The position numbers and the translations under genes are program-made. Below are positions 1-64,000 of a stretch of 64,000 nucleotides of DNA, in pieces (within the stretch, counting starts at the first letter, position 1; each line of letters opens with the position of its first letter). The stretch covers positions 45,064 to 109,063 of the IMG/VR virus record IMGVR_UViG_3300020463_000009; one strand, written 5' to 3'. The notes under the pieces are model-generated. The model had not been told where the DNA came from, made no database searches, and was given only the letters and a program-made list of their open reading frames with translations. The stretch is from a virus.

Positions 1-2
1 TC

Positions 3-1496
3 TTTGGTCCAGAACCAATGCATTGGCCATACAAATATCACAATAACGTTTCTATAAGTGTTGATAATGCTAATAGATACATTGATAAAAACGGTGTTCT
101 ATGGGGTATGGGATATCCTAGAACAGGATTCCAAGATTCACAATCTCATTACTCATCATACTTTGGTGAAATGAATATGAGATTTTGGGAATACAGACGT
201 TCAGAGGATATGAACGCAGGTGGTTACCAAGAAATGAGAGGTCATCACACAAATCCTAGAAGACAAGAATTTACAACACCAAGAGTTATACAATTACACG
301 AAGAAAGAGATAGTTGTATGCTTCTTATGGAAAATGGAGAATTATACAGAAACGGTGAACAATCAAATGGTGAAATGGGACACGGTAATACTCAATCAGA
401 CAGAAATGGTTTTTACAGAGTTCACGGTTTAGAAGATACAAGAGTTATTAAATCTTGTTGTTATCCTTGGAACAACACTAAACAAGTTATGTGTTTAGAT
501 GAATTAGGTCACGTTTGGGTTTGGGGTTATAATGACCAAGGTCAAGTAGGTGATGGTAGAACACAAAACAAAACAGCACCTTACAGAATACCAGCAAAAT
601 ATTTTGATAACGAAAAAATTATTGATATCGGTTCAACAGGTAATAGTTCGTATGCTAGAACAGCAAGCGACCAAATATATGCTTGGGGTAATAACGGTAT
701 CGGACAATTAGGTGATGGTACTACAACTGACAAATACAGACCTGTAAAAATGACAGGTTGGGATCCAGTTGCTAACAATGGTATCGCTGTGTTTATGTGT
801 GAAGGACAAGGTGATGATACTTGGGTTGTTATATTAGATGGTAATGGTTACACACACTGGTGTGGTGAAAACAACTACGGTAACTTTGGTAATGGTACTA
901 CAACAAACACAACTACTTTTACTAAAAACGAAACAACACCTAACGGAGATATTGTTGACATTTGGATTCATTATTACAATGGTTACAAATCAGGTTACTT
1001 TAGAACAAAAGATGGTACAACTTACGGATATGGCCACGCAGGTACATATTACGCATTAGGAACAGGTAATACAGGTAACGTTACCACTCCAGCAGTTGTA
1101 CAAAAGGTTACAAATTTAAAAGAAGTTAAAACTTCTTGCAACTATTCAGACCAAGCTAGAACATTCTGGATAACAGATAGTGGTGAATCATTCTGTTATG
1201 GTTATGACTCAAGAAATTCTATGTTGCACCCACAGGCAGGTACAAACTGGACTGGTGAAGATGGTAACTATCATCCTTTCCACTGGTATATGCCTAACTC
1301 AAAACCGGTTACAATGAGAATTACAACAGATGACCAAGGCTCTGCTGAATATGCAGGTACTTATCACTTTATTGATGAGTTCGGAAAAGTATATTATTGG
1401 GGTCGTTCAAACTGGTTGTCTTCAACACATAACTGGTGGGGACATAGTTGGACATCACCTAATGGCCAACCAACATCAACAGGTCAAGGAAGATAA
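3..1496 (+). CDS. RCC1-repeat protein, probable tail fibre/adhesin (5' truncated)
   Basis: The reading frame is open to the left edge, so the gene almost certainly starts outside the window; the first ATG in frame is at 18. The protein carries repeated RCC1-type blades with the signature WGxNxxGQxGDG, for example around VWGYNDQGQVGDG and WGNNGIGQLGDGTTT, so it should fold as a beta-propeller. It is rich in Gly, Asn, Thr, Tyr and Trp, typical of phage adhesins. It sits beside a second, longer RCC1-repeat gene and upstream of neck genes. I infer a virion surface or receptor-binding role; the fold is well supported, the role is not shown directly. Confidence 0.8.
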   Translation, partial: FGPEPMHWPYKYHNNVSISVDNANRYIDKNGVLWGMGYPRTGFQDSQSHYSSYFGEMNMRFWEYRRSEDMNAGGYQEMRGHHTNPRRQEFTTPRVIQLHEERDSCMLLMENGELYRNGEQSNGEMGHGNTQSDRNGFYRVHGLEDTRVIKSCCYPWNNTKQVMCLDELGHVWVWGYNDQGQVGDGRTQNKTAPYRIPAKYFDNEKIIDIGSTGNSSYARTASDQIYAWGNNGIGQLGDGTTTDKYRPVKMTGWDPVANNGIAVFMCEGQGDDTWVVILDGNGYTHWCGENNYGNFGNGTTTNTTTFTKNETTPNGDIVDIWIHYYNGYKSGYFRTKDGTTYGYGHAGTYYALGTGNTGNVTTPAVVQKVTNLKEVKTSCNYSDQARTFWITDSGESFCYGYDSRNSMLHPQAGTNWTGEDGNYHPFHWYMPNSKPVTMRITTDDQGSAEYAGTYHFIDEFGKVYYWGRSNWLSSTHNWWGHSWTSPNGQPTSTGQGR

Positions 1497-1505
1497 AAAA
1501 ATTAT

Positions 1506-1513
1506 TATAAATA
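1506..1513 (+). promoter_or_regulatory. T4-type late promoter TATAAATA
   Basis: An exact match to the T4 late promoter core lies in the gap before the 138-residue gene, with a following AAGGAG ribosome site at about 1525. Gp55, the late sigma factor, and gp45 are both encoded in this window. Confidence 0.8.
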
Positions 1514-1540
1514 GTAATAATACTAAAGGAGAAAACTAAA

Positions 1541-1957
1541 ATGGCACAGAAAATTTATGGTGTAAATGATATTGCTCAAGAAGACGATTTTGTCGCTCCT
1601 GTGGTAACTGAAGATAAGACGCCAGATTACATTGATAACATTGACGGAAAAGCTTACTTTTCTTATGATGACTCAAAGGTAACGGTTGACGCTTCAGGTA
1701 CAAATGCTTCAAAATACGGTGTTGCTGTATTAGACGCTTCAGACGCAGACGACTTGGTAATATTAAATAAACTTAAAACTACAAACAAAATACAGGTTGC
1801 AGTTGCAGAAATTCAATCTACTTTTGATGTAGCAAATCCTAGGCATTTACAACTTGAAGGTCTTGTAGCTAATGAATCAGGTTTAGCAACTAAAATTGCA
1901 ACTTTAAAATCTGACATTAACGCAATATATTCAGGTTACGGTCTGCCAACAGATTAA
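1541..1957 (+). CDS. Small protein between the two RCC1 fibres, unknown
   Basis: A 138-residue protein with a strong ribosome site (AAAGGAG) 10 bases upstream and its own late promoter. It has no signal peptide or membrane segment. It is acidic and rich in Asp, Ala and Thr, with a short FSYDDSKVTVDASG stretch that looks like beta structure, and a helical C-terminal half. I recognise no family. Late control and its position between two probable fibre genes suggest a virion component or a fibre chaperone/assembly factor; this is inference from context only. Confidence 0.75.
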   Translation: MAQKIYGVNDIAQEDDFVAPVVTEDKTPDYIDNIDGKAYFSYDDSKVTVDASGTNASKYGVAVLDASDADDLVILNKLKTTNKIQVAVAEIQSTFDVANPRHLQLEGLVANESGLATKIATLKSDINAIYSGYGLPTD

Positions 1958-1981
1958 TAGGAATTAATAAGGAAAAATAAT

Positions 1982-4219
1982 ATGTCTTTTGATTTAAAAG
2001 ATTTTAAACTAAAGTGGCAAGGACCTTGGAAAGATAGGACTGCTTATTCTAAAAACGATATCGTTTCTTGGAAAGGTAAGTCTTATAGATGTATTCAAGA
2101 TTGTCCTATTGCATATTCAATATCAATAGATGGTTTAGTTAACACTAACAACTATTCTTTTGACCCACCAAGGTTGGTTCAAAAATCTTTTAGACCAGAC
2201 AATGCAAAATATTGGCAACTATTTTTACGTTCAACAGATGATATTGGCGAATGGGAAATGTGGAGACAATACGAGCCAGGTGAAATGACTACGGTTGGTA
2301 GAAGAATTTACCAATGTATAAAAAGAACAAGAAAATATAATACTTGGGTTGTAGAACACGACGGAAGAGATTCAGAATATTGGGTGATGATTTATGAATC
2401 ACCTTTTGCATATCCAGATAGAAACAAAGTTGTATCATACACTAACAGAGCTCCTTTAGGGTGGAAATACAATATGGGTAGAAACTCATACGAGAGACAA
2501 GCCAACTATACAATGGGTGTAATTGAAGCAAATGGTGATTTCGTAGGTCACGGTGGTAATAACACAACTGGTCAAATGGGATTTGGTGATGGTCAAGACG
2601 GAAATTCAAGAATGGGTAGAAGTCGTTATACTGGATTTACTATGGTTGACTGGATGACTTCTACTGACAATAAAAATTTAACACAAACTGAACATACAGG
2701 TAGAATGGTAACACCTGATGGTAAGGCACCAAAAGTAATTCAACACGTATCAAGCACAAACTCTAGTTTCTGGTTAATGAATAACGGAGAAGTTTATTCT
2801 GCTGGTGATAACTCAACATACGATTTAGGTCATCACATAGCGGTAACAAATACTTCAGATAGACCTTATGCAAATAGAGTATCAGCAGATGATACGGTAG
2901 ATTGGTTAGGTGAAACTATACGTTCATTTAACAATACAAAAATTGTAAAAATAGGTTCTTCAGGTCAAGGTCAAAACTCTGAAGGTAATCAACAATTTGC
3001 ATTAGGCGAAGACGGTTCAGTATGGACTTGGGGTAGAAACAACCAAGCACAATTTGGTGGTGGTAACCCAGGAATAAACAACTCAACTGACTTTAATGGT
3101 GGTTCGCCTTACTCATTTTCATTTTACTCAACAAACGTAAAAAGACCAATTAAAATTCCTCAAGAATTTTTTAACAACAAAAGAATCGTTGATATGTGGG
3201 CAGAGGGCTGTACTGAGCCATCATTTCACGCATTAGACGAAGATGGTTGGTTATGGTTCTGGGGTCAATCAGTTCACGGTGGTGCTGGTGTAGGTTCTAA
3301 CTCACACACTTCCGAAGGAACATATTACTATTATATTCCTAGAAGAGTTGAAGTAGATTGGAACAAATACGGTGGTATGAAAATGCTACAACATTGGGGA
3401 TATTCAACTCAATCACACGTAGGTACTTGGGTACTTGATGGCGAAGGCTACTTATGGTACACAGGTTACTATACAAGTGGACAGGCACCAGGTTTCTATG
3501 GTATAGGTGATAACTCAACTAGATATCAGTCTATGTTTAAAAGAGGAGACTTTCATTTAAACGGAGATATTGATGAATTCTGGTTAGGTGGTGATGAACA
3601 TAAATGGATGTACATAAGACAAAAATCAACAGGTATGTTATGGATTTCTGATGGTAACTATGGTACTTATGGTACAAGAGGTTCACGTTCACAAAACGGA
3701 TATTGGTATAATTCAGGTGGTATTCACGGAATGTTCTCACACGTAAGAGGACCAGCATATACTAAATGGGTTACAGGTCAAAACGAAGGAAGAGGTGATG
3801 GTTCATACATTTATGACTCACCAATTATATTAGATGAAGACGGTAGTTTCTGGTACGGTAATTCTTATAACTATTCATTTACGGCTTCAGGTTATAATGA
3901 TTCACCTAGTGATGGCTCTGATGGATATTGGCATATGCCTTCTCAAGGTTTTGAAGATAACTCTACAAACAGACATAGAAAAAGAAGAGGTGTACAACCA
4001 ATGAATAGTAGATTAACAGATTTACACTGCTATGGTTACCCTACAGCTCAAAACTATGCATACAGAAATTGGGACGGTAAAATATTCCTATCAGGTTATT
4101 CACCAAATAACCAAACTTACCTATATGACGGTATGCCTTATAGATATCAGTCAGCAACTGGTTCATCTTGGGGTAGTAATAACTATCGTTCTCATATGAA
4201 ATCTCCTCCAGGAGATTAA
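1982..4219 (+). CDS. RCC1-repeat protein with N-terminal carbohydrate-binding-like modules, probable fibre
   Basis: A 745-residue protein starting at ATG after AAGGAAAAATAAT. Residues 1-150 contain two copies of a small W/Y-rich module (W-x-Y-x-x-x-D-I-V-x-x-x-G-x-x-Y-x-C) that resembles chitinase-type CBM5/12 domains. Residues of about 150-700 hold repeated RCC1 blades (VWTWGRNNQAQFGGG, WFWGQSVHGG, WYTGYYTSG). The combination of a sugar-binding-like head and a propeller fits a receptor-binding or adhesion protein. It is paralogous in its repeats to the upstream truncated gene. Neither protein looks like an intracellular RCC1 exchange factor, which makes no sense in a phage; a surface role is inferred. 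Confidence 0.8.
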   Translation: MSFDLKDFKLKWQGPWKDRTAYSKNDIVSWKGKSYRCIQDCPIAYSISIDGLVNTNNYSFDPPRLVQKSFRPDNAKYWQLFLRSTDDIGEWEMWRQYEPGEMTTVGRRIYQCIKRTRKYNTWVVEHDGRDSEYWVMIYESPFAYPDRNKVVSYTNRAPLGWKYNMGRNSYERQANYTMGVIEANGDFVGHGGNNTTGQMGFGDGQDGNSRMGRSRYTGFTMVDWMTSTDNKNLTQTEHTGRMVTPDGKAPKVIQHVSSTNSSFWLMNNGEVYSAGDNSTYDLGHHIAVTNTSDRPYANRVSADDTVDWLGETIRSFNNTKIVKIGSSGQGQNSEGNQQFALGEDGSVWTWGRNNQAQFGGGNPGINNSTDFNGGSPYSFSFYSTNVKRPIKIPQEFFNNKRIVDMWAEGCTEPSFHALDEDGWLWFWGQSVHGGAGVGSNSHTSEGTYYYYIPRRVEVDWNKYGGMKMLQHWGYSTQSHVGTWVLDGEGYLWYTGYYTSGQAPGFYGIGDNSTRYQSMFKRGDFHLNGDIDEFWLGGDEHKWMYIRQKSTGMLWISDGNYGTYGTRGSRSQNGYWYNSGGIHGMFSHVRGPAYTKWVTGQNEGRGDGSYIYDSPIILDEDGSFWYGNSYNYSFTASGYNDSPSDGSDGYWHMPSQGFEDNSTNRHRKRRGVQPMNSRLTDLHCYGYPTAQNYAYRNWDGKIFLSGYSPNNQTYLYDGMPYRYQSATGSSWGSNNYRSHMKSPPGD

Positions 4220-4225
4220 TAAATA
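4218..4225 (+). promoter_or_regulatory. Possible late promoter (AATAAATA) for the bilin gene cluster
   Basis: One mismatch (first base) to TATAAATA, overlapping the stop codon of the fibre gene and 37 bases before the next start. No TTGACA/TATAAT pair is apparent before 4262, so this is the best candidate promoter for the three-gene cluster that follows; read-through from the fibre operon is the alternative. Confidence 0.35.
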
Positions 4226-4261
4226 CTTTATAGTATATTATTATTAACAAAGTGAGTTGAA

Positions 4262-4918
4262 ATGTATAAAACAAGTTTAAATCTAAAAAATTTTAAGAAT
4301 CATAAAGTCTTTTCTGACTTTTCAGATACTTCAATCTATCCCATAGAACAACAAGCACAATATTGGTGGAACGTTTGGACTTATATTGATAGACTTGAAG
4401 GTATGATGACAGAGATTGAATTTGAACATTTAAATCAAGGTCCTAAATTATTTAAAATGTGGAAAGATAAATGGCCTTTTGATTTAACACCTGAAATAGG
4501 TGGTGCTCCAGCTCACGCAACTTTACCAACACAATTAGATGGTTTTTCATATGTTGGTGAACAATTTAATTTTTATGGTATTAGACAACATAGAGTAGAT
4601 ATACCAAAAGATTGGTTTGATTTACAAGTTGTTTATATTACAATGCTATCTATGTATTCACAATTGTTAAATGTTGATGAAGATATAAAAGCATTTACAT
4701 TACCATTATTTAAATACAATCCTAAAAAATTTAAAAGAGTACAAATAAAAGTTGTTAGTGCAATTGTTAATGTATCTGATTTTGTTATTGCAACACCAGA
4801 TGTATTTAAAGAAACTAAAGAAATGGGCGAATGGCGATTAAAAGAAGCTGATAAACAAATTGGTGCTTGGAAAGAAGGATATCAAATAAACGAAGATGGT
4901 ACAAGAGAAGAAATATAG
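4262..4918 (+). CDS. Unknown protein co-transcribed with heme oxygenase and bilin reductase
   Basis: A 218-residue soluble protein, rich in aromatic residues (WWNVW near residue 40; several W, Y and F), with no cysteine at all and no signal peptide or membrane segment. Its 3' end overlaps the heme oxygenase gene by 23 bases, which indicates translational coupling in one operon. I recognise no family. Without cysteine it cannot bind a bilin by the thioether bond used by phycobiliproteins. It could be a virion protein placed here by chance, or a partner of the heme/bilin genes; the overlap favours joint expression but does not prove joint function. Confidence 0.8.
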   Translation: MYKTSLNLKNFKNHKVFSDFSDTSIYPIEQQAQYWWNVWTYIDRLEGMMTEIEFEHLNQGPKLFKMWKDKWPFDLTPEIGGAPAHATLPTQLDGFSYVGEQFNFYGIRQHRVDIPKDWFDLQVVYITMLSMYSQLLNVDEDIKAFTLPLFKYNPKKFKRVQIKVVSAIVNVSDFVIATPDVFKETKEMGEWRLKEADKQIGAWKEGYQINEDGTREEI

Positions 4919-5498
4919 AATTACCGAGTTAACTTGGGAATATCATAAAAATGCAGAGCGTCAAGCTTTTGTAAGTCAATTATTATCAGGTAATATTGAT
5001 GAAAAACTATATGCAACTTATTTGTATAATCAATTAAAATGTTATTCTAAACTAGAACAATATTGTTTAGAAAGCTCTTTGTTTATAGATACAAGAAATT
5101 TACCAAGAGCTGAACATATATTTTATGATTATAAATCTTTATGGGTAGATATTGGTAGTCCACCAATAGAAACTGAAAGTACAAAAGCATATGTTGAACA
5201 TTTAGATACAATAAGAGGTGAAAATGAAAAATTATATGCTCACGTATATGTTAGGCATTTAGGCGATTTATCAGGTGGTCAAATGATTAAAAGAAAAACA
5301 CCTGGACCTAATAGATATTATATTTTTAAACACAATGAAGCTAAAGAATATAAAAGAATTGTAAAAGAAAGAATTGAAAGTTATTTAAATGTATATGAAA
5401 TAAACGTGTTGCCTGAAGCAATATTTTGTTTTGAAAGTGCAACAAAACTATTTAAGGAAATGTATGATTTGGGAAAGACTAATCAAGTGGCAGAATGA
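4896..5498 (+). CDS. ho: Heme oxygenase (biliverdin-forming)
   Basis: A 200-residue, biliverdin-type heme oxygenase of the HO-1 fold. It opens the heme ring to biliverdin IX-alpha, CO and iron, using O2 and electrons from ferredoxin. His17 in ELTWEYHKNAE matches the proximal heme ligand region, and the distal-helix signature AHVYVRHLGDLSGGQ lies at 115-129, with Asp124 at the position of the catalytic Asp of HO-1. The ATG at 4896 lies inside the end of the previous gene and keeps the N-terminal helix. The next gene, a bilin reductase, overlaps its 3' end by 35 bases, so biliverdin is its likely product and the reductase's substrate. An iron-scavenging role alone is less likely given that pairing. 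The family call is firm. Confidence 0.93.
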   Translation: MVQEKKYRITELTWEYHKNAERQAFVSQLLSGNIDEKLYATYLYNQLKCYSKLEQYCLESSLFIDTRNLPRAEHIFYDYKSLWVDIGSPPIETESTKAYVEHLDTIRGENEKLYAHVYVRHLGDLSGGQMIKRKTPGPNRYYIFKHNEAKEYKRIVKERIESYLNVYEINVLPEAIFCFESATKLFKEMYDLGKTNQVAE

Positions 5499-6171
5499 GA
5501 CTATTGAAGTCTTAAATAAAAATCTGGTTGAATATAACGAACCAGGTATGGAAAGATTCAATGATGAGAAGTTAGGTTGGGTTAATAGAACCTGGAATAA
5601 CAGATACATTAGACGAGCTCATTTAGATGTTGTTGATGTAAGAGAAACTAAAGGATTATGGATGGCTCATCTATGTCTTTTTCCTATGTTAACAAACGGT
5701 GGACCAATTTATGGTTTTGATATTATTGCAGGTCAAAAAAAGGTAACAGGTGCCTTTCACGATTTTAGTCCATTATTACAAAAAGACCACCCATTAACAA
5801 AGTGGTTTATAGAAGAAAATAAATGGTACAAACCTAGCAAAGAGAGAGAGTTGCCAGATTGGGCGAAGGCTATCTTTAGTGGGGGAATGATAGCCGCTGG
5901 CAATGTACGAGAAGAAGACGAATTAAATAAAATTTGTAATATGGCTGTTTCTAATTTAAATAATTATATAGATAAAATTAGAAATCACGAAGGCGAAGCA
6001 CAAATGTTAGACGTAATTAAAGCACAAAATTACTATTCTGAACACCAACAAAAAAATCCTCATACACCTAGAGTTATGCAATCTCTTGGTTTACCAGACG
6101 AAGACATCAAATTATTCTGTTCCGACAACTTATTTCCGATAGTATCAGAAAATCAACCCTATCTGAAATAA
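5464..6171 (+). CDS. pcyX: Ferredoxin-dependent bilin reductase, PcyA/PcyX type
   Basis: A 235-residue FDBR. The core resembles PcyA throughout: HLDVV, AHLCLFP, PIYGFDIIAG, a DFSPL stretch, ELPDWAKAIFSG, and a C-terminal block YYSEHQQKNPHTPRV matching PcyA's HYCQQQQKNDKTRRV. His53, His69 and Asp86 occupy the places of PcyA His74, His88 and Asp105; PcyA's Glu76 is replaced by Asp55. PcyX enzymes described from uncultured oceanic viruses are PcyA relatives that make phycoerythrobilin from biliverdin; I infer that product here. The start at 5464 follows AAGGAA and gives an N-terminus of normal length; a further upstream ATG at 5431 would overlap the heme oxygenase gene more deeply. It needs reduced ferredoxin. 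Confidence 0.9.
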   Translation: MIWERLIKWQNETIEVLNKNLVEYNEPGMERFNDEKLGWVNRTWNNRYIRRAHLDVVDVRETKGLWMAHLCLFPMLTNGGPIYGFDIIAGQKKVTGAFHDFSPLLQKDHPLTKWFIEENKWYKPSKERELPDWAKAIFSGGMIAAGNVREEDELNKICNMAVSNLNNYIDKIRNHEGEAQMLDVIKAQNYYSEHQQKNPHTPRVMQSLGLPDEDIKLFCSDNLFPIVSENQPYLK

Positions 6172-6175
6172 TTAT

Positions 6176-6183
6176 TATAAATA
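6176..6183 (+). promoter_or_regulatory. T4-type late promoter TATAAATA
   Basis: Exact late promoter core just after the bilin reductase stop and 21 bases before gp13. It separates the bilin cluster from the neck/terminase operon. Confidence 0.8.
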
Positions 6184-6204
6184 TACCAGAAAAGGGTATA
6201 ACAA

Positions 6205-7011
6205 ATGGCAGAACCAGCAAGTAGAGAGAATTTAAAACAATATGCTTTAAGAGCATTAGGTAAACCTGTAATTGAAATCAATGTTGATGATGACCAACTT
6301 GAAGATAGAATTGATGAGGCATTACAATATTTTGCTCAATACCATTATGATGGTGTAAAAAGAACATATTTAAAATATCAATATACATCAGCAGATAAGA
6401 CTAGAATGACCGGTGATTCTACTGAATCAGCGACTCAAGGTTCTGTTACCACAAGCTGGAAAGAGGGTAATAATTTTTTAATAATACCAAATTCAATTGT
6501 TTCAATAATCAATATATTTCCATTCTCAAACAAAGGTAATCTAAATTTATTTGATGTTAGATATCAATTAAGATTAAATGACTTATATGATTTTTCATCT
6601 ACTTCAATAATAAACTATGATGTAGTTTTAAGACATTTAGATTTTTTAGACCACGTTTTAGTTGGTGAAAAACCAATGAGATTTAATCAACACGAAAACA
6701 AATTATATGTTGATATGGATTGGAAAAATGATTTACAAGTTGGTGAATATCTGGTAATTGAAGCATATAGAAAATTAGACCCAGCAAACAATACAGACGT
6801 TTTTAATGATATATTTTTGAAAAGATATGTAACCGCTTTATTTAAAAAACAATGGGGCGCTAACTTATCTAAATTTGGTGGTGTTCAAATGATAGGTGGA
6901 GTAACCTTGAACGGACAACAAATATTTTCAGAAGCAATGCAAGATGTTGATAAATTAGAAACAGAGATTAGAAGCACATATGAATTAAATCCAGCTATAA
7001 TGATAGGGTAG
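6205..7011 (+). CDS. gp13: Neck protein gp13
   Basis: A 268-residue protein resembling T4 gp13, the neck protein that with gp14 closes the packaged head and joins it to the tail. The N-terminal block ASRENLKQYALRALGKPVI followed by a region rich in acidic residues and LEDRIDEALQYF is characteristic of marine T4-like gp13. It opens the operon gp13-14-15-16-17, directly after a late promoter. It is shorter than T4 gp13 (309 residues), as usual in marine relatives. Confidence 0.87.
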   Translation: MAEPASRENLKQYALRALGKPVIEINVDDDQLEDRIDEALQYFAQYHYDGVKRTYLKYQYTSADKTRMTGDSTESATQGSVTTSWKEGNNFLIIPNSIVSIINIFPFSNKGNLNLFDVRYQLRLNDLYDFSSTSIINYDVVLRHLDFLDHVLVGEKPMRFNQHENKLYVDMDWKNDLQVGEYLVIEAYRKLDPANNTDVFNDIFLKRYVTALFKKQWGANLSKFGGVQMIGGVTLNGQQIFSEAMQDVDKLETEIRSTYELNPAIMIG

Positions 7012-7016
7012 TAATT

Positions 7017-7838
7017 ATGGCAATTAACCATTACTTTCAAGGTGGCAGAGGCATTGGTAATAATGCTGAAAAAAGATTACACGAAGACCTTATTATAGAG
7101 GGATTAAAAATATACGGTCAAGACGTATATTATCTTCCAAGAACACTAGTAAACAGAGACCTTGTAATGGGTGAGGATACGTCAAGTCGTTTTGACGATT
7201 CTTATATGATTGAAATGTATTTTGAAACGCAAGAAGGCTTTGCTGGTGAACAAGAATTAATTAACAAATTTGGTTTAGAAATAAGAGAAGATACAACACT
7301 TGTTGTTTCTAAAAGAAGATTTGAGGAACACGTTGCAAGTAAAGCTAATTTAATTGCAACTGGAAGACCTAATGAGGGTGATGTAATTTATTTACCTTTA
7401 ATGAATTCATTTTTTGAAATACAATTTGTTGAAGACCAAGAGCCATTCTTTCAATTAGGTAACTTGCCTGTTTACAAATTAAGGGTAACTAGATTTGAAT
7501 ATGCAAATGAAGAGATTAATACTGGTAATGAAATACTTGACCAAGCTGAAGATAAGTATTCATTAAACGAATTAAACCACAAAATGTCATTAGAGAGTGG
7601 CCAAGTTGCATTAACAGGTGATGGTTCAATTGAATTAGAAGATACTTTTGATTATTCAACAGGTCAAAAAGCATTATTAATGTTAGAGACATTTACTGGT
7701 TCTAAAACAATACAAGTACAATCTCCTTATGCAAGTAACCTAGATATGAATACAGCGGCTGGTTATGATACGGTTGGTACAGCTGATGATATATTAGACT
7801 TTACAGAAAGAAACCCTTTCGGAGAGGTAGATGAATAA
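7017..7838 (+). CDS. gp14: Neck protein gp14
   Basis: A 273-residue protein matching gp14 in order, size (T4: 256) and N-terminal features: NHYFQGGRGIGNNAEKRLHEDL and the block YGQDVYYLPRTLVNRD. Gp14 binds gp13 in the neck and is required for head-to-tail joining. It begins 5 bases after gp13 and its last base is the first of gp15 (AATG overlap), consistent with coupled late translation. Confidence 0.88.
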   Translation: MAINHYFQGGRGIGNNAEKRLHEDLIIEGLKIYGQDVYYLPRTLVNRDLVMGEDTSSRFDDSYMIEMYFETQEGFAGEQELINKFGLEIREDTTLVVSKRRFEEHVASKANLIATGRPNEGDVIYLPLMNSFFEIQFVEDQEPFFQLGNLPVYKLRVTRFEYANEEINTGNEILDQAEDKYSLNELNHKMSLESGQVALTGDGSIELEDTFDYSTGQKALLMLETFTGSKTIQVQSPYASNLDMNTAAGYDTVGTADDILDFTERNPFGEVDE

Positions 7839-8644
7839 TGTTTGGAACACATTTTTATAACGAAGGTATTAGAAGATTAACAATTGCTTTTGGTCAATTG
7901 TTTAATAATGTTATTGTACAAAATAAATCTTCAACTGGTGCAGTAACCAAAAGATATAGAGTGCCTTTAGCATATGCACCTAAAGAAAAATTTTTAGTAA
8001 GATTAGATGAACAAGCTAATTTAGAAAGTAGAGAATTTGCAGTAACCTTACCTAGAATGGGATTTGAAATGACAGGTCTAACTTATGACCCTACTAGGAA
8101 GTTAAATAAAATGCAAAAATTCAGGCAGGTTAAAACTGGAGAAAATGGTAAAGTTTTAAACTTTAATTATACACCTGTGCCGTACAATGTAAGTTATACC
8201 CTAAATATTTTCACAGCAACGGCAGAGAATGGATTAATTATTGTTGAACAAATTTTACCATTTTTCCAACCTGAATATACGGTAACAATTAATATGGTGC
8301 CTGATTTAGGTATTAAAAGAGACGTACCAATTATTTTAAATAATGTAAATTATCAAGATAGTTATGATGGTAATTTTACAACAAGAAGAGCTGTAATATA
8401 TACATTAGATTTTACAGCAAAAACATATTTATTTGGACCTATGACTAATCAAAAAGTTATTAAAAAGGTACAAGATGATTTATATACTGACACACAGAAA
8501 CCACCAGCGACAAGAGAGGAACGAATTATAGTTGTGCCTAATCCTACAACGGCTGACGCAGATGATGATTTTGGTTTTACAACAACAATATCAAATTTTG
8601 CAGACGGTAAAAATTATAATCCGGTAACAGATACAGATGAGTAA
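7838..8644 (+). CDS. gp15: Tail sheath stabiliser/tail completion protein gp15
   Basis: A 268-residue protein corresponding to T4 gp15 (272 residues), the hexameric tail terminator that caps tube and sheath and connects to the neck. The N-terminal MFGTHFYNEGIRRLTIAFGQ and the RVPLAYAPKEKFLVRL stretch are typical of the family. It overlaps gp16 by 8 bases. Its place between gp14 and the small terminase is the standard T4 order. Confidence 0.88.
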   Translation: MFGTHFYNEGIRRLTIAFGQLFNNVIVQNKSSTGAVTKRYRVPLAYAPKEKFLVRLDEQANLESREFAVTLPRMGFEMTGLTYDPTRKLNKMQKFRQVKTGENGKVLNFNYTPVPYNVSYTLNIFTATAENGLIIVEQILPFFQPEYTVTINMVPDLGIKRDVPIILNNVNYQDSYDGNFTTRRAVIYTLDFTAKTYLFGPMTNQKVIKKVQDDLYTDTQKPPATREERIIVVPNPTTADADDDFGFTTTISNFADGKNYNPVTDTDE

Positions 8645-9113
8645 ACTTGAAGATAACGTAAATGATATTTTAGGTATTGAAAAGAAAACTGAAGTTGCAG
8701 TAAAAGACTTTGAGCAACCAGCACCAGTACCTAGAGTAGTTGATGAAAATAAAGATGATGTTGATAATGATTATACACATAGTAGAGATAATTATTACAA
8801 TCTAATTGATAAAGGTAATGAAGCAATTGATGGTATATTAGAAATTGCAAAAGAAGGTCAACACCCTAGAGCATATGAAGTTGCAGGACAATTAATAAAT
8901 CAAGTTGCAACTACCGTTGACAAACTACAAGACTTACAAAAAAAATTAAAAGATTTAAAAGAAGTACCTAACAAAACAAGTGCTAATATTAAAAACGCAT
9001 TATTTGTAGGTTCAACAGCAGAATTACAAAAAATGTTAAATCGGAAAAACGAAGATGAAATTATTGAAGGCGAAGCAAGTAAACCCAAAGAAGATAATAC
9101 TGGAGATAAGTAA
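8637..9113 (+). CDS. gp16: Small terminase subunit gp16
   Basis: A 158-residue acidic, helical protein (T4 gp16 is 164). The central helices from about residue 55 to 110, including QVATTVDKLQDLQKKLKDLKEV, give the coiled-coil core expected for the ring that recognises DNA and stimulates gp17. The termini are disordered and charged. Placement directly before the large terminase supports the call; the sequence alone is less distinctive than the other morphogenesis genes. Confidence 0.82.
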   Translation: MSKLEDNVNDILGIEKKTEVAVKDFEQPAPVPRVVDENKDDVDNDYTHSRDNYYNLIDKGNEAIDGILEIAKEGQHPRAYEVAGQLINQVATTVDKLQDLQKKLKDLKEVPNKTSANIKNALFVGSTAELQKMLNRKNEDEIIEGEASKPKEDNTGDK

Positions 9114-9387
9114 AATTCAGTATATTAAATCTATGACACCTTTACCAGAATTATTAGCTGGTGAAGAGTTGCAGTTTCCAATAGAAGTTAGAAAACATAT
9201 AATTAGTAATACACCTAGAAAAGGTGTTGGTGGTGTTGAATATATAGAGAAAGAGTATAGTGTTTTTAGAGGTAGTCAAAGAGTACAGGCTGCTTTAAAA
9301 TTAGGATACACACATATAGAGGGTGTTGTTTTAAATGAGCAAACAGAAAGTCAAAGATTACAAGAAGAATTAGAGCCAATAATATGA
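9055..9387 (+). CDS. Small ParB/sulfiredoxin-like protein between the terminase genes
   Basis: A protein of up to 110 residues inserted between gp16 and gp17, overlapping gp17 by 4 bases. The stretch around YSVFRGSQRVQAALKLGY resembles the GxxR box of ParB/Srx-fold proteins, where a nucleotide is bound and hydrolysed (Y-x-V-x-x-G-x-x-R-x-x-A-x-x-x-L-G). No helix-turn-helix DNA-binding part is present. The start is uncertain: ATG 9055 overlaps gp16 by 59 bases, while ATG 9133 lies after it; neither has a clear ribosome site. I keep the longer form because LEISKIQYI reads like the first strand of this fold. Function unknown; a packaging accessory is possible. Confidence 0.65.
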   Translation: MKLLKAKQVNPKKIILEISKIQYIKSMTPLPELLAGEELQFPIEVRKHIISNTPRKGVGGVEYIEKEYSVFRGSQRVQAALKLGYTHIEGVVLNEQTESQRLQEELEPII

Positions 9388-11015
9388 GTACAGACGCATA
9401 TCTAGGAAATCCAAATCTAAAAAAAGTAAATACACCTGTTGAATTTACTAAAGAACAGATTATAGAATATCAAAAATGTGGTAAAGACCCTATTTACTTT
9501 ATGAAAAATTATATAAGGATAGTTTCTCTTGATGAAGGACTTATTCCTTTTAAGATGTATAAGTTTCAAGAACACATTGTTAATACAATTCACGATAATA
9601 GATTTACCATATGTAAATTACCTAGACAATCAGGTAAATCAACAACGGTTGTATCTTACTTATTACATTATGCATTATTTAATCCTAATTCTAACATTGC
9701 AATATTGGCCAATAAATCTACAACTGCTAGAGATATATTAAGTAGAGTACAATTAGCATATGAAAATTTACCGAAATGGTTACAACAAGGTGTAATTAAC
9801 TGGAACAAAGGTAATATAGAATTAGAAAATAAATCAACTATTGTGGCGGCTGCAACTTCTTCAAGTGCAATTCGAGGTGGTTCTTATAATATTATTTTTC
9901 TTGATGAGTTTGCTTTCGTACCTGCTAATATTGCCGAAATGTTTTTTAGCTCTGTTTATCCTACAATATCTTCTGGTACAAAAACAAAACTAGTTATAGT
10001 ATCTACACCTTATGGTATGAATCAATTTTATAAGTTATGGTCAGACGCAGAAAATGGTAGAAACGATTATATACCTATTGACGTGCATTGGTCAGAGGTA
10101 CCAGGTCGTGATGAAAAGTGGAAAGAAGATACAATTAGAAACACCTCACCTGAGCAGTTTCAACAAGAGTTTGAATGTGAATTTTTAGGTTCAGTAAACA
10201 CATTAATTAGTCCTGCTAAAATTAAAAATATAGTATTTAAAACACCTATAAAATCAAATGCAGGTATAGATGTTTATGAAGACCCTATAAAAGATAGAAC
10301 ATATGTTTGTTGTGTTGACGTAGCTAGAGGTGTTAATAAAGATTACTCTGCTTTTGTTATAATAGATGTATCTCAAATGCCTTATAAGGTAGTTTGTAAA
10401 TATAGAAGTAATGATGTAAAACCTATTTTATTTCCTCACACAATTGATAGAGTATGTAAGGCATATAATCACGCACACATTTTAGTAGAAACAAATGACC
10501 TTGGCCAACAAATAGCAGAAGCATTACAATTTGAATTAGAATACGATAATTTATTAATGACAACACAAAGAGGTCGTGCTGGTCAAATACTAGGTGCCGG
10601 ATTTAGTGGCAGAGGTTCTGGTTTTGGTGTAAGAATGACTAAACAAATTAAAAAAATAGGTTGTTCTAACATTAAAACATTAATAGAAAGTGATAAGATT
10701 TTAGTAAACGATTTTAACATTATAGAAGAAATGTCAACCTTTATTAAAAAAGGTCAGAGTTGGATGGCCGAAGAAGGCTGTACAGACGATTTAATGATGT
10801 GTCTAGTAGTCTTTGGTTGGTTATCTAATCAACCATTTTTTAAAGAAATGACCGATACTAATGCTAGGCAACAACTATATGAAGAACAACAAAATTTAAT
10901 TGAGCAAGATATGTCGCCTTTTGGTTTCGTAGATGATGGCTTTCCAGACCACGAAAAACCTGAAGTTGACGAATATGGTACGGTTTGGCACCCGGTAGTA
11001 CGCAAAGGTCAGTAG
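9384..11015 (+). CDS. gp17: Large terminase subunit gp17
   Basis: A 543-residue DNA-packaging ATPase/nuclease. Walker A is PRQSGKST at about residues 80-87, Walker B with the catalytic Glu is IIFLDEFAF near 175, and the RNase H-like nuclease domain starts near CVDVARGVNKDYSAF with an Asp metal ligand. It pumps DNA into the prohead through the gp20 portal and cuts concatemers. It is somewhat shorter than T4 gp17 (610), as in marine relatives. It ends the gp13-17 operon. Confidence 0.95.
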   Translation: MSTDAYLGNPNLKKVNTPVEFTKEQIIEYQKCGKDPIYFMKNYIRIVSLDEGLIPFKMYKFQEHIVNTIHDNRFTICKLPRQSGKSTTVVSYLLHYALFNPNSNIAILANKSTTARDILSRVQLAYENLPKWLQQGVINWNKGNIELENKSTIVAAATSSSAIRGGSYNIIFLDEFAFVPANIAEMFFSSVYPTISSGTKTKLVIVSTPYGMNQFYKLWSDAENGRNDYIPIDVHWSEVPGRDEKWKEDTIRNTSPEQFQQEFECEFLGSVNTLISPAKIKNIVFKTPIKSNAGIDVYEDPIKDRTYVCCVDVARGVNKDYSAFVIIDVSQMPYKVVCKYRSNDVKPILFPHTIDRVCKAYNHAHILVETNDLGQQIAEALQFELEYDNLLMTTQRGRAGQILGAGFSGRGSGFGVRMTKQIKKIGCSNIKTLIESDKILVNDFNIIEEMSTFIKKGQSWMAEEGCTDDLMMCLVVFGWLSNQPFFKEMTDTNARQQLYEEQQNLIEQDMSPFGFVDDGFPDHEKPEVDEYGTVWHPVVRKGQ

Positions 11016-11028
11016 AAACCTAGCTTAT

Positions 11029-11036
11029 TATAAATA
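11029..11036 (+). promoter_or_regulatory. T4-type late promoter TATAAATA
   Basis: Exact match 14 bases after the gp17 stop and 104 bases before gp18, giving gp18 an unusually long leader of about 95 bases that contains no open frame of note. Confidence 0.75.
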
Positions 11037-11139
11037 TCAGTAGAGTATGAAATTTGACTATGGGCGTATGAATAATACGACTTTTGAAAGATATGAGTAA
11101 AAATAATTTGCAAATTAAGATAAAAAAGGAGAAACCCTA

Positions 11140-13059
11140 ATGGCATTTCAAGTATCACCAGGTGTTCTCGTACAGGAAAAAGACTTAACAAGAATCATAC
11201 CTGCTGTTTCGACTTCAATCGGAGCCTTCGCTGGAACTTTCAGAAAAGGACCATTGGATGAAGTAGTAAGTATTTCTAGTGAGCAAGAACTTGTAGCAAC
11301 TTTTGGTAAACCGGATAACGATAATTTCGAAGACTTTTTTTCGGCTGCTAACTTTCTACAATATTCTAATGCTTTAAGAGTTGTACGTGTACAGAATTCA
11401 TCTGTCTCAAACGCTACTGAATCAGGTTCAGCGTTTGTAATAAAAAATACTACTGATTATACTAATAGCTATGCCGCTGGTCAAGCTTCTGTTGGAATGT
11501 GGGCTGCTAGAACAGCTGGCGCATTTGGAAATTCTTTACAGATTTCCTCTTGTCCATCTGCTACTGCCTATGAAGAAGTTAACAAAACTACCGTTGCTGA
11601 CGCCGCTATGGCTGTTGGTGACACGGTTGTTACCGTTACCTCATCCTCAGGAATTACAGCAGGCGATATAGTTAATTTTGGTGACAATTTTGAATACAGA
11701 GTAATTAGCGTTGCTACTAACGATTTAAATATTGTTAGAAAAGAGGAACCTATGTACTTTGGAACGTCTGATTCTTCAGGTTTACACGAAGCACCAACAA
11801 ACGGTGCTCAAGTAAGACGAAGATGGAAATATTACGACCAATTTGATAGAGCGCCAGGAACTTCACCATATGCACAAGCAAAAGGTGGAACTAATGACGA
11901 ACTTCACATAATCGTGATTGACGAAGATGGTGAAATTACAGGAACTAAAGGCGAAATTTTAGAAAAATTTGAAGCAACTTCAAAAGCTTCAGACGCTAAA
12001 ACAGCTCAAGGTTCTGTAAATTACTATCCAGATGTTTTATACAAATCTTCAAACTACGTTTACTGGATGGACCACAATCCATCAGGTTCTAACTGGGGCT
12101 CTGCTGCTTCAGGAACAACGTTTACAGATGTAACCTCTGTATCTAATGTATCACTACAAAGTGGTTCAAACGGAACAGCGGCAACAACTGGCCAAACAAA
12201 AACAGCATATGAAAAATTTGCTGATGGCGAAACGGTTGATGTAGGATTAATCATAGCAGGTAAAGGTGACGCTACACATATCGGTAACCTAATCACGATT
12301 GCAGAAAACAGAAAAGACTCTGTTGTATTTGCAAGTCCTGAAAGGTCTGATGTTGTAGGTATCGCTGACGCAAATACACAAAAGACTAATGTTGTATCAT
12401 TCTTTAATACGATACAATCATCTTCTTACATTGTATTTGATAGCGGTTACAAATACGGTTACGACAGATATAATGACGTATATCGTTTTGTTCCTTTAAA
12501 CGGAGATATCGCAGGTTTGGCAGCAAGAACTGACCTTATCGCAGACGCTTGGTTCTCACCAGCAGGTCTGAATAGAGGTATAGTTAGAGGCGCAGTTAAA
12601 CTAGCATTTAATCCAACTAAAGCTCAAAGAGACGAATTGTACAGAGCAAGAGTAAATCCTGTGGCAACTTTCCCAGGACAAGGTACGGTTCTTTTCGGTG
12701 ACAAAACTGGATTAACAGCTCCGAGTGCTTTTGATAGAATCAACGTAAGACGATTGTTTATCACTTTAGAGAAGGCGATAGCAACTGCTTCTAAATTCCA
12801 ACTTTTTGAATTCAATGATGAATTTACAAGAGCTAACTTTAGAAACATTGTAGAACCTTTTTTAAGAGAAGTACAAGGTAGACGAGGTATCACAGACTTT
12901 TTAGTTGTTTGTGATGAAACTAATAACACAGGCGAAGTAATTGATAGAAATGAATTTATAGCAGAAATCTTTGTGAAACCTGCTAGAAGTATCAACTTTA
13001 TCACATTACAATTTATCGCTACTAGAACTGGCGTCTCATTTGACGAAGTTGCTGGTTAA
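11140..13059 (+). CDS. gp18: Contractile tail sheath protein gp18
   Basis: A 639-residue sheath protein (T4: 659). The N-terminal SPGVLVQEKDLTRIIPAVSTSIGAFAGTFRKGP is the classic start of myovirus sheath proteins, and the C-terminal block with AFDRINVRRLFITLEKAI, REVQGRRGITDF and INFITLQFIATRTGVSFDEV is the conserved sheath core. It polymerises around the gp19 tube and contracts on infection. A strong AAAGGAG site precedes the ATG. It is followed after 22 bases by the tube gene, the usual pairing. Confidence 0.95.
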   Translation: MAFQVSPGVLVQEKDLTRIIPAVSTSIGAFAGTFRKGPLDEVVSISSEQELVATFGKPDNDNFEDFFSAANFLQYSNALRVVRVQNSSVSNATESGSAFVIKNTTDYTNSYAAGQASVGMWAARTAGAFGNSLQISSCPSATAYEEVNKTTVADAAMAVGDTVVTVTSSSGITAGDIVNFGDNFEYRVISVATNDLNIVRKEEPMYFGTSDSSGLHEAPTNGAQVRRRWKYYDQFDRAPGTSPYAQAKGGTNDELHIIVIDEDGEITGTKGEILEKFEATSKASDAKTAQGSVNYYPDVLYKSSNYVYWMDHNPSGSNWGSAASGTTFTDVTSVSNVSLQSGSNGTAATTGQTKTAYEKFADGETVDVGLIIAGKGDATHIGNLITIAENRKDSVVFASPERSDVVGIADANTQKTNVVSFFNTIQSSSYIVFDSGYKYGYDRYNDVYRFVPLNGDIAGLAARTDLIADAWFSPAGLNRGIVRGAVKLAFNPTKAQRDELYRARVNPVATFPGQGTVLFGDKTGLTAPSAFDRINVRRLFITLEKAIATASKFQLFEFNDEFTRANFRNIVEPFLREVQGRRGITDFLVVCDETNNTGEVIDRNEFIAEIFVKPARSINFITLQFIATRTGVSFDEVAG

Positions 13060-13081
13060 GAAAGGCTAAGGAGAAAATAAA

Positions 13082-13609
13082 ATGGCAAACATAAATGACT
13101 TCAAAGCTAAACTTGCAGGCGGCGGCGCAAGAGCCAATCAGTTTAAGGTTACAATGCCTTTTCCTGGTTACGCACAGGTTGGTGGCGAAATAGAGGAACT
13201 AGCATTCTTATGTAAGGGCACTCAACTTCCGGCAATGACAATACCGTCATTTACGGTTCCGTTCAGAGGCAGACAAATTAAGATTGCTGGTGATAGAACA
13301 TACGCTGATTGGACAATCACGGTACTAAACGATACAAACTTCAAATTAAGAAACGCATTTGAAAGATGGTCGAATGGTATTAACAATGCAACAGATGGTG
13401 AAGGATTAACAAATCCTGCTGACTATCAAGTTGACGCATTTGTTGACCAATTGGATAGAAACGGTGCAACTATTAAGTCGTACACTTTACGAGGTGCTTT
13501 CCCGACTGAAATAGCTGCAATTGACTTGGCATACGACACCAATGACGCTGTTGAAGAGTTTGGTGTTACCTTTGCTTATCAATATTTTGAAAGTAATACT
13601 ACTACATAA
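13082..13609 (+). CDS. gp19: Tail tube protein gp19
   Basis: A 175-residue protein (T4: 163) matching the T4-like tail tube family: an N-terminal ANINDFKAKLAGGGARANQF, a central beta-rich GTQLPAMTIPSFTVPFRGRQIKIAGDRTYADWTITVLND segment, and a C-terminal strand ending FAYQYFES. It forms the inner tube for DNA passage. A GGAGAAAAT ribosome site lies in the 22-base gap from gp18. The protein from 20681 shares the same general fold signature. Confidence 0.93.
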   Translation: MANINDFKAKLAGGGARANQFKVTMPFPGYAQVGGEIEELAFLCKGTQLPAMTIPSFTVPFRGRQIKIAGDRTYADWTITVLNDTNFKLRNAFERWSNGINNATDGEGLTNPADYQVDAFVDQLDRNGATIKSYTLRGAFPTEIAAIDLAYDTNDAVEEFGVTFAYQYFESNTTT

Positions 13610-13616
13610 TAAGTAG

Positions 13617-13624
13617 TATAAATA
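13617..13624 (+). promoter_or_regulatory. T4-type late promoter TATAAATA
   Basis: Exact late promoter core 8 bases after the gp19 stop and 29 bases before the gp20 start. Confidence 0.8.
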
Positions 13625-13652
13625 TTAGTAATATAAAAAGTAAGGATATATA

Positions 13653-15176
13653 ATGGCACAATTATTTGGATTTTCTATCACTAGGGTTAAACAACCCCAG
13701 GATCCAAAACAAAGCTTTACTACACCACAAGCGGAAGACGGTACACAAACCGTCGCCGCTGGTGGTTATTTTGGCCAGTACCTTGATATGGAAGGTACTG
13801 CTAAAAATGAGCAGGAACTTATTAGAAGATATAGAGAGATTGCATTACACCCCGAGTGTGATATGGCAATTGAAGATATTGTTAACGAGGCTATCGTTGC
13901 TAATGAGTTGAAAGACGCAGTTAAGCTTGACTTGGATAATGTAGAATATGGAAAAGAAATCAAAGGCAAAATAGATAACGAATTTAAAGAAATATTGAGG
14001 TTGATGAACTTCAATACTAGAGGTCACGATTTATTTAGAAGATGGTATGTTGATGGCAGAATCTATTATCATAAAATTATAGATAGAGATTCACCAGTAA
14101 AAGGTATAACTGAATTAAGATATATCGACCCTAGAAAAATTAAAAAAATTAGAGAAATTAGAAAGAAAAGACCTGATGGTGCTACACCATATGGTCTTAC
14201 GGTTGTTGATGAGTTTGAAGAATACTTTATCTACAACGAGAAAGGTGTATCTAATACTACTTCAGGTGGTATTAAGATTGCTCCAGACGCAATATCATTT
14301 TGTCCGTCTGGTATAATTGACCAAAATAAAAATTTGGTTTTATCTTATTTACATAAGGCAATTAAACCTGTAAATCAGTTGCGTATGATTGAAGACGCTT
14401 CTGTTATTTACAGAATAGCAAGAGCACCTGAAAGAAGAATATTTAAAATTGATGTTGGTAATTTACCTAAAGTAAAAGCTGAACAATATCTACGTGATGT
14501 TATGGCAAGATATAGAAATAAACTTGTCTATGACGCAAGCACAGGTGAAATCAAAGACGATAGAAACTATATGTCTATGTTGGAAGATTTCTGGTTGCCA
14601 AGTAGAGAAGGTGGTAGAGGTACACAAATTGATACTTTACCAGGTGGTGCTAATTTAGGAGAAATTGCAGACATAGAATATTTTAGAGCGAAGTTATATC
14701 GTTCTTTAAATGTTCCTGTAAGTAGATTAGAGTCTTCTTCAGGATTTAATTTAGGTCGTTCTACTGAAATAACAAGAGACGAATTGAAATTTACTAAATT
14801 TGTTCAAAGATTAAGAAAGAAATTTACTGAACTCTTTAACGATTTATTAAGAACACAATTAGTCTTAAAAGGTGTTATTGCTGAAGAAGAATGGCATAAT
14901 TTAAGAGATAGAATTCAATATAGTTTTTTACAAGATGGACACTTTGCAGAATTGAAAGAGTCAGAAATGTTAATGGAAAGATTGAGATTGGCAGATTCAA
15001 TGAGAGACTATGTTGGTAAATACTATTCTGTTGAATTTATCAGAAAACAAGTATTAAGACAAACTGATAAAGAAATACAGGATATTGACAAACAAATTAG
15101 AACAGAAATTGATGACGGTATAATATCAGTACCAACAGGCTTTGGTGGTGATGACTTTACTAGAGAAATCAAATAA
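13653..15176 (+). CDS. gp20: Portal vertex protein gp20
   Basis: A 507-residue portal protein (T4: 524). Recognisable blocks are the early region HPECDMAIEDIVNEAI, the RYIDPRKIKKIREI stretch, the tunnel region with RIARAPERRIFKIDVGNLP, and SSGFNLGRSTEITRDELKF. The dodecamer nucleates prohead assembly, carries the terminase during packaging and joins the neck. It leads the portal-prohead operon that ends with gp23. Confidence 0.95.
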   Translation: MAQLFGFSITRVKQPQDPKQSFTTPQAEDGTQTVAAGGYFGQYLDMEGTAKNEQELIRRYREIALHPECDMAIEDIVNEAIVANELKDAVKLDLDNVEYGKEIKGKIDNEFKEILRLMNFNTRGHDLFRRWYVDGRIYYHKIIDRDSPVKGITELRYIDPRKIKKIREIRKKRPDGATPYGLTVVDEFEEYFIYNEKGVSNTTSGGIKIAPDAISFCPSGIIDQNKNLVLSYLHKAIKPVNQLRMIEDASVIYRIARAPERRIFKIDVGNLPKVKAEQYLRDVMARYRNKLVYDASTGEIKDDRNYMSMLEDFWLPSREGGRGTQIDTLPGGANLGEIADIEYFRAKLYRSLNVPVSRLESSSGFNLGRSTEITRDELKFTKFVQRLRKKFTELFNDLLRTQLVLKGVIAEEEWHNLRDRIQYSFLQDGHFAELKESEMLMERLRLADSMRDYVGKYYSVEFIRKQVLRQTDKEIQDIDKQIRTEIDDGIISVPTGFGGDDFTREIK

Positions 15177-15188
15177 CGGAGATAAATT

Positions 15189-15506
15189 ATGACGGAAAAA
15201 ATTAAAGATTTTGTGGACAAATTATCCACAGGAGATAATGCTGGCGCAGGCGAAGCTTTTAAAAATGCTTTAAGAGATAAGGTTGCTTCTAGTTTAGATA
15301 GTCAAAGGCAAGACATTGCAAGTAGAATATTTGCAGATGTTCAACCTGAAGCACATAGCGACCCTAAACCGGCGGTTACTGAACCTAGCGAAAAAACTGA
15401 CCAAATTATTGACACTAGTGGACAAGAAATAAAGTTTACGCCAAATACAGAGGCGCCAACGGCAGAGGCACCAGCGACAAATGATGAGAGTCAGCCAAGC
15501 AATTAA
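15189..15506 (+). CDS. Prohead core protein (gp67/gp68-like)
   Basis: A 105-residue acidic protein with a short conserved motif near residues 23-45 (F-K-N-A-L-R-D-K-V-x-x-x-L-D-x-x-x-x-D-I-A-S-R-I-F). This motif recurs in T4-like prohead core proteins next to the portal gene. The C-terminal half is Pro/Glu/Thr-rich and disordered. In T4, gp67 and gp68 lie between gp20 and gp21 and form part of the internal scaffold; position and motif agree. Which of the two it corresponds to cannot be decided. Confidence 0.65.
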   Translation: MTEKIKDFVDKLSTGDNAGAGEAFKNALRDKVASSLDSQRQDIASRIFADVQPEAHSDPKPAVTEPSEKTDQIIDTSGQEIKFTPNTEAPTAEAPATNDESQPSN

Positions 15507-15711
15507 ACAAGACATTGTTGACTCTTCAACATTTAAAGAATTGCCACCTTTACACAAAGATGTGGTAACAGATTTTTATAATACGGTTGATTATGATAAT
15601 GATGATATTGTTAAAGAAGTAGAAACTACAATAGACAAGGTTTCAGTTAAGTATAATGTAAATACAGATGTAATGTATAATTACATAGATAAGGAAATAG
15701 GACTAGAATAA
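15481..15711 (+). CDS. Small acidic protein in the prohead operon, unknown
   Basis: A 76-residue protein overlapping the preceding core protein by 26 bases and the following gene by one base. It is acidic, helical in prediction by eye and lacks motifs I recognise. A second ATG at 15484 is equally possible as start. Given the location between portal and protease, a core or head-completion role is plausible but unproven. Confidence 0.65.
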   Translation: MMRVSQAIKQDIVDSSTFKELPPLHKDVVTDFYNTVDYDNDDIVKEVETTIDKVSVKYNVNTDVMYNYIDKEIGLE

Positions 15712-16520
15712 TGGCATATGTAGTAGTACCAGGTTCAAACGATACGTTAGAATACGATAACGCAGCCACAGCTTCGTTATATACTGATTCTGCCGTAGGT
15801 GCTAACTCGGTTATTTCTAGTGGTATAAGAACATATACTAAACCAGGAACTAGTGATACGGTACAAACATATATTAGAACTAGAATGAAAGGTGCAATAA
15901 ACCTTCAAACTCGTTCAGACGATTTTAATAGTTGGTCAAATAAAGGTCAAATTACTTTAACAACTGGACAAGAAGACCCTAATGGTAATACAACTGCTAC
16001 AAATATAAAAGATGATGGTGATGGTAATGAAAACAATAGACTTGTTTGGGAAAATGGAATACTACCAACTGGTTCTACAACTTACACACAATCTTGTTAT
16101 GTAAAAAGTAATCAAAATAATTTATTTCAATTATCTTTTAGAGGTGCTTCAACTAACGTATCCTCAGCAGTTTTTAATTTAGATACTGGCGTTGTAGCAC
16201 ACACATATAATTCAGGTAATAATACACTAGGCCAAACATCAATACACGCTTTAGACAATGGTTGGTTTAGATGTAGATTAACTGCTACTTTAGGAACTTT
16301 AGGTGATGGAAGAGTTTCATTTGGACCTATTGATGAAACTGGTAATTTATCAAATTTTGGTTATGCAAGATATGTAGGAAATGGAAATACAGGTTGTGAT
16401 ATATGGGGTTATATGGTAAGTGAGGGTGCAAATTTAAGAAAATATATTAGAACAACTGCTTCAGCTTCATCAACAATTGAAACTGGTGAGTTGTCAAAAA
16501 CTTATTATGATGGTCAATAA
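15711..16520 (+). CDS. Probable head or tail surface protein with beta-sandwich domain
   Basis: A 269-residue, Asn/Thr/Gly-rich protein with no signal peptide. Residues of about 70-260 form a carbohydrate-binding-like jelly-roll region: TRSDDFNSWSNKGQITLTTGQ, SCYVKSNQNNLFQLSFRG and GWFRCRLTATLGTL. Such modules occur in phage fibres and decoration proteins. It sits in the portal-prohead operon rather than with the fibres, so a head fibre or decoration protein is the best guess. Specific binding partner unknown. Confidence 0.7.
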   Translation: MAYVVVPGSNDTLEYDNAATASLYTDSAVGANSVISSGIRTYTKPGTSDTVQTYIRTRMKGAINLQTRSDDFNSWSNKGQITLTTGQEDPNGNTTATNIKDDGDGNENNRLVWENGILPTGSTTYTQSCYVKSNQNNLFQLSFRGASTNVSSAVFNLDTGVVAHTYNSGNNTLGQTSIHALDNGWFRCRLTATLGTLGDGRVSFGPIDETGNLSNFGYARYVGNGNTGCDIWGYMVSEGANLRKYIRTTASASSTIETGELSKTYYDGQ

Positions 16521-16909
16521 TGACAATACTTTGGTTTGATAATACTGATACTGAATCAAAGTCAATTGTTCATAAGGTTGACGATAACTTTAAAGTTATA
16601 ACAAACATTAAAGGTATTCAATCTGATGGTGGTATGGTAGTTGATGTTTCTAAATTAACAAACGCAACTAGTGAACCTAAAATTAGTATTGCAAATGTTA
16701 ATTATGAAATATTTGGAACAGGTAACGTTAAACTGACACTAGGTAAACAAGAATTGAATATTAGTGGTAGAGGTAATTATGGATTAAAACCAACTGAAGC
16801 AAAGTTGGTTGATGAGGCAGAGCAGAGTGTACAAATATTAGCAGACTCTACGGTGCCAAAATTTAATATAAGTTTAGAGTGTCATAAAGAATCAGGATTT
16901 GAGGTATAA
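16520..16909 (+). CDS. Small probable structural protein, unknown
   Basis: A 129-residue beta-rich protein that starts within the stop codon of the preceding gene (TAATG). The C-terminal half alternates polar and hydrophobic residues (NVKLTLGKQELNISGRGNYG; VPKFNISLECHKE), as in small capsid or tail accessory proteins. No family recognised. It forms a set of three late genes with its neighbours; the following gene has a similar size and the same build. Confidence 0.65.
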   Translation: MTILWFDNTDTESKSIVHKVDDNFKVITNIKGIQSDGGMVVDVSKLTNATSEPKISIANVNYEIFGTGNVKLTLGKQELNISGRGNYGLKPTEAKLVDEAEQSVQILADSTVPKFNISLECHKESGFEV

Positions 16910-16912
16910 CAA

Positions 16913-17305
16913 ATGGCAGATACGGTAACAACACAAACAATAGCAGATACAACAGGCGTAAAGTTTGTTGTTAAGATGACTAATTTTTCAGATGGCACAG
17001 GCGAGAATTTAGTAAATAAAATAGACGCTTCAGAGGTTACATTTATGACCGAAGACGCAAATAGAAAACTAGCTAAGATTTGGTACTCAATAAATTCAGC
17101 TAACCCTAAATCAGCAGTAGAGTTGATATGGGCAGGTGGTACTAATGCAACTATGGTTATATTAGGTGGTAATGGGTATTGGGATTTAAGAACAGCTGGA
17201 AACGAAGTAATTAACACTGCTACAACACCAACAGGTGATGTACTATTATCTACAAAAAATTTTGCTTTAGGCGATAATTACACAATAATTGCAGAATTCA
17301 GGTAA
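16913..17305 (+). CDS. Small probable structural protein, unknown
   Basis: A 130-residue beta-rich protein beginning 4 bases after the previous gene. It includes LAKIWYSINSANPKSAVELIWAGG and ends with GDNYTIIAEFR. The length and strand pattern are like the upstream 129-residue protein, so they may share a fold, but the sequence identity is too low to see by eye. A virion role is inferred only from late operon context. Confidence 0.65.
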   Translation: MADTVTTQTIADTTGVKFVVKMTNFSDGTGENLVNKIDASEVTFMTEDANRKLAKIWYSINSANPKSAVELIWAGGTNATMVILGGNGYWDLRTAGNEVINTATTPTGDVLLSTKNFALGDNYTIIAEFR

Positions 17306-17312
17306 TAATTGT

Positions 17313-17320
17313 TATAAATA
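17313..17320 (+). promoter_or_regulatory. T4-type late promoter TATAAATA
   Basis: Exact match 20 bases before gp21, giving the protease its own late start. Confidence 0.8.
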
Positions 17321-17339
17321 TAGGTAGAGAGAGACAAAA

Positions 17340-17984
17340 ATGAAACTAATATCGGAAGAAATTTCACAAGCAGAATATATTGTGGAAGAAAAGAATGGTA
17401 AGAAAGACTACAAGATACGTGGTGTTTTCTTACAATCAGATATAAAAAACAGAAACGGAAGAATATATGAGAATGATATTCTTGCGAAAGAAGTAAACCG
17501 ATATAACAGAGAATTTATCCAAAAAAATCGTGCATTTGGTGAACTTGGCCATCCTGATGGTCCAGTTGTTAATTTAGAGAGAGTATCACATATGGTAACC
17601 GCTCTAACACCTGATGGTAAAAATTTTATGGGTGAAGCCAAGATTATGAACACACCATACGGTAAGATTGTAAAAAATCTTATAGATGAAGGCGCTCAAT
17701 TAGGAGTATCTTCAAGAGGTATGGGTTCCTTGGTTCAAAAGAACGGTAGTAATTACGTAGGAAAAGATTTCTATTTAGCTACAGCCGCTGACATTGTTGC
17801 AGACCCAAGCGCTCCAGACGCTTTCGTAGAAGGTATTATGGAAAATAAAGAGTGGGTATGGGACAATGGTGTAATAAAACAAAGAGATATTGAAGAATAT
17901 AAAGAGCATATACAGAAAGCAAAGGCAATCAAATTAGCAGAGGCTAAGGCGGAAGTCTTTAAATCCTTTCTTAAAAAGCTCTAA
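17340..17984 (+). CDS. gp21: Prohead protease gp21
   Basis: A 214-residue serine protease (T4: 212) that matures the prohead by cutting core proteins, gp23 and internal proteins, typically after Glu in a [LI]-x-E context. The block GELGHPDGPVVNLERVSH carries the catalytic His71, and LGVSSRGMG near residues 121-128 carries the catalytic Ser. The N-terminal NRNGRIYENDIL is also conserved. Flanked by two late promoters and placed before the scaffold, as in T4. Confidence 0.94.
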   Translation: MKLISEEISQAEYIVEEKNGKKDYKIRGVFLQSDIKNRNGRIYENDILAKEVNRYNREFIQKNRAFGELGHPDGPVVNLERVSHMVTALTPDGKNFMGEAKIMNTPYGKIVKNLIDEGAQLGVSSRGMGSLVQKNGSNYVGKDFYLATAADIVADPSAPDAFVEGIMENKEWVWDNGVIKQRDIEEYKEHIQKAKAIKLAEAKAEVFKSFLKKL

Positions 17985-17987
17985 TAT

Positions 17988-17995
17988 TATAAATA
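17988..17995 (+). promoter_or_regulatory. T4-type late promoter TATAAATA
   Basis: Exact match 49 bases before gp22; probably drives scaffold and major capsid genes together. Confidence 0.8.
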
Positions 17996-18043
17996 TCAAT
18001 AGAAAAGAAAATAAACGTTTATTTTTAATAAGGAGATTTCTAA

Positions 18044-19228
18044 ATGGCCGAGACAGACAATAAAGTAGAGGCTTTGGAAAAAGAAGCGGTAGTAGAAGCT
18101 AGTGCTAACCCACAAGCTGACGCTCCGAAGAAGAATGCTGTACCGGCTGAACCTTCAAAAATGTCCAACGAGGCAGAAGATTTAGGTCCAGCGGTTGTAA
18201 AACCTACAGATTCTAATCCAGACGCTACGAAAAAAACTAAACAAGTTTCTGGCGATGCTCAACAAAAATCTGCTGGTCCTGCTGACGCAATGCCAAAGAT
18301 TAAAGAAGAGTCGGAAGAAACTAACGAAGGTTCGGAAGAAATCAAAGAAGGCGAAATGCCAAAAGCAGCTCTTGACGCTCTTAAAAAACATAATGATAAG
18401 AAAGAAGACAAGTCCGAGAAATCAGAATCAGATGAGAAAAAATCTGAAAAAGAAGGATACGGAATGAAGTCAGCTTCTTACAAAATGAAAAAAGAGGAAG
18501 TTGATGAGCATATGGACGCATTAGTAGCTGGACAAGATGATTTATCCGAAGAATTTAAAACAAAAGCTGCAACCGTTTTTGAATCAGCAGTCAATTCTAA
18601 AGTAAAAGAAATTGCTGAAACAATGGATGCAGATTACAACACGAAATTAGAGCAAGAAAGTGGAAAAGCAAAAGAAGAGTTAACTGAAAAAGTTGATTCT
18701 TACTTGTCTTACGTTGTTGAAGAGTGGATGAAAGAAAACGAAATCGCTCTTGAACGAGGAATTAAAGGCGAGATTGCTGAAGACTTTATTACAGGTCTTA
18801 AAAAACTTTTCTCTGAACATTATATTGATGTTCCAGATGAGAAGTATGACGTTTTAGAAGCGCAAGCAGCTAAAATTGAAGAACTGAATAAAAAGTTAAA
18901 CGAGCAAATTGAATCGAATGTTGAACTAAACAAAGACAACGCAGAGAAAACTAAAAACGAAGTTTTAGCTGATGTTGCTAATGATTTAGCAGACACTCAA
19001 AAAGAAAAATTTGCTAAACTTGCTGAAGAAATTGAATACTCAAACGCAGAAGACTTTAAGAAAAAGTGTGAGACTATTAAAGAATCATATTTTGGACAAA
19101 AGAAAGAAGCGACTGAGTCTTTAGATGATGTGGCGGCTGATGGTGAACTTTCAAACGAAGATTTATCAAAAGCAATGGCTGCTTACACTGCCGCTATAAG
19201 CAAAACAAAAGATATTAAAATATCTTAA
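18044..19228 (+). CDS. gp22: Prohead scaffold protein gp22
   Basis: A 394-residue, very acidic protein, longer than T4 gp22 (269). The first 140 residues are a low-complexity Glu/Lys/Ser/Pro tail. From about residue 150 the protein is a long helical, coiled-coil scaffold (DALVAGQDDLSEEFKTKAATVFESAV, then KIEELNKKLNEQI). The block DLSEEFKTKAATVFE is typical of marine T4-like scaffolds. It forms the prohead core and is degraded by gp21. Position before gp23 confirms the call. Confidence 0.9.
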   Translation: MAETDNKVEALEKEAVVEASANPQADAPKKNAVPAEPSKMSNEAEDLGPAVVKPTDSNPDATKKTKQVSGDAQQKSAGPADAMPKIKEESEETNEGSEEIKEGEMPKAALDALKKHNDKKEDKSEKSESDEKKSEKEGYGMKSASYKMKKEEVDEHMDALVAGQDDLSEEFKTKAATVFESAVNSKVKEIAETMDADYNTKLEQESGKAKEELTEKVDSYLSYVVEEWMKENEIALERGIKGEIAEDFITGLKKLFSEHYIDVPDEKYDVLEAQAAKIEELNKKLNEQIESNVELNKDNAEKTKNEVLADVANDLADTQKEKFAKLAEEIEYSNAEDFKKKCETIKESYFGQKKEATESLDDVAADGELSNEDLSKAMAAYTAAISKTKDIKIS

Positions 19229-19254
19229 TTCAAGGGAAAAGGGAGAAAAATACA

Positions 19255-20595
19255 ATGTACTTATCCGAAACTCACGAAAAAAAATGGCAGCCAGTCCTAG
19301 AGCATCCTGATTTACCAAAAATCGGTGATTCTTACAGACGTGCCGTCACCTCTGTTATCTTGGAAAACCAAGAAAGAGCTTCTAAAGAAGACGCTGCTTT
19401 CTTATCAGAAGCTGCACCTACTAACGCAACTGGTTCAGCAATCTCTAACTGGGATCCAATCCTAATTAGTTTGGTAAGAAGAGCAATGCCTAATTTAATT
19501 GCTTACGATATCGCAGGTGTTCAACCTATGACCGGTCCAACTGGTCTTATATTTGCTATGAGAAGCAGATACACTTCACAAACTGGCGCAGAAGCTATGT
19601 TTGACGAAGCTGATACTGATTTCTCTGGTAGAAATGCCGCTGGTTCAAGTGTAGATGGTTATTCATCTACTGCTCAGGCAGGAACTAACCCAGCAGTATT
19701 AAACGACTCTTCACCAGGTACTTTCACAAAAGGTACTGCTATGACTACAGCTGCGGCTGAAGCATTAGGTGACGCAAGTGGCAACGCTTTTGCTGAAATG
19801 GCTTTCTCAATCGAGAAATCTACGGTAACTGCTAAGTCAAGAGCTCTTAAAGCAGAATACACTATGGAACTTGCTCAAGACTTAAAAGCAATCCACGGTT
19901 TAGACGCTGAGACTGAACTTGCGAACATTTTATCTGCTGAGATTCTTGCAGAAATCAACAGAGAAGTTGTAAGAACAATTTACATCAACTCTGAAAAAGG
20001 TGCTCAAGCAAATACGACAACTGCTGGTATCTTTGATTTAGACACAGACTCAAATGGTAGATGGTCAGTTGAGAGATTCAAAGGTCTTATGTTCCAATTG
20101 GAAAGAGACGCAAACAGAATCGCTCAGAGAACAAGAAGAGGTAAAGGTAATATGATAATCTGTTCTTCAGATGTTGCCTCTGCTCTTCAAATGGCAGGTG
20201 TATTAGACTATACTCCAGCTCTTAACAATAACCTAAATGTTGATGACACAGGTAATACTTTTGCAGGTGTTCTTAACGGTAGATATAAAGTATATATTGA
20301 CCCATATTCAGCAAACTCACCAGCAACAAAACAATTCTACGTTGTTGGTTACAAAGGTACTTCACCTTATGACGCTGGTATGTTCTATTGTCCATATGTA
20401 CCTCTACAAATGGTTAGAGCTGTTGGTCAAGATACGTTCCAACCAAAAATCGGTTTCAAGACTAGATATGGCTTAGTTGCTAATCCATTCGCTGAAACTG
20501 GTGCGATTTCAGGTGCTGCTACAGCAGTAAATGACGCTGGTTCTGCTAACTCTAACAGATACTACCAAAAAGTACAAGTTGCAAACTTAATGTAA
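19255..20595 (+). CDS. gp23: Major capsid protein gp23
   Basis: A 446-residue HK97-fold major capsid protein. Diagnostic gp23 blocks are PNLIAYDIAGVQPMTGPTGLIFAMRSRY and the C-terminal region YKVYIDPYS and PYVPLQMVRAVG. A gp21 cleavage site is readable at FLSE52-AAPT, matching the [LI]-x-E rule and the usual removal of an N-terminal delta peptide. A GGAGAAAAAT site precedes the ATG. A strong terminator follows, ending the head operon. GC at wobble positions looks slightly higher than in neighbours, as expected for a highly expressed gene. Confidence 0.97.
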   Translation: MYLSETHEKKWQPVLEHPDLPKIGDSYRRAVTSVILENQERASKEDAAFLSEAAPTNATGSAISNWDPILISLVRRAMPNLIAYDIAGVQPMTGPTGLIFAMRSRYTSQTGAEAMFDEADTDFSGRNAAGSSVDGYSSTAQAGTNPAVLNDSSPGTFTKGTAMTTAAAEALGDASGNAFAEMAFSIEKSTVTAKSRALKAEYTMELAQDLKAIHGLDAETELANILSAEILAEINREVVRTIYINSEKGAQANTTTAGIFDLDTDSNGRWSVERFKGLMFQLERDANRIAQRTRRGKGNMIICSSDVASALQMAGVLDYTPALNNNLNVDDTGNTFAGVLNGRYKVYIDPYSANSPATKQFYVVGYKGTSPYDAGMFYCPYVPLQMVRAVGQDTFQPKIGFKTRYGLVANPFAETGAISGAATAVNDAGSANSNRYYQKVQVANLM

Positions 20596-20622
20596 TTTTA
20601 CTTTACGAAGTACAAACTTCAG

Positions 20623-20653
20623 AAAAGGGCGGCTTTATGTCGCCCTTTTTTTT
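20623..20653 (+). terminator. Rho-independent terminator after gp23
   Basis: A perfect 9-base stem (AAAAGGGCG / CGCCCTTTT) with a 9-base loop, followed by a run of T to 20653. It is the clearest intrinsic terminator in the window. Confidence 0.92.
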
Positions 20654-20680
20654 GGCCTTCCTAAACGCCTAAATAGTAGT

Positions 20681-21307
20681 ATGACAACTACAAACGCATT
20701 ATCAAGGCAACCGACTAAATTAGATTTAGCCTCACCAACGCAGTTTAAGTTTCAGATATTGAAACTACCTAAAGTAGAATACTTTTGTACTGCTGTTAAT
20801 TTACCTGGTTTAAGCCTCAATACGGTAACTCAACCAACACCTTTAGCAGATATACCATTACCAGGAGAGAAGTTATCTTTTGGTGACCTAGAAATGACAT
20901 TTTTAGTAGATGAAAATTTAGAAAACTATCAAGAGATAAGTGGATGGCTGTTTGGATTAGGCTTTCCTAAATCTCGTACACAATTCGCAAACTTGGTAGA
21001 AGCCGCTAAAGACCGCTTTCCAACGAACGGAAAAGACAGCCAGACGACAGACGCAGGTAAAGTTAAGTACGGTGCTCAACCTATAGGTCCTGTATTCTCG
21101 GATGCTACTTTGAATATATTGTCTAGTAAGAATAGGGCAAATATAGAAGTTAGATTTAACAATGTATTTCCAATAGGTTTAAGTGCTTTACAATTTACGC
21201 AACAAGCAACAGATGTTGATTACTTATCAGCAACGGTTACCTTTCAATATAAACTATACGAATTCGCAACAAAAAACGCTTCAAGTACAACAACAATCGT
21301 ATCCTAA
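20681..21307 (+). CDS. Tail tube-like baseplate/tail protein
   Basis: A 208-residue protein with the start PTKLDLASPTQFKFQILKLPKVEYFCTAVNLPGLSL and PLPGEKLSFGDLEMTFLVDENLENY, a pattern shared by T4-like tail tube and tube-initiator proteins (gp19/gp54 fold). In marine T4-like genomes the gene after gp23 is often listed as gp3 (tail completion); I cannot tell gp3 from a tube-initiator by eye. It follows the gp23 terminator; only a poor late-promoter match (CCTAAATA) lies 6 bases upstream. Confidence 0.7.
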   Translation: MTTTNALSRQPTKLDLASPTQFKFQILKLPKVEYFCTAVNLPGLSLNTVTQPTPLADIPLPGEKLSFGDLEMTFLVDENLENYQEISGWLFGLGFPKSRTQFANLVEAAKDRFPTNGKDSQTTDAGKVKYGAQPIGPVFSDATLNILSSKNRANIEVRFNNVFPIGLSALQFTQQATDVDYLSATVTFQYKLYEFATKNASSTTTIVS

Positions 21308-21309
21308 AC

Positions 21310-21338
21310 TTTACATTTTAGTGTGAATATGATACATT
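21310..21338 (+). promoter_or_regulatory. Possible host-type promoter before uvsY
   Basis: TTTACA, a 17-base spacer and TACATT, ending 9 bases before the uvsY start. The -10 box is imperfect, and the transcript would have almost no leader. Confidence 0.35.
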
Positions 21339-21347
21339 ATATACATT

Positions 21348-21776
21348 ATGGATTTAGAAAAACTACAAGAACAGGTTGATAAAGATTTAAAGCTCAACGA
21401 GACGGAACTTGACCTTGAATCTTTGAAAACACCTCAATTACACAACAAATATATGAAACACTTTACAACATTTAAATTAATGTTGAGTAAGGCAGAATCA
21501 GAATTGCATACAATTAAAAGGGAAAAATGGGAGTATTATACAGGTAAGGCTGACGCCTCTGTATATGCAGAAAAACCATTTAATTTAAAAATATTAAAAC
21601 AAGACGTTGACAAATATCTGGATTCAGATGTAGATATTCAACGTGCAAAACATAAAGTAGATTACTTACAAACTACAACCGATTTTTTAGATAGAACTAT
21701 TAGACAAATTTCAAATAGAACCTTCACAATAAAAAATGCGATTGAATGGCGTAAGTTTACTAGCGGCGCTATTTAA
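21348..21776 (+). CDS. uvsY: Recombination mediator UvsY
   Basis: A 142-residue helical protein matching T4 UvsY (137 residues) in length and pattern: an N-terminal MDLEKLQEQVDKDL, a central LMLSKAESELHTIKREKWEYYTGKAD (T4 has a corresponding YYSGRGD), and a C-terminal FTIKNAIEWRKFTSG (T4: FAIKHIQDMRAFEAG). UvsY loads UvsX recombinase onto gp32-covered single-stranded DNA. It is placed immediately before uvsW. UvsX itself is encoded at 46.5 kb. Confidence 0.88.
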   Translation: MDLEKLQEQVDKDLKLNETELDLESLKTPQLHNKYMKHFTTFKLMLSKAESELHTIKREKWEYYTGKADASVYAEKPFNLKILKQDVDKYLDSDVDIQRAKHKVDYLQTTTDFLDRTIRQISNRTFTIKNAIEWRKFTSGAI

Positions 21777-21778
21777 TA

Positions 21779-23260
21779 ATGAGCAATTTAAGATATCTTG
21801 TTATAGACAAGAAAGATGACGTATATTTAAAGATAGACGCAGACGAGAGTATTCGTAGAGACCTCGGTGAATTCTTTACCTTTGAAGTACCTGGTTTTAA
21901 GTTTATGCCACAATTTAGAAATAGAGTGTGGGATGGAAAGATAAGATTGTTTTCTTATCAAACAGGACAAATATATGTTGGTCTATATCCTTATATCTTA
22001 AAATGGTGTGCTGATAATGAAGTTGAAGTAGTTGATGGTACAAAAATACAAGAAACAAAAGTTGAAGAAAAAAAAGTTGACGCCTTTATCAATGCATTAA
22101 AAATACCACTAGAAGTTAGAGATTATCAAAAAGAAGCATTTATATATGCAACTCAAAAAAATAGGTGTTTACTATTATCACCAACAGCCTCTGGTAAATC
22201 TCTTATTACATATCTATTAGTAAGATTTAATTTATTAAGACTAAAGAAAAAGATATTAATTATTGTACCAACAACTTCATTAGTTGAACAATTATATAAA
22301 GATTTTAAAGACTATGGTTGGTCGCCTGAAAAGAATGTACATAAAATATATCAAGGTCACGGTAAAGAAACAAATAAAAGAGTTGTAATATCTACTTGGC
22401 AATCAATATACAATATGCCTAAAAAATGGTTTACACAATACGAAATGATAATAGGTGATGAGGCACATTTATTTAAAGCAGTATCACTTACTAAAATCTT
22501 GACAAAACTGGTAAAATGCCCATATAAAATAGGTATGACAGGTACATTAGACGGTTCAAAAACACACAAACTTGTATTAGAAGGCCTATTTGGTGCTGTA
22601 AATAAAGTAGTAACCACAACGGAACTTATGGAGAAAGGAAAACTAGCTGACCTCAAAATATTCTGTTTGGTTTTACAACACGGTAAAATAGAAAGAGAAT
22701 TTTTAAAAGATAAAAATTATCAAGAAGAAATGGATTTTATTGTTTCTAGTGATAAAAGAAACAAGTATATTAGAAATTTGGCCGCTGGCCTACAAGGCAA
22801 TACACTATGTTTATTTCAATATGTAGAAAAACACGGAAAGAACCTTTATGAATCGATACAAACTAAAGCAAAAGATAAACAAGTCTTTTATGTATATGGC
22901 GGAGTTGAAGCCGAACAAAGAGAACGTATTAGAGAACTTACGGAAAAGTCAGACAATTCTATTATCGTGGCTTCGTACGGAACCTTCTCGACTGGAATTA
23001 ATATTAGGAACTTGCATAATATTATTTTCGCTAGCCCTAGCAAGTCTCGTATAAGAAATTTACAATCTATTGGTCGTGGTTTAAGACTAAAAGATAATAA
23101 CTCACACGCAACTTTATATGATGTCGCAGATGACTTATCGTATAATAACAAAGAGAACTATACTCTGGCTCACTTCAGAGAACGGATAAATATTTACAGC
23201 GGTGAAGACTTTGATTATGAAATTCACAACATAGAGTTAAACAATGCACCAAAAGATTAA
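21779..23260 (+). CDS. uvsW: UvsW RNA-DNA and DNA helicase
   Basis: A 493-residue superfamily 2 helicase. Motif I is LSPTASGKSLITY near residues 137-149, motif II is IIGDEAH, motif III MTGTLDG, and motif VI QSIGRGLRL. The N-terminal VPGFKFMPQFRNRVWDGKIRLF is specific to UvsW. In T4 it unwinds R-loops to switch off origin replication and remodels forks. It lies directly after uvsY (2-base gap), the normal order in marine T4-likes. Confidence 0.95.
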   Translation: MSNLRYLVIDKKDDVYLKIDADESIRRDLGEFFTFEVPGFKFMPQFRNRVWDGKIRLFSYQTGQIYVGLYPYILKWCADNEVEVVDGTKIQETKVEEKKVDAFINALKIPLEVRDYQKEAFIYATQKNRCLLLSPTASGKSLITYLLVRFNLLRLKKKILIIVPTTSLVEQLYKDFKDYGWSPEKNVHKIYQGHGKETNKRVVISTWQSIYNMPKKWFTQYEMIIGDEAHLFKAVSLTKILTKLVKCPYKIGMTGTLDGSKTHKLVLEGLFGAVNKVVTTTELMEKGKLADLKIFCLVLQHGKIEREFLKDKNYQEEMDFIVSSDKRNKYIRNLAAGLQGNTLCLFQYVEKHGKNLYESIQTKAKDKQVFYVYGGVEAEQRERIRELTEKSDNSIIVASYGTFSTGINIRNLHNIIFASPSKSRIRNLQSIGRGLRLKDNNSHATLYDVADDLSYNNKENYTLAHFRERINIYSGEDFDYEIHNIELNNAPKD

Positions 23261-23699
23261 AGAACAAGTAAACGTAAAAATTATTAAGCTTATCAATGGT
23301 GAAGATATTGTATGTCATTTACCACAAAAAGATAAGCAGTTACCAGACGACTCGGCTTTATTGAGATTGCATAGACCTTTACAGGTTAAGTATGTACCTC
23401 AAATAACACCTGGTGGTTTTAAAGATTATATTGCCTTGATTCGTTGGGTCAATTTTACACCTGACAATATTATAACTATCCCAAAAGATAAAATAATGAC
23501 AATTGCTGGCGCAAGTAAAGAAATGGTAAAATCATATTCATTAATTGAAAAAGATTATCATACTCTAAAGACGCCAGACAAAGACCAATCTGTGTATAAA
23601 CAAAAGAAATTCACAGACGAAGAAAGTAAGAGAATAAGAGAAATATTTGAAGATATTGAATATGATGAAGATGATGAAGGAAACAAAACTATCCACTAG
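23244..23699 (+). CDS. LSM-like small protein
   Basis: A 151-residue protein. The N-terminal part NVKIIKLINGEDIVCHL looks like an Sm/LSM-type beta barrel start (x-x-L-x-x-G-E-x-I), followed by a second block IPKDKIMTIAGASKEMVKSY. The same two blocks occur in the 104-residue protein from 40495, so they are paralogues. The C-terminal 40 residues are an acidic tail. It overlaps uvsW by 17 bases. Role unknown; RNA binding is suggested by the fold but not shown. Confidence 0.68.
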   Translation: MHQKIKEQVNVKIIKLINGEDIVCHLPQKDKQLPDDSALLRLHRPLQVKYVPQITPGGFKDYIALIRWVNFTPDNIITIPKDKIMTIAGASKEMVKSYSLIEKDYHTLKTPDKDQSVYKQKKFTDEESKRIREIFEDIEYDEDDEGNKTIH

Positions 23700-23771
23700 A
23701 CTCTGTTTCTTGAAGACGCTACACCGCTCATTATACACCGATTTTTTCAATTGTCAAGTGTGAAACGAGCA

Positions 23772-23798
23772 TTGACTTTTTTTTAATTTTGATATAAT
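23772..23798 (+). promoter_or_regulatory. Host-type promoter before gp55
   Basis: TTGACT, a 15-base AT-rich spacer and TATAAT, ending 11 bases before the gp55 start. The spacer is two bases short of ideal. Bases 23700-23771 hold no gene. Confidence 0.55.
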
Positions 23799-23809
23799 AT
23801 GAGGACATA

Positions 23810-24328
23810 ATGACCAGAACAAAAGCAAAACCAGAACACTACGTTAATAACAAAGAATTCTTAGCCGCTATGGTTGAGTATAGAAAGTCTGTTAACAAGG
23901 CAAAGAGAAAAAAATTATCTAAGCCTCCTGTTACCGATTATATTGGTAGTTGTTTCTTAAAGATAGCGAATCACCTATCGTATAGACCAAATTTTATTAA
24001 TTATACTTACAGAGACGATATGATTTCTGATGGTATAGAAAATTGTTTACAATACCTAGATAATTTTAATCCAGAAAAATCAAACAATCCGTTTGCATAT
24101 TTCACACAAATAATTTATTATGCATTTATACGTAGAATTCAAAAAGAAAAGAAACAAACAACAATCAAACAAAAGATGATTGCTGAATCTAATTATGATG
24201 ATATGACTTTACAACCAGGTGATGACAGAGATTTCAAGAATCAATTTACTGAATTTTTAAAAGCAAATTTACCTAAAGAAGATAACTCCGAGCCAGCACC
24301 TAAAAAAAAGAAAACTAAAAAGAAGTAA
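23810..24328 (+). CDS. gp55: Late-transcription sigma factor gp55
   Basis: A 172-residue sigma70-family protein (T4 gp55: 185). It contains the sigma region-2-like segment YRDDMISDGIENCLQYLDNFNPEKSNNPFAYFTQIIYYAFIRRIQKEKKQ that binds core polymerase and recognises TATAAATA. It lacks a region-4 domain, as gp55 does; late promoters have no -35 box. The C-terminal lysine-rich tail is also typical. Eleven exact TATAAATA sites in gaps of this window are its likely targets, with the gp45 clamp as co-activator. Confidence 0.93.
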   Translation: MTRTKAKPEHYVNNKEFLAAMVEYRKSVNKAKRKKLSKPPVTDYIGSCFLKIANHLSYRPNFINYTYRDDMISDGIENCLQYLDNFNPEKSNNPFAYFTQIIYYAFIRRIQKEKKQTTIKQKMIAESNYDDMTLQPGDDRDFKNQFTEFLKANLPKEDNSEPAPKKKKTKKK

Positions 24329-25374
24329 TGAAGATAGCGTTGTTAAATGATACTCACTTCGGTGTGAGAAACGATAGTCCAGCCTTTTTAAAATATCAAA
24401 ATAGGTTTTATAATGAACTATTTTTTCCTTATATTATAGAGAATAAGATAGATACATTAATACACCTAGGTGATGTGGTTGATAGAAGAAAGTTTATAAA
24501 CCATAATACAGCACACAATTTTAAAAAAGTATTTTGGGACAAATTAGATGAATTAAACATTGATACACATATTATAATAGGTAACCACGATACTTATTAT
24601 AAGAACACAAACGAAGTAAATGCCTTACAAAATTTAGAAATTAGTAAAAATACCAAAGTATATACAGAGGCAACTGAATTAGAATTTGATGGTCTTAATA
24701 TACTATTCATACCTTGGATTTGTGATGATAACGAAACAAGGTCAGTAGAAACAATTAAAAATAGTACATCACCTCTTGCAATGGGTCATTTAGAGATAAA
24801 AGGATTTGAAATGCACAATGGCCATTTTAATGACCACGGCCAAGAAAAGGCGATGTTTAAAAGATTTGAAAAAGTTTTGTCTGGTCACTTTCATAAAAAG
24901 TCAGATGACGGACAAATATATTATCTTGGTACACAATACGAAATGACTTGGTCAGATTATATGTGTCCTAAAGGATTTCATATTTTTGATACTCAAACAA
25001 GAGAGATAACAAGAGTACCTAATCCTATCAGAATGTTCAAGAAGATAATGTACAACGATAAAGAAACTAACTATGATACATTTAGTTTAGATGAATATGA
25101 TAATTGTTATGTAAAATTATTTATTTCAATTAAATCTGATAATGATATGTATAACAGACTTATGGATAGAATATACAGCTCTATTAATGTTCACGCCATA
25201 GATGTTATAGAAGATATGTCAGATGTAAATGTAACCGTTAGAGACGATTTACTTGAACAAGGAGAAGATACATTAACATTTTTAGGTAACTATATTGAAC
25301 AAGTTAATACAGACCTAGATAAACAAAAGTTAAAGACTTTTGCAAAAGAACTATACAGCGAGGCAAGTGAATGA
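24328..25374 (+). CDS. gp47: Recombination nuclease subunit gp47 (Mre11/SbcD-like)
   Basis: A 348-residue calcineurin-like phosphoesterase (T4 gp47: 339). Metal-binding motifs are LLNDTHFG near residues 4-11, HLGDVVDRR, IIGNHDTYYKN, and SGHFHKK. With gp46 it resects DNA ends for recombination-dependent replication and degrades host DNA. Its first base is the last base of gp55; it overlaps the oxygenase gene by 4 bases. Confidence 0.95.
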   Translation: MKIALLNDTHFGVRNDSPAFLKYQNRFYNELFFPYIIENKIDTLIHLGDVVDRRKFINHNTAHNFKKVFWDKLDELNIDTHIIIGNHDTYYKNTNEVNALQNLEISKNTKVYTEATELEFDGLNILFIPWICDDNETRSVETIKNSTSPLAMGHLEIKGFEMHNGHFNDHGQEKAMFKRFEKVLSGHFHKKSDDGQIYYLGTQYEMTWSDYMCPKGFHIFDTQTREITRVPNPIRMFKKIMYNDKETNYDTFSLDEYDNCYVKLFISIKSDNDMYNRLMDRIYSSINVHAIDVIEDMSDVNVTVRDDLLEQGEDTLTFLGNYIEQVNTDLDKQKLKTFAKELYSEASE

Positions 25375-26063
25375 AACCAGAGATATTAGGAAATATAAAG
25401 TTTGGACCATATGTGGCATTGATGAAAGTACATCAACCATTAATTGATGGTCTATTAAAAAGAGCAGAAAAAAAAGAAGAAGGTTCAGGAAATTCTGAAC
25501 TAGCAAGTTTAATGTCAGACCAAAGAGGCTATAATATGGAAGATAAAGGTTGGTTTGTTAAAGAATTTCAACCATACATAGACTCTTATGTAGATGGTAA
25601 TTGTGAATTTTTAGGTACAACTTATAAAGAACCAGAATGGTCTAACAAATTTAATCTAATGAGTTTATGGATTAATTATATGAAAGAAAATGAATATAAT
25701 CCATCACATACACATAGCGGAATGTTATCTTGGGTTATGTATTTAAAAACACACGACCTAGAAAAAGAAAGAAAAGAATATACAGGTAGAAGTGCTGGAC
25801 CAGGTGCAACTATATTTCATTATGGTGAACACTCTTTCCCACAATGGGCAACTCATACACAATCATATTTACCTGAAGAAGGATATGTATGGATTTTTCC
25901 TGCTTTGTTGAGACACGAAGTTATACCTTTTAAAACACCAGGTACCAGAATAAGTGTATCAGGCAATTTATACTTTAAACATCCAGGTCAAGAATCAGCA
26001 GCAGAACCGGCACCTATGGATCCGGACTTTAAAAGACCACCAAACGGTACAATGATTAGATAA
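25371..26063 (+). CDS. 2OG-Fe(II) oxygenase-like protein
   Basis: A 230-residue protein of the putative 2-oxoglutarate/Fe(II) dioxygenase type seen in marine phages. Candidate iron ligands are His113 and His115 in NPSHTHSGMLSWVMYL and His182 in LLRHEVIPF, with Arg near residue 192 (TRISVSGN) for 2-oxoglutarate. It lies between the two subunits of the gp46/47 nuclease, overlapping gp47 by 4 bases. Substrate unknown; protein, nucleic-acid or small-molecule hydroxylation are all possible. Confidence 0.8.
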   Translation: MKPEILGNIKFGPYVALMKVHQPLIDGLLKRAEKKEEGSGNSELASLMSDQRGYNMEDKGWFVKEFQPYIDSYVDGNCEFLGTTYKEPEWSNKFNLMSLWINYMKENEYNPSHTHSGMLSWVMYLKTHDLEKERKEYTGRSAGPGATIFHYGEHSFPQWATHTQSYLPEEGYVWIFPALLRHEVIPFKTPGTRISVSGNLYFKHPGQESAAEPAPMDPDFKRPPNGTMIR

Positions 26064-26070
26064 TTACTAA

Positions 26071-27786
26071 ATGATATTATTTAAAAGACTAAATTATAAA
26101 AACTTCTTATCAAGTGGCAACCAACCAATTATTATTGATTTAGATAAGTCTCAAATGACTTTGATTGTCGGTACAAATGGTAGTGGTAAATCCACTTTGT
26201 TAGACGCTTTATGTTTTGTTTTATTTAATAGGCCATTTAGAATAATTAAAAAAGAACAAATGGTCAATACTATTAACAATGGTGATTGTATAGTAGAAGT
26301 TGACTTTGACGTTGGTACCAAATCGTATAAAGTAAGAAGAGGTATTAAGCCAAATTTATTTGAGATATTTTGTGATGGTAAAAAACTAAATCAAGACGCC
26401 AATAACATTGATTATCAAAAGTATCTTGAACAAAATATAATGAAACTTAATTACAGGTCTTTTATACAAGTTGTTTTATTAGGTTCTTCCTCGTATGAGC
26501 CATTTATGAAAATGAAACCAAGATATAGAAGAGAAGTTGTTGAAGAGATACTTGATATTAGAGTTTTTGGCCTTATGGACTTAATATTACGTTCCCAACA
26601 GAGCGACCTTCAAAAAAAGTTGACGGAGGTGAGGCACCAATGCGAGTTAATAAAGACCAAGTATGAAACTGAAGCAAAGTATCTAAAAACTCTGGAGGCG
26701 AAAGGAACAGACAACCAGACGGTAACGCTAAAAAAACTAGAGGAAAATAAACAAAATAAGTTAATATATGATAGAAAACTACAATCTATAAATGAGGCTA
26801 TAGCCGTAAGTCAAAGAGAGTTAATTGGTAAAGAATCTACTGAAACTAAACTAAAAGAACTAACAAAACTTGAAACAAAGATAGAACAAAACCTAGACAC
26901 TCATAAAAAGTCATTAACATTTTTTAATGAAAATGATAATTGTCCTGTATGTACACAAAAGATAGACGACCAGTTTAAGGCAACCAAATGCGAACACGAA
27001 AAAAATACAATCACAAAACTAGAAAAAGGTCTAGTCCAGCTTGTAGAAGAAATATCAAAACAAGAACAAAAAGTATCTGCTTTTACCAAGGTTTCAGACA
27101 AGATATCGGATATGAAATTACAGATAGCAAAGGTTTCATCCTCATTAGAAAGCTTGAAAACACAAAGCGACCAGATACAACAAGATATTACTAGAGTAAA
27201 TGAAAAAGATACAGACATTGAATCAATAGAACTTGAACTAGAAAAAATGAGAGTTGATTTAAAAGCAGCTGAAGTTGATTTAGATAAGGTACAAGAAGAA
27301 AAAGGTTACGTAGATATATTAAGAGAAATACTTAACGACAAAGGTGCTAAAGCACAAATCATACGTAAGTATGTACCTATTATGAATAGTCTTATTAATA
27401 AATATTTACAGGCAATGGACTTCTATATTTCATTTAACCTAGATGAAGAGTTTAATGAAACCGTTAAATCAAGATTTAGAGATACCTTTAACTATAATAA
27501 CTTTAGTGAGGGTGAGAAAATGAGAATAGACCTTGCTTTACTATTTACTTGGCGAGACATTGCAAGAATGAAGAATAGTACAAATACTAATCTATTAATA
27601 CTAGATGAAATATTTGATTCATCATTAGACGGCCAAGGTACAGATGACTTCTTTAAAATTATTAAAACTTTAGAGAAAGAAAATATCTTTATTATATCAC
27701 ATAAAGGCGATATACTATTTGATAAATTTACAAACATTATTAAATATGAGAAAGTACAAAACTTTACACAATTAGGAACAATATGA
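26071..27786 (+). CDS. gp46: Recombination nuclease subunit gp46 (Rad50/SbcC-like)
   Basis: A 571-residue SMC-type ATPase (T4: 560). Walker A is GTNGSGKST at residues 34-42; the zinc-hook CPVC is at 291-294 between two long coiled coils; the C-terminal half has the signature FSEGEKMRIDLAL and Walker B LLILDEIFDSSLDG. It pairs with gp47 two genes upstream. Overlaps def by 4 bases. Confidence 0.95.
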   Translation: MILFKRLNYKNFLSSGNQPIIIDLDKSQMTLIVGTNGSGKSTLLDALCFVLFNRPFRIIKKEQMVNTINNGDCIVEVDFDVGTKSYKVRRGIKPNLFEIFCDGKKLNQDANNIDYQKYLEQNIMKLNYRSFIQVVLLGSSSYEPFMKMKPRYRREVVEEILDIRVFGLMDLILRSQQSDLQKKLTEVRHQCELIKTKYETEAKYLKTLEAKGTDNQTVTLKKLEENKQNKLIYDRKLQSINEAIAVSQRELIGKESTETKLKELTKLETKIEQNLDTHKKSLTFFNENDNCPVCTQKIDDQFKATKCEHEKNTITKLEKGLVQLVEEISKQEQKVSAFTKVSDKISDMKLQIAKVSSSLESLKTQSDQIQQDITRVNEKDTDIESIELELEKMRVDLKAAEVDLDKVQEEKGYVDILREILNDKGAKAQIIRKYVPIMNSLINKYLQAMDFYISFNLDEEFNETVKSRFRDTFNYNNFSEGEKMRIDLALLFTWRDIARMKNSTNTNLLILDEIFDSSLDGQGTDDFFKIIKTLEKENIFIISHKGDILFDKFTNIIKYEKVQNFTQLGTI

Positions 27787-28370
27787 CAGATAAAAAGATA
27801 AAAGAATTACAATTAATACCAGCTGATGACTCTAGAATACTATCAGCAATAGCACCTTTTACAGATGATATGTTAAAAGAATCAAGTATTGATTTTAAGA
27901 CAAGAGCTGAAGTTTCTAAATCTATGTTTATGGCAATGAAGAAATATGGTGGTATAGGGTTAACTGCCAATCAAGTAGGTTTACCTTTTAGAATGTTTGT
28001 AATGGGTAATCATTTATCATTAGAGAATGGTGAAAAATATGCTTGTTGGAATCCAAAGATTAAATCTGTATCAAAAGAACACCTTTTATTACAAGAAGGT
28101 TGTTTAACCTTTCCTTATTTGTTTTTGAAAATTAGTAGACCTAGTAAATGCATTGTAGAGTTTGAAGATGATGATGGTAAGAAAGTAGAGAAAGAATTTG
28201 GTGGTATGTTCTCACGAATCTATCAACACGAATTTGACCATACACTAGGTATAACCTTTGTTGAAAAAGTCTCAAAATTAAAGTTTGATTTAGCTAAGAA
28301 AAAGGCAGAGAAAATGTACAAAAGAGATTTAAAACTAGCAGAGATTGAAAAATCACGAAAACAAGCTTGA
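27783..28370 (+). CDS. def: Peptide deformylase
   Basis: A 195-residue metalloenzyme that removes the N-formyl group from new proteins. All three family motifs are present: GIGLTANQ at 57-64, EGCLTF with metal ligand Cys107, and QHEFDH with His149, Glu150 and His153. Motif 1 has Thr where bacterial enzymes usually have Ala. Phage deformylases are common in marine T4-likes and are thought to keep up with the surge of viral translation. Overlaps gp46. Confidence 0.95.
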   Translation: MTDKKIKELQLIPADDSRILSAIAPFTDDMLKESSIDFKTRAEVSKSMFMAMKKYGGIGLTANQVGLPFRMFVMGNHLSLENGEKYACWNPKIKSVSKEHLLLQEGCLTFPYLFLKISRPSKCIVEFEDDDGKKVEKEFGGMFSRIYQHEFDHTLGITFVEKVSKLKFDLAKKKAEKMYKRDLKLAEIEKSRKQA

Positions 28371-28395
28371 CAATCATTTAATATTAGTGTAGGTT
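28367..28395 (+). promoter_or_regulatory. Host-type promoter, TTGACA-N17-TAGGTT
   Basis: Consensus -35 box overlapping the def stop codon, exact 17-base spacer, -10 box preceded by TG-type extension (GTGTAGGTT). It ends 6 bases before the next start, so the message would be nearly leaderless. Confidence 0.6.
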
Positions 28396-28401
28396 ACATA
28401 T

Positions 28402-29700
28402 ATGACTTATTCGTGGAAGAAAGGTATGTCTATTGACGACCAATGGCAAAGTTGGCAAGATAACAATCCAATAGATAAATTACCTGATATAGATACAGAT
28501 ACTTTAAAAGAGGCAGTAATAAAAGATTTATCTTATGTGTCTGCTATGGATGTAAAAGAATATACACTATATCAAAAATGGTGTGAAGTACACGACAAAT
28601 ATCCTACTGAAGAAGTCAATAGTTTCTTTGACGATAAACCAGCATTAAAAAATCCTGACCAAGGGGCGCTCCTTGCTGAAATCAAAAACAACTTTTGGTT
28701 ACCAGAAAACCAAGAAGAATACCTTGATTTAGAACCTGAATTATTATGGACAGATGGTGATGATATTAAATCTATAACAGGTAGTAAAATGCCTGCTATA
28801 TGGAATGGTATGAGAACGTTCTTATCTACTATGAAAAACAATAGTAATATTGGTAGAAATTTAAACTTTTTAATCAGAGATAAAAAATCAAAAAAATTAC
28901 TTGGTGTTACCTGTATGTCTAGTGATTTCCTAGACCTTACACCTAGAGATAATTATATTGGTTGGGAAAGAGTTGCAAAAACTCAAAGAATGATTAATCA
29001 TACTTGTATCGGGTCTACCATTGTACCAATTCAGCCTTTAGGGTATAACCTGGTAGGTGGCAAACTATTGGCACTTTTATGCCTATCTGATACGGTTGAG
29101 AAGACCTGGGAATACCAATACAAGGATAAACTAGTAGGGGTAACCACAACAAGTCTATATGGAAAAACCAAAGAAATACCATTATCACAATACGATAGAT
29201 TAAAATACTGGAAGAAAATGGGTTGGACTGCTGGTAGTGTATCTTATGAGCCATTATTACCAACTAGAAAAATGATACAACAATGGTTAATGAAGAATCA
29301 CACATACAAATACTTTGAATGGTATGTAGCAAAGAAAGACACAGGACAACCACATAAAAGAGACCATAGAAATAGAAGTCATACCTTTACATACAATCAA
29401 TTAGGTATAGATAAGAAACTAATTAAGTCTGAACACGCTAGAGGTATCTATTTTGGTGAATTATATAACAATACTAAAGAATTTTTAAGAGAAGAAATCA
29501 AGGCAGACCAATTAGAAAGAAAATTTGATAATTCAGTAGAGGCCTTGACAGATATATGGAAGAACAAGTATGCTAAAAAGCGATTAGCCAGTTTAACTAA
29601 ACAGAATAGAATATCTAAAGAAACCCATTTTTATGATGACATTATCTATATGAATTGGGAAGATACTAAAAGTAAATATTTACCACAAGTAGGGAGATAA
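28402..29700 (+). CDS. DruA-like (DUF4338-type) protein
   Basis: A 432-residue protein. Residues of about 150-270 show the run of blocks seen in DUF4338/DruA proteins: LLGVTCMSSDFLDLTPRDNYIGW, GSTIVPIQPLGYNLVGGKLLALLCLSD and TTSLYGKT. DruA is a component of Druantia anti-phage systems, but its biochemical function is not something I can state. A paralogue with the same blocks is encoded from 45079. N-terminal 130 residues and C-terminal 160 residues are specific to this copy. It has its own host-type promoter, suggesting early expression. The family call rests on pattern, not on a search. Confidence 0.65.
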   Translation: MTYSWKKGMSIDDQWQSWQDNNPIDKLPDIDTDTLKEAVIKDLSYVSAMDVKEYTLYQKWCEVHDKYPTEEVNSFFDDKPALKNPDQGALLAEIKNNFWLPENQEEYLDLEPELLWTDGDDIKSITGSKMPAIWNGMRTFLSTMKNNSNIGRNLNFLIRDKKSKKLLGVTCMSSDFLDLTPRDNYIGWERVAKTQRMINHTCIGSTIVPIQPLGYNLVGGKLLALLCLSDTVEKTWEYQYKDKLVGVTTTSLYGKTKEIPLSQYDRLKYWKKMGWTAGSVSYEPLLPTRKMIQQWLMKNHTYKYFEWYVAKKDTGQPHKRDHRNRSHTFTYNQLGIDKKLIKSEHARGIYFGELYNNTKEFLREEIKADQLERKFDNSVEALTDIWKNKYAKKRLASLTKQNRISKETHFYDDIIYMNWEDTKSKYLPQVGR

Positions 29701-29703
29701 CCA

Positions 29704-30096
29704 ATGGTAGGACAACTAGAAAAAGAATTTGGCACTCAAACTAATGAAAGTCATAAATACAAAAGAGTAAGCGACCTTGATATGTACCAACAGGTCGCAA
29801 AACAAACGGCAATATATCCGAGAGAACAGGCCATTATCTATCCAACATTAGGATTGACCGGTGAAGCAGGTGAAGTAGCCAACAAGGTCAAGAAAATAAT
29901 AAGAGATGGAACAGATAAGACTAGTGAGGATAATGTTCAAAAGATATCCGCTGAAATTGGCGATTGCCTTTGGTATATCGCTGTATTGGCTGATGATATT
30001 GGCGTTAAGCTTTCCGACATTGCTAACAATAATTTAGATAAACTCTATGATAGAGCGAATCGTGGGAAACTCTCGGGTTCCGGCGACAATCGGTAG
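29704..30096 (+). CDS. mazG: MazG-like nucleotide pyrophosphohydrolase
   Basis: A 130-residue all-alpha pyrophosphohydrolase with the metal-binding motifs GLTGEAGEVANKVKK and ISAEIGDCLWYIAVLADDIG (E-x-x-E and E-x-x-D). MazG proteins hydrolyse (d)NTPs and have been proposed to act on ppGpp in phage-infected cells. Starts 4 bases after the DruA-like gene, so probably in the same transcript. Bases 30097-30173 after it hold no gene. Confidence 0.88.
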   Translation: MVGQLEKEFGTQTNESHKYKRVSDLDMYQQVAKQTAIYPREQAIIYPTLGLTGEAGEVANKVKKIIRDGTDKTSEDNVQKISAEIGDCLWYIAVLADDIGVKLSDIANNNLDKLYDRANRGKLSGSGDNR

Positions 30097-30173
30097 CGAG
30101 AATCTATCAAAAAAGAACAATACCAGAACAAGATACAAGCGGAAAGCGTTATGGACCGTAGAAAAAATAACGC

Positions 30174-30202
30174 TTGACTTTTATGGAAAAGGCCTGTAGG
30201 AT
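30174..30202 (+). promoter_or_regulatory. Host-type promoter, TTGACT-N17-TAGGAT
   Basis: The -35 box, exact 17-base spacer and -10 box TAGGAT. The same TAGGAT -10 recurs before 32601 and 40495. Predicted start of transcription is about 30209. Confidence 0.7.
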
Positions 30203-30234
30203 GGATCCATAAAATGAAAAAGGACACTAACACT

Positions 30235-32490
30235 ATGATTAATCTTGATGTCAAAGGCTACCTTGCCAAACTGATTGCTTCAGAAAATATTATTATCCAA
30301 CACAACAAAGTTTCAACGGCGTCCTTTGATGTCAAGAATCGTGTATTAACATTACCTATATTTAAAGAACAAAAAGGTGATGTATATGATATGTTGATTG
30401 CTCACGAATGTGCTCACGCTTTGTTTACTCCTTATAAACAATGGGAAGAAATTGCCTCTGATAATGAGTTAAGAGCATATGTTAATGTTCTTGAAGATAC
30501 TAGAATTGATAAATTGATACAGAAAAAGTATCCTGGTGTAGTTAGAAACTATGAGAATGGTTTTGATATACTAGATAAAAAGAATTTCTTTGGTCTTGTT
30601 GGTAAAGATATCAATAAAGACTTAATGTTAATTGATAAAATTAATATTAGAAGTAAATCATTAAATAGATTACCATTCATATTTGCTCCTGATGATAAAA
30701 AATGGTTGGCTAAAGTTGACAGCATTGTTACCTTTGATGACGCTGTTGCTTTGGCCAAAGAATTATTAGATTGGCAGAAAAAACAAATTGAGCAAATGAA
30801 AAAATTACCTGACTTTGATGAGTTATCTATTTCTAAAGTTTATGATTTATCAGATGAAGATGATGACTTTGAAGATGAATCAGATTCTTCAGGTTCAGAT
30901 GTTGAACAAAATGATGATGACTCTGACGAAAAAAATGATTTCAATAATTTTGGTGATGAAGAAGCAGATGATGAAAAAGACGCTACTGGTTCTCCTGATA
31001 AATCTGAAGAAACAGATGATAAAAAAGATGATGGTAAAGAAGCTACACATTACGGACCAGGTGCTGGTGGTGATTTTGACAATGGCAAATTACTTAAAGC
31101 GGTTACACAGGAAAGTTTTGATAAGAGAACAGATGAATTATTAGATGATGAAGTAAAAGGTTTTACTTATGGTAATATGCCTGAACCTAATTTTAAAGAC
31201 GCTTTAACTGACTATAAAAAATTCTTGACTACTTTTGAAAGTACAAAAGTTGAATCTAGAAAGTATGGTACAGATGTTGCCGCTTATGACAAATGGTTAC
31301 ATACTGAATATAAAAAGTTTCTTAAAGAGAATAAGAAAACGGTATCATATCTTGTAAAAGAATTTGAAATGAAAAAAGCTGCTACTGCTTATAAGAGAGC
31401 AAGTACAGATAAAACTGGTATTATTGACCCATTAAAATTACCTTCTTATAAATTTTCAGATGACATATTTAAAAGATTGACTATTATACCTGATGGTAAA
31501 AACCACGGTATGATGATGTTGCTTGATTGGTCTGGTTCTATGAGTGATGTATTGAATCAAACCGTACATCAATTAATTAACTTGGTAGAATTTGTTAGAA
31601 GAGTTAATATACCTTTTGAGGTTTACTTCTTTACAAGTGAAAGAAAATATTTAAATCAAGACTCTGGTTATGATAAATCTTTTACTTATAAAACTAATGA
31701 TTGGAAATTTGAAGACTTTAATTTAGTTAATGTTGCTAGCCATAAGATGACTAAAAAACAATTAGATTTATCTATGATGTATATGTTTCATATGGGTGAT
31801 TATTATGATAGTAATTATGGTAGAAGCTATAGAGACTTTGATTATAACAAACCTAATGGTTATGGTATACCTAGAGAATTTTCACTTGGTAATACACCAT
31901 TAAACGAAGCTTTAATATTTGTAAACAAATTGTTACCAATGTTTAAAAAGAAATATGGTATTGAAAAAATGACCTTGATTACACTTACAGATGGTGGTGC
32001 TAATGGTATGAGAGGTAAAATCCACGGTAGTGAAAGAGACTATGATTGGGGTACTAAAAAAGTTTTCAATATGAAAAAGAATAAAAGATTGATGAGCTCA
32101 GACTATGGTCAAGATTTAACTGGTATGTTATTAGATTATATTTCAAAAGAATATGATACTAACGTTATTGGTTTCTATCTACTTAAAAGAGTTAGAAGAT
32201 ATGACCTAGAAAGATATGCTGATGGTAAAGATTACTATGCTCGTGAAAAAGATTATGCTAGGCTTAGAAAGCAAATGACTAAAGAAAAAGCAGTTGATGT
32301 TGATAAGTTTGGTTATAGCAAATATTTCTTAATCAATGGTAAAACTATGAAAGTTGAGAACTTTAGTTTACAAGAAGCTACGGTTAAGAAAGGAACTACT
32401 GGTGAATTAAAAAGATTATTTGCTGGTTCTATGAAAGAGCGAATCACTTCAAGAGTAGTTTTAAACAAATTCATACAGGAGGTTGCTTAA
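30235..32490 (+). CDS. CobT-like VWA/metallopeptidase-like protein
   Basis: A 751-residue protein that likely works with the AAA+ protein of the next gene. The N-terminal part has HECAH at 57-61 and a Glu in NVLEDTRID (E87), a possible zinc metallopeptidase site. Residues of about 205-280 are an acidic disordered linker. A VWA domain follows with the MIDAS motif DWSGSMSD from Asp431. CobT-CobS-type pairs insert metals or remodel proteins; their role in marine T4-like phages is unknown. I chose ATG 30235 because AAAGGA sits 10 bases upstream, whereas ATG 30214 would be almost at the transcription start. Confidence 0.8.
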   Translation: MINLDVKGYLAKLIASENIIIQHNKVSTASFDVKNRVLTLPIFKEQKGDVYDMLIAHECAHALFTPYKQWEEIASDNELRAYVNVLEDTRIDKLIQKKYPGVVRNYENGFDILDKKNFFGLVGKDINKDLMLIDKINIRSKSLNRLPFIFAPDDKKWLAKVDSIVTFDDAVALAKELLDWQKKQIEQMKKLPDFDELSISKVYDLSDEDDDFEDESDSSGSDVEQNDDDSDEKNDFNNFGDEEADDEKDATGSPDKSEETDDKKDDGKEATHYGPGAGGDFDNGKLLKAVTQESFDKRTDELLDDEVKGFTYGNMPEPNFKDALTDYKKFLTTFESTKVESRKYGTDVAAYDKWLHTEYKKFLKENKKTVSYLVKEFEMKKAATAYKRASTDKTGIIDPLKLPSYKFSDDIFKRLTIIPDGKNHGMMMLLDWSGSMSDVLNQTVHQLINLVEFVRRVNIPFEVYFFTSERKYLNQDSGYDKSFTYKTNDWKFEDFNLVNVASHKMTKKQLDLSMMYMFHMGDYYDSNYGRSYRDFDYNKPNGYGIPREFSLGNTPLNEALIFVNKLLPMFKKKYGIEKMTLITLTDGGANGMRGKIHGSERDYDWGTKKVFNMKKNKRLMSSDYGQDLTGMLLDYISKEYDTNVIGFYLLKRVRRYDLERYADGKDYYAREKDYARLRKQMTKEKAVDVDKFGYSKYFLINGKTMKVENFSLQEATVKKGTTGELKRLFAGSMKERITSRVVLNKFIQEVA

Positions 32491-32531
32491 TGGGTTCCAC
32501 AACCCTTACCTGGTCTCATATATTTTATGGG

Positions 32532-32560
32532 TTGCCAAAAGCGAATCAGTATGATAGGAT
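32532..32560 (+). promoter_or_regulatory. Host-type promoter, TTGCCA-N17-TAGGAT
   Basis: Exact 17-base spacer with TAGGAT -10. The leader that follows, AAAGGACAATACACTATG, nearly repeats the leader of the VWA gene (AAGGACACTAACACTATG), so the two promoters and leaders are related. Confidence 0.65.
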
Positions 32561-32600
32561 ATACGTATAATTAATAATGAAAGTGAAAGGACAATACACT

Positions 32601-33797
32601 ATGTTAAACACTAAACAACAAGAGTTTGTAGACCACGCTGTTAAAAAGTTTGGTACAAACGAATTGACCGTTTCGCAACTTAAAGAAGCCAACAAAAAGT
32701 TTGGTTGTAAGTATGCGCCACAATGGTTGATTAAGAATACTGACTATAAAGTCGGTAAATCTTTATTTAAATTACCTACTGAAAATGATTCAGTTGTTGA
32801 AAAAACTGGCGAGGCTGAAAAAGTTTTACCAGTACAGACAACTAATACTGAAGCCGCTTTTGTGGTTTCATCTTTAGTCGGCAACATTGTTCCTCAAAAG
32901 GATCCTGTTTTCGTATCATTTGGTAATTATCCAGATTTAAAATCAATTGTAAAATCTAATATGTTTTATCCTGTTTTTATTACAGGTCTATCTGGTAACG
33001 GTAAAACTATGGGTGTAACCCAAGCTTGTGCCGAAGCTAGAAAAGAACTTATAAGAGTTAACATTACAATTGAAACAGATGAAGATGACCTTTTAGGTGG
33101 TTACAGACTTAAAGATGGTCAGACCGTTTGGCAAAATGGTCCTGTTATTGAAGCGATGGAGAGAGGTGCATTATTACTTCTTGACGAAATTGACCTTGCT
33201 TCTAACAAGATTATGTGTTTACAACCGATACTTGAAGGTTCAGGTATCTATGTTAAGAAAATTAACAAGTTTGTAAAACCTGCTAATGGCTTCAATGTTG
33301 TTGCTACTGCCAATACTAAAGGTCAAGGTAGTGATGACGGTAAGTTTATCGGTACTAATGTTCTTAACGAGGCGTTTTTGGAAAGATTTCCAATTACCTT
33401 TGAACAGAAATATCCTACTGCTAAGATTGAAGAAAAAATCTTGGTTGGTACTCTTGCTAAGTCAGGTAAAAAAGACCAAGACTTTTGTAAGAAATTGGTA
33501 ACTTGGGCTGATGTAATCAGAAAAACCTACTTTGATGGTGGTGTTGATGAGATTATATCAACTAGAAGATTGGTACATATCATACAAGCCTTTACAATCT
33601 TTAATAACAAAATTAAAGCAATTGAAGTTTGTACTAACAGGTTTGATGATGATACAAAGAATTCGTTTATGGAGTTATACACCAAAGTTGACGCTGGTGC
33701 CTCTGCTGACCAAATAGCAGAACAGCAAAGACAAGCGGAAGTATCTTCTCAAACGAATGAGGAGGATGAATCCTCGGATGACGAAGACGTTATCTAA
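32601..33797 (+). CDS. cobS: CobS/MoxR-like AAA+ ATPase
   Basis: A 398-residue AAA+ ATPase. Walker A GLSGNGKT is at about 129-136, Walker B ALLLLDEIDLA follows, and the sensor-type ATANTKG is present. The N-terminal 60 residues form a small separate domain with PQWLIKNTDYKVG. The C-terminus is Gln/Glu/Asp-rich. It is the CobS-like partner of the upstream VWA protein; such cobS genes are common in marine T4-likes. Start 32601 chosen for the AAAGGA ribosome site; ATG 32577 lies too close to the predicted transcription start. Confidence 0.87.
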   Translation: MLNTKQQEFVDHAVKKFGTNELTVSQLKEANKKFGCKYAPQWLIKNTDYKVGKSLFKLPTENDSVVEKTGEAEKVLPVQTTNTEAAFVVSSLVGNIVPQKDPVFVSFGNYPDLKSIVKSNMFYPVFITGLSGNGKTMGVTQACAEARKELIRVNITIETDEDDLLGGYRLKDGQTVWQNGPVIEAMERGALLLLDEIDLASNKIMCLQPILEGSGIYVKKINKFVKPANGFNVVATANTKGQGSDDGKFIGTNVLNEAFLERFPITFEQKYPTAKIEEKILVGTLAKSGKKDQDFCKKLVTWADVIRKTYFDGGVDEIISTRRLVHIIQAFTIFNNKIKAIEVCTNRFDDDTKNSFMELYTKVDAGASADQIAEQQRQAEVSSQTNEEDESSDDEDVI

Positions 33798-33820
33798 ACT
33801 TTATCATAGTGTAAGTCCTT

Positions 33821-33852
33821 GGAGGCAGGTGTAGTGGCCTGCCTCCACTTTT
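33821..33852 (+). terminator. Intrinsic terminator after the AAA+ gene
   Basis: A perfect 9-base GC-rich stem (GGAGGCAGG / CCTGCCTCC) with an 8-base loop, followed by ACTTTT. Strong hairpin, short T tract. Confidence 0.8.
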
Positions 33853-33868
33853 ACACAGGAAAGAATTT

Positions 33869-33994
33869 ATGTTTGATATAGAACACGCTATTTTATTTTT
33901 GTTTATTTCAATACCATTTAGTGTATTGATAATGTATATAATATTAAGATGTATTAATGCAACAGATAAAGACAGATTGAAGGGAGGTAAATAG
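33869..33994 (+). CDS. Tiny membrane protein upstream of bS21
   Basis: A 41-residue frame beginning MFDIEHAILFLFISIPFSVL, with one hydrophobic span of about 20 residues followed by a charged tail (DKDRLKGGK). CAGGAAAG lies 7 bases before the ATG. It ends exactly where the S21 gene begins (TAG-ATG), and its last codons AAGGGAGGT double as the S21 ribosome site. It sits between a terminator and bS21. Function unknown. Confidence 0.6.
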   Translation: MFDIEHAILFLFISIPFSVLIMYIILRCINATDKDRLKGGK

Positions 33995-34204
33995 ATGACA
34001 ATTACGGTTGAAGTAAGAAAAGGTAATTTAGAAAAAGCTATGCGAGTAATGAAGAAAAAACTTGCTAAAGAAGGCTTACTAAAGACTCTAAAACAGAAAC
34101 AATACTATGAAAAACCTTCAGAAATTAAGCGTAGGAAGAAAAAAGAAGGTATCAAGAACTTCAAAAAGAAGATGAAAAAACTTGAACTTACAAGAGGTTA
34201 CTAA
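33995..34204 (+). CDS. rpsU: Ribosomal protein bS21
   Basis: A 69-residue basic protein of the bS21 family: TITVEVRKGNLEKAMRVMKKKL, then a central K-x-x-x-YYEKPSEIKRRKKKE block that matches the family's YYEKP-x-x-x-R-x-R-K motif. Cellular S21 is of similar size and binds the 30S platform beside the anti-Shine-Dalgarno end of 16S rRNA. Phage-encoded bS21 is known from marine viruses and may bias ribosomes to viral messages. A very strong GGGAGGT site precedes it. The C-terminus is lysine-rich. Confidence 0.9.
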   Translation: MTITVEVRKGNLEKAMRVMKKKLAKEGLLKTLKQKQYYEKPSEIKRRKKKEGIKNFKKKMKKLELTRGY

Positions 34205-34228
34205 TTTCCCCGCCTGTGCCTAGATGAT

Positions 34229-34236
34229 GATAAATA
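34229..34236 (+). promoter_or_regulatory. Late-promoter-like site GATAAATA before the structured RNA
   Basis: One mismatch to TATAAATA, placed a few bases before the first hairpin of the non-coding stretch. It would start a transcript at about 34242, close to the first stem. Confidence 0.4.
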
Positions 34237-34240
34237 TAGA

Positions 34241-34495
34241 TGAGCGGGCTATTCGTAAGACCTGCTGGCGTGGAGAGGCGACCAGAGCCTGTTAAATGGA
34301 TTAACGAACTGGTAGAGTTTGGTGGTTCTCTTCAAAAACCACCAACGAATTATGAGATTAAGGTGTAGCGAGAGTGAACCTTAATGGTGGATTGTTTTAG
34401 CATTTGCGCTTAGTTTCGCACCACCTGTAAAAAAACAAACTAAAGCTGCTGTGCGATTTTGGTAGTTTACGCCACAAATATTAAAACTACCACTT
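34241..34495 (+). ncRNA. Candidate structured non-coding RNA, class unknown
   Basis: Between bS21 and Hsp20 there are 381 bases with no gene, and most of it folds into successive hairpins: AGCGGG/CCTGCT near 34242-34265, CTGG/CCAG and GTTAA/TTAAC near 34264-34305, a perfect 9-base stem TTGGTGGTT/AACCACCAA (34319-34345), a perfect 8-base stem ATTAAGGT/ACCTTAAT (34357-34385), GGTGG/CCACC enclosing TGCG/CGCA (34386-34425), and a perfect 8-base stem GGTAGTTT/AAACTACC (34461-34491). Local GC is higher than in neighbouring genes. I see no tmRNA, RNase P, SRP, tRNA or group I intron core signatures. No long frame spans it. Boundaries are approximate. Confidence 0.6.
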
Positions 34496-34517
34496 GAAAT
34501 ATAGGAAATAATAACTA

Positions 34518-34525
34518 TATAAATA
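34518..34525 (+). promoter_or_regulatory. T4-type late promoter TATAAATA
   Basis: Exact match 61 bases before the Hsp20 gene and after the last hairpin of the RNA candidate. Confidence 0.75.
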
Positions 34526-34585
34526 ACTATGATACGCTCATAAGAGGTATCAAATATTAACTTTGCTTAAAATAAGGAGGTTCTA

Positions 34586-35026
34586 ATGACCAATCACAAA
34601 GCAATTCATTCAATTTTTACTGGATTAAGACCGTTCACGGTGGGGTTTGACGATATGTTCGACCATTTTGATGAGCTAACTACTCACTTACCAAATATGA
34701 CGGCTAACAACTATCCACCATATAACATAGTAAAGACTGGTTCTTTAACATATGATATAGAAGTGGCACTAGCAGGTTACGGTAAAAAAGACGTATCAGT
34801 TAATTACGAGGATAATGTCCTTAAAATTGATTCTGTAAAAGCTAAAGAAGAGAATAAAGTAGGTGTAATACATAAAGGTATTGCTAAAAGAAGTTTCTCT
34901 AAACACTTTACAATAGCAGATGATGTTGAAGTAAAAGGTGCTGAACTAAAAGATGGTCTTTTAAAAGTGTCTCTGGAAAAAATTATACCAGACCACAAAA
35001 AGGCTAAAACAATTACTATCAAGTAA
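34586..35026 (+). CDS. hsp20: Small heat-shock protein (Hsp20/IbpA-like)
   Basis: A 146-residue alpha-crystallin-type chaperone. The crystallin domain runs from about residue 46: YPPYNIVKTGSLTYDIEVALAGYGKKDVSV, then IAKRSFSKHFTIADDVEVKGAELKDGLLKVSLEK, where the G-x-L motif (GLL) is present. The N-terminal GFDDMFDHFDEL resembles IbpA. It probably stabilises unfolded phage or host proteins late in infection; the late promoter supports that. Common in marine T4-likes. An AAGGAGG ribosome site precedes it, and a terminator follows. Confidence 0.92.
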   Translation: MTNHKAIHSIFTGLRPFTVGFDDMFDHFDELTTHLPNMTANNYPPYNIVKTGSLTYDIEVALAGYGKKDVSVNYEDNVLKIDSVKAKEENKVGVIHKGIAKRSFSKHFTIADDVEVKGAELKDGLLKVSLEKIIPDHKKAKTITIK

Positions 35027-35037
35027 TAATTTAAGAG

Positions 35038-35069
35038 AGGCGTCCCAGCATTGACAAAGGGACGCCTTT
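35038..35069 (+). terminator. Hairpin terminator after Hsp20
   Basis: A perfect 9-base stem (AGGCGTCCC / GGGACGCCT) with a 12-base loop and a short T run. The following late promoter starts 5 bases later. Confidence 0.75.
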
Positions 35070-35073
35070 CGTG

Positions 35074-35081
35074 TATAAATA
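35074..35081 (+). promoter_or_regulatory. T4-type late promoter TATAAATA
   Basis: Exact match directly after the Hsp20 terminator, 82 bases before the ParB-like gene. The leader contains a small hairpin GCGAC-AAAG-GTCGC at 35137-35150, just before the start codon at 35162. Confidence 0.75.
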
Positions 35082-35162
35082 GGATTATATAAACTAAAAC
35101 AAAAAATTTTGTTGTTTGTATAAAAGAAATTGTAAGGCGACAAAGGTCGCAGAAAGTAAATT

Positions 35163-36380
35163 ATGACATTAAATATGCCACAAAACACACAAAGGCTAGA
35201 CACAGCTTTTGATATTCAACCAACTTTAAAAACTATTAACGACAATTCAATTATTGTAAATGTAAGTAATACAGATAGATTTACAGACGAGAATTTAAAA
35301 ACACAGGATAGACTTATTGTCAAAGAAGCATATCCTGAATTATATGATAGAGAAGATAAGGGATTATTTTTTCAAAGATTTGAGATTAGAGATATAGATA
35401 CATTATTTGACAATCTAAAAAACAAATACGGTAAGCAAAAAGGTAGAGCTACAACTAACCAAAAGATGGTTGGTATTAGAAACGATATTTTAGAAAATGG
35501 TTTTAAACTAAAATATAACCCTATAGCAATAGCTGAATATGCAGATGGTTCAATTAAATTTTTAACAGGTAGAACTAGGGTGGAAATCCTAAAAAAGACT
35601 TGCGATTTTAAAAATGCTATTGTAGCCGTTTATTCAGTAAAAGATAATAAAACTTTAGCAACAAATAACTTAAAGTTTAATCTAATTGATTCTCCAGTAG
35701 GTGTTGCTACAACTGGTGATGTTATTGCAGTAGGTCAAGAACTAATTGATGACGGAGATATAACAAAAAATTTAGATGAGATAAATGCTTGGGTAAATGA
35801 AGTTACCGAAGGCAGTCATTTTACAGACAATACTAAAAACATTATTGCTCAATCACTTTTAAATAACAATTCTTCAAGACCTTATATCAACTCTTGGACA
35901 CCTGAAAGGGTACACGATTGGATGATAGAACAAGGTTATAAGAAAGCTGGTGACCAATATCCTAGTAGTGGTTTATCTTCTAAAGAATCAGTTTACGTAC
36001 AAACTAAACAAGGTCAAGAACATTTAAATCAATACTTATATGTGATAGGTGCTTCTTCATCTTGGAGTAAAAATCTATCCAGAGTATCAGCAATAGCAAA
36101 CAATACACATTTTGCTGGTAAATCTATTAGAGTTATTTTACATACTTCAACATTAGATACATTAAATACTATTCAAAAGTTAGAAGAACAATATAACGAT
36201 AAGATTGAAAAACACAATTTAAATTATAATCAAGAGTTATTAAATATTGGTAACTCTTACTATACTAGAGAAATTAACGGTGAGGTTGTACTACCTATTA
36301 TTAATACAAAAGTGGTATTATATGCAACGTTACCAGTTATAGGCAAGGTACATAAACAAAATGAACTTGTCGTATTATAA
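35163..36380 (+). CDS. ParB-like domain protein, unknown role
   Basis: A 405-residue soluble protein. Residues of about 95-150 (KMVGIRNDILENGFKLKYNPIAIAEYADGSIKFLTGRTRVEILKK) look like a ParB/Srx-type domain: a strand, then a G-x-x-R box (TGRTRVEIL). The remaining two-thirds has no motif I recognise and no clear helix-turn-helix. It is expressed from a late promoter, between the chaperone and the clamp operon. A nuclease, CTPase-like or DNA-marking role are possible; none is shown. The ATG at 35163 follows AGAAAGTAAATT, a weak ribosome site. Confidence 0.7.
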   Translation: MTLNMPQNTQRLDTAFDIQPTLKTINDNSIIVNVSNTDRFTDENLKTQDRLIVKEAYPELYDREDKGLFFQRFEIRDIDTLFDNLKNKYGKQKGRATTNQKMVGIRNDILENGFKLKYNPIAIAEYADGSIKFLTGRTRVEILKKTCDFKNAIVAVYSVKDNKTLATNNLKFNLIDSPVGVATTGDVIAVGQELIDDGDITKNLDEINAWVNEVTEGSHFTDNTKNIIAQSLLNNNSSRPYINSWTPERVHDWMIEQGYKKAGDQYPSSGLSSKESVYVQTKQGQEHLNQYLYVIGASSSWSKNLSRVSAIANNTHFAGKSIRVILHTSTLDTLNTIQKLEEQYNDKIEKHNLNYNQELLNIGNSYYTREINGEVVLPIINTKVVLYATLPVIGKVHKQNELVVL

Positions 36381-36387
36381 TCCACCA

Positions 36388-36416
36388 TTGACAATTATGG
36401 TAAGATTTGATATATT
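36388..36416 (+). promoter_or_regulatory. Consensus host promoter before the tRNA and replisome
   Basis: TTGACA, exactly 17 bases, TATATT. The predicted start of transcription falls at about 36423, one base before the tRNA 5' end, so the tRNA would need little or no 5' trimming. The same transcript can continue into gp45-44-62-regA. Confidence 0.82.
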
Positions 36417-36423
36417 AAGAAAT

Positions 36424-36497
36424 GCGGCTATCGTATAAAAGTATTACGGCGGGTTACCAACTCGCAGACGTAGGAGCGTTACCTACTAGCCGCTCCA
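36424..36497 (+). tRNA. tRNA-Gly (anticodon ACC), atypical D- and T-loops
   Basis: A 74-base cloverleaf with encoded CCA. Acceptor GCGGCTA/TAGCCGC is perfect; anticodon stem GCGGG/CTCGC has one G-U; loop TTACCAA gives anticodon ACC at 36456-36458 (reads GGU); T stem GTAGG/CCTAC is perfect; discriminator is T as in T4 tRNA-Gly, which it resembles overall. The T loop is AGCGTTA instead of TTCRANY and the D loop has AG rather than GG. Stem conservation argues for a real gene; the unusual loops could mean altered function or a decaying copy. It lies between the ParB-like gene and gp45 behind a consensus promoter. Confidence 0.72.
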
Positions 36498-36521
36498 TTA
36501 AATTATGAGGAGAACTATATA

Positions 36522-37184
36522 ATGCAATTAACAAGTGATACCCTTGCTATACTAAAAAACTTTTCTGATATAAACCAGAATATTTTAGTTAAGCCAGGCA
36601 ATACAATACAAACTATCTCTACATTGAAAAACATATTAGCACAGGCTGATATTAAAGAGAAGTTTGAAAGCGAATTTGCCATCTATAATCTACCTGAATT
36701 TTTGAGAGCATATGATTTATTTGATAAGTCAGAGTTAAAATTTAACGGCGCTCAAAATATGGTAATTAAAGACGCTAACGGCAGACAATCAATTAAATAT
36801 TATTTTGCAGATAAATCGGTTGTTGTTTCACCAACAAAGACGATTACTATGCCAGACAAATATGTAACCTTTACGCTTAAGAAAGAGAACTTTAATAAAC
36901 TTATGCGAGGTGTTACCACTCTGAATTTACCAGACATTGCTGTAAAAGGTGATGGTAAAGAAATTAGTATAGTTGCAATTGATAAGAAAACACCATCAAA
37001 CGACTACTCAATAGTTGTTGGCGAATCAGATAAGAAGTTTACTGCTTACTTTAAAACAGAAAACTTTAAAATGATTGAAGACGATTATGATGTAGCTATT
37101 TCAAAGGCGAAAATAAGTCATTTCATAAACAAGAGTAAACCAATTCAATATTGGATTGCTATTGAACCTGATTCTGAATTTTAA
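36522..37184 (+). CDS. gp45: DNA polymerase sliding clamp gp45
   Basis: A 220-residue clamp (T4: 228) that tethers the polymerase and also activates late promoters through gp55/gp33. The N-terminal LTSDTLAILKNFSDINQNILVKPGNTI, ESEFAIYNLPEFLRAYDLF and the central VVVSPTKTITMPD block are typical. A GAGGAGA site precedes the ATG. First protein gene of the 45-44-62-regA-43 replication operon. Confidence 0.94.
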   Translation: MQLTSDTLAILKNFSDINQNILVKPGNTIQTISTLKNILAQADIKEKFESEFAIYNLPEFLRAYDLFDKSELKFNGAQNMVIKDANGRQSIKYYFADKSVVVSPTKTITMPDKYVTFTLKKENFNKLMRGVTTLNLPDIAVKGDGKEISIVAIDKKTPSNDYSIVVGESDKKFTAYFKTENFKMIEDDYDVAISKAKISHFINKSKPIQYWIAIEPDSEF

Positions 37185-37198
37185 ATCAGAGGTATATT

Positions 37199-38143
37199 AT
37201 GAGTGATTATTTGTGGGTTGAAAAATACCGTCCTAAAAAAATACGTGATTGTATCTTACCTGAAGATACTAAAAAAACTTTTACAGAGTTTTTAAAAACA
37301 AAAGAAATACCTAATTTATTACTATCAGGCACAGCTGGTACTGGTAAAACTACCGTTGCTCGTGCTTTATGTGAAGAGTTAGGTACAGACTACATTATTA
37401 TCAATGGTTCAGATGAAGGCCGACAGATTGATACGTTAAGACATAAGATTAAAAACTTTGCTTCTACCGTATCATTAACTGAACACTCGGCACATAAAGT
37501 TGTAATAGTAGATGAGGCAGATTATATGAACGCCGAATCTGTACAACCTGCTTTAAGAAACTTCATTGAGACTTTTCATAGTAATTGTAGATTCATTTTT
37601 ACTTGCAACTATAAGAGCAAGATTTTACCAGCATTACATAGTCGTTGTACCGTTATTGATTTTGCAATCAGAAATGGTCAAAAAGTAAAGACAGCACAGG
37701 CATTACTTAAACGACTAGGTAAAATACTAGAACAAGAAGAAGTCAAGTACGATAACAAGGTACTTGCCGAACTAATCCAAAAGCATTATCCAGACTTTAG
37801 ACGTACTATCAATGAGCTTCAAAGATACTCCGTCAGAGGTGAGATTGATAGTGGTATATTGTTTAGTCTATCTGAAGCCAACACAAAAGAGTTGATTAAG
37901 ATATTAAAAGAAAAAAGATTTAACGATATGCGAAAATGGGTGATAAATAATCTTGATAAAGAACCATCTTCTTTATTTTCAACAATATATAACTTATTGT
38001 ACTCGAATTTAGAGGGTAATTCTGTACCACAAGCGGTGTTAATTATCGCTGGGTATCAATATAAATCAGCCTTTGTTGCTGACCAAGAGATTAATATGGT
38101 CGCTTGTTTGACAGAGATAATGGCAAATTGTAAGTTTAAGTAA
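37199..38143 (+). CDS. gp44: Clamp loader ATPase subunit gp44
   Basis: A 314-residue AAA+ ATPase (T4: 319). WVEKYRPKKIRDCILP opens the protein; Walker A is GTAGTGKTT near residues 44-52; Walker B is VIVDEADYM; the sensor/SRC arginine-finger motif is LHSRC. It loads the gp45 clamp on primed DNA together with gp62. Starts 14 bases after gp45. Confidence 0.96.
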   Translation: MSDYLWVEKYRPKKIRDCILPEDTKKTFTEFLKTKEIPNLLLSGTAGTGKTTVARALCEELGTDYIIINGSDEGRQIDTLRHKIKNFASTVSLTEHSAHKVVIVDEADYMNAESVQPALRNFIETFHSNCRFIFTCNYKSKILPALHSRCTVIDFAIRNGQKVKTAQALLKRLGKILEQEEVKYDNKVLAELIQKHYPDFRRTINELQRYSVRGEIDSGILFSLSEANTKELIKILKEKRFNDMRKWVINNLDKEPSSLFSTIYNLLYSNLEGNSVPQAVLIIAGYQYKSAFVADQEINMVACLTEIMANCKFK

Positions 38144-38144
38144 A

Positions 38145-38297
38145 ATGATATTAGCATTAAGAAAAGTAATTGTAAAGATAAGAATGGCTTATGCAGATAT
38201 AAGAGGTCACCACGGTAAGAGGTGGAACTATGAGCCAGGTGATTATTATATGGGCAGAGCGAATGTACGAACTAAAAGATTATCTAAAAGCGATTAA
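38145..38297 (+). CDS. Short basic protein overlapping gp62
   Basis: A 50-residue frame starting one base after the gp44 stop and reading into the 5' end of gp62 in another frame. It is basic, ends YEPGDYYMGRANVRTKRLS..., and carries no membrane segment. AGTTTAAG upstream is a poor ribosome site, so translation would depend on coupling to gp44. It may be genuine because it fills an otherwise empty 87-base gap, but I do not recognise it. Confidence 0.45.
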   Translation: MILALRKVIVKIRMAYADIRGHHGKRWNYEPGDYYMGRANVRTKRLSKSD

Positions 38298-38658
38298 CGA
38301 ATCCAAAACTCCACTATTAGATAGTGATGATAAAACGTGGGAAAAGAAGTACCCACCGTTTGTAATCAATCGTTGTCTATCTATGTTCTATGATACCATA
38401 ATGCATAGCAATGAAATGAATGGATTACACTTCCTACCAAAACGTATGCAATTTCACTATTTAATAAATAGTATCCGAAAGAAGAAGCGATTTGGTGGTA
38501 AGTGGCTTTCACAAAAGAAAGTCAAAGACCTTGAGGTAATCAAAGAGTATTATGGCTATAGTAATCAAAAGGCAAAAGAAGCTCTTAACCTACTTTCAGA
38601 TGACCAAATTGAAAATATAAAATTAGGCCTGAAAAAAGGTGGGAGAAATAAAAAATGA
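38230..38658 (+). CDS. gp62: Clamp loader small subunit gp62
   Basis: A protein of up to 142 residues in the gp62 position. MYELKDYLKAINESKTPLL and PFVINRCLSMFYDTIMHSNEMN..MQFHYLINSIRKKKRFGGKW match the gp62 pattern (a short helical protein with a K-R-x-G-K-W block, as in T4 KRYGKW). It is shorter than T4 gp62 (187) as in other marine phages. ATG 38262, giving an N-terminus of MYELKDYL, is an equally good start. Overlaps regA by 4 bases. Confidence 0.85.
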   Translation: MSQVIIIWAERMYELKDYLKAINESKTPLLDSDDKTWEKKYPPFVINRCLSMFYDTIMHSNEMNGLHFLPKRMQFHYLINSIRKKKRFGGKWLSQKKVKDLEVIKEYYGYSNQKAKEALNLLSDDQIENIKLGLKKGGRNKK

Positions 38659-39101
38659 GTGAAGATACTATTAGTTGGTCACCAGAGCAAATGCTTGAGG
38701 TCACCATAAAACAACCAGATGACTTCTTAAAAGTCAGAGAAACCCTTACAAGAATTGGTGTAGCAAGTAGAAAAGATAAAACTCTTTTTCAATCTTGTCA
38801 TATACTACACAAACAAGGGAAATATTACATAACACACTTCAAAGAACTATTTGCTTTAGATGGTAAAAAATCAACATTGGTTGAAAACGATATACAGAGA
38901 AGAAACACAATTGCTTTATTACTACAAGACTGGAATTTAATTGATATTGTTGATAAATCTAAAGTAGAAAATAAAGCGCCATTATCACAGATTAAAGTTT
39001 TACCTTATAAAGAAAAAAAAGAGTGGACATTAAATGCTAAATATAATATAGGTAAAAAACCCGAAACAAAAGATGGCGAAAATGCAGGTCAGCAAGTTTA
39101 A
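38655..39101 (+). CDS. regA: Translational repressor RegA
   Basis: A 148-residue protein with the whole RegA body: TIKQPDDFLKVRETLTRIGVAS, LFQSCHILHKQGKYYITHFKE, and a C-terminal KEWTLNAKYNIGK (T4 ends HEWKLVPKYTIGN). RegA binds AU-rich start regions of early mRNAs and represses their translation. It has about 12 extra residues at the N-terminus and a 13-residue C-terminal tail relative to T4 (122). Sits between gp62 and the ATP-grasp gene. Confidence 0.94.
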   Translation: MSEDTISWSPEQMLEVTIKQPDDFLKVRETLTRIGVASRKDKTLFQSCHILHKQGKYYITHFKELFALDGKKSTLVENDIQRRNTIALLLQDWNLIDIVDKSKVENKAPLSQIKVLPYKEKKEWTLNAKYNIGKKPETKDGENAGQQV

Positions 39102-40467
39102 AGATTACATAACGGAAGAAAAAGAAGGTAAACCCTTTTTAAGGTTACTCATTATTACAGATGAACCTGAAGAGGCAAAAACTTTTCATACTGCCGATAG
39201 ATTACAGGAAGAATGTGATAAGTTAGGCTATCCACATTATCTATTTAAACTTACTGGTGGTTATACAAGTTATGAGAATGGTATTCGTAAGTTTCATAAC
39301 AAAGATGATAAAAAAGGTTTTGAAGTAGGCGCAATGACCGTTGCTATTGTTCGTGGTAGTATTACACGAAAAGATAGTTGGATGGACTTTGTATCTATAT
39401 TAGAAAGAGCAAACGCAACTCTCGTAAATCCTAGAACTACAATTAATATGTGTGCTGATAAGTATAGAACAGCATTAAGACTTGCAGATTATGGTTTGAC
39501 GCAACCTATGACCAAGTTAATAAATGACCCCGAAAAATCAAATGAAATAGTTGACGAGGCAAAAATTAAGTTTCCTTTAATTATGAAAACATTAAGAGGT
39601 AGTAAAGGTGTTGGTGTATTGTTTATTGATAGTCCAAAAGGATTAGATTCTATTGTTCAATTAATACACAAACAAGATGAAGATACAGATTTATTAATAC
39701 AAGAATATATTAAAACAGAATATGATGTAAGAGTACATATTTTAGGTGGTAAATTTTTAGCGGCTATGAAACGACCTGTAATCGAAGGAGATTTTAGGTC
39801 AAATGTTTCTCAAGGTTCTAAACCAGAAAATATTAAATTAACAGAATTAGAAATAGAACATTGTTTATTGGCTTCAAAAGCAGTTGGTGGTTATTGGACT
39901 GCTGTTGATTTTATACCTAGTAAGAATAGAGAAAAAGAACCACCTTATTTTCTTGAAGTAAACTCTTCACCTGGTACAGAGGGTATTGAAGACGCTACTA
40001 AAAAGAACATTGCAAAAGAAGTTATACAACATTTTGCCAATGGAGAGAACAGATATTCTGTCCCGACAGAATGTGGTTTTAAGGAGATTTTAACCATAAA
40101 ACCGTTTGGCGAATTAATTTCAAAATTTGATACGGGTAATTCAGGAATGCCAGTTATTCATTCAGATAAAATGAAAGTTGATGGTAAAAAAATTACTTGG
40201 TCATTATTAGGTAAAACAATCACTAGTGATATTGTACGTAAAGAAGAAATATCAGTTGGTGGTTTAAGAGACTATGACGAAGATAGATATGTGGTAAAAT
40301 TAGATGTTGAATTTGCAGGTGGCCATTATAAAGATGTAGAATTTACCATAGATAATAGAGAAGATAGAACTCCTATCTTACTGGACCGTGCATTTATGAA
40401 GAGATTAAACGTTATGGTCAATCCACAAAGAAAATACGTTATAACAACCAAATACAGCATTGACTAA
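39073..40467 (+). CDS. RimK-type ATP-grasp ligase fused to a retropepsin-like (RimB-type) domain
   Basis: A 464-residue fusion. Residues of about 20-320 are a RimK-like ATP-grasp: PLIMKTLRGSKGVGVLFI (ATP-binding Lys and loop), LIQEYIKTEYDVRVHILGGKFLAAMKR, and FLEVNSSPGTEGIE (metal-binding E and N). From about 330 a second domain reads EILTIKPFGELISKFDTGNSG and then RTPILLDRAFMKRLNVMVNPQRKYV, the pattern of RimB-type aspartic proteases, with DTG as the active Asp motif. RimK adds glutamates to S6 and RimB trims them. The N-terminus (KFKDYITEE) also resembles a T4 capsid-targeting sequence. It overlaps regA by 29 bases. Confidence 0.82.
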   Translation: MAKMQVSKFKDYITEEKEGKPFLRLLIITDEPEEAKTFHTADRLQEECDKLGYPHYLFKLTGGYTSYENGIRKFHNKDDKKGFEVGAMTVAIVRGSITRKDSWMDFVSILERANATLVNPRTTINMCADKYRTALRLADYGLTQPMTKLINDPEKSNEIVDEAKIKFPLIMKTLRGSKGVGVLFIDSPKGLDSIVQLIHKQDEDTDLLIQEYIKTEYDVRVHILGGKFLAAMKRPVIEGDFRSNVSQGSKPENIKLTELEIEHCLLASKAVGGYWTAVDFIPSKNREKEPPYFLEVNSSPGTEGIEDATKKNIAKEVIQHFANGENRYSVPTECGFKEILTIKPFGELISKFDTGNSGMPVIHSDKMKVDGKKITWSLLGKTITSDIVRKEEISVGGLRDYDEDRYVVKLDVEFAGGHYKDVEFTIDNREDRTPILLDRAFMKRLNVMVNPQRKYVITTKYSID

Positions 40468-40488
40468 TTGAAGTCTTTGTGATAGGAT
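40460..40488 (+). promoter_or_regulatory. Host-type promoter, TTGACT-N17-TAGGAT
   Basis: Overlaps the end of the ATP-grasp fusion gene and ends 6 bases before the LSM-like gene. Probably gives a separate transcript for the LSM-like gene, ferredoxin and DNA polymerase. Confidence 0.65.
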
Positions 40489-40494
40489 TATAGA

Positions 40495-40809
40495 ATGAAA
40501 AATATTAAAATAATGAGATTAGTTACCGGTGAAGATATTATAGGCAATATATCTGAATCTCAAGGTTTAATAACAATCAAAAAAGCTTTTGTAATAATTC
40601 CAATGCAGGCAACTCCAGGAAAACCTGTTCAGTTGGTATTATCACCTTGGCAACCTTATACAGATGATAAGGAGATTACAATTGATGATAGTAAAGTTAT
40701 CACAATTACTAGTCCAAAAGATGATATTATTAAATCTTATGAAAGTCATACAAGCGAGATAATAACTCCATCAGGATTAATTACAGAAACTAAACTACCT
40801 AAACTTTAA
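40495..40809 (+). CDS. LSM-like small protein, paralogue of the protein at 23244
   Basis: A 104-residue protein starting NIKIMRLVTGEDIIGNI, near-identical in pattern to NVKIIKLINGEDIVCHL of the 23244 gene, and sharing a second block (DDSKVITITSPKDDIIKSYESH against PKDKIMTIAGASKEMVKSYSLI). It lacks the acidic C-terminal tail of the other copy. An Sm-type barrel is suggested. Next to ferredoxin and DNA polymerase. Confidence 0.68.
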   Translation: MKNIKIMRLVTGEDIIGNISESQGLITIKKAFVIIPMQATPGKPVQLVLSPWQPYTDDKEITIDDSKVITITSPKDDIIKSYESHTSEIITPSGLITETKLPKL

Positions 40810-40810
40810 A

Positions 40811-41140
40811 GTGGTAACCGTATATTTTATTAGGGCTGATAATGAAAAAGTCCGAGTAGAAGTATCAGAGGGTACTACCTTAATGCAGGCTGCTAAAGAG
40901 GCAAACATAAGAGAAATACCTGCTGATTGTGGTGGTAGTTGTGCTTGTGCTACGTGTCATATATATTTAAGTAATGCTTGGACACATATTCTACCTATTA
41001 AACAAAATAGTTTAGAACAATCATTATTAGAATATGAACGTGGTTATAAAGAAGGTGTGAGTAGATTAAGTTGTCAGATACAATTGACAAAAGAATTAAA
41101 TAATTTGACGGTGAGGTTAAGAGATAATGAACTTTTATAA
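40811..41140 (+). CDS. 2Fe-2S ferredoxin, adrenodoxin/Isc-type
   Basis: A 109-residue ferredoxin beginning at GTG. The cluster ligands are Cys40, Cys46, Cys49 (C-x5-C-x2-C-H) and Cys88; an extra Cys44 lies inside the loop. The C-x5-C-x2-C spacing is that of adrenodoxin and bacterial Isc ferredoxins, not the plant-type PetF found in cyanophages. Within this window the heme oxygenase and bilin reductase are the obvious consumers of its electrons; that link is inferred. No good ribosome site is present, so translation probably couples to the preceding gene, whose stop is one base away. Overlaps gp43 by 14 bases. Confidence 0.9.
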   Translation: MVTVYFIRADNEKVRVEVSEGTTLMQAAKEANIREIPADCGGSCACATCHIYLSNAWTHILPIKQNSLEQSLLEYERGYKEGVSRLSCQIQLTKELNNLTVRLRDNELL

Positions 41141-43610
41141 GAATGTAATTGAACACAAAGGCAAACTTCTTATTCGTGGTGTATTAAACGGAAAAGATTA
41201 CAAAGATAAAATAGATTTTGGTCCTACTCTCTACGCCTTATCACAGGAAAAATCAGAATTTAAAAATCTACAAGGTCAGTATTTAAAACCTATAACATTT
41301 AAAGATATTAGGTCTACTCGTCAATTCAAAAAAGATTATGGAGCACAATCACCATTATTTGGTTTAGAACGTTATCATTATCAATACATTGGCAAAAATT
41401 ATCCAGAGGCCATACAATGGTCAAAAGAACATATCAAAATATTCACATTAGATATAGAAACAACCTGTGAAAATGGTTTTCCAGATGTAGAAAATCCTAT
41501 TGAAGAGTTGTTATGTATCACGGTAAAAAATCAATCTAATAAACAAATATTAACTTGGGGTGTTGGCGACTTTCATACAGATAGAACAGACGTTACCTAT
41601 GTCAGATGTAGAGACGAAAAACAATTAATGTTTGAGTTTATGAAATTCTGGTTGAAAAATTATCCTGATGTTATCACAGGCTGGAATACAAAATTCTTTG
41701 ACTTACCTTATTTAATGAATAGAATTAAATTGATTGCAGGTGATAAAGTTGCAAACAGAATGTCGCCTTGGAACTTAATCAATCGTGATGAGATTGTTGT
41801 AAGAGGCAGACCACAAACCGTTTATCAACTATTTGGTATTGTAATGTTAGACTATCTTGATTTGTACAAATGGTTTATACCAACAAGACAAGAGAGTTAT
41901 AGATTAGATTTTATTGGCGAACTAGAACTAGGCCAAAAGAAACACGAAAACCCTTTTGAAACATTTAAAGATTTCTATACTAAAGACTTTCAAAAGTTTG
42001 TAGATTACAATATTCAAGATGTAGAAATTGTTGATTCATTAGAAGATAAGTTAGGTCTTATTGACTTATCATTAACCGTAGCATATGAATCTAAAGTAAA
42101 CTATGATGATATATTTTCGCAAGTAAGAGTATGGGACACATTGATTGCAAACCATTTAATGAAAAAGAATATATGTGTACCACCAAGAGAAGAACATAGT
42201 AAAGAAACAAAATACGAAGGTGCTTACGTAAAAGAACCTCAACTAGGCGGCCATAATTGGATTGTGTCGTTTGATATAAACTCACTATATCCACATATTA
42301 TTATTCAATATAATATTTCACCGGAAAAAATTATCGGTTCGTCTAGTAAAGGTGTATCTGTAAATAAAATGTTATCACATACACCACTTGACTTTTTAAA
42401 AACAGAGGGTGCTTGTTTAACACCTAATGGTGCAATGTTTAAAAATGATAGTCAAGGGTTTCTACCTGAAATGATGGAAACAATGTACAATGAACGTGTA
42501 ATTTACAAGAAAAGAATGTTAAAGGCTAAAAAAGAATATCAAAAAACAAAAGACCCTAAACTTGTAAAAGAAATTTCACGTTGTCATAATATTCAATGGG
42601 CAAGAAAGATTGCCTTAAACTCAGCTTATGGTGCAGTAGGTAATCAATACTTTAGATACTATGATGTAAGACAGGCAAGTGGTATTACAACTGCTGGTCA
42701 ATTTATTATTCGTTTCATTGAAGAAAAAATGAATACATATCTAAATCAAATATTACAAACTAAAGATAAGGTTGATTATATTGTGGCGTCTGATACAGAT
42801 TCAATTTATGTTTGTTTAGATAAATTGGTAGAGAAGACTTGTAAAGATAAAACAAATGACCAGATTACAGATTTTATTGGTAAAGTTTGTGATAATAAAT
42901 TAGAACCATATATTGAAAAATGTTTTGAAGAACTAGCTGACTATTCAAATGCTTTTAAAAATGCAATGGTAATGAAACGAGAAGTTATTGCCAATAAAGG
43001 TATTTGGGTTGCAAAGAAAAGATATATGTTAAATGTTATTGATGAAGAAGGCATTAGACTTGCTGACCCTAAACTTAAACTTATGGGTATTGAGGCAGTT
43101 AAATCATCAACACCACAGGTTTGTAGAGGTAAAATTAAAGACGCAATCAAAATCATTATGGGTAAAAGTGAAAATGAACTACACGATTTTGTTGCAAACT
43201 TTAAAAAAGAATTTAAAGAATTGCCACCAGAGGCAATTGCTTTTCCTAGAAGTTGTAATAACTTGAGGAAGTACCGTGATAACAATAGTATTTTTATCAA
43301 AGGTACTCCAATTCACGTCAAAGGTGCGTTGATATATAATCATCAAATAAAAGAGTTTGGTTTACAAAATAAGTTTCCTTACATACAAGAAGGCGACAAG
43401 ATTAAGTTTATCAAATTAATAGAGGCAAATCCTTTTAAGTTTGATGTTATAAGTTATATAACTAGTTTGCCTACGGAGTTTAAATTAAAACAATACGTAG
43501 ATTATGAAACACAATTTGAGAAGACCTTTTTAGACCCTATGAGATTTATTCTTCAGGCTATAGGTTGGGAACACGAACCAAAGGCAACGTTGGAGGCATT
43601 TTTTGGATGA
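41127..43610 (+). CDS. gp43: DNA polymerase gp43 (family B)
   Basis: An 827-residue replicative polymerase (T4: 898). The 3'-5' exonuclease has DIE at 109-111 and further exo motifs (TGWNTKFFDLPYL; YNIQDVEIV). Polymerase motif A is DINSLYPHI from Asp383, motif B includes KIALNSAYGAVGNQYFRYYD, and motif C is SDTDSIY with Asp556 and Asp558. All catalytic residues are intact. Last gene of the replication operon; overlaps the acetyltransferase-like gene by 4 bases (ATGA). Confidence 0.97.
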   Translation: MNFYKNVIEHKGKLLIRGVLNGKDYKDKIDFGPTLYALSQEKSEFKNLQGQYLKPITFKDIRSTRQFKKDYGAQSPLFGLERYHYQYIGKNYPEAIQWSKEHIKIFTLDIETTCENGFPDVENPIEELLCITVKNQSNKQILTWGVGDFHTDRTDVTYVRCRDEKQLMFEFMKFWLKNYPDVITGWNTKFFDLPYLMNRIKLIAGDKVANRMSPWNLINRDEIVVRGRPQTVYQLFGIVMLDYLDLYKWFIPTRQESYRLDFIGELELGQKKHENPFETFKDFYTKDFQKFVDYNIQDVEIVDSLEDKLGLIDLSLTVAYESKVNYDDIFSQVRVWDTLIANHLMKKNICVPPREEHSKETKYEGAYVKEPQLGGHNWIVSFDINSLYPHIIIQYNISPEKIIGSSSKGVSVNKMLSHTPLDFLKTEGACLTPNGAMFKNDSQGFLPEMMETMYNERVIYKKRMLKAKKEYQKTKDPKLVKEISRCHNIQWARKIALNSAYGAVGNQYFRYYDVRQASGITTAGQFIIRFIEEKMNTYLNQILQTKDKVDYIVASDTDSIYVCLDKLVEKTCKDKTNDQITDFIGKVCDNKLEPYIEKCFEELADYSNAFKNAMVMKREVIANKGIWVAKKRYMLNVIDEEGIRLADPKLKLMGIEAVKSSTPQVCRGKIKDAIKIIMGKSENELHDFVANFKKEFKELPPEAIAFPRSCNNLRKYRDNNSIFIKGTPIHVKGALIYNHQIKEFGLQNKFPYIQEGDKIKFIKLIEANPFKFDVISYITSLPTEFKLKQYVDYETQFEKTFLDPMRFILQAIGWEHEPKATLEAFFG

Positions 43611-44092
43611 AAAAATTTAAGAATAATATAGAAGACTTTTTTAAATGGGTAAAAGGTACAGAGTTAGTTGAACTTGATGACATTGATGTATCTGAAGACC
43701 CGGTAAGACCTGAATTAACATTAGGTTTTAGAATTACTAACGGCAGAAAAATATTTGGTCTAAAATATAATGATGAGATAGAGGCAATAGTTTGTGTTGC
43801 ATTATGTCCTGAAGTACCACACACGGTAAGAGAAATGGATTATATGTCTCAAGCGGCCAATCAAGAAGACCAAAGAGGCGAAATAGTTGTTGCATACACC
43901 GTATGGTCAAGAAAAAGAGGTGCAGGCAAAGAGATAATTAATAAGTTGGCTGAATGGGCAAAACAAAATAATTTTCAAAGAGTAGTTACCTTATCACCAT
44001 TAACACCAATGGCTACACATTTTCATATAAAGAATGGTGCAAAACAAATTAAAGTAAGTGAAGATACTCAAAATTTTGAATATAAACTATGA
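43607..44092 (+). CDS. GNAT-like acetyltransferase domain protein
   Basis: A 161-residue protein. The stretch EIVVAYTVWSRKRGAGKEIINKLAEWAKQNNFQRVVTLSPL has the R/K-x-x-G-x-G-K pyrophosphate loop and following helix of GNAT N-acetyltransferases, and MATHFHIKNGAKQI resembles the usual Y/F-x-x-x-G-F end. The start at 43607 overlaps the polymerase stop (ATGA); an ATG at 43565 would overlap more deeply. Target unknown. Confidence 0.72.
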   Translation: MKKFKNNIEDFFKWVKGTELVELDDIDVSEDPVRPELTLGFRITNGRKIFGLKYNDEIEAIVCVALCPEVPHTVREMDYMSQAANQEDQRGEIVVAYTVWSRKRGAGKEIINKLAEWAKQNNFQRVVTLSPLTPMATHFHIKNGAKQIKVSEDTQNFEYKL

Positions 44093-44238
44093 CAACATAC
44101 GACATAATAATATTTTATCTAGTTTTATTTTGGTCTTTTAAGATAGGTACATTTTTTGCCTATTCAAATATAAAAATATGGCAGTTTTTATTCTTATGTT
44201 TTTTACTTAAAATGGTAGGTATGGCTTATGTTTCCTAA
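44089..44238 (+). CDS. Tiny membrane protein
   Basis: A 49-residue frame beginning MTTYDIIIFYLVLFWSFKIG, with two hydrophobic spans joined by a short polar turn. It starts in the stop codon of the GNAT gene (ATGA) and overlaps the methyltransferase start by 11 bases, so it fills the gap exactly. Function unknown. Confidence 0.6.
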   Translation: MTTYDIIIFYLVLFWSFKIGTFFAYSNIKIWQFLFLCFLLKMVGMAYVS

Positions 44239-44758
44239 TAAAAAATATGGTGTGATATATGCAGACCCACCTTGGTATTTTAAATCAAGGTCAAAGAAAG
44301 GTGAGGGTAGAAATCCTAATCAACACTATAATTGTATGGAGTTATTAGATATTTGTAATCTACCTGTAAAAAATATATCTGCTGACAATTCAGTTTTATT
44401 AATGTGGGTTATAGACCCTATGTTAGACCTTGCATTTGATGTAATAGAAGCCTGGGGTTTTCAATACAAGACCGTAGGTTTTACTTGGGCGAAAACAAAT
44501 AAAACTAATATGGGTATGTTTACCGGTTTAGGTTACTGGACTAGAGGCAATCCAGAAATGTGTTTACTTGCAACAAAAGGTAAACCAAAAAGAATTAACA
44601 AAGATGTAAAACAATTAATAGTTTCACAAAGAGAAGAACACTCAAAGAAACCTTTATTACATAAAGAAATAGAAAGACTTGTACCTGGCCCCTACATTGA
44701 ATTGTTTGCAAGAAAAAAACCTTATGATAATTGGGATTATTGGGGTAATGAAGTATGA
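44228..44758 (+). CDS. MT-A70 family adenine N6-methyltransferase
   Basis: A 176-residue methyltransferase. DPPW at residues 13-16 is the catalytic motif of the MT-A70 family; VLLMWVIDPMLDLAFDVIEAWGF and the SAM-binding C-terminal part GPYIELFARKKPYDNWDYWGNE complete the domain. It likely makes N6-methyladenine in DNA, which could mask phage DNA from restriction; RNA is an alternative substrate for this family. Overlaps the next gene by 4 bases. Confidence 0.9.
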   Translation: MFPNKKYGVIYADPPWYFKSRSKKGEGRNPNQHYNCMELLDICNLPVKNISADNSVLLMWVIDPMLDLAFDVIEAWGFQYKTVGFTWAKTNKTNMGMFTGLGYWTRGNPEMCLLATKGKPKRINKDVKQLIVSQREEHSKKPLLHKEIERLVPGPYIELFARKKPYDNWDYWGNEV

Positions 44759-45000
44759 AAATTAGATATTATAAAAGAATAGATGGCTGGCGATGGCTAG
44801 GTTTTCTATTAGCAATGATAGGTGCTTTTATATTATCTAATGCAGATGTTCAAACACAATGGATGGGGTGGGCAATTGCCACAATGTCTTGTAGTATTTG
44901 GATTTATATGGGAATAAAAGATAAAGATATACCAAGAGCGCTAATGGAACTTATGTATTTACTATTAGCATTAAGGGCTATATATAATTGGGTTATATGA
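44755..45000 (+). CDS. Small membrane protein with three to four spans
   Basis: An 81-residue hydrophobic protein. WLGFLLAMIGAFILS, GWAIATMSCSIWIYMGI and LMYLLLALRAIYNWVI read as three membrane spans with short loops. Start overlaps the methyltransferase stop (ATGA), and its end overlaps the next small frame in the same way. No family recognised. Confidence 0.7.
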   Translation: MKIRYYKRIDGWRWLGFLLAMIGAFILSNADVQTQWMGWAIATMSCSIWIYMGIKDKDIPRALMELMYLLLALRAIYNWVI

Positions 45001-45095
45001 TTATAGATTTATTACTGGTTGCCTTATTCATAAAAATGTGTTATATTTTACCCTTATTTTTATTATGGAAATGGAATAATGAAGACCCTAACTAA
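44997..45095 (+). CDS. Tiny single-span membrane peptide
   Basis: A 32-residue frame, MIIDLLLVALFIKMCYILPL..., one hydrophobic span and a short charged end. It starts in the stop codon of the upstream membrane gene (ATGA) and overlaps the next gene by 17 bases. Too short to be certain; the tight junctions on both sides favour translation. Confidence 0.45.
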   Translation: MIIDLLLVALFIKMCYILPLFLLWKWNNEDPN

Positions 45096-46176
45096 AGAAG
45101 AAGCACTACATTGTGCTAACGTATTTACAAATTATTTTGGCCAGTTTAGTCGTATAGACCAGTATATGCGAGACCAAAAAATGGCACAGATTGAAACTAT
45201 ACCAGCACCTCTTCCTGGTATGGGTTTAGATTCAGATATGTTTGATGAATTTGATATGTCACCAGAGGTTATGGATTTAGAAGTTGTTGAATTAGATAAT
45301 GATACTTGGGACACTTGTATTAATATGATATCAAGTCATAGTAATATGGTTTCTATACCAGGTAAAACATTAAAACTGGCAGTAAAAGAAAAAAATACAG
45401 GTAAGTTTGTAGGTTTTATGAGATTTGGTTCACCTGTAATTAATATGAAACCTAGAAATACTTTATTAGGTAATGTACCTGAACTTACATCATTTAATAA
45501 AACTTCTATTATGGGTTTTGTTATAGTGCCTACACAACCATTTGGTTTTAATTATCTAGGTGGTAAATTGTTAGCCGCCTTATGTTGTTCTCACGAAGTC
45601 AGAGAAAAACTAAACAAAAAATATAATATGAATTTAGTAATGTTTGAGACTACTAGTTTATATGGCAATTCAAAGTCAGCAAGTCAATATGATGGTATGA
45701 AACCTATGTTAAGATATAAAGGCTTAACTGATAGTGATTTTATACCTATGATACACGGCAAACCATTTAAAGATTTACAAAATTATGTTGAAAGTAGAAC
45801 TGGTCATTTAGTACCAGAAAATGCCTCTAGTAGAAAACTTAAATTAACAAATGCAATTATTGGTTTAATTAAAAGGTCAATAGATGGTGATGATTTAAAA
45901 ACTTTTAATACTACAATACTTAATGCTAAAAAATTAACTGAACAAAAAAGATATTATGTATCTAATTATGGTATCGAAAATTATATTGATATAGTAAATG
46001 GTAAAACAGATAAGATTGTTAGAGCACCTAACTATGAAAGATTCTACGATAACGAACTTATAGAATGGTGGCGTAAACTTGCTACTAAAAGATTTTATAA
46101 ATTAAAAGAAGATGGTCGTTTAAGAAATAATTTAGAGATATGGACAAGAGACAGCGAGATAGACATAATAAGATAG
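45079..46176 (+). CDS. DruA-like (DUF4338-type) protein, second copy
   Basis: A 365-residue protein. Residues of about 105-215 show the DruA/DUF4338 pattern: FVGFMRFGSPVINMKPRNTLLGN, IMGFVIVPTQPFGFNYLGGKLLAALCCSHEVREKL and FETTSLYGNSKS. These align block by block with the protein from 28402, so the phage carries two diverged copies. This copy lacks the longer N-terminal domain of the first. Cellular DruA belongs to an anti-phage system; what a phage copy does is unknown. Confidence 0.65.
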   Translation: MKTLTKEEALHCANVFTNYFGQFSRIDQYMRDQKMAQIETIPAPLPGMGLDSDMFDEFDMSPEVMDLEVVELDNDTWDTCINMISSHSNMVSIPGKTLKLAVKEKNTGKFVGFMRFGSPVINMKPRNTLLGNVPELTSFNKTSIMGFVIVPTQPFGFNYLGGKLLAALCCSHEVREKLNKKYNMNLVMFETTSLYGNSKSASQYDGMKPMLRYKGLTDSDFIPMIHGKPFKDLQNYVESRTGHLVPENASSRKLKLTNAIIGLIKRSIDGDDLKTFNTTILNAKKLTEQKRYYVSNYGIENYIDIVNGKTDKIVRAPNYERFYDNELIEWWRKLATKRFYKLKEDGRLRNNLEIWTRDSEIDIIR

Positions 46177-46373
46177 ATGATTTTACAAAAGAGGAAAAGT
46201 TATCAGGTGGTGCCGTATTTGAGATTGGTGTAAGACAATCTAAAGAACATAAGGCAATTAGAAGAATAGCAGAACCATTGATGGCAAAACATTGGAAAGA
46301 TAAGGTTACTAATTTACATAGAATATATAAGGTTGCAGAGTACCTACATAAGAGAAGTAAAAGAGCAAAATGA
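46140..46373 (+). CDS. Small basic protein, unknown
   Basis: A 77-residue, Lys/Arg-rich, helical protein (KEHKAIRRIAEPLMAKHWKDKV; YLHKRSKRAK). It overlaps the DruA-like gene by 37 bases. The high charge suggests nucleic-acid binding, but no motif is recognisable. Confidence 0.6.
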   Translation: MDKRQRDRHNKIDDFTKEEKLSGGAVFEIGVRQSKEHKAIRRIAEPLMAKHWKDKVTNLHRIYKVAEYLHKRSKRAK

Positions 46374-46376
46374 TTA

Positions 46377-46550
46377 ATGAGAATAACAATATACAAGAGA
46401 TACAATGACTATATTAGCCACGACTTTCCTCCCCAGGAGCTTGACAATATTAAGGAAGTATTGTATAGTCTAAATATAAAATGGTATACAATAAGTTATA
46501 CAGAAAAGGAAATGATAGAATATGAGCGATTTTTTAAAAGACATAATTAA
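46377..46550 (+). CDS. Possible small protein overlapping the uvsX start
   Basis: A 57-residue frame ([15 protein letters not shown]...). It covers the uvsX promoter region and runs 29 bases into uvsX in another frame. The start lies 4 bases after the previous stop. Because it occupies an otherwise long gap it may be real, but an untranslated leader is as likely. Confidence 0.4.
46441..46469 (+). promoter_or_regulatory. Consensus host promoter before uvsX
   Basis: TTGACA, exactly 17 bases, TATAGT. It lies 53 bases before the uvsX start and should drive uvsX-gp41. Confidence 0.8.
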
Positions 46551-47544
46551 AGAAACAGGTAATGAGTATGCTACACTAGCAAAAGACGGTGTTGCCGGAG
46601 GTGATATAGATAGTTTTATTGATACTGGTTCTTATTCTTTTAATGCTCTTCTTTCAGGTTCAATTTATGGTGGTATGCCTAGTAATAGAATTACAGCAAT
46701 TGCAGGTGAAGCTGCTACAGGTAAAACTTTCTTTGCATTAGGTGTTGTTAAATCATTTTTAGATAATGATAAAGACGCAGGTGTAATATACTTTGAATCA
46801 GAAAATGCAATATCAAAAGATATGGTTGAAGGTAGAGGTGTTGATAGTACAAGATTATTAGTAATGCCAGTTGCAACGGTGCAAGAATTTAGAACACAAT
46901 CAATTAAAATTATAGACAAATATTTGGAACAACCAGAGGCAAGTAGAAAACCAATGATGTTTGTATTAGATAGTTTAGGTATGTTATCTACTACAAAAGA
47001 AATGACAGATACAGCCGAGGGTAAAGAGACAAGAGATATGACAAGGTCTCAAATTGTTAAGTCTGCTTTCAGAGTATTAACTTTGAAATTAGGACAAGCA
47101 AATGTTCCTATGATAATGACCAATCATACTTATGATGTGATTGGCAGTATGTTTCCCCAAAAAGAAATGGGTGGCGGTTCAGGTTTGAAATACGCTGCCT
47201 CTTCAATCATCTATCTTGGTAAACGAAAAGAAAAAGACGGTACCGAGGTTGTTGGTAATATTATTCATTGTAAAAATTATAAATCAAGAATTACAAAAGA
47301 GAATGCTCAAATAGATGTTAGATTAACTTATAAAACAGGTCTTGACCGATACTATGGTCTTTTAGAAATGGCTGAAGACGCAGGTGTTTTTAAGAAAGTA
47401 TCTACAAGATATGAAACACCAGCAGGTAAAGCCTTTGGTAAATCTATCTATTCAGAGCCTGAAAAGTTTTTTACAAAAGAGGTACTAACAAAGATTGATG
47501 AATACACAAAACAAAAATTCACCTACGGACAAGACGAAGCCTAA
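46522..47544 (+). CDS. uvsX: RecA-like recombinase UvsX
   Basis: A 340-residue RecA-fold strand-exchange protein (T4: 390). Walker A GEAATGKT is at 62-69; [37 protein letters not shown] (Walker B) and [12 protein letters not shown] follow in order. It acts with UvsY (21.3 kb) and the gp46/47 nuclease in recombination-dependent replication. Overlaps the next gene. Confidence 0.96.
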
Positions 47545-47827
47545 AAGATATGCTTTCGCTCACAAAGAGGGCGATGAATACTCCTGTATAAAATTAACAG
47601 AGGGTAAATTCAAAGGCATTATATATCATTATGGTAAAGTTTCTTTTGCACCTGAATCAGAAATGAAAGAGGGTAAATTACCTATGAAGTTTGATTACAC
47701 CGTAGCATTAAATCCTACTGAACAAGTATTATATGATAATCAAGAGTTTATTGATTACATTGGTGATATATTAATAGAATTATTAGATGAACAATTGAAA
47801 CAAGGTAATATAAAAAATGCAAAGTGA
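47498..47827 (+). CDS. Conserved-looking small protein between uvsX and gp41
   Basis: A 109-residue protein starting inside uvsX and overlapping gp41 by 11 bases. The body [42 protein letters not shown] is beta-rich; the C-terminus is an acidic helix. The same slot in marine T4-likes holds a small protein of unknown function. No domain recognised. Confidence 0.7.
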
Positions 47828-49187
47828 TAGAATAGAACATACTATATTAAGTAATCTGTTTTACAAAGAAGAGTTTGCTAGAAAAGCATTACCTTTTATC
47901 AAAGAAGAATACTTTACAAATAGAATAGAACAAATAGTATTCACAACCACATTTAACTTTATTCAAAAGTATAATAATGTTCCTACAAAAGACGCAGTAT
48001 ATATTGAGATTAATTCAAGAAAAGATATTAACGATACTGAACATACACAAATAAAAGATTACATAACAAGTATTACAGATTTAGAAACAGATGAACAATG
48101 GTTATTAGATACTACTGAAAAGTGGTGTAAAGATAGAGCCGTGCATAATGCAGTATTAAGTGGTATCAAAATACTTGATAATAAAGATAAGACTAGAACA
48201 CCAGAGGCAATACCTGGTATTTTATCAGACGCATTAGCAGTAAGTTTTGATAATCATATTGGTCACGATTATATAGATGACGCTGAAAATAGATATGAAT
48301 GGTATCATACAAAAGAAAAAAGATATCAATTTGATTTAGATTATATGAATAGAATTACTAAAGGTGGTATACCAGCAAAGACATTGAATATTGCATTAGC
48401 AGGTACCGGCGTTGGTAAATCTTTGTTTATGTGTCATTGTGCTAGTACATTTTTAACGCAAGGTTTAAATGTATTGTATATTACTTTAGAAATGGCTGAA
48501 GAACGTATAGCAGAAAGAATAGACGCAAACTTATTAGACGTTTCTATGGATGACCTACACGTAATGCCAAAAGACTTATACGATAATAAACTTAAAAAGA
48601 TATCAGATAAGACATATGGTAAATTAATTATCAAAGAATATCCAACGGCGTCTGCTCATAGTGGTCATTTTAAGGCATTGTTTAATGAACTAGCTTTAAA
48701 GAAATCATTTAGACCAGATGTAGTGTTTATTGATTACTTAAACATATGTGCTTCAAGTAGATTTAAAGGTGGTAATATTGGTTCTTATTTTTATATTAAG
48801 GCAATTGCTGAAGAGTTAAGAGGCCTTGCAGTAGAATTTAATGTACCAATCTTTAGTGCAACTCAAACAACAAGAACTGGTTATACAGCAACAGATATTG
48901 GGCTAGAAGACACGTCTGAATCTTTTGGTTTACCAGCAACAGCAGATTTTATGTTTGCTTTAATTTCTACTGAAGAGTTAGAAGCTCTAGGTCAGATGAA
49001 AATTAAACAACTTAAAAATAGATACAATGACCCAAGCGTTAACAGGTCATTTATAGTAGGTGTTGACCGTGCAAAAATGAGACTATATGATGTAGGTCAA
49101 ACTGCTCAAACAATTGTTAACAGCAACCAAAAAGAAGTAGAACAAAAAGAAGTTGCATACGATAAATTCAGCGACTTCAAAATATAA
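47817..49187 (+). CDS. gp41: Replicative DNA helicase gp41 (DnaB-like)
   Basis: A 456-residue hexameric 5'-3' helicase (T4: 475). An N-terminal helical domain is followed by the RecA-like core with Walker A ALAGTGVGKS near residues 193-202, Walker B DVVFIDYLNIC, and the arginine finger region KNRYNDPSVNRSF. It unwinds the fork ahead of gp43 and assists gp61 primase, which is not in this window. Its last base begins the next gene. Confidence 0.95.
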   Translation: MQSDRIEHTILSNLFYKEEFARKALPFIKEEYFTNRIEQIVFTTTFNFIQKYNNVPTKDAVYIEINSRKDINDTEHTQIKDYITSITDLETDEQWLLDTTEKWCKDRAVHNAVLSGIKILDNKDKTRTPEAIPGILSDALAVSFDNHIGHDYIDDAENRYEWYHTKEKRYQFDLDYMNRITKGGIPAKTLNIALAGTGVGKSLFMCHCASTFLTQGLNVLYITLEMAEERIAERIDANLLDVSMDDLHVMPKDLYDNKLKKISDKTYGKLIIKEYPTASAHSGHFKALFNELALKKSFRPDVVFIDYLNICASSRFKGGNIGSYFYIKAIAEELRGLAVEFNVPIFSATQTTRTGYTATDIGLEDTSESFGLPATADFMFALISTEELEALGQMKIKQLKNRYNDPSVNRSFIVGVDRAKMRLYDVGQTAQTIVNSNQKEVEQKEVAYDKFSDFKI

Positions 49188-49462
49188 TGCCAAAAAGAAA
49201 AATACAAAAAGTTAGATTCCATAAAGGTGATAAAAAACCAGGAGGTAGAGAAGTGAAAGACTTATCATATTCTACTAAACTAATTAAAAGAGGTAGAAAA
49301 ATGGTTTGGCAATTGATAGAGAAGCCAACTAATTCTATTATCAATGAATATTTTTTTGAAGAGGACGCTCAAAAAATAGCAGACTTCCAGAATAAAAACA
49401 AGGTTTGGAAAGTTAATGGTGGTGTACCTCCTTTTCTTTGTCTAAAATACAATCCGAAATAA
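49187..49462 (+). CDS. Small basic protein after gp41, unknown
   Basis: A 91-residue basic protein overlapping the gp41 stop by one base. Contains LIKRGRKMVWQLIEKPTNSII and EEDAQKIADFQNKNKVW; it resembles a small beta/alpha domain with a W-x-V end. Position after the helicase suggests replication accessory; no family recognised. The gap that follows has a weak TTGCCA-N15-TATAAA promoter at 49465-49491 and a CCTAAATA late-like site. Confidence 0.65.
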   Translation: MPKRKIQKVRFHKGDKKPGGREVKDLSYSTKLIKRGRKMVWQLIEKPTNSIINEYFFEEDAQKIADFQNKNKVWKVNGGVPPFLCLKYNPK

Positions 49463-49501
49463 ACTTGCCAAACACTCCTAAATAGTATAAAAGAGGGATA
49501 T

Positions 49502-50974
49502 ATGGGAACTTTAGCACCAGGAAGATTTACAACCAAGTACAAAGCCAGTAGTGGTCTTTACAAAGGTAAAGATTATGAAGATATTGCTTATTGTAAAATC
49601 AAAGATAAGAGAGAATTTATTATAGGCAGTAATAAAAATGGTCAAAAAGTTTATGGTTTAAAATTACTTAAAGATAAGAGCAACAAATACTTTTTATCTT
49701 ATGCCAATAGTAAAACATCTACTAAAGAAACTGGTAGAGATTTAATTTCTAAATTTTTCAAAGACGAAGATTTTGGTGGCGGAAAAGGTTCAGGTGGTGG
49801 TTCAGATGATACAGCTGTAACCGAGTCATTGCAATGTTATTATCTATCAATACTTTTTAATTCAAGTGTTTCTAAATTAACTGGTAAAGAAAGTTTAAAA
49901 CTATTAGATAATCAACAAAAATATTGTTTTACTTTTGATAAGGCAACTAGATTTACTGCTAGTAAATTATTAGAAAGTTGTCCTGAAGATTGGTTAAAAA
50001 ATAATGTATTTGTTAAGACAGCTAATGCAGTTTATAATTCTCAATACGTAAAAGCTTTTAGAGGCAAACAAGTTTACTTTCATAGAGGTTCTAAATTTAT
50101 GAAAGCTGTTTATGATAATAAAAAGAAGGCTCAAGAATACGATAAGAAATTTAATAATCCACGTATAGCACCTGGTTCTTTTAATGATGATAAGTGGAAT
50201 CCAGGAGATATATGGATGAGTACCAAACCACCTACTACTACAACACCTTTTTCAAAAGATGAAAAAACTTTACCTGTTGAATGGACAGAATTAAGAGAAG
50301 CAGTTAGAGATAAAGTTGATGAACATACTTTAGGTGTATCTTTAAAAAAAGTTGGTGGTACAAGTGCGATTATAACACCGTTTAATACTAGAAAAAGAAC
50401 TCATAATGCAAATACAAAATTTGCTGGTTTTAAATTTGGTTCGACAGGTGATTTTTTTAATTCAGCTGATATATATTTACACTTTGATGATGGTGGCTTA
50501 ATGCAATTAAGAGCTACTGCTACAACTAGATTATGGCAAGGTGAAATGAAAGGTAAATATGCAGCTGCTGGAAAAATAGGTGGTGGTGTCGTTAATCATT
50601 ATGTAGAAAAGAATTTTAAAAGAACTATTGGCTCTCAAAGTATTACAACAAATTATAGAGAAACGTATTATCAAAATAGTGATTTAAATAAATTCTACAA
50701 ATTATATACAAGATTCATTAATAAACAAAAAGCAGGTACAACAAAACAAGAAGTGTTGTCTATTGAAGAGTTTAAAAAAAGAGCCGATGGATATTCTTAT
50801 AGAGGTCAAAATGCAAGTCCAGCATTTTACTTTGGTAAGTATATGGGTTTACTTTTTTTAGAGTCAATCGAAGCAGATAAAAGAGGCAAAAATCTTGATG
50901 AATTATCAAGACAAATTGTTAGATATGCTATGTCTAATACGGATATTTCGACTTTTTTTATAAAGGTTTCATAG
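49502..50974 (+). CDS. Large protein of unknown function
   Basis: A 490-residue soluble protein. A Gly/Ser-rich linker (GGGKGSGGGSDD near residues 97-108) splits an N-terminal Lys-rich domain of about 95 residues from a large C-terminal domain that contains APGSFNDDKWNPGDIWMS, YLHFDDGGLMQLRATATTRLWQGEMKG and AFYFGKYMGLLFLESI. I recognise no catalytic motif. It stands alone between the helicase operon and the late promoter at 50975. The two-domain layout with a flexible linker suggests a virion-associated or injected protein, but this is only a guess. Confidence 0.7.
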   Translation: MGTLAPGRFTTKYKASSGLYKGKDYEDIAYCKIKDKREFIIGSNKNGQKVYGLKLLKDKSNKYFLSYANSKTSTKETGRDLISKFFKDEDFGGGKGSGGGSDDTAVTESLQCYYLSILFNSSVSKLTGKESLKLLDNQQKYCFTFDKATRFTASKLLESCPEDWLKNNVFVKTANAVYNSQYVKAFRGKQVYFHRGSKFMKAVYDNKKKAQEYDKKFNNPRIAPGSFNDDKWNPGDIWMSTKPPTTTTPFSKDEKTLPVEWTELREAVRDKVDEHTLGVSLKKVGGTSAIITPFNTRKRTHNANTKFAGFKFGSTGDFFNSADIYLHFDDGGLMQLRATATTRLWQGEMKGKYAAAGKIGGGVVNHYVEKNFKRTIGSQSITTNYRETYYQNSDLNKFYKLYTRFINKQKAGTTKQEVLSIEEFKKRADGYSYRGQNASPAFYFGKYMGLLFLESIEADKRGKNLDELSRQIVRYAMSNTDISTFFIKVS

Positions 50975-50982
50975 TATAAATA
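50975..50982 (+). promoter_or_regulatory. T4-type late promoter TATAAATA
   Basis: Exact match one base after the preceding stop and 60 bases before the DUF6267-like gene. It probably controls the run of genes to about 58.6 kb. Confidence 0.75.
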
Positions 50983-51041
50983 GTAGTATGATTTGTTAAT
51001 GGGTAAGTGATTATTATATAAATGGATAAATTGGAGAACAA

Positions 51042-52259
51042 ATGTTTAGTTTTAAAGGATTCTTTACACAGGAAAAAAACACACACCTAGAACACCTAGA
51101 AGATGATATAATCAATAATGGTGCCAAGGGTGGTGATAACGCTATAAACTTTTTAAAATCGGTTAGAAATATGTTAGCCGGTAATAGTAAAAGTGCAGTT
51201 AATATGACCGTTAAATGGGACGGGGCACCTGCTATTATATGTGGTATCAATCCAGAAAACGGTAAATTTTTTGTTGGTACTAAATCAGTATTCAACGTAA
51301 ACCCTAAAATCAATTACAATCTATCAGACATTAGAAGAAACCATAGTGGTGCAGTTGCAGATAAACTTACAATCTGTTTAAGGTTTTTATCTAAACTTCC
51401 TATCAAAGGTATATTACAAGGCGACTTATTATTTACAAGTGATGATAAGAAAGGCGCAACCATTGATGGTGAAAAAATGATTTCATTTACACCCAATACT
51501 ATTACATATGCAGTACCAGTTGATAGTGGTATCGGTAGACAAATTGCCAGAGCCAAGATGGGGATTGTATTTCATACGGCATATACTGGTAAAAATATGA
51601 AAAGTTTATCAGCAGGTTTTGGTACTATCAGAGGTAGTGGTGGTTCAAATATATTTTTAGCGTCTGCTCAATATTCAGATAAATCTGGTTCAGTTATGTT
51701 TAATGCTAGTGAATTAAAATCATTTGATGGTCAGATACGAATGGCTGAAGGCTCATTAAGAAAAGGTGCGCCTATATTAAATCTTATGAGTCAAAATATA
51801 AAAGATGAACTATCAGTTGGTTTTAAATTAAAAACTTTCTTTAATTACTTTATCAAAACTACAAACTCTGATATGGGTAAAGTTAATATAATGCAAAAAC
51901 AATTTAGAGATTATTACGAAAACTTATTACAAAAAGAAATAGATTCAAGAAAAACACCAAAAGGTAAAGAGAAGTTTATAAAAGCAAAAGCAGATGGTCT
52001 AAAATTTATTGATAGAAATAGAACTGCTTTATACTTTGCAATTGCTAGTCATATTACTTTAGCAAATTGTAAGAATACCTTATTAAGAAAAATGAATCAA
52101 ATACAAAGTATTGGACATTTTATAAGAACAAGTAAAGGTTATAGAGTAACCGACCCCGAAGGATATGTAGCAGTTGATAGAGTTGCTGGTGCAGTTAAAC
52201 TTGTTGATAGATTAGAATTTAGTAGAACAAACTTTACATTACCAAAAGGGTGGAATTAA
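51042..52259 (+). CDS. DUF6267-like protein with a ligase-type KxDG motif
   Basis: A 405-residue protein of the kind annotated DUF6267 in marine T4-likes. MTVKWDGAPAIICG near residues 57-69 resembles motif I (K-x-D-G) of nucleic-acid ligases and capping enzymes, and ILQGDLLFTSDDKKG and EKMISFTPNTITYA could serve as later motifs. The N-terminus, MFSFKGFFTQE, is like a capsid-targeting sequence. It starts a late operon of enzymes with similar N-termini. The ligase idea is inference from short motifs; a database comparison would decide it. Confidence 0.72.
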   Translation: MFSFKGFFTQEKNTHLEHLEDDIINNGAKGGDNAINFLKSVRNMLAGNSKSAVNMTVKWDGAPAIICGINPENGKFFVGTKSVFNVNPKINYNLSDIRRNHSGAVADKLTICLRFLSKLPIKGILQGDLLFTSDDKKGATIDGEKMISFTPNTITYAVPVDSGIGRQIARAKMGIVFHTAYTGKNMKSLSAGFGTIRGSGGSNIFLASAQYSDKSGSVMFNASELKSFDGQIRMAEGSLRKGAPILNLMSQNIKDELSVGFKLKTFFNYFIKTTNSDMGKVNIMQKQFRDYYENLLQKEIDSRKTPKGKEKFIKAKADGLKFIDRNRTALYFAIASHITLANCKNTLLRKMNQIQSIGHFIRTSKGYRVTDPEGYVAVDRVAGAVKLVDRLEFSRTNFTLPKGWN

Positions 52260-52420
52260 TGAGAACTATACCAGATACAATTGATTTAATTAAAAAGAAA
52301 CTGATAGGTGTTTTAGACTTTTTTTATTCTATATGTGAAAGTATAGGTGGTAAAATGAGTGTATGGGCTTGGCAAAAAAGATGGTGCAATAGACAGAAAG
52401 GCACAGGTTATAGAAAGTGA
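52259..52420 (+). CDS. Short basic protein, possible
   Basis: A 53-residue frame starting in the stop codon of the previous gene (TAATG) and ending in a GTGA overlap with adenylate kinase. An amphipathic or weakly hydrophobic segment (LIKKKLIGVLDFFYSI) is followed by a W- and R-rich end (VWAWQKRWCNRQ). Perfect junctions on both sides support translation. No family recognised. Confidence 0.55.
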   Translation: MRTIPDTIDLIKKKLIGVLDFFYSICESIGGKMSVWAWQKRWCNRQKGTGYRK

Positions 52421-52998
52421 AATTTGTAGAAAGATTTTTAAGAGAAGTTAAAGGTGGACCTTGGCAAATTATTATGATTGGTGGACCAGGTTCTGGTAAA
52501 TCAACATATTCAGAATTTATAACTAAACATTTTGATATACCACACATTTATACTGGTGATATGATGAGAGACCTAGCAAAAAAAGATACACCAGACGGAA
52601 GAAAAGTAAAAGAATTATTAGCAAATGGTAAATTTGCACCAACAGAAATTGTAATGAGAGAAGTTATAGATAGATTAAAAAAACCAGACGCAGAAAACGG
52701 TTACGTATTTGATGGTTTTCCTAGAAGTATGGAACAAGTAGAAGCAATGGATAAGAATAATATAGAACACAACTTTATTATTAATTTACAAGTATCTGAA
52801 CAAGAAGTAATTAAAAGATTAACAGCCAGAGGTAGAGCAGACGATAAACCAGAGGTTATAAAACAAAGATTAAGAGAACACGAAAAACAAGTTGGTCCTG
52901 TTATTAAACATTTCGAAGACCAATTAATAAATATAAAGGCTGAGGGTGCTGAACCTGAAGTTATTGCAAACAAAATAATTAAAAGAATAGAAAGATGA
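52417..52998 (+). CDS. adk: Adenylate kinase-like nucleotide kinase
   Basis: A 193-residue kinase beginning at GTG. P-loop GGPGSGKST at 22-30, then YTGDMMRDLAKKDTPDGRKVKELLANGKFAPTEIV (AMP-binding lid) and GYVFDGFPRSMEQVEAMD, then RLTARGRADD with the catalytic arginines, all in adenylate kinase order. The LID is the short form. The first 11 residues (MKFVERFLREV) resemble a capsid-targeting peptide with a gp21-type L-R-E end. It would supply (d)ADP for DNA synthesis, or act from the virion if packaged. Confidence 0.87.
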   Translation: MKFVERFLREVKGGPWQIIMIGGPGSGKSTYSEFITKHFDIPHIYTGDMMRDLAKKDTPDGRKVKELLANGKFAPTEIVMREVIDRLKKPDAENGYVFDGFPRSMEQVEAMDKNNIEHNFIINLQVSEQEVIKRLTARGRADDKPEVIKQRLREHEKQVGPVIKHFEDQLINIKAEGAEPEVIANKIIKRIER

Positions 52999-53681
52999 AA
53001 TCATTTAACGACATAAGATATTTACAAGAAGGCCTGTATGACCCTAATATTTTTAAGGCATTTTTTCTTGCAGGTGGTCCAGGTTCTGGTAAAACTTTTG
53101 TAACCAGAAACGCATTTGGTGGCACAGGTTTAAGAATGATAAACTCTGATAATGCTTTTGAAAATGCATTGAAAAAAAATAATCTATCTCTTAAAATGCC
53201 TGAAGATGAGGCAGAAGCTAGAGATATAGTTAGAGCAAGAGCAAAGGCAACAACTGGTAATGTAATGGACTTATCTATTAAAGGTAGATTAGGTATGGTT
53301 GTTGACGGAACTGGTAGAGATTATGATAAGATTAAAGAACAAGTAGCACAATTAAGACAATTAGGTTATGATTGTTATATGATATTTGTTAATACTAGTT
53401 TAGATGTTGCGTTAGAAAGAAATTCTAAAAGAGAAAGAAGTGTACCAGAATATATTACAAGAAAATCTTGGGAAGGTGTACAAGGTAATATTGGTAGATT
53501 TCAAAATCTATTTGGTATGGGAAGTATGGTGATTGTTGATAATAGTAAAGACGATAAAGAACTTACAACAATTGTTATGGACAAAGTTGGTAAATCTGTT
53601 AGAAGATTACTAACAAATAAAATTAAGTCATACACAGCAAAAAGATGGATGGCTACAGAAAGAAAATTAAGAAGAAGATGA
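52995..53681 (+). CDS. P-loop kinase (zeta-toxin/polynucleotide-kinase-like)
   Basis: A 228-residue P-loop protein. Walker A GGPGSGKT is at 27-34; INSDNAFEN, VVDGTGRDYDKI, MIFVNTSLDVALERNSKRERSVPE and the following helices fit the zeta-toxin/Pnk kinase group. Proteins with the same start (MKxFxxxxxEGxYDPxIFKAFFLAGGPGSGK) occur in many T4-like phages. The N-terminus MKSFNDIRYLQE ends in an L-Q-E site as prohead protease would cut. Overlaps adk by 4 bases and the next gene by 4. Substrate unknown. Confidence 0.8.
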   Translation: MKSFNDIRYLQEGLYDPNIFKAFFLAGGPGSGKTFVTRNAFGGTGLRMINSDNAFENALKKNNLSLKMPEDEAEARDIVRARAKATTGNVMDLSIKGRLGMVVDGTGRDYDKIKEQVAQLRQLGYDCYMIFVNTSLDVALERNSKRERSVPEYITRKSWEGVQGNIGRFQNLFGMGSMVIVDNSKDDKELTTIVMDKVGKSVRRLLTNKIKSYTAKRWMATERKLRRR

Positions 53682-55972
53682 AAACGTTTAAAGAAAGTAT
53701 CATAGACATACCGAGAAGAACATATGCTAAGGCTGTGTTTGATGACGCTGATACTCCTAATCCTAAAATCAAACCTAGTGTTGTTGTATTAATCAACAAA
53801 CAACTAGAAGAATTTGAAAGTGAGTATCCTGTTTTAAAAGTTTCTCTTATAGGTTCTATTCTTACAAAGAGATATAGAAATGACGCAGACCTAGACCTTA
53901 ATGTATTGTTTGATGTACCTGCTGATAAACAAGAAGAAGAAAGAACAAGACTATCTAAAAAGTATTTGTCTGCTTCTAATCCAGATAACATACAAGGTAA
54001 ATTAATACCAGGTTCTAAACACCCTATTAATTATTATTTCATAACAGATAAGAAAACTTATGATGACCAAAATAAAAAGGCTGACGCCGTGTTTGATATT
54101 GAGGGTAATAAGTTTATAAAAAGACCTGACGATTTTACATTTGACCCTAGTTTATACATAAAAGATTTTGAGAAAAAAGTACAAGAGTTAGATGTCATTA
54201 AAGGTGAATTAAAAAGAGACATTATTGATTACAGAGAATTAGAAGAATTAGAACCTAATGATATTTTAAATTTACAAGATAGAATTAATGATAAGTTAGA
54301 AGAAATAGAAGATAGTATCAAAGCTATTATTAAAGTAGGTGATGGCGTTGACGCAGATAGAAGAGCTGCATTTGATTCAGATATGACACCAGACCAGATA
54401 CAAAAGTTTGGTATCAAGAATAGATTACCTAAAAATGTTATCTATAAAATGTTAGAGAAGTATCACTATTTAAACTTCTATAAAAAATGTAAAAAGATTT
54501 TAGATGATGGTAAAGTATCTGATAAAGAAATAGATGATTTAGAAATGCACGAAGCAAAAGGTAAATCAATTGCATTTAGTTTTGGTAGATTTAATCCACC
54601 TACAACTGGCCACGAAAAGTTAATTAATAAAGTGGCAAGTATTAGAGCAAATGATTATAAAATTTATTTAAGTAGAAGTCAGGATCCTAAAAAGAATCCA
54701 TTATCGCCTAGACAAAAACTAGATATAATGAGAAAGATGTTTCCTAGACACGCAAGAAATATAGAAGTTAATAATACAAATATGATATTAGATATTTGTA
54801 CACTACTTTACAAAAGAGGTTATAGTGATATAACTATGGTTGTTGGTAGTGATAGAGTAAGAGAATTTGATACAATAATTAAAAAGTATAATGATGTAAA
54901 ATCAAGACACGGTTATTATAATTTTGATAACATTAATGTTGTATCTGCTGGCGAAAGAGACCCCGATGCCGATAACGTATCAGGTATGTCAGCAAGTAAA
55001 ATGAGAGCAGCTGCCTCAAGCAACGATATTAATAGTTTTAAAAGAGGACTACCAAGAGGTGTTGACGCAACTGCCATTATGAAACAAGTTAGACAAGGTA
55101 TGAATCTAGCCGCTCAATACACAGGCGAGACTAGAGAGGTCGTACCATTTAAAGATTTTGAACACCAACAAATTAGAGATTTATATATTAGAGATATGAT
55201 ATTTAATGTAGGTGAACAAGTCAGTTATGTTAAAGAAGATATCGAAGGCAAAGTAGTTAGAAAAGGAACTAATTACATTGTACTAGAAGACAATAAAAAT
55301 AATTTACACAAAGCTTGGATATGGGATTGTGTACCTGTATCGGCTGATAGAGAGGTAGAAGTGCGAGAATATAATACAGATGTTGATTATGGCTTTAAAG
55401 CTGTATCAACAATAGAAGAAGATTTAGACGCTCAACCCCAAGATAAAGATGTTAAGAAGAAAAAAGGTACTCAACCTAAAAAATACTATAAAGATTTATC
55501 AAAAGGTGAGAAAGAAAAAAGAGCAGACTATTTTAAGAATAAAGATACTACAAAGAATGATAATAAACCAGCACCAGGCGATAAGGGTGCTAAAACTAAA
55601 CCAAGTATTCATACTACTAAATTTAAGAAGATGTATGGTGAACTTAAAAATGAGTTGGTAAGTAAAGTAAAAGAGAGTACAGATATAGGTCAAGATTACT
55701 ATAAACATACTTCAACGATAACTCCTGGTGAGCCAGATTATCCTGGATTTGAAAATCCTACTTACAAACCATCACAACCAGGTAGTGGTGATAACCCTAA
55801 AGTCAAGAAAGTCAAAGGGTTTCTTGAAAGAGAAACAGATAAACCATCAGAAAAAGATGTAAAAGAATGGGCTGCTACAGAGTCCACAATGAATAAATAT
55901 AGGGAACGATATCAAGAAGAATGGGAAGCAAAGCTAAAAGAGGCTGTTGCTAAGATGATAGAGAAACTATAA
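53678..55972 (+). CDS. Multidomain nucleotidyltransferase plus NMN/cytidylyl-type adenylyltransferase fusion
   Basis: A 764-residue fusion starting MKTFKESIIDIP. Residues of about 40-110 hold a pol-beta-type nucleotidyltransferase core (IGSILTKRYRNDADLDLNVLF, G-S ... D-x-D). Around 295-450 lies a class I nucleotidylyltransferase: FGRFNPPTTGHEKLI (T-x-G-H) and VSGMSASKMRAAA (S-x-S-x-x-R). The last 250 residues include a small beta barrel (GEQVSYVKEDIEGKVVRKGTNYIVLED) and Lys/Asp-rich linkers. ATG 53678 overlaps the previous stop (ATGA). It may take part in RNA or NAD chemistry; no substrate can be read from the sequence. Confidence 0.78.
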   Translation: MKTFKESIIDIPRRTYAKAVFDDADTPNPKIKPSVVVLINKQLEEFESEYPVLKVSLIGSILTKRYRNDADLDLNVLFDVPADKQEEERTRLSKKYLSASNPDNIQGKLIPGSKHPINYYFITDKKTYDDQNKKADAVFDIEGNKFIKRPDDFTFDPSLYIKDFEKKVQELDVIKGELKRDIIDYRELEELEPNDILNLQDRINDKLEEIEDSIKAIIKVGDGVDADRRAAFDSDMTPDQIQKFGIKNRLPKNVIYKMLEKYHYLNFYKKCKKILDDGKVSDKEIDDLEMHEAKGKSIAFSFGRFNPPTTGHEKLINKVASIRANDYKIYLSRSQDPKKNPLSPRQKLDIMRKMFPRHARNIEVNNTNMILDICTLLYKRGYSDITMVVGSDRVREFDTIIKKYNDVKSRHGYYNFDNINVVSAGERDPDADNVSGMSASKMRAAASSNDINSFKRGLPRGVDATAIMKQVRQGMNLAAQYTGETREVVPFKDFEHQQIRDLYIRDMIFNVGEQVSYVKEDIEGKVVRKGTNYIVLEDNKNNLHKAWIWDCVPVSADREVEVREYNTDVDYGFKAVSTIEEDLDAQPQDKDVKKKKGTQPKKYYKDLSKGEKEKRADYFKNKDTTKNDNKPAPGDKGAKTKPSIHTTKFKKMYGELKNELVSKVKESTDIGQDYYKHTSTITPGEPDYPGFENPTYKPSQPGSGDNPKVKKVKGFLERETDKPSEKDVKEWAATESTMNKYRERYQEEWEAKLKEAVAKMIEKL

Positions 55973-56319
55973 TGAAAACTTTTAAAGAATACGAAGATAT
56001 TGATAGTAAATGTGAAGAGTGTATATTTGAACACGAACACGAGCCTTTAGAAGAGGCAGAATATCAAGGTAAAAAGGTTACGTTAAATGACCCAATTCGT
56101 GGTGGTAGTAAAAAGTTTTACGTATATGTAAAGAATGAAAAAGGTAATATTATCAAAGTATCGTTTGGTGATACAACAGGTTTAAGTATAAAAAGAGACG
56201 ACCCGGCTAGACGTAAATCGTTTAGAGCAAGGCACAATTGTGATAATCCAGGTCCTAAAACAAAAGCTAGATATTGGTCTTGTTATCAATGGAGAGCGGG
56301 AGCAAAGGTAAACAACTAA
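55972..56319 (+). CDS. Small phage protein with capsid-targeting-like start and Cys-rich C-terminal module
   Basis: A 115-residue protein. N-terminal MKTFKEYEDID, an acidic Cys/His stretch (CEECIFEHEHE) and then a beta domain ending RKSFRARHNCDNPGPKTKARYWSCYQW, a module I have seen in other T4-like phage proteins but cannot name. Cys and His in the first part could bind metal. Overlaps both neighbours by one to three bases. Probably packaged in or attached to the head; inferred from the N-terminus and company. Confidence 0.7.
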   Translation: MKTFKEYEDIDSKCEECIFEHEHEPLEEAEYQGKKVTLNDPIRGGSKKFYVYVKNEKGNIIKVSFGDTTGLSIKRDDPARRKSFRARHNCDNPGPKTKARYWSCYQWRAGAKVNN

Positions 56320-58322
56320 TGAGTAGATACAGAAAAACATTTAAAGAGGCAATGGCTGAAGTACAACTTAATGAAGTTGGTTATTTGCAATCTAAATTAA
56401 ACGACAGACAAATTCAAAATATCAAAAAAATTTGGCAATTTAAAACCAAAAAAGATATAACACCAGCAGTTAAAAAGATGATTAAGAATATGGATCCAAT
56501 AACTCAAGGTGCAATTAAAGACGCAGGTATAAATCTATTATCAGACATTGCTGAAGGCATTATTGCTGAAGGTAGAATGTCAGAGATTGACGCTATGCAA
56601 AAAGCAGGTAAGTCAGCGGCTGAGATTGCTAAACTTATGAAACTACCTGTTAAAACGGTAAAAAGTATTTTAGGTGAAGAAGATGGTGATTCTGCTCAAG
56701 ATATGAATGACGCAAAACCAGGTAAAGAAAAAATTAGAGAAGAAGACGAAAAAGAAAAAGAAGAAGATAAGAAAAAGAAAGATAAAGAAGATATAGCTCC
56801 TGATAATGATGTACCAGTAGAAACTAAAAAAGAAGATAGTAAAGGTACAGAAAAATTAGAAGCTGAAATAGAAAAAAAAGATAACGAAATTCAATCTCTG
56901 AAAGTAAAAGCAGAAACAGAAAAAGCAAAAGCAACAAAAAAAGAAACTGAAAAAATGGTAAATCCTGAAACAGGCGAACCATTATTACAAATCGGTGTTG
57001 CATACAAACATCTTAAAGATAAGATGGAAAGAGAAAAAGTAAAAAAAGAAGAAGTCGAATTAGATGAAGTTGCTAACTTTACAGCAACTATGTTAAAAAC
57101 TCTCAAAAAAGAATACGAACCAATGAGAGGTAAAAAAATTACAGCTGCTAGAGCCAGACAATTAATGAATATACTTGATAAGTTAAATGACGCAAACTTA
57201 AATATTTTAAGTAAAGCAAATATACCTTTTGTATCTAGTGGTTCTACATCTAAATTAATGGTTAGAAAAATGAAAGTTAAGGTTACTGATATAGACCCTT
57301 TCAAAGAAGAAATAGAATATGATGAAGATATGTTTGAAGCTTGTTGGACAGGTTATAAACAAGTTGGTTTCAAGAAAAAAGGTGGTAAACAAGTACCTAA
57401 TTGTGTGCCTGAAGAAATAGAAGAAGGCAGATTTACTAAATTACATAACTTACTAATTCAAAAAGGCCGAATGGCACAAGCTAAAGATAATCAAGGTGAA
57501 AAAAGAACAGATGTCGAAATTGCAAAACAAAAGAAAATGCTTGGTATAAATGAAGTTTTAAATAAAGATGATGAAAAAGTTGTATCTAAAGTAAAAGATA
57601 TGTTAAAAGGTGCTAGTGAAAAACATAAAAGTCAAGCCAAAGAATTAGACAAAGCATTAAAAAATGAAATGAAAAAAGATGACGCTTACGCAATAGGTAT
57701 GGCACAGGCTAAAAAAGTTATGAATGATGAGCCACCTTTAGAAAAGAAAACAATTAAAAAAGGTCACGAAATTGCAGATAAGATTTTAAATAAAGAAGAA
57801 ACAATTAAAGAATTTAAAAAGATGACGGTTTATGTAAAAGACCAAAATAAAAGAAACAAAGCGATTGATGACCTAAAAAAACAAAAATTTAAAGTAGATG
57901 TTTTTGGTGATAAAATTCACGTTGATGGCAAAGGTGCAGACCTGAACAAATATGCTACTGACCTTAAAAATTTTTATGGTGCTAATATTGATATCAAAAA
58001 AGAAAATGCGCCAACGGCTGCTGATATGGATAGATTAAAAAAACAAGGTATGAAACCTAAAATGAAAAACGAAGACCACCCAGCAAAAGAAATTTATGAA
58101 CAGATTAAGGGTTTAAAAAACAAGGCTGAAAAATCAGGTATGCCATATGGTATACTTAAAAAAGTATATGATAGAGGAATGGCAGCTTGGCGAGGTGGCC
58201 ACAGACCAGGTGCAACACAGCAACAATGGGCTTTTGCTAGAGTAAATTCATTTGTTACCAAATCAAGTGGTACTTGGGGTGGTGCAGATAAAGATTTAGC
58301 TAAACAAGTAAAGGGAAAATAA
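56319..58322 (+). CDS. Large mosaic internal-head-type protein
   Basis: A 667-residue mosaic of short phage modules joined by charged low-complexity linkers. N-terminus RKTFKEAMAEVQLNE; Lys/Glu linker from about 140 to 230; a Lys-rich helical block; the module CWTGYKQVGFKKKGGKQVPNCVPEE near residues 335-360; and a C-terminal DUF5824-like domain (MPYGILKKVYDRGMAAWRGGHRPGATQQQWAFARVNSFVTKSSGTWGGADKDL). Several [LI]-x-E sites (VQLNE, VELDE) look like gp21 cleavage points between modules. A virion-internal protein cut during maturation is a good fit. Start at 56319 overlaps the previous stop (TAATG). Confidence 0.72.
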   Translation: MSRYRKTFKEAMAEVQLNEVGYLQSKLNDRQIQNIKKIWQFKTKKDITPAVKKMIKNMDPITQGAIKDAGINLLSDIAEGIIAEGRMSEIDAMQKAGKSAAEIAKLMKLPVKTVKSILGEEDGDSAQDMNDAKPGKEKIREEDEKEKEEDKKKKDKEDIAPDNDVPVETKKEDSKGTEKLEAEIEKKDNEIQSLKVKAETEKAKATKKETEKMVNPETGEPLLQIGVAYKHLKDKMEREKVKKEEVELDEVANFTATMLKTLKKEYEPMRGKKITAARARQLMNILDKLNDANLNILSKANIPFVSSGSTSKLMVRKMKVKVTDIDPFKEEIEYDEDMFEACWTGYKQVGFKKKGGKQVPNCVPEEIEEGRFTKLHNLLIQKGRMAQAKDNQGEKRTDVEIAKQKKMLGINEVLNKDDEKVVSKVKDMLKGASEKHKSQAKELDKALKNEMKKDDAYAIGMAQAKKVMNDEPPLEKKTIKKGHEIADKILNKEETIKEFKKMTVYVKDQNKRNKAIDDLKKQKFKVDVFGDKIHVDGKGADLNKYATDLKNFYGANIDIKKENAPTAADMDRLKKQGMKPKMKNEDHPAKEIYEQIKGLKNKAEKSGMPYGILKKVYDRGMAAWRGGHRPGATQQQWAFARVNSFVTKSSGTWGGADKDLAKQVKGK

Positions 58323-58323
58323 A

Positions 58324-58596
58324 ATGGGATATTTAAATAACAAACCTGGTAGTATTGAAGAAGTTGTAAATAACTTATCAAAACATATGACAGAAAATGA
58401 ATATCAAAAGATGTTCAAAAAAGAATTAGAGAAAACTGGTAAAGGTATCGGTTCTATGTCACCTAAAGAAAAAAAAGATTTCTTTAATATGATTGATAAA
58501 AAATACAAAAAAGAATCAGACCAAGGTGGACAGACAATGACAGGTATGAAAAAGACCAAAGTTGAAACTGAACCAGAAATAAAATACAATAAATAA
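58324..58596 (+). CDS. Small Lys-rich protein, unknown
   Basis: A 90-residue protein following directly on the mosaic gene. MTENEYQKMFKKELEKTGKGIGSMSPKEKKDFFNMIDKKYK is a helical core found in small head-region proteins of T4-like phages; the C-terminus is disordered. AAAATG after GGAAAATA is the start. No enzymatic motif. Confidence 0.65.
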   Translation: MGYLNNKPGSIEEVVNNLSKHMTENEYQKMFKKELEKTGKGIGSMSPKEKKDFFNMIDKKYKKESDQGGQTMTGMKKTKVETEPEIKYNK

Positions 58597-58605
58597 AAAA
58601 AACGC

Positions 58606-58633
58606 TTGCCATACTATCCTAATATGTTATAGT
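58606..58633 (+). promoter_or_regulatory. Host-type promoter, TTGCCA-N16-TATAGT
   Basis: Precedes the nucleotidase gene; followed by the leader GAAAGGACCACTATG, related to the leaders at 30235 and 32601. Confidence 0.65.
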
Positions 58634-58653
58634 AATAGTATGAAAGGACCACT

Positions 58654-59130
58654 ATGAAAAAAATATATTGTGATATGGATGGCGTCCTTGTTGACTTTGT
58701 AAAAGGTGCTGAAAAACAAACAGGTAAATCTATTACAAAGTGGGCTCAAGGAAGTAAATCCGAAAAATGGGGACAGATAAAAGCTAACCCTAATTTCTGG
58801 CGAGACCTACCTTGGATGTCTGGAGGTAAACAACTCTGGAACTTCTTAAAAAATAAAGATGTAGAAATACTATCAGCATATGTAGAAGATACATATGATA
58901 AAAATTGTATACCAGGTAAAAAGTTTTGGGCTACAAAAAATCTAGGTATCTCATCTAGTAAAATAAACCTAGTAAGACGAGTACAAAAACAACAATTCGC
59001 AGATAAAAATTCAATTCTCATTGACGACTATCCTAAAAATGTCAATGACTTTAGAGCCAGAGGTGGTCAAGGTATTGTCCATAATGGCGACACTTCAAGA
59101 ACTTTAAGACTTCTTAAATCCCTCCTATAA
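58654..59130 (+). CDS. HAD-family 5'(3')-deoxyribonucleotidase-like protein
   Basis: A 158-residue HAD phosphatase. CDMDGVLVDF gives nucleophile Asp7 and acid/base Asp9; LSAY is motif 2; a Lys in ...KFWATKNLG and the ILIDDYPKNV motif 4 complete the site. It resembles phage 5'-deoxyribonucleotidases, which dephosphorylate dNMPs. Preceded by its own host-type promoter, so it is likely expressed early, unlike its flanking late genes. Confidence 0.85.
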   Translation: MKKIYCDMDGVLVDFVKGAEKQTGKSITKWAQGSKSEKWGQIKANPNFWRDLPWMSGGKQLWNFLKNKDVEILSAYVEDTYDKNCIPGKKFWATKNLGISSSKINLVRRVQKQQFADKNSILIDDYPKNVNDFRARGGQGIVHNGDTSRTLRLLKSLL

Positions 59131-59143
59131 AATAGTATTTCCT

Positions 59144-59151
59144 TATAAATA
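59144..59151 (+). promoter_or_regulatory. T4-type late promoter TATAAATA
   Basis: Exact match 14 bases after the nucleotidase stop and 56 bases before the 96-residue gene. Confidence 0.8.
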
Positions 59152-59206
59152 GTGGTACACATTAAAAATTGAGTACCAATAATTAAACTTAAAGGGAGAG
59201 AATACT

Positions 59207-59497
59207 ATGTCATCACATACTAATAAAGACGAAGCTGCTGGAGCACCATTATGGGCTGTAGCTGCTATCAGAAAAGAGCCTACTTCGGCTAATAGAACTG
59301 ATTTGTTCGGTGATACAACTGCTAACAACTTTATAACAGGGGTTACTATGGGTCTTTTTAATTTCAAAGACACAGAAACACAATCTGGTAAAATTGCACA
59401 CGCTGGTTGGAATCTAAAAACAACTGGTTCTGGTGGTAGAGCAAGTAGAATTCAGTTTGAAACATTAGTTGCATTAACTAACTCAGCTGACGCTTAA
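59207..59497 (+). CDS. Small probable virion protein under its own late promoter
   Basis: A 96-residue protein with Ala/Thr/Gly-rich composition (APLWAVAAIRKEPTSANRTDLFGDT; AHAGWNLKTTGSGGRASRIQFETLVAL). It has an individual late promoter upstream and a hairpin terminator downstream, so it is a single-gene transcription unit, as expected for an abundant structural or decoration protein. AAGGGAGAG gives a strong ribosome site. No family named. Confidence 0.75.
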   Translation: MSSHTNKDEAAGAPLWAVAAIRKEPTSANRTDLFGDTTANNFITGVTMGLFNFKDTETQSGKIAHAGWNLKTTGSGGRASRIQFETLVALTNSADA

Positions 59498-59511
59498 TAA
59501 TCAATAAACAT

Positions 59512-59538
59512 AGGGGTAGGAACTATGTTCCTGCCCTT
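59512..59538 (+). terminator. Hairpin terminator after the 96-residue gene
   Basis: An 11-base stem (AGGGGTAGGAA / TTCCTGCCCTT, two G-U pairs) with a 5-base loop. It lacks a T run and abuts the next late promoter. Confidence 0.65.
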
Positions 59539-59545
59539 ATAAATA
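59538..59545 (+). promoter_or_regulatory. T4-type late promoter TATAAATA
   Basis: Exact match immediately after the hairpin; 66 bases before the next gene. Confidence 0.8.
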
Positions 59546-59611
59546 TATTAACAAAGTGATTGTATCAACTGGTACAAGTAGCATACCCATAAGGGTTTTT
59601 AGGAGAAAAAA

Positions 59612-60073
59612 ATGGCAGATAAGAAAATCACACAGCTTACCGATTTAGGTAACGCATTAGCTTCGGTTGACCTATTTCATATAGTAGATGACCCAAGCGG
59701 AACACCAATCAATAAAAAAGTAAGTGCGGCTTCTGTTTTCAATAACATACCTAGTTTTTTAGGATTAGGACAAGCTTCACAACAATTAACAACTGACGGT
59801 TCAACGGTTTCAGCGGCTGATGTAACCTCAGCAATAACTGAAATTAACGCAACAAACCAAGCAGGTACTATTTCATTAGCAAATGGTTCTGATGGTCAAA
59901 TTAAAACATTTATTAATACGTCAACATCCGGCACATTTGCGGCTACGATAACACCTACAAGTTTGAGAGGTCATACTAGTATGGTAATATCTGGTCCAGG
60001 TAAAACCGTTCAATGTATTTTCAAGAATGGCTCTTGGAATATTTTGGGTGGTAATGCATATACGGTTGTTTAA
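59612..60073 (+). CDS. Probable tail/head surface protein
   Basis: A 153-residue protein. The start ADKKITQLTDLGNALASVDLFHIVDDPSGTPINKKVS is a common opening of marine phage fibre and structural proteins (D-K-K-I-T-Q-L-T-x-L, then D-x-x-x-V-D-D-P). The remainder is Ser/Thr/Gly-rich beta structure (GSDGQIKTFINTSTSGTFAATITPTSLRGHTS). It has its own late promoter. A virion surface role is inferred. Confidence 0.78.
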   Translation: MADKKITQLTDLGNALASVDLFHIVDDPSGTPINKKVSAASVFNNIPSFLGLGQASQQLTTDGSTVSAADVTSAITEINATNQAGTISLANGSDGQIKTFINTSTSGTFAATITPTSLRGHTSMVISGPGKTVQCIFKNGSWNILGGNAYTVV

Positions 60074-60097
60074 TATTAATATTGATTGGAGTATATA

Positions 60098-60328
60098 ATG
60101 ACAATATCAATTAAAGAGTTAGAAACTGAACGTGAAAAATTAAAGAAGGACTTTGACGATTTAAAAAATAACATTGGCAAAGTAGAAGTAGATTTAGGAG
60201 CTATGAAAAGTAATTTAAATGCTTTAAATGGTGCAATACAATTTGCTACTAATTTAATAACTACAGCAAGTGCTCGTGAAAACGAAATTGCTGGTAAAAA
60301 CGTAAAGAAAAAAAATGAAAAAATTTAA
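60098..60328 (+). CDS. Small coiled-coil protein
   Basis: A 76-residue protein whose first 55 residues form a coiled coil (IKELETEREKLKKDFDDLKNNIGKVEVDLGAMKSNLNALNGAIQ). The ATG at 60098 follows TTGGAG; the frame is also open from a TTG at 60086. Follows the structural gene at 59612 by 25 bases and overlaps the next by 14. Possibly a tail or head assembly chaperone; not recognised. Confidence 0.65.
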   Translation: MTISIKELETEREKLKKDFDDLKNNIGKVEVDLGAMKSNLNALNGAIQFATNLITTASARENEIAGKNVKKKNEKI

Positions 60329-60521
60329 ATCTTTTATAGAAGATAAAAATTTAGATGACTTTGAGGAAGATGTTTTAGGTGAAAAAGCACCTAATACTGC
60401 TGACGCTATGAAGCGTCATAAAGCAGGCAAGGCTGGTTTTACAGATAAAGCACACCTTAAAGCAAAAGGTTTGATACCAAGAGCCGATGGTTCTAAAAAA
60501 GTATCAGACAAGTATAAGTAA
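60315..60521 (+). CDS. Small protein with capsid-targeting-like N-terminus
   Basis: A 68-residue protein. MKKFKSFIEDKN resembles the T4 capsid-targeting sequence (MKTYQEFIAEA), and EEDVLGE is a possible gp21 site at residue 23. The mature remainder would be a 45-residue basic peptide (KAGKAGFTDKAHLKAKGL). Similar small basic peptides occur as internal proteins in T4-likes. No enzymatic motif. Confidence 0.65.
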   Translation: MKKFKSFIEDKNLDDFEEDVLGEKAPNTADAMKRHKAGKAGFTDKAHLKAKGLIPRADGSKKVSDKYK

Positions 60522-60532
60522 GGAAAGGGAAA

Positions 60533-60970
60533 ATGAAAACTTTTAAACAACATATAAACATTAAAGAAACACTTGACGGTGGTCACGTTGGAACACCAGA
60601 TGTTGCCTCTTTTGAAGATGGTAGTATTGGTCCTCATAACGTTCAAGACGCCGAGGTTTTAAAAAGAATAAATGGTTTCTTGGGTGGAACAGCTATGAAA
60701 GAATATATGACAGCTCAACACGCAGTAGAAGAAATCAGAAACAACCTAATGAAAATTGGTTTGTTTGTACCTAATCAACAAGCAACTGGTGATAAAGGTA
60801 ACTTTACAGCCGAGGTAAAATTTGGTGGAGGAAGATTTGGCAAGGACGTAGATGGTTCTGATATTAATGATGATGGTATTTCTCACAAAAAAGAAGGCGG
60901 TTTAAAGCTTCAAGTTGAATACGAAACATTAAAAACAGGAATGTCTAAAGTTTACGCTAAACTAGTGTAA
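60533..60970 (+). CDS. Protein with capsid-targeting-like N-terminus, unknown
   Basis: A 145-residue protein. MKTFKQHINIKE resembles the T4 capsid-targeting sequence with an I-K-E end. The body includes GTAMKEYMTAQHAVEEIRNNLMKIGL and a C-terminal beta part (GGLKLQVEYETLKTGMSKVYAKLV). AAGGAAAGGG provides the ribosome site. Virion-internal location inferred. No family recognised. Confidence 0.68.
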   Translation: MKTFKQHINIKETLDGGHVGTPDVASFEDGSIGPHNVQDAEVLKRINGFLGGTAMKEYMTAQHAVEEIRNNLMKIGLFVPNQQATGDKGNFTAEVKFGGGRFGKDVDGSDINDDGISHKKEGGLKLQVEYETLKTGMSKVYAKLV

Positions 60971-61333
60971 ATGTTTGAACAGATAACCAAACAAAACTGG
61001 TTGTTATATGCAATGCATAATTATGACAACCCTACTCTTGAAAAACAACAAGAGTTTGATGATGATATAAAGAGATTTAAATATCTCAAGCGATTATTTC
61101 GTAAGTATGAAACACTAGGCGAAATAAAGATACGATTGATACTAAATCATATTATATTATTAAATAATGTTTTTGGTGCTGAAGCTTGTATGACTTTATT
61201 ATTATTTAAGATTGATAAACAATACTGGCCAATACTAAAATCTGTTTGTGGTTATCTAGGTTATCTATATCCTCACGAATTAAATGAGGTAGATGAAGAC
61301 CAAGCAATTACAGGAATGCTAAAGGAACTATAA
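60971..61333 (+). CDS. Conserved-type T4-like phage protein, unknown
   Basis: A 120-residue helical protein beginning directly after the previous stop. YLKRLFRKYETLGEIKIRLILNHIILLNNVFGAEACMTLLLFKI is the recognisable core of a small protein that recurs in marine T4-likes near head genes. Possibly DUF7207-like; I am unsure of the label. No motif suggests an enzyme. One-base overlap with the next gene. Confidence 0.7.
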   Translation: MFEQITKQNWLLYAMHNYDNPTLEKQQEFDDDIKRFKYLKRLFRKYETLGEIKIRLILNHIILLNNVFGAEACMTLLLFKIDKQYWPILKSVCGYLGYLYPHELNEVDEDQAITGMLKEL

Positions 61334-61812
61334 TGAGTAGAGGAATTGATTTATTAATTACTTACAGAGTTATCAAATTATTGGTAACACCGTTTGAAAA
61401 AATGCCAGCGTTTAAAAAAGGTATTATAGACGCAGACGGTAAAGTATTAATAAAATTTAAAAAGGTTCAAGGTAATGATAAAAAACATTATACTATTTTA
61501 CATAGGTTTGTTTTTAATTTAAAAAGAATATTAAAAAAGGTAGGACTTGGTTCAAGACTAGGTTCATTTGCTGTCGCATTAGCATTATTAATTAAAGAAG
61601 ATAAAAGTTTTGCTCTGTATAAAGACGCCATAGAATCTGGTGTCATTATGTATCTAAAAGAACAAGGCCAATATGAAAACTTGTTAAAAGAAGAAGGCGA
61701 AGTGCCTTCTATGATTTTTGAACAAGAGCCATATATGACTTGTTTTGGTATTGATGTATATGATTTAGGAGGAGAATTAATCTCGGAGAAAGAATATGCC
61801 CAAACACTATAA
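61333..61812 (+). CDS. Unknown protein, mixed alpha/beta
   Basis: A 159-residue protein starting at the last base of the previous gene. The N-terminal ITYRVIKLLVTPFEKMPAFKKGIIDADGKVLIKFK and central KRILKKVGLGSRLGSFAVALALLI are regular helix/strand elements, with a moderately hydrophobic Ala/Leu segment near residues 80-95 that is too short to be a clear membrane span. Similar proteins accompany the previous gene in marine T4-likes. Function unknown. Confidence 0.68.
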   Translation: MSRGIDLLITYRVIKLLVTPFEKMPAFKKGIIDADGKVLIKFKKVQGNDKKHYTILHRFVFNLKRILKKVGLGSRLGSFAVALALLIKEDKSFALYKDAIESGVIMYLKEQGQYENLLKEEGEVPSMIFEQEPYMTCFGIDVYDLGGELISEKEYAQTL

Positions 61813-62167
61813 AGAAATGATGGACGAAATCATCAATAAGATGGATGAAGACGCACCAGCAAATTCAGTCGCAGGTGGTGGAGTTGATATGGCTCCAAAT
61901 GCAAAACACCCATTAACAAAATCTCATAATAAATATCAAAAGAAAAATAAAGACGCTGAAAATGTTTTAAAAGATTTGATTATGAAAAGAATGGGGAGTA
62001 ATGTAAAAGAACATAACGATAATAATAATATAGTTTTAAAAGGTGTTTTAAACACACTAGATAGAATAGATGAAAAAGTTGATAAGTTATCAGGTATTAT
62101 TAGAGAAGAAGTTAAGATAGTAGAAATAGAAGATAAAATAACTTTAAGAGAAAAATCTAAAGTATGA
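61796..62167 (+). CDS. Small protein with DAPANSVAGG segment, probable head-associated
   Basis: A 123-residue protein. The segment MDEDAPANSVAGGGVDM near residues 17-33 is a short motif found in small T4-like proteins beside head genes (D/E-x-A-P-A-N-x-V-x-G-G). The middle is Lys-rich; the C-terminus forms a coiled coil (VLNTLDRIDEKVDKLSGIIREEVKIVE). Overlaps neighbours by 17 and 4 bases. Confidence 0.65.
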   Translation: MPKHYKEMMDEIINKMDEDAPANSVAGGGVDMAPNAKHPLTKSHNKYQKKNKDAENVLKDLIMKRMGSNVKEHNDNNNIVLKGVLNTLDRIDEKVDKLSGIIREEVKIVEIEDKITLREKSKV

Positions 62168-62745
62168 GAAGTTTCAAAGAATATATATCGGGGTTTAGTA
62201 TAGGTCCAACCTCTCACTTGGCACCTATAGCTAGTCTAGGTGATACACCACCTAAAGGCGCTCAACATAGGTCAAAAAGAGCAGTCGGTATAAATGCTAA
62301 TACAGATAAAACTTTGTATATGAAACTTTTGAGAAAGGCTATGTCAACAATGCCTGGTTCTCAAAAACAAAAAGAGATTAAAAAAGAAATAGAAAAAGTA
62401 CAAAAAAGATTAGGTATTAAAAAAGAAGATACAAATAGAATACCAAGAAAACCTGGTCAAAAAGCAGGTTCGGATAAACACTCTGATTTATATACAGATG
62501 AAAATCCAAAAGGTACAATACACGGTTTAGGTTTTACAGATTCAAAAAAAGCAAGAGAGTCAGTAAACAAAATAAAAAATTCTGGTAAAACTCACGCTCA
62601 CAAAATGCAGGCTGCTATTGCAATGTCGCAAAGAGCTAAAGTCGCAAGTGAAAGAGCAAAGGATCCTGAAAAGAAAAAAAATCTAGGTCAGGCTCATAAG
62701 ATTTATCAGACTTATATAGATACTAATAAAAAAAGTAAGGATTAA
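62164..62745 (+). CDS. Basic internal-protein-like protein
   Basis: A 193-residue, Lys-rich protein beginning MRSFKEYISGF, a capsid-targeting-like N-terminus without the usual Glu. The C-terminal module HSDLYTDENPKGTIHGLGFTDSKKARESVNKIKNSGKTHAHKMQAAIAMSQRAK is a small helical domain I have seen in marine phages, without known function. Strong positive charge suggests DNA binding within the head. Confidence 0.68.
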   Translation: MRSFKEYISGFSIGPTSHLAPIASLGDTPPKGAQHRSKRAVGINANTDKTLYMKLLRKAMSTMPGSQKQKEIKKEIEKVQKRLGIKKEDTNRIPRKPGQKAGSDKHSDLYTDENPKGTIHGLGFTDSKKARESVNKIKNSGKTHAHKMQAAIAMSQRAKVASERAKDPEKKKNLGQAHKIYQTYIDTNKKSKD

Positions 62746-62746
62746 T

Positions 62747-63331
62747 ATGGAACTATTAATTAGTTTAGCAATGAAATTTTGGCAATGGTCAATAGTTATA
62801 GCAGTTATAGTAATTGGTTTTATTATAAACTTGTTTGACAAAAAGAAAGCAAAGTGTAATACTTTTGCTTATACGGCTATGCCATCAATGAAACCTCTAC
62901 CTATCAAAACAAAAGGTAAGGGTTTTTTTAAAGGTGTACTTTTATGGTTACTAGGTACGAGACAATGGGAAATAGCAAATGATTGGGAATATACTTTAAA
63001 CGGAAACAAATACGTTATACCAGCAGGTTTTAAATTTGATGGTGCTAGTATACCTAAATTTTTGCATACGTTCTTGTCGCCAGTAGGTGTTTTATTAATG
63101 GGTGGTCTTGTTCACGACTATGCATATAAATATGAAACACTATTAAGAGCAAACAAAAGAGATACACTAGGTAAAATATCTCAAAAAAGAGCAGATGAAA
63201 TCTTTAGAGATATTAATATAGAGAACAATGGCTTTTATGTAATGAACTGGTTAGCTTACTGGTCATTAAGATTGGGTGGCTTCGTGGCGTGGAACGGTCA
63301 TAGAAAAAGAAACTCAAAAATAGGAGAGTAA
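62747..63331 (+). CDS. DUF1353-like protein with N-terminal membrane anchor
   Basis: A 194-residue protein. Residues of about 5-30 are a membrane span (WQWSIVIAVIVIGFIINLF). The rest contains YVIPAGFKFDGASIPKFLHTFLSP and GGLVHDYAYKYE, the DUF1353 signature, whose HD pair could bind metal. DUF1353 genes commonly lie near phage lysis genes, as here before a spanin pair. Periplasmic or inner-membrane location is likely. Confidence 0.8.
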   Translation: MELLISLAMKFWQWSIVIAVIVIGFIINLFDKKKAKCNTFAYTAMPSMKPLPIKTKGKGFFKGVLLWLLGTRQWEIANDWEYTLNGNKYVIPAGFKFDGASIPKFLHTFLSPVGVLLMGGLVHDYAYKYETLLRANKRDTLGKISQKRADEIFRDINIENNGFYVMNWLAYWSLRLGGFVAWNGHRKRNSKIGE

Positions 63332-63332
63332 T

Positions 63333-63443
63333 ATGTTTACTACAATAGCTTTTATAATTGGTTTTATAGCAGGTTGGTTTGTTAACGAAAAACTAGAAGA
63401 CTTGACTGCTATGGCTAAAAAGTTAAAATTTTGGAAAAAGTAA
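63333..63443 (+). CDS. Tiny single-span membrane protein
   Basis: A 36-residue frame, MFTTIAFIIGFIAGWFVNEKL..., with one Gly-rich span and a basic amphipathic end (MAKKLKFWKK). TAGGAGAGTAAT is a good ribosome site. It sits between the DUF1353 gene and the spanins; a small holin or pinholin-like role is possible but cannot be shown from sequence. Confidence 0.6.
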   Translation: MFTTIAFIIGFIAGWFVNEKLEDLTAMAKKLKFWKK

Positions 63444-63444
63444 G

Positions 63445-63924
63445 ATGATTTTTGGAAGTATGAGAATGATAATGATAGGTGTTATGGTTGCCGGCCTTGC
63501 CGGCGCCGGCGCCTATGTATTTAAGTTAAGAGCTGATAATGCTATATTAAAAGCAAATGCAGTTAAATTAGAATCTGCTATATCAGAGCAGAAACAACTT
63601 ATAGAAAAACAACAAAAAGATTTTAAAGAAATTTTAGAAGCAAATAAAAAATTTAATGAGTTAGTGAATGCTCTTAAAAAAGATATAGATGATTTAGATA
63701 ATAGATTTAACAAAGATGGAAGAGACTTTGGTAAACTTGCAATAGAGAAAACAGAAACGATACAGAGAATAATTAATGGAGCAAGTGATAAAGTATTAAG
63801 ATGTGTTGAGATAGCAGGTGGGGCACCACTTACTGAAGAAGAACTTAACGCAACTAAAAAATCAGAAATTAACAGAGAGTGTCCCTCAATAGCGAACCCG
63901 AATTATGTACCGTATAATAATTAG
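63445..63924 (+). CDS. Inner-membrane spanin subunit (Rz-like)
   Basis: A 159-residue protein with an N-terminal span (MIMIGVMVAGLAGAGAYVF) and a long coiled coil from about 35 to 110 (DNAILKANAVKLESAISEQKQLIEKQQKDF...). This is the i-spanin plan, and a lipoprotein frame overlaps its 3' end, as in Rz/Rz1 pairs. It would fuse inner and outer membranes at lysis. The DNA for the membrane span is strikingly GC-rich compared with everything around it. Confidence 0.8.
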   Translation: MIFGSMRMIMIGVMVAGLAGAGAYVFKLRADNAILKANAVKLESAISEQKQLIEKQQKDFKEILEANKKFNELVNALKKDIDDLDNRFNKDGRDFGKLAIEKTETIQRIINGASDKVLRCVEIAGGAPLTEEELNATKKSEINRECPSIANPNYVPYNN

Positions 63925-64000
63925 TATTTTAGTAATTTTGTTTTTAACTGGCTGTTCAGGCGTTAAAAAATTAAGTATCTTCAAAGAAGAAGTACCTAGA
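63905..64000 (+). CDS. Outer-membrane spanin lipoprotein (Rz1-like), 3' truncated
   Basis: A frame starting at 63905 inside the i-spanin end and running off the window. MYRIIISILVILFLTGCSG is a lipoprotein signal with lipobox L-T-G-C, so Cys at residue 16 would be lipidated. Overlap with the i-spanin is 20 bases. The rest of the protein is outside the window. Confidence 0.78.
   Translation, partial: MYRIIISILVILFLTGCSGVKKLSIFKEEVPR

Follow-up and report, generated by a model that had tools for sequence, protein, structure and literature searches.

The gap between the bS21 and Hsp20 genes of a T4-like pelagimyophage almost certainly encodes a conserved, covarying structured RNA, which is predicted with good confidence to be a separate late RNA gene. 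The reading that we prefer, with a probability of roughly 0.6, a figure that leaves its partner aside, is that this is a stand-alone, trans-acting noncoding RNA gene of pelagimyophages. Comparison at the sequence level establishes a promoter motif, covarying structure, independence from both neighbours and exchange of modules. The window (the whole 64,000 nt stretch of DNA analysed) is part of a 109-kb virus record, and the phage has Mosig and HTVC008M as relatives. Pelagiphages rank among the commonest ocean viruses, and the host of the window phage is thought to be the ocean's commonest bacteria (SAR11). With a covarying family, a fixed locus and swappable cassettes, one of which (module D) also occurs alone in unrelated pelagiphages, the RNA is a testable candidate for RNA-based host takeover in SAR11, and it offers RNA biology a rich alignment of natural H-type pseudoknots. 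In the portions of the pelagimyophage literature available, little noncoding RNA appears besides tRNAs, tmRNA and glutamine riboswitches.

The bS21-Hsp20 gap

The gene order in the window is peptidase, AAA ATPase, bS21, gap, Hsp20 and clamp genes, and the order in Mosig and HTVC008M is much alike. Judged by the gap region these are also the nearest isolates: HTVC008M and Pelagibacter phage Mosig EXVC030M, the latter with 83% identity across 55% of the gap. The gap, 34205-34585, is with 381 nt the longest intergenic region in the window, the next longest having 197 nt. A preliminary description had placed a gene-free, structured RNA with a GC content above that of its surroundings here, and this is borne out: there is no credible gene, the + strand holding just a 42-codon ORF; the GC content of 34205-34517 is 0.409 compared with 0.325 for the whole window; and the minimum free energy of 34205-34585 is −95.4 kcal/mol (z = −2.61), with none of 100 dinucleotide shuffles equally stable. 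A coding function was also rejected for the small ORFs annotated there in Mosig, two hypothetical proteins (L002:4064-4183 and L002:4196-4312) that overlap the conserved structure of the RNA and are probably spurious. Two other gaps in the window, 35027-35162 and 59498-59611, also fold far better than base-shuffled controls (z = −6.6 and −5.1, respectively), the first containing a terminator-like hairpin 3′ of Hsp20. The features recognised in and around the gap are:

33995..34204, + strand: bS21 gene (69 aa), upstream neighbour; Pfam Ribosomal_S21, E 1.1e-15
34208-34214/34267-34273, + strand: P1, outer stem CCCCGCC/GGCGUGG, enclosing the promoter box and P2; one C-U mismatch in the window
34229..34236, + strand: late-promoter-like box GATAAATA, ~7 nt before P2
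34243..34266, + strand: P2, hairpin 34243-34248/34261-34266 with conserved loop GGCnnnUCRUAAGWCC; expected 5′ end of the transcript
34277..34313, + strand: module B, H-type pseudoknot, GGC 34277-34279/GCC 34287-34289 and ACCAG 34281-34285/CUGGU 34309-34313
34314..34345, + strand: module C, H-type pseudoknot, S1 AGAG 34314-34317/CUCU 34328-34331 and S2 34319-34327/34337-34345
34356..34357, + strand: site without module D (~90 nt), which is present in close relatives; from the alignment with L004
34357..34385, + strand: module E, hairpin 34357-34364/34378-34385, inner AGCGAGAGUG
34386..34449, + strand: module F, outer stem 34386-34390/34421-34425, inner hairpin 34399-34401/34408-34410, pseudoknot 34412-34416/34437-34441
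34450..34491, + strand: module G, terminal H-type pseudoknot, S1 UGUGCG 34450-34455/CGCCACA 34470-34476 and S2 34461-34468/34484-34491
34518..34551, + strand: Hsp20's own late promoter TATAAATA (34518-34525) and leader hairpin (34531-34551), directly downstream of the RNA
34586..35026, + strand: Hsp20 gene (146 aa), downstream neighbour; Pfam HSP20, E 3.8e-15

All the stems named in the preliminary description (9, 8, 8 and nested 5+4 bp) are present: the 9 bp stem at 34319-34327/34337-34345, the 8 bp stems at 34357-34364/34378-34385 and 34461-34468/34484-34491, and the 5 bp stem at 34386-34390/34421-34425, which encloses the 4-bp TGCG/CGCA. Three of them are parts of pseudoknotted modules, and the element starts before these four stems and includes P1 (34208-34214/34267-34273), P2 (34243-34266) and pseudoknot B (34277-34313). 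The nested 4-bp stem exists in the window but in only part of the homologues; conserved instead are the inner hairpin of module F and the pseudoknot that follows it.

Homologous loci

IMG/VR loci encoding relatives of Hsp20 (80) and bS21 (68) were collected, and 131 loci, the window and the named phages included, yielded a bS21-to-Hsp20 gap sequence, of which 69 are distinct. A scan of IMG/VR independent of the neighbours, with the motif ATAAATA-N6..20-GGCNNNTCRTAAGWCC that joins the late-promoter ATAAATA to the hairpin loop UCRUAAG, found at least 119 places. Among the 119 matches listed, 95 are flanked by both bS21 and Hsp20, 14 by bS21 only, nine by Hsp20 only and one by neither, so that 118 adjoin one or both genes; several of the single-neighbour cases lie near contig ends. 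Among the records searched with a slightly looser motif, G000, G001, Mosig and HTVC008M have it as a single copy, and it is absent from the Melnitz-2 and Kolga records. Melnitz-2 EXVC040M, an OM43 phage, has a divergent variant of the RNA, with the end pseudoknot, before Hsp20 (L379, ~2830-2960). In one clade with bS21 only, the gene after the RNA looks like a sliding clamp. In cyanophage S-RIM32 the gap between regA and hsp20 (L382, ~1810-1970) contains a late-promoter-like box, a hairpin, a CGGAACACC stretch that is also present in Melnitz-2, and a terminator-like hairpin; this element is possibly a distant cyanophage counterpart of the RNA. At one locus a glutamine riboswitch lies directly downstream of Hsp20 (L143:2536-2586, Rfam 64.6 bits).

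Covariation and conserved structure

Four alignments were made. A1 (P1, P2 and C) holds 73 of 78 selected sequences, leaving out L222, the short form L259, and L279, L311 and L338, which are uncertain; L222, without either neighbour, is probably a chance match. A2 (P2, P3 and the end pseudoknot) holds all 49 short forms, A3 (E and F) 37 of 39 long forms, two near-duplicates being left out, and A4 all of 42 sequences. The proposed stems pair in 83.0%, 93.5% and 93.7% of cells in A1, A2 and A3, respectively, and the covariation measure is 0.390 in A1 (shuffles 0.168 ± 0.008, slid controls ≤0.145), 0.357 in A2 (shuffles 0.164, slid controls ≤0.083) and 0.282 in A3 (shuffles 0.168, slid controls ≤0.090); in A3 the numbers of pairs with a change on both sides and of further pair types do not exceed shuffles. 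A phylogeny-aware, R-scape-like test was also run (G statistic with average-product correction, and a null in which the substitutions inferred on each branch are reassigned to randomly chosen columns). The covariation that the preliminary description had named as a check is present here too: with 40 nulls and E ≤0.05 over all column pairs, the significant pairs that fall in the proposed structure are 3 of 3 in A1, 1 of 1 in A2, 2 of 10 in A3 and 3 of 5 in A4, several of the A3 pairs outside the structure involving alternative forms of E and F. Among structure pairs alone, 6, 5, 4 and 7 pairs reach 0.05 in A1 to A4, respectively.

P2 pairs in 95.2% of cells in the short forms (A2). When all pairs are considered, two of its outer pairs reach E ≤0.05 with 20 nulls, and one of the two does so with 40 nulls as well. 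As the sequences were chosen by the P2 motif, conservation of P2 is partly circular, that of stems outside the motif is not. The frequency of C[AG]TAAG is biased by the same selection: 77 of 78 forms and, in the other set, 49 of 49 contain it, where shuffles give 6.5 and 3.9, respectively. P1 is paired in 83.9% of A1 cells, with changes on both sides at six of seven pairs, and is borderline phylogenetically (best pair E 0.055 among structure pairs). In module C, S2 is paired in 93.5-94.8% of cells and four of its pairs are significant among structure pairs; S1 is paired in 59.7% of cells of the sequence-only alignment and is not significant (best E 0.117). Since neither P1 nor S1 of module C reaches E 0.05, both rest on pairing counts and variants seen by eye. 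The two S1 arms vary in concert, for instance as CACAG/CUGUG, AGCAG/CUGCU, GUAGAG/CUCUAU, AGUAG/CUACU and ACGCAG/CUGCGU, in a search that is biased in taking the best pseudoknot for each sequence, and some sequences gave another or none. Module B, which contains a small hairpin (34291-34305), has variants recognised by eye and without a formal count (ACCAG/CUGGU, GCUUG/CAAGC, CCG/CGG and UGAC/GUCA).

Module E is paired in 89.4% of cells, with both-side changes at four of six pairs. In module F the inner hairpin is paired in 100% and the pseudoknot in 99.5% of cells, with double changes from A-U to G-C in 15 of 37 and from U-A to C-G in 10 of 37 sequences. The end pseudoknot of the short forms, equivalent to module G, has S2 paired in 97.0% and S1 in 77.8% of cells. 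Modules C and G have a common design, a short S1, a U-rich first loop (AUUUU in G), S2 and an A-rich last loop, and loops of this composition would seem suitable for triple-helix formation.

Promoters and transcription unit

The + strand of the window has 12 copies of the motif TATAAATA and the − strand none. Eleven of the 12 lie outside ORFs although ~95% of the window is ORF, which supports the reading of the motif as a late promoter. The promoter-like box noted earlier is present upstream of P2 (GATAAATA) but lies inside P1 and within the region first reported, rather than preceding it. Its spacing to P2 resembles that of the box before the Hsp20 leader hairpin; ATAAATA is invariant in the short forms (A2), and ATAWATA was recognised by eye in A1. 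The gap has both its own promoter motif and a conserved structure, as for an independent small RNA gene. The Hsp20 leader hairpin and P2 were considered as one motif, an idea given up since relatives differ in the leader loop, which is UUCG in most of the cyanophage leaders shown. P2-like hairpins at many late promoters were likewise rejected: of all TCRTAA sites in the window, just two both come after a late-promoter-like box and form a hairpin. In the text available of one pelagimyophage study, prediction of middle and late promoters was unsuccessful (PMC7029224), and the published pelagiphage transcriptomes in the sources available are of HTVC022P and HTVC027P, none being from a pelagimyophage infection.

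P1 pairs bases that flank the promoter and so cannot form in a transcript started from it. That P1 is conserved suggests a role in read-through RNA, and the stand-alone model does not account for this stem. The region could be a 3′-UTR or read-through element of the bS21 mRNA, acting in stability, processing or autoregulation, with P1 folding after the stop codon and the late promoter secondary. P1 is close behind the bS21 stop (4 nt in the window), covaries in pairing counts, and bS21 is upstream in 109 of the 119 matches listed. This is nevertheless unlikely: no S21 is annotated in the 6.4-kb Melnitz-2 stretch that holds the variant, a gene of ~110 aa lies between bS21 and the RNA in HTVC008M and similar short forms, and the phylogenetic signal of P1 is borderline.

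A riboswitch-like or thermometer-like leader that acts in cis on Hsp20 or the downstream clamp operon would fit the position of the RNA upstream of Hsp20 in 104 of the 119 matches listed, and manA RNAs are reported before ibpA genes in the available text of Weinberg et al. (PMC2864571). We consider it quite improbable. Of 145 distinct loci that contain both P2 and Hsp20, 138 have ATAWATA downstream of the RNA in the last 130 nt before Hsp20, and most of the remaining seven have TATAAGTA-like variants there; whole genes (ORFs of at least 100 aa, mostly ParB-like by eye) are inserted between the RNA and Hsp20 in 14 of the 145; and no Hsp20 match lies downstream in 14 of the 119 matches listed, some of which are at contig ends. 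In the short forms L146, L150 and L151, moreover, the last pseudoknot is followed by U6-U7. With a separate Hsp20 promoter, inserted genes and a U-run after the last pseudoknot, the RNA is unlikely to be a mere Hsp20 leader. Most long forms, the window included, have no U-run at this position, so that a discrete 3′ end is for them a prediction only. The RNA-Hsp20 interval with its insertions in 14 of 145 loci appears by eye to be a hot spot for different ParB-like genes. In the window a gene ParB-like by eye (35163-36380) is located right after Hsp20; it has no Pfam match over the cut-off and no PHROG match.

Module exchange and module D

Among 37 sequences, the types of modules E, F and G occur in 19 combinations. 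L004 and the window are near-identical in their shared modules, and S1 of module G is GAGUU/AACUC in L004 and UGUGCG/CGCCACA in the window. Module D, present in L004 and absent from the window, is found in 32 of 37 long forms and missing from four (the window included), one contig being too short. Additional cassettes are found in L155, L179, L199, L237 and L276: long loops that are exchangeable within the end hairpins (e.g. CCUUGUCGUGAUUUAUUACAGACAGAAA), and one more module behind the RNA.

Module D is a compact pseudoknotted RNA with a GGUCU/AGACC knot and a GUAAGA hairpin loop. It is paired in 77.6% of cells, with covariation of 0.244 versus 0.094; one hairpin is poorly aligned (30.0% paired), and the 100% pairing of the pseudoknot helix is partly by construction, the set having been picked by a pattern that contains its strands, whereas that pattern covers neither the outer closing pairs nor the last hairpin's outer pairs. 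A pattern scan found at least 120 stretches. Among the loci gathered, 172 module D places are listed; 121 have P2 in the 500 nt upstream and 51 do not. A few of the 51 are contig-edge pieces of the same locus, and others include intergenic sites in unrelated contigs. Stand-alone copies in unrelated pelagiphages include L374:2422-2544 (Kolga EXVC016S), L343, L272 and other loci without P2, and the siphophages Kolga and Aegir both carry the module. When 11 records were searched with a covariance model of module D, six had a match, each a single copy; the record of the window itself has none, and the exact pattern has no match in 84,980 bacterial and archaeal genomes. A tie of module D to bS21 was rejected: bS21 lies within 500 nt upstream in two of 50 listed places without P2, and these two are Kolga and Aegir, near-identical there. 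The stand-alone copies often lie 10-13 nt after the stop codon of a 69-aa ORF of unknown function, which ends within 15 nt upstream in 18 of the same 50.

A trans-acting RNA and the alternatives

As a stand-alone gene, the RNA would be transcribed from its own T4-type late promoter into a predicted transcript of roughly 250 nt, from ~34243 to 34491-34500, and would act in trans. It would begin with the P2 hairpin, continue through pseudoknots B, C, F and G and end with pseudoknot G, the counterpart of which precedes a U-run in some short forms, and both folded ends would presumably protect it. Tentatively, such a stable late RNA may be a trans-acting scaffold or decoy, presenting conserved hairpin loops to a putative RNA-binding partner from the host or the phage, with the remaining modules changing as the host changes. 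The conserved loops are UCRUAAG in P2, YCGYAAAG in P3 of the short forms and GUAAGA in module D; apart from this loop family and the folded ends nothing hints at a mechanism, and the occurrence of such loops in P2, P3 and D could be coincidence. More speculatively still, and on balance doubtful, the pelagiphages may have a new modular class of RNA effectors with a fixed late promoter and 5′ hairpin, interchangeable cassettes (C/G, D, E and F) and D-like cassettes that move between unrelated phages of the same host, the RNA taking over a host protein or ribonucleoprotein late in infection.

For bS21 itself as the partner, sequestered or chaperoned by an OLE-like RNA, there is the adjacency of the genes, and, according to the available text of PMC12054373, the site at which OLE RNA binds bS21 is an anti-Shine-Dalgarno mimic that pairs with an SD-like strand. 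In the RNA described here, CCTCC is present in 2 of 78 and 2 of 49 forms, the level expected by chance (2.8 and 1.1 in shuffles), CCTCCT in none, and no S21 is annotated near the Melnitz-2 variant, leaving this reading very improbable. The put RNA binds RNA polymerase and causes antitermination. In a similar manner, P2 and P3 at the 5′ end could bind the polymerase so that late transcripts pass downstream terminators, and the short forms do carry two hairpins with related loops right at the expected transcript start; some of these forms, however, stop with a U-run after ~110-150 nt and the next gene has its own promoter box, so that little credence is given to this. Type III toxin-antitoxin RNAs are pseudoknots, and a chain of pseudoknots with fast turnover of modules is reminiscent of an anti-defence decoy or antitoxin-like RNA. 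This seems a very slim prospect, as no toxin-like neighbour was seen, the inserted ORFs are ParB-like by eye, and pseudoknots C and G are not sequence repeats; a check for ToxN/CptN/TenpN-like toxins found bS21 and Hsp20 as the window neighbours, and the inserted ORF of Mosig, the one inserted ORF searched, had no Pfam or PHROGs match at the cut-off. A genome-packaging, pRNA-like role has the late promoter in its favour and is hardly credible, with no Rfam match to phage pRNA or any other family and no terminase among the genes adjoining the gap; the ribosome- or packaging-related role first suggested has nothing beyond the neighbourhood to support it. Riboswitch, antitermination and packaging roles are without positive evidence, and OLE-like mimicry directed at bS21 was tested and is not supported. 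The stand-alone, trans-acting RNA is retained as the preferred reading.

Comparison with known RNA classes

In agreement with the initial impression of no recognisable class, a search of the window with Rfam 15 gave no family at the gathering threshold. In 20 homologous loci the same search recovered nothing but tRNAs and a single glutamine riboswitch located elsewhere, and there was no match in seven Hsp20 loci from cyanophages and Melnitz-2. Three focused scans with E up to 10 or 5 gave nothing credible, the best regional scores being ≤17.4 bits; wcaG RNA (RF01761) scored 16.4 bits in the window and 17.1 in L004 against a cut-off of 42. Group I introns, ribozymes and riboswitches were weighed by eye and dropped without a match, and ARAGORN found no tRNA and no tmRNA gene in the window. 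The RNA is not described in the parts available of the pelagimyophage (PMC7029224) and Melnitz (PMC9004378) papers, nor was a description found in the open-licence full-text literature as far as its text is available, although it may be in print elsewhere.

The manA RNAs share the marine, T4-like phage and ibpA/Hsp20-upstream setting: Weinberg et al. (2010), in the text available, report them upstream of ibpA chaperone genes both in marine sequences and in T4-like cyanophages (PMC2864571); the best score of manA RNA (RF01745) in this genome is 7.5 bits, elsewhere, with a cut-off of 55.2. Melnitz and its relatives have a glutamine riboswitch and a two-piece tmRNA, as the accessible sections of PMC9004378 report, and are structured-RNA carriers of the same phage group; unlike them, the window has no tmRNA (ARAGORN) and no riboswitch (Rfam). 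OLE RNA, like this RNA, is structured and tied to bS21, here by gene adjacency, and has no Rfam match here. GOLLD and ROOL resemble it in being phage-encoded and pseudoknotted, both occurring in phages and prophages, and GOLLD, according to the portion available of PMC12286853, consists of a conserved and a variable part and becomes more abundant in the course of lysis. They are, however, >500-800 nt in length whereas this RNA has ~110-450 nt, no covariance model of theirs matches, and the window has no tRNA. The STAXI motif, in the text of PMC2864571 available, is also an array of pseudoknots, but repeats one pseudoknot, whereas here the pseudoknots differ and alternate with hairpins, with no Rfam match. 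Phage-encoded structured RNAs are broadly already known; the family described here, which matches none of 4227 Rfam models, is new.

Follow-up and report, generated by a model that had tools for sequence, protein, structure and literature searches.

T4 internal proteins carry an N-terminal tag of ~10-19 residues, with aromatic residues at positions 4 and 7, a hydrophobic residue at position 8 and E at position 10, which ends at an L/I-x-E site cut by gp21 and is all that the unrelated mature domains have in common. D at position 10 still permits targeting. In IPIII, positions 4 and 7 matter for targeting and positions 8 and 10 for processing (PMC9026906). We found no report in the literature of a tag of this kind outside the T-even phages. 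In cyanophages, the S-CREM2 virion contains a SAM hydrolase, an APH/ChoK-like kinase, a cytidylyltransferase and a Cas9-like nuclease, and its authors caution that carry-over of minor enzymes detected by MS could not be excluded (PMC10665884, available portions). The available portions of the cyanophage virion proteome papers (S-CREM2, S-SCSM1 and S-SZBM1) do not mention a targeting signal.

We have examined a window of 64,000 nt from the 109 kb contig of a marine T4-like virus that is related to Kyanoviridae. Its relatives are Pelagibacter phage HTVC008M, Methylophilales phage Melnitz and cyanophages, and a search of phages returned no near-identical sequence. The first-pass annotation had likened nine N-terminal peptides, including a tentative one at 39073, to capsid-targeting sequences. 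Each is present at its quoted coordinate, and the list was incomplete in that the gene at 56319, also tagged, had been overlooked. As in T4, these peptides are N-terminal, show the same length and key positions and precede unrelated domains, with cleavage at L/I-x-E here predicted; the N-terminus of T4 IPI is itself MKTFKEF. The register of the tag, its junction site, the head genes, the late promoter and the virion enzymes of relatives all support the reading of these peptides as T4-type capsid-targeting sequences on unrelated enzymes, and it is very probable that the tag packages these enzymes into the head.

A late operon region encoding tagged enzymes

The coordinates of the operon, the head genes and the RimK-like gene are given in Table 1. 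By simple count the late promoter sequence TATAAATA is not enriched within the window, and it is informative only because of its strand and intergenic position: 21 of its 23 sites on the contig are intergenic, despite a coding share of 96.6%. The sequence also precedes the operon in 64 of 80 relatives, at distances of 63-67 nt among those listed, and it is found at 17313, by the gp21-type protease gene. According to profile searches, head genes of the gp20, gp21, gp22 and gp23 types are all encoded in the genome. The gp21-type protease is the processing enzyme to be expected for the tags, and the gp22-type scaffold their presumed docking partner. The gp23-type capsid protein has a predicted processing site after E52 (FLSE/AAPT) whose form is identical to that of the tag ends; the sites compared by sequence read FLSE/A here, FLTE/A in T4, LLTE/A in S-CREM2 and FLAE/A in S-SCSM1. 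The product of 61796 was also considered as a mimic of the virus's own gp23 N-arm and rejected, its alignment score being no better than that of shuffles.

Table 1. Tagged genes, promoter and head genes in the window (a slash marks the predicted cut; counts refer to homologues in relatives)
Feature	Position	Strand	Evidence or remark
gp21-type prohead protease	17340..17984	+	phrog_207 E=1e-78
gp22-type scaffold/core protein	18044..19228	+	phrog_237 E=7e-80
gp23-type major capsid protein	19255..20595	+	phrog_138 E=9e-169
RimK-like ATP-grasp tag MAKMQVSKFKDYITE/E	39073..39117	+	34/34 distinct N-termini tagged (80 contigs)
RimK-like ATP-grasp ligase	39073..40467	+	PF08443 E=8e-36
Untagged neighbour, phrog_1462	49502..50974	+	S-SCSM1 gp90 homologue E=5e-21
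T4-type late promoter TATAAATA of cargo operon	50975..50982	+	intergenic, upstream of 51042
DUF6267 protein tag MFSFKGFFTQE	51042..51074	+	66 distinct tagged N-termini among relatives
DUF6267 protein	51042..52259	+	PF19782 E=1e-120
Adenylate kinase tag MKFVERFLRE/V	52417..52446	+	18/24 distinct homologue N-termini tagged
Adenylate kinase, tagged cargo	52417..52998	+	PF00406 E=8e-41
P-loop kinase tag MKSFNDIRYLQE/G	52995..53030	+	P1=E, P3=L/I in 46/46 distinct homologues
Zeta/AAA_33-type P-loop kinase, tagged cargo	52995..53681	+	PF13671 E=8e-13, PF06414 E=2e-11
Nucleotidyltransferase fusion tag MKTFKE/S	53678..53695	+	P1=E in 27/28 homologues
NTP_transf_2 + cytidylyl/NMN-adenylyltransferase-like fusion, tagged cargo	53678..55972	+	PF01909, PF01467, phrog_395 E=3e-71
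Long IPI-like tag MKTFKEYE...PLEE/AEYQGK	55972..56055	+	P1=E, P3=L/I in 25/25 distinct homologues
Small tagged protein, phrog_7595	55972..56319	+	E=7e-16
Tag MSRYRKTFKEAMAEVQLNE/V	56319..56375	+	MSRYRKTxxEA conserved among relatives; start verified
Tagged lysine-rich protein, DUF5824-type C-terminus	56319..58322	+	PF19141 E=3e-17
Small tagged protein MKKFKSFIED	60315..60521	+	6/7 distinct homologue N-termini tagged
Tagged protein MKTFKQHINIKE/T	60533..60970	+	19/21 distinct homologue N-termini tagged, mostly MKTFKQHI[KNT]E
Tagged protein MRSFKEYISG	62164..62745	+	5/7 distinct homologue N-termini tagged

The identities first given to three of the cargoes, namely adenylate kinase, P-loop kinase and nucleotidyltransferase fusion, were borne out by Pfam matches (PF00406, PF13671/PF06414 and PF01909 plus PF01467, respectively). 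The adenylate kinase gene starts with GTG; in a close relative the corresponding start codon is ATG and the N-terminus reads MKFFERFLREV, with F instead of V at position 4. Solved adenylate kinases, which lack the extension, align mostly from residue 17 of this protein onwards. By profile, the product of 52995 is a zeta toxin/AAA_33-type kinase, exceeding the curated cutoffs (44.1 bits vs 22.3 for PF06414; 49.3 vs 27 for PF13671) and matching the 1gvn zeta structure at E=0.001. The nucleotidyltransferase fusion has homologues in S-SCSM1 (gp91, E=8e-62) and S-CREM2 (gp154, E=1e-35), and cyanophage homologues have been detected in virions. The copy at 62164 is without the cleavage glutamate, and one relative has MKKFKEYIAEVGG. 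The NT5C gene at 58654 is untagged here, and tag-like extensions are present on its HTVC008M and Melnitz homologues.

DUF6267 exists in both tagged and tagless forms, since at 14 loci without the tag the protein starts precisely with its core, M(A)KNTHLEHLE. The motifs KWDG, QGD, EGxV and KxVDR are invariant in this family, as is K386 in two alignments. These recall ATP-dependent polynucleotide ligase-like nucleotidyltransferases, which are marked by motifs I (KxDG), III, IV (EGxV) and V (lysine) and the ligase fold, but beyond this motif resemblance the assignment found no support: there was no PDB profile hit, Foldseek on two middling models was not significant and the hhalign comparison with T4 RnlB was negative. 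Outside the late operon, the RimK-like ligase is a candidate tagged cargo. Its peptide, listed at first only as a possible case, starts at 39073 as quoted (or at the in-frame ATG 39082) and is present in all 34 distinct N-termini from 80 contigs; the Melnitz RimK begins with TQKFSQFITEE. No late promoter was found near this gene.

Tag rule and cleavage junction among relatives

We derived from T4 a rule of four positions (aromatic at 4, aromatic or H at 7, hydrophobic at 8 and E/D at 10) and counted as a pass any N-terminus with at least three of them, a tolerance fixed only after the finding had been read. Seven of the 121 called genes on the contig pass, where windows taken from inside these proteins give an expectation of 1.25 (P=2.8e-4), and six of the seven lie within 51-62.7 kb. 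This enrichment by itself is modest and only moderately convincing and, with the tolerance set afterwards, it was the homologues that settled the question. Across ~110 viral contigs, the tag is present in 127 of 294 distinct N-termini from nine cargo families compared to 2 of 243 from control families at the same loci, and under the strict four-of-four rule in 38/294 compared to 0/243; pooled P-values for these counts are not literal because homologous N-termini are not independent. Enrichment over chance, on which the initial proposal turned, is thereby decisive once relatives are included. The seventh rule match, a GNAT protein at 43607 (MKKFKNNIEDFFKW), was rejected as a tagged protein because in 80 relatives conservation runs from its N-terminus on into the domain, with no cleavage junction between them.

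The tags of homologues vary in sequence and length, yet they hold the positions defined experimentally in T4. Aromatic residues stand at 4 and 7 of the extreme N-terminus in the window genes and their homologues (the adenylate kinase of the window has V4, its close relatives F4), and folds as unrelated as adenylate kinase, DUF6267, zeta-like kinase, nucleotidyltransferase and ATP-grasp have only the tag in common. A gp21-type junction site is found in 46/46 homologues of 52995, where tags of 8-20 residues end at LxE/GLYDP abutting the enzyme core; in 25/25 distinct homologues of 55972, as [LI]xE/[AS]EYQGK; in 27/28 of 53678, as [ILVF]xE/[AS][IV]IDIPR; and in 34/34 of RimK. The first-pass annotation had noted that several peptides end in L/I-x-E, as is the case in these four families. 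The site is weak at 51042 (T-Q-E) and 60315 (I-E-D) and absent at 62164; with DUF6267 tags here ending in T-x-D/E, D in 60315 and no E in 62164, cleavage of these is doubtful.

Virion proteins of relatives and the proposed fate of the cargo

Virion presence was assessed in relatives, by mapping published MS data, taken from the available portions of each report, onto the tags found here. In S-CREM2, the SAM hydrolase, APH/ChoK-like kinase and cytidylyltransferase, all virion proteins, show the motif within their first 14 residues, compared to 0/157 undetected proteins (P=0.002), and the virion Cas9-like nuclease shows it at residues 19-25. Tags are also carried by the virion NMNAT/cytidylyltransferase of S-SCSM1 (MKSFLQFLKEA; PMC9602691), the virion cytidylyltransferase of S-SZBM1 (MRFRQFIIEA; PMC9146016) and a kinase of S-CRM01 (MISFDQFLSEK; virion status as cited in PMC10665884). 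Proteome-wide in S-SCSM1, the strict tag occurs on just one virion protein and its enrichment is not significant (P=0.17-0.4). Untagged proteins occur in virions as well, such as S-SCSM1 gp90, the homologue of 49502, which is a virion protein according to its record annotation.

Late in infection, synthesis of the tagged enzymes would coincide with that of the head proteins. The tag probably forms a short amphipathic helix, one face of which carries F/Y4, F/Y/H7 and I/L8, and would dock the enzymes onto the gp22 scaffold within the prohead, where gp21 would cut after L/I-x-E and free the mature enzyme, around which DNA would then be packaged. On the next infection the enzyme would accompany the DNA into the cell and act before any phage gene is expressed. 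If T4 Alt and IPI are a guide, the cargo would prepare the host or counteract defences already in place, in this virus by modifying NAD/nucleotides or RNA/protein, and its injection into the host, as first proposed, seems likely. An even chance may be given to the broader reading that, in marine T4-like viruses, a general and swappable N-terminal address loads a metabolic and counter-defence kit (NAD/nucleotide enzymes, kinases, nucleotidyltransferases, an ATP-grasp modifier, a SAM hydrolase and a Cas9-like nuclease) that is injected before phage expression, many 'auxiliary metabolic genes' being delivered effectors of the first minutes of infection.

The tags might instead retain the enzymes within the core of the prohead, where they would help assembly or simply fill space and be packaged with nothing useful injected. 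We consider this unlikely, even though T4 IPIII influences head morphogenesis (PMC9026906), packaging evidence by itself does not demonstrate injection and several cargoes (56319, 60315 and 62164) are small, lysine-rich or without known domain. The cargo enzymes have intact-looking nucleotide-binding motifs (GGPGSGKST, GGPGSGKT and GRFNPPTTGH), and the S-CREM2 SAM hydrolase, kinase and Cas9-like nuclease would be odd choices for scaffolding.

A short amphipathic N-terminal helix could also direct proteins to the host membrane or the replication compartment, a destination made highly improbable by a tag that ends at a prohead-protease-type site, of the same form as the gp23 site, and by the virion location of tagged homologues. 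Just as remote is the explanation that the common N-terminus is no protein tag but a DNA- or RNA-level signal (translation start or late-gene context) or AT-rich chance. MK[TS]FK is indeed written in A/T-rich codons and F4 is always TTT in three families; nevertheless, late and early control genes at the same loci show the motif in only 2/243 N-termini, codons vary synonymously at T3, H7, I8 and E10, register and cleavage site are conserved despite changing tag length and cyanophages carry the same motif.

Probable capsid targeting compared with known head-delivery systems

Read as a capsid-targeting sequence, the tag offers a sequence reason for the enzymes repeatedly found in purified cyanophage virions, which could have been either real cargo or carry-over, and its rule makes cargo predictable in abundant ocean viruses without a proteome, SAR11-phage-like ones included. 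The tags also form a natural library of packaging peptides. If delivery is true, some viral 'auxiliary' enzymes would count no longer as 'expressed during infection' but as 'delivered at time zero', when they could counter pre-made defence, restore NAD and begin take-over.

T4 Alt, a virion ADP-ribosyltransferase, is likewise a head-carried enzyme that is processed by gp21 and delivered to the host (PMC9026906), but its N-terminal propeptide has just 7 residues; no Alt homologue was identified in this virus. Anti-restriction proteins such as P1 DarA/Hdf and the ejection proteins of giant phages (for example SPN3US) are also packed in the head and accompany the DNA, some of them being processed by a prohead protease, although they belong to other phages with another targeting logic. 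Closer are the cyanophages S-CREM2, S-SCSM1, S-SZBM1 and S-CRM01, with virion-associated NMNAT/cytidylyltransferases and kinases, among them a homologous cytidylyltransferase with the same tag that was detected by MS in purified virions, according to the available portions of the reports. In the latter three, an equivalent gene block lies between gp41 and the primase/nrdA genes; adenylate kinase was not found in the cyanophage blocks examined. Unlike the T4 internal proteins, the cargo here consists mainly of enzymes (adenylate kinase, P-loop kinase, NMNAT/nucleotidyltransferase and ATP-grasp ligase). Each genome encodes about ten such proteins, all but RimK in a single late operon region, and both the sequence and the length of the tag change from one orthologue to another.

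Capsid-targeting-like N-termini in a late operon

The window runs from base 45064 to base 109063 of a virus record of 109 kb, which carries T4-type genes for the terminase, for sheath and tube, and for portal, gp21 prohead protease, gp22 scaffold and gp23 major capsid protein, together with genes read as DNA polymerase, clamp loader, UvsX and gp41-type helicase. Among annotated phages, Pelagibacter phage HTVC008M, Methylophilales phage Melnitz and cyanophages, filed under Kyanoviridae, lie closest to it at the protein level; a DNA-level search for a near match to the virus found none.

Mutagenesis of T4 IPIII assigned residues 4 and 7 to targeting and residues 8 and 10 to processing, and T4 gp21 cleaves after L/I-x-E (PMC9026906). 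The T4 proteins themselves read MKTYQEFIAEA (IPII and IPIII) and MKTFKEF (IPI), with a gp23 site at FLTE↓A. From these positions we derived a scoring rule: aromatic at 4, aromatic or histidine at 7, hydrophobic at 8 and E or D at 10. All nine N-termini that the first-pass annotation had likened to the T4 tag were found in the sequence, and the lysine-rich protein 56319 (genes are named by start coordinate) adds another, MSRYRKTFKEAMAEVQLNE. The motif also exceeded chance, with at least three positions matched in 7 of 121 contig genes where internal windows would give 1.25 (P = 2.8e-4), a single-contig enrichment that is suggestive only, because the tolerance of the rule was set after the finding had been read.

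Of the 23 copies of the T4-type late promoter TATAAATA on the contig, 21 are intergenic, although 96.6% of the contig is coding. The promoter precedes gp21, gp22, portal, sheath, further structural genes and the cargo operon, where it lies 67 nt upstream of the DUF6267 gene 51042; of 80 relatives, 64 likewise have it ahead of DUF6267. Co-expression with the head proteins is therefore probable for the operon between 51042 and about 58.3 kb. No TATAAATA-type late promoter was found near RimK (39073).

The DUF6267 protein contains invariant KWDG, QGD, EGxV and KxVDR blocks with a helical insertion between, resembling in sequence motifs I, III, IV and V of covalent nucleotidyltransferases of the ligase/capping type. 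Searches by fold and by profile spoke neither for nor against such a kinship. A NT5C/HAD-like phosphatase in the window has no tag in this virus; its homologues have N-terminal extensions in HTVC008M (MKYSAFKAETLNLHLVQEQ) and Melnitz (MKSIVEVTSINEE), and a HAD-like protein on another phage stretch (L105) starts MIRFKEYLAEE.

Features noted beside the tagged genes (L numbers denote stretches of other phage DNA)
Feature	Phage	Position
phrog_1462 protein	this virus	window 49502-50974
DUF6267 protein	this virus	window 51042-52259
NT5C/HAD-like phosphatase	this virus	window 58654-59130
gp23-arm-like small protein gp160	S-CREM2	L007:16343-17236
gp23-arm-like small protein gp97	S-SCSM1	L127:43121-43306
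gp23-arm-like small protein g121	S-CRM01	L131:15348-15542
gp93, virion protein	S-SCSM1	L127:41626-41835
Recurring tagged block	S-CREM2	L008:3837-13331
Recurring tagged block	S-CRM01	L131:8249-12827
Recurring tagged block	S-N03, MA10	L132 + L133

A modular tag with a protease-type junction

The comparison drew on about 110 IMG/VR contigs carrying homologous operons; N-termini were called by a start rule blind to the tag, and each distinct one was counted once. At least three positions matched in homologues of adenylate kinase (18/24), DUF6267 (29/43), 60533 (19/21), 60315 (6/7), 62164 (5/7), the nucleotidyltransferase (21/61), 56319 (14/50) and the P-loop kinase (11/46). Pooling nine cargo families yields 127 of 294 N-termini against 2 of 243 in 13 control families from the same loci, and at the strict four of four 38 of 294 against 0 of 243. 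Because the sequences are related, the Fisher values (1.9e-37 and 3.6e-11) should not be taken literally; despite this kinship the contrast is very large. RimK, distant from the operon, is represented in 80 contigs by 34 distinct N-termini, and all 34 carry the tag.

Unrelated proteins of the late operon of this gp21/gp22/gp23 phage carry a modular N-terminal tag, in the T4 register and with a protease-type junction. Adenylate kinase homologues begin MKSFKQYFFEA, MKSFKNFITEA, MKRFKSYIKEE or MKTFKQYVTEV, among others, and continue into a common P-loop, while alignment with solved adenylate kinases mostly starts only at about residue 17 of the window protein. The junction is [LI]-x-E↓GLYDP-like in 46 of 46 P-loop kinases, whose tags span 8-20 residues, [ILVF]-x-E↓[AS][IV]IDIPR in the nucleotidyltransferases (P1 = E in 27 of 28) and [LI]-x-E↓[AS]E[YF]QGK in 25 of 25 homologues of 55972; glutamate makes up 6.8% of all residues. 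DUF6267 bears many different tags in relatives, and at 14 tagless loci the first residue is that of the core, M(A)KNTHLEHLE. Sites of the same form lie near the gp23 N-terminus (FLSE↓A in this virus, LLTE↓A in S-CREM2, FLAE↓A in S-SCSM1), where processing would occur by analogy with T4.

Tagged enzymes in cyanophage virions

Homologous tagged enzymes are present in the virions of relatives, according to published proteomes. Among the annotated proteins of S-CREM2, whose virion proteome is published (PMC10665884), [FY]xx[FYH][ILMFV]xE falls within residues 1-14 of a SAM hydrolase, an APH/ChoK-like kinase and a cytidylyltransferase, all three in the virion; the 157 undetected proteins contain no such match (P = 0.002). 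With the limit moved to 30 residues, the virion Cas9-like nuclease and a single undetected protein match as well (P = 0.001). These four are exactly the virion regulatory and nucleic-acid enzymes listed by the authors, who warn of possible carry-over (PMC10665884). Elsewhere, the S-SCSM1 NMNAT (MKSFLQFLKEA; PMC9602691) and the S-SZBM1 cytidylyltransferase (MRFRQFIIEA; PMC9146016) are tagged virion proteins, as is the S-CRM01 kinase (MISFDQFLSEK), its virion presence as cited in PMC10665884. The cytidylyltransferases of S-CREM1, P-TIM68 and S-ShM2 are also tagged.

In the virion table of S-SZBM1 the tagged cytidylyltransferase is listed and the adjoining untagged DUF6267 protein is absent, a single pair whose difference may reflect detection sensitivity. 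In S-SCSM1 taken alone, proteome-wide enrichment of the tag in the virion was not significant. The untagged phrog_1462 protein has an S-SCSM1 homologue, gp90, that bears a virion-protein annotation; cargo or structure lacking this N-terminal tag therefore exists.

A block of tagged genes recurs in cyanophages, with kinase, Cas9-like or large proteins and small MKxLxxFLxE proteins; it looks like a second cargo cluster of cluster C cyanophages. Small proteins of S-CREM2, S-SCSM1 and S-CRM01 contain a stretch of 24 residues that nearly copies the N-terminal arm of mature gp23, for example AAGATGFTGAAAPEGPVAGYDPLM against gp23 AVGADGFTGAAAPGGPNAGFDPVM (local score 95, shuffled maximum 54). Those of S-CREM2 and S-SCSM1 were seen in virions, and the copy is possibly a second capsid-association peptide mimicking gp23. 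The S-SCSM1 gp93 has a CTS-like C-terminal end, RTFKEFLEYIE; C-terminal processing also occurs in T4 Alt and gp21.

Putative cargo roles and relation to T-even phages

The tag would dock the enzymes on the scaffold and be cleaved by gp21, leaving the enzyme in the head with the DNA and allowing its delivery into the host. The domains of adenylate kinase and NMNAT-like type suggest action on nucleotide and NAD pools; modification of RNA or small molecules is suggested by the zeta/AAA_33 kinase and the nucleotidyltransferase, and protein tailing by RimK. T4 IPI, IPII and IPIII block type IV restriction (PMC12373910); by analogy with these proteins and Alt, time-zero delivery would suit counter-defence or take-over.

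The T4 tag is already known from T-even phages, which bear it on diverse internal proteins, and a review proposes it as a general protein-packing route for T4-like phages (PMC9026906). In the literature open without subscription we found no report of the tag in marine phages or of a tie to virion enzymes. The targeting logic is that of the T-even phages, extended here to a battery of enzymes in a different, ocean-dominant phage family.
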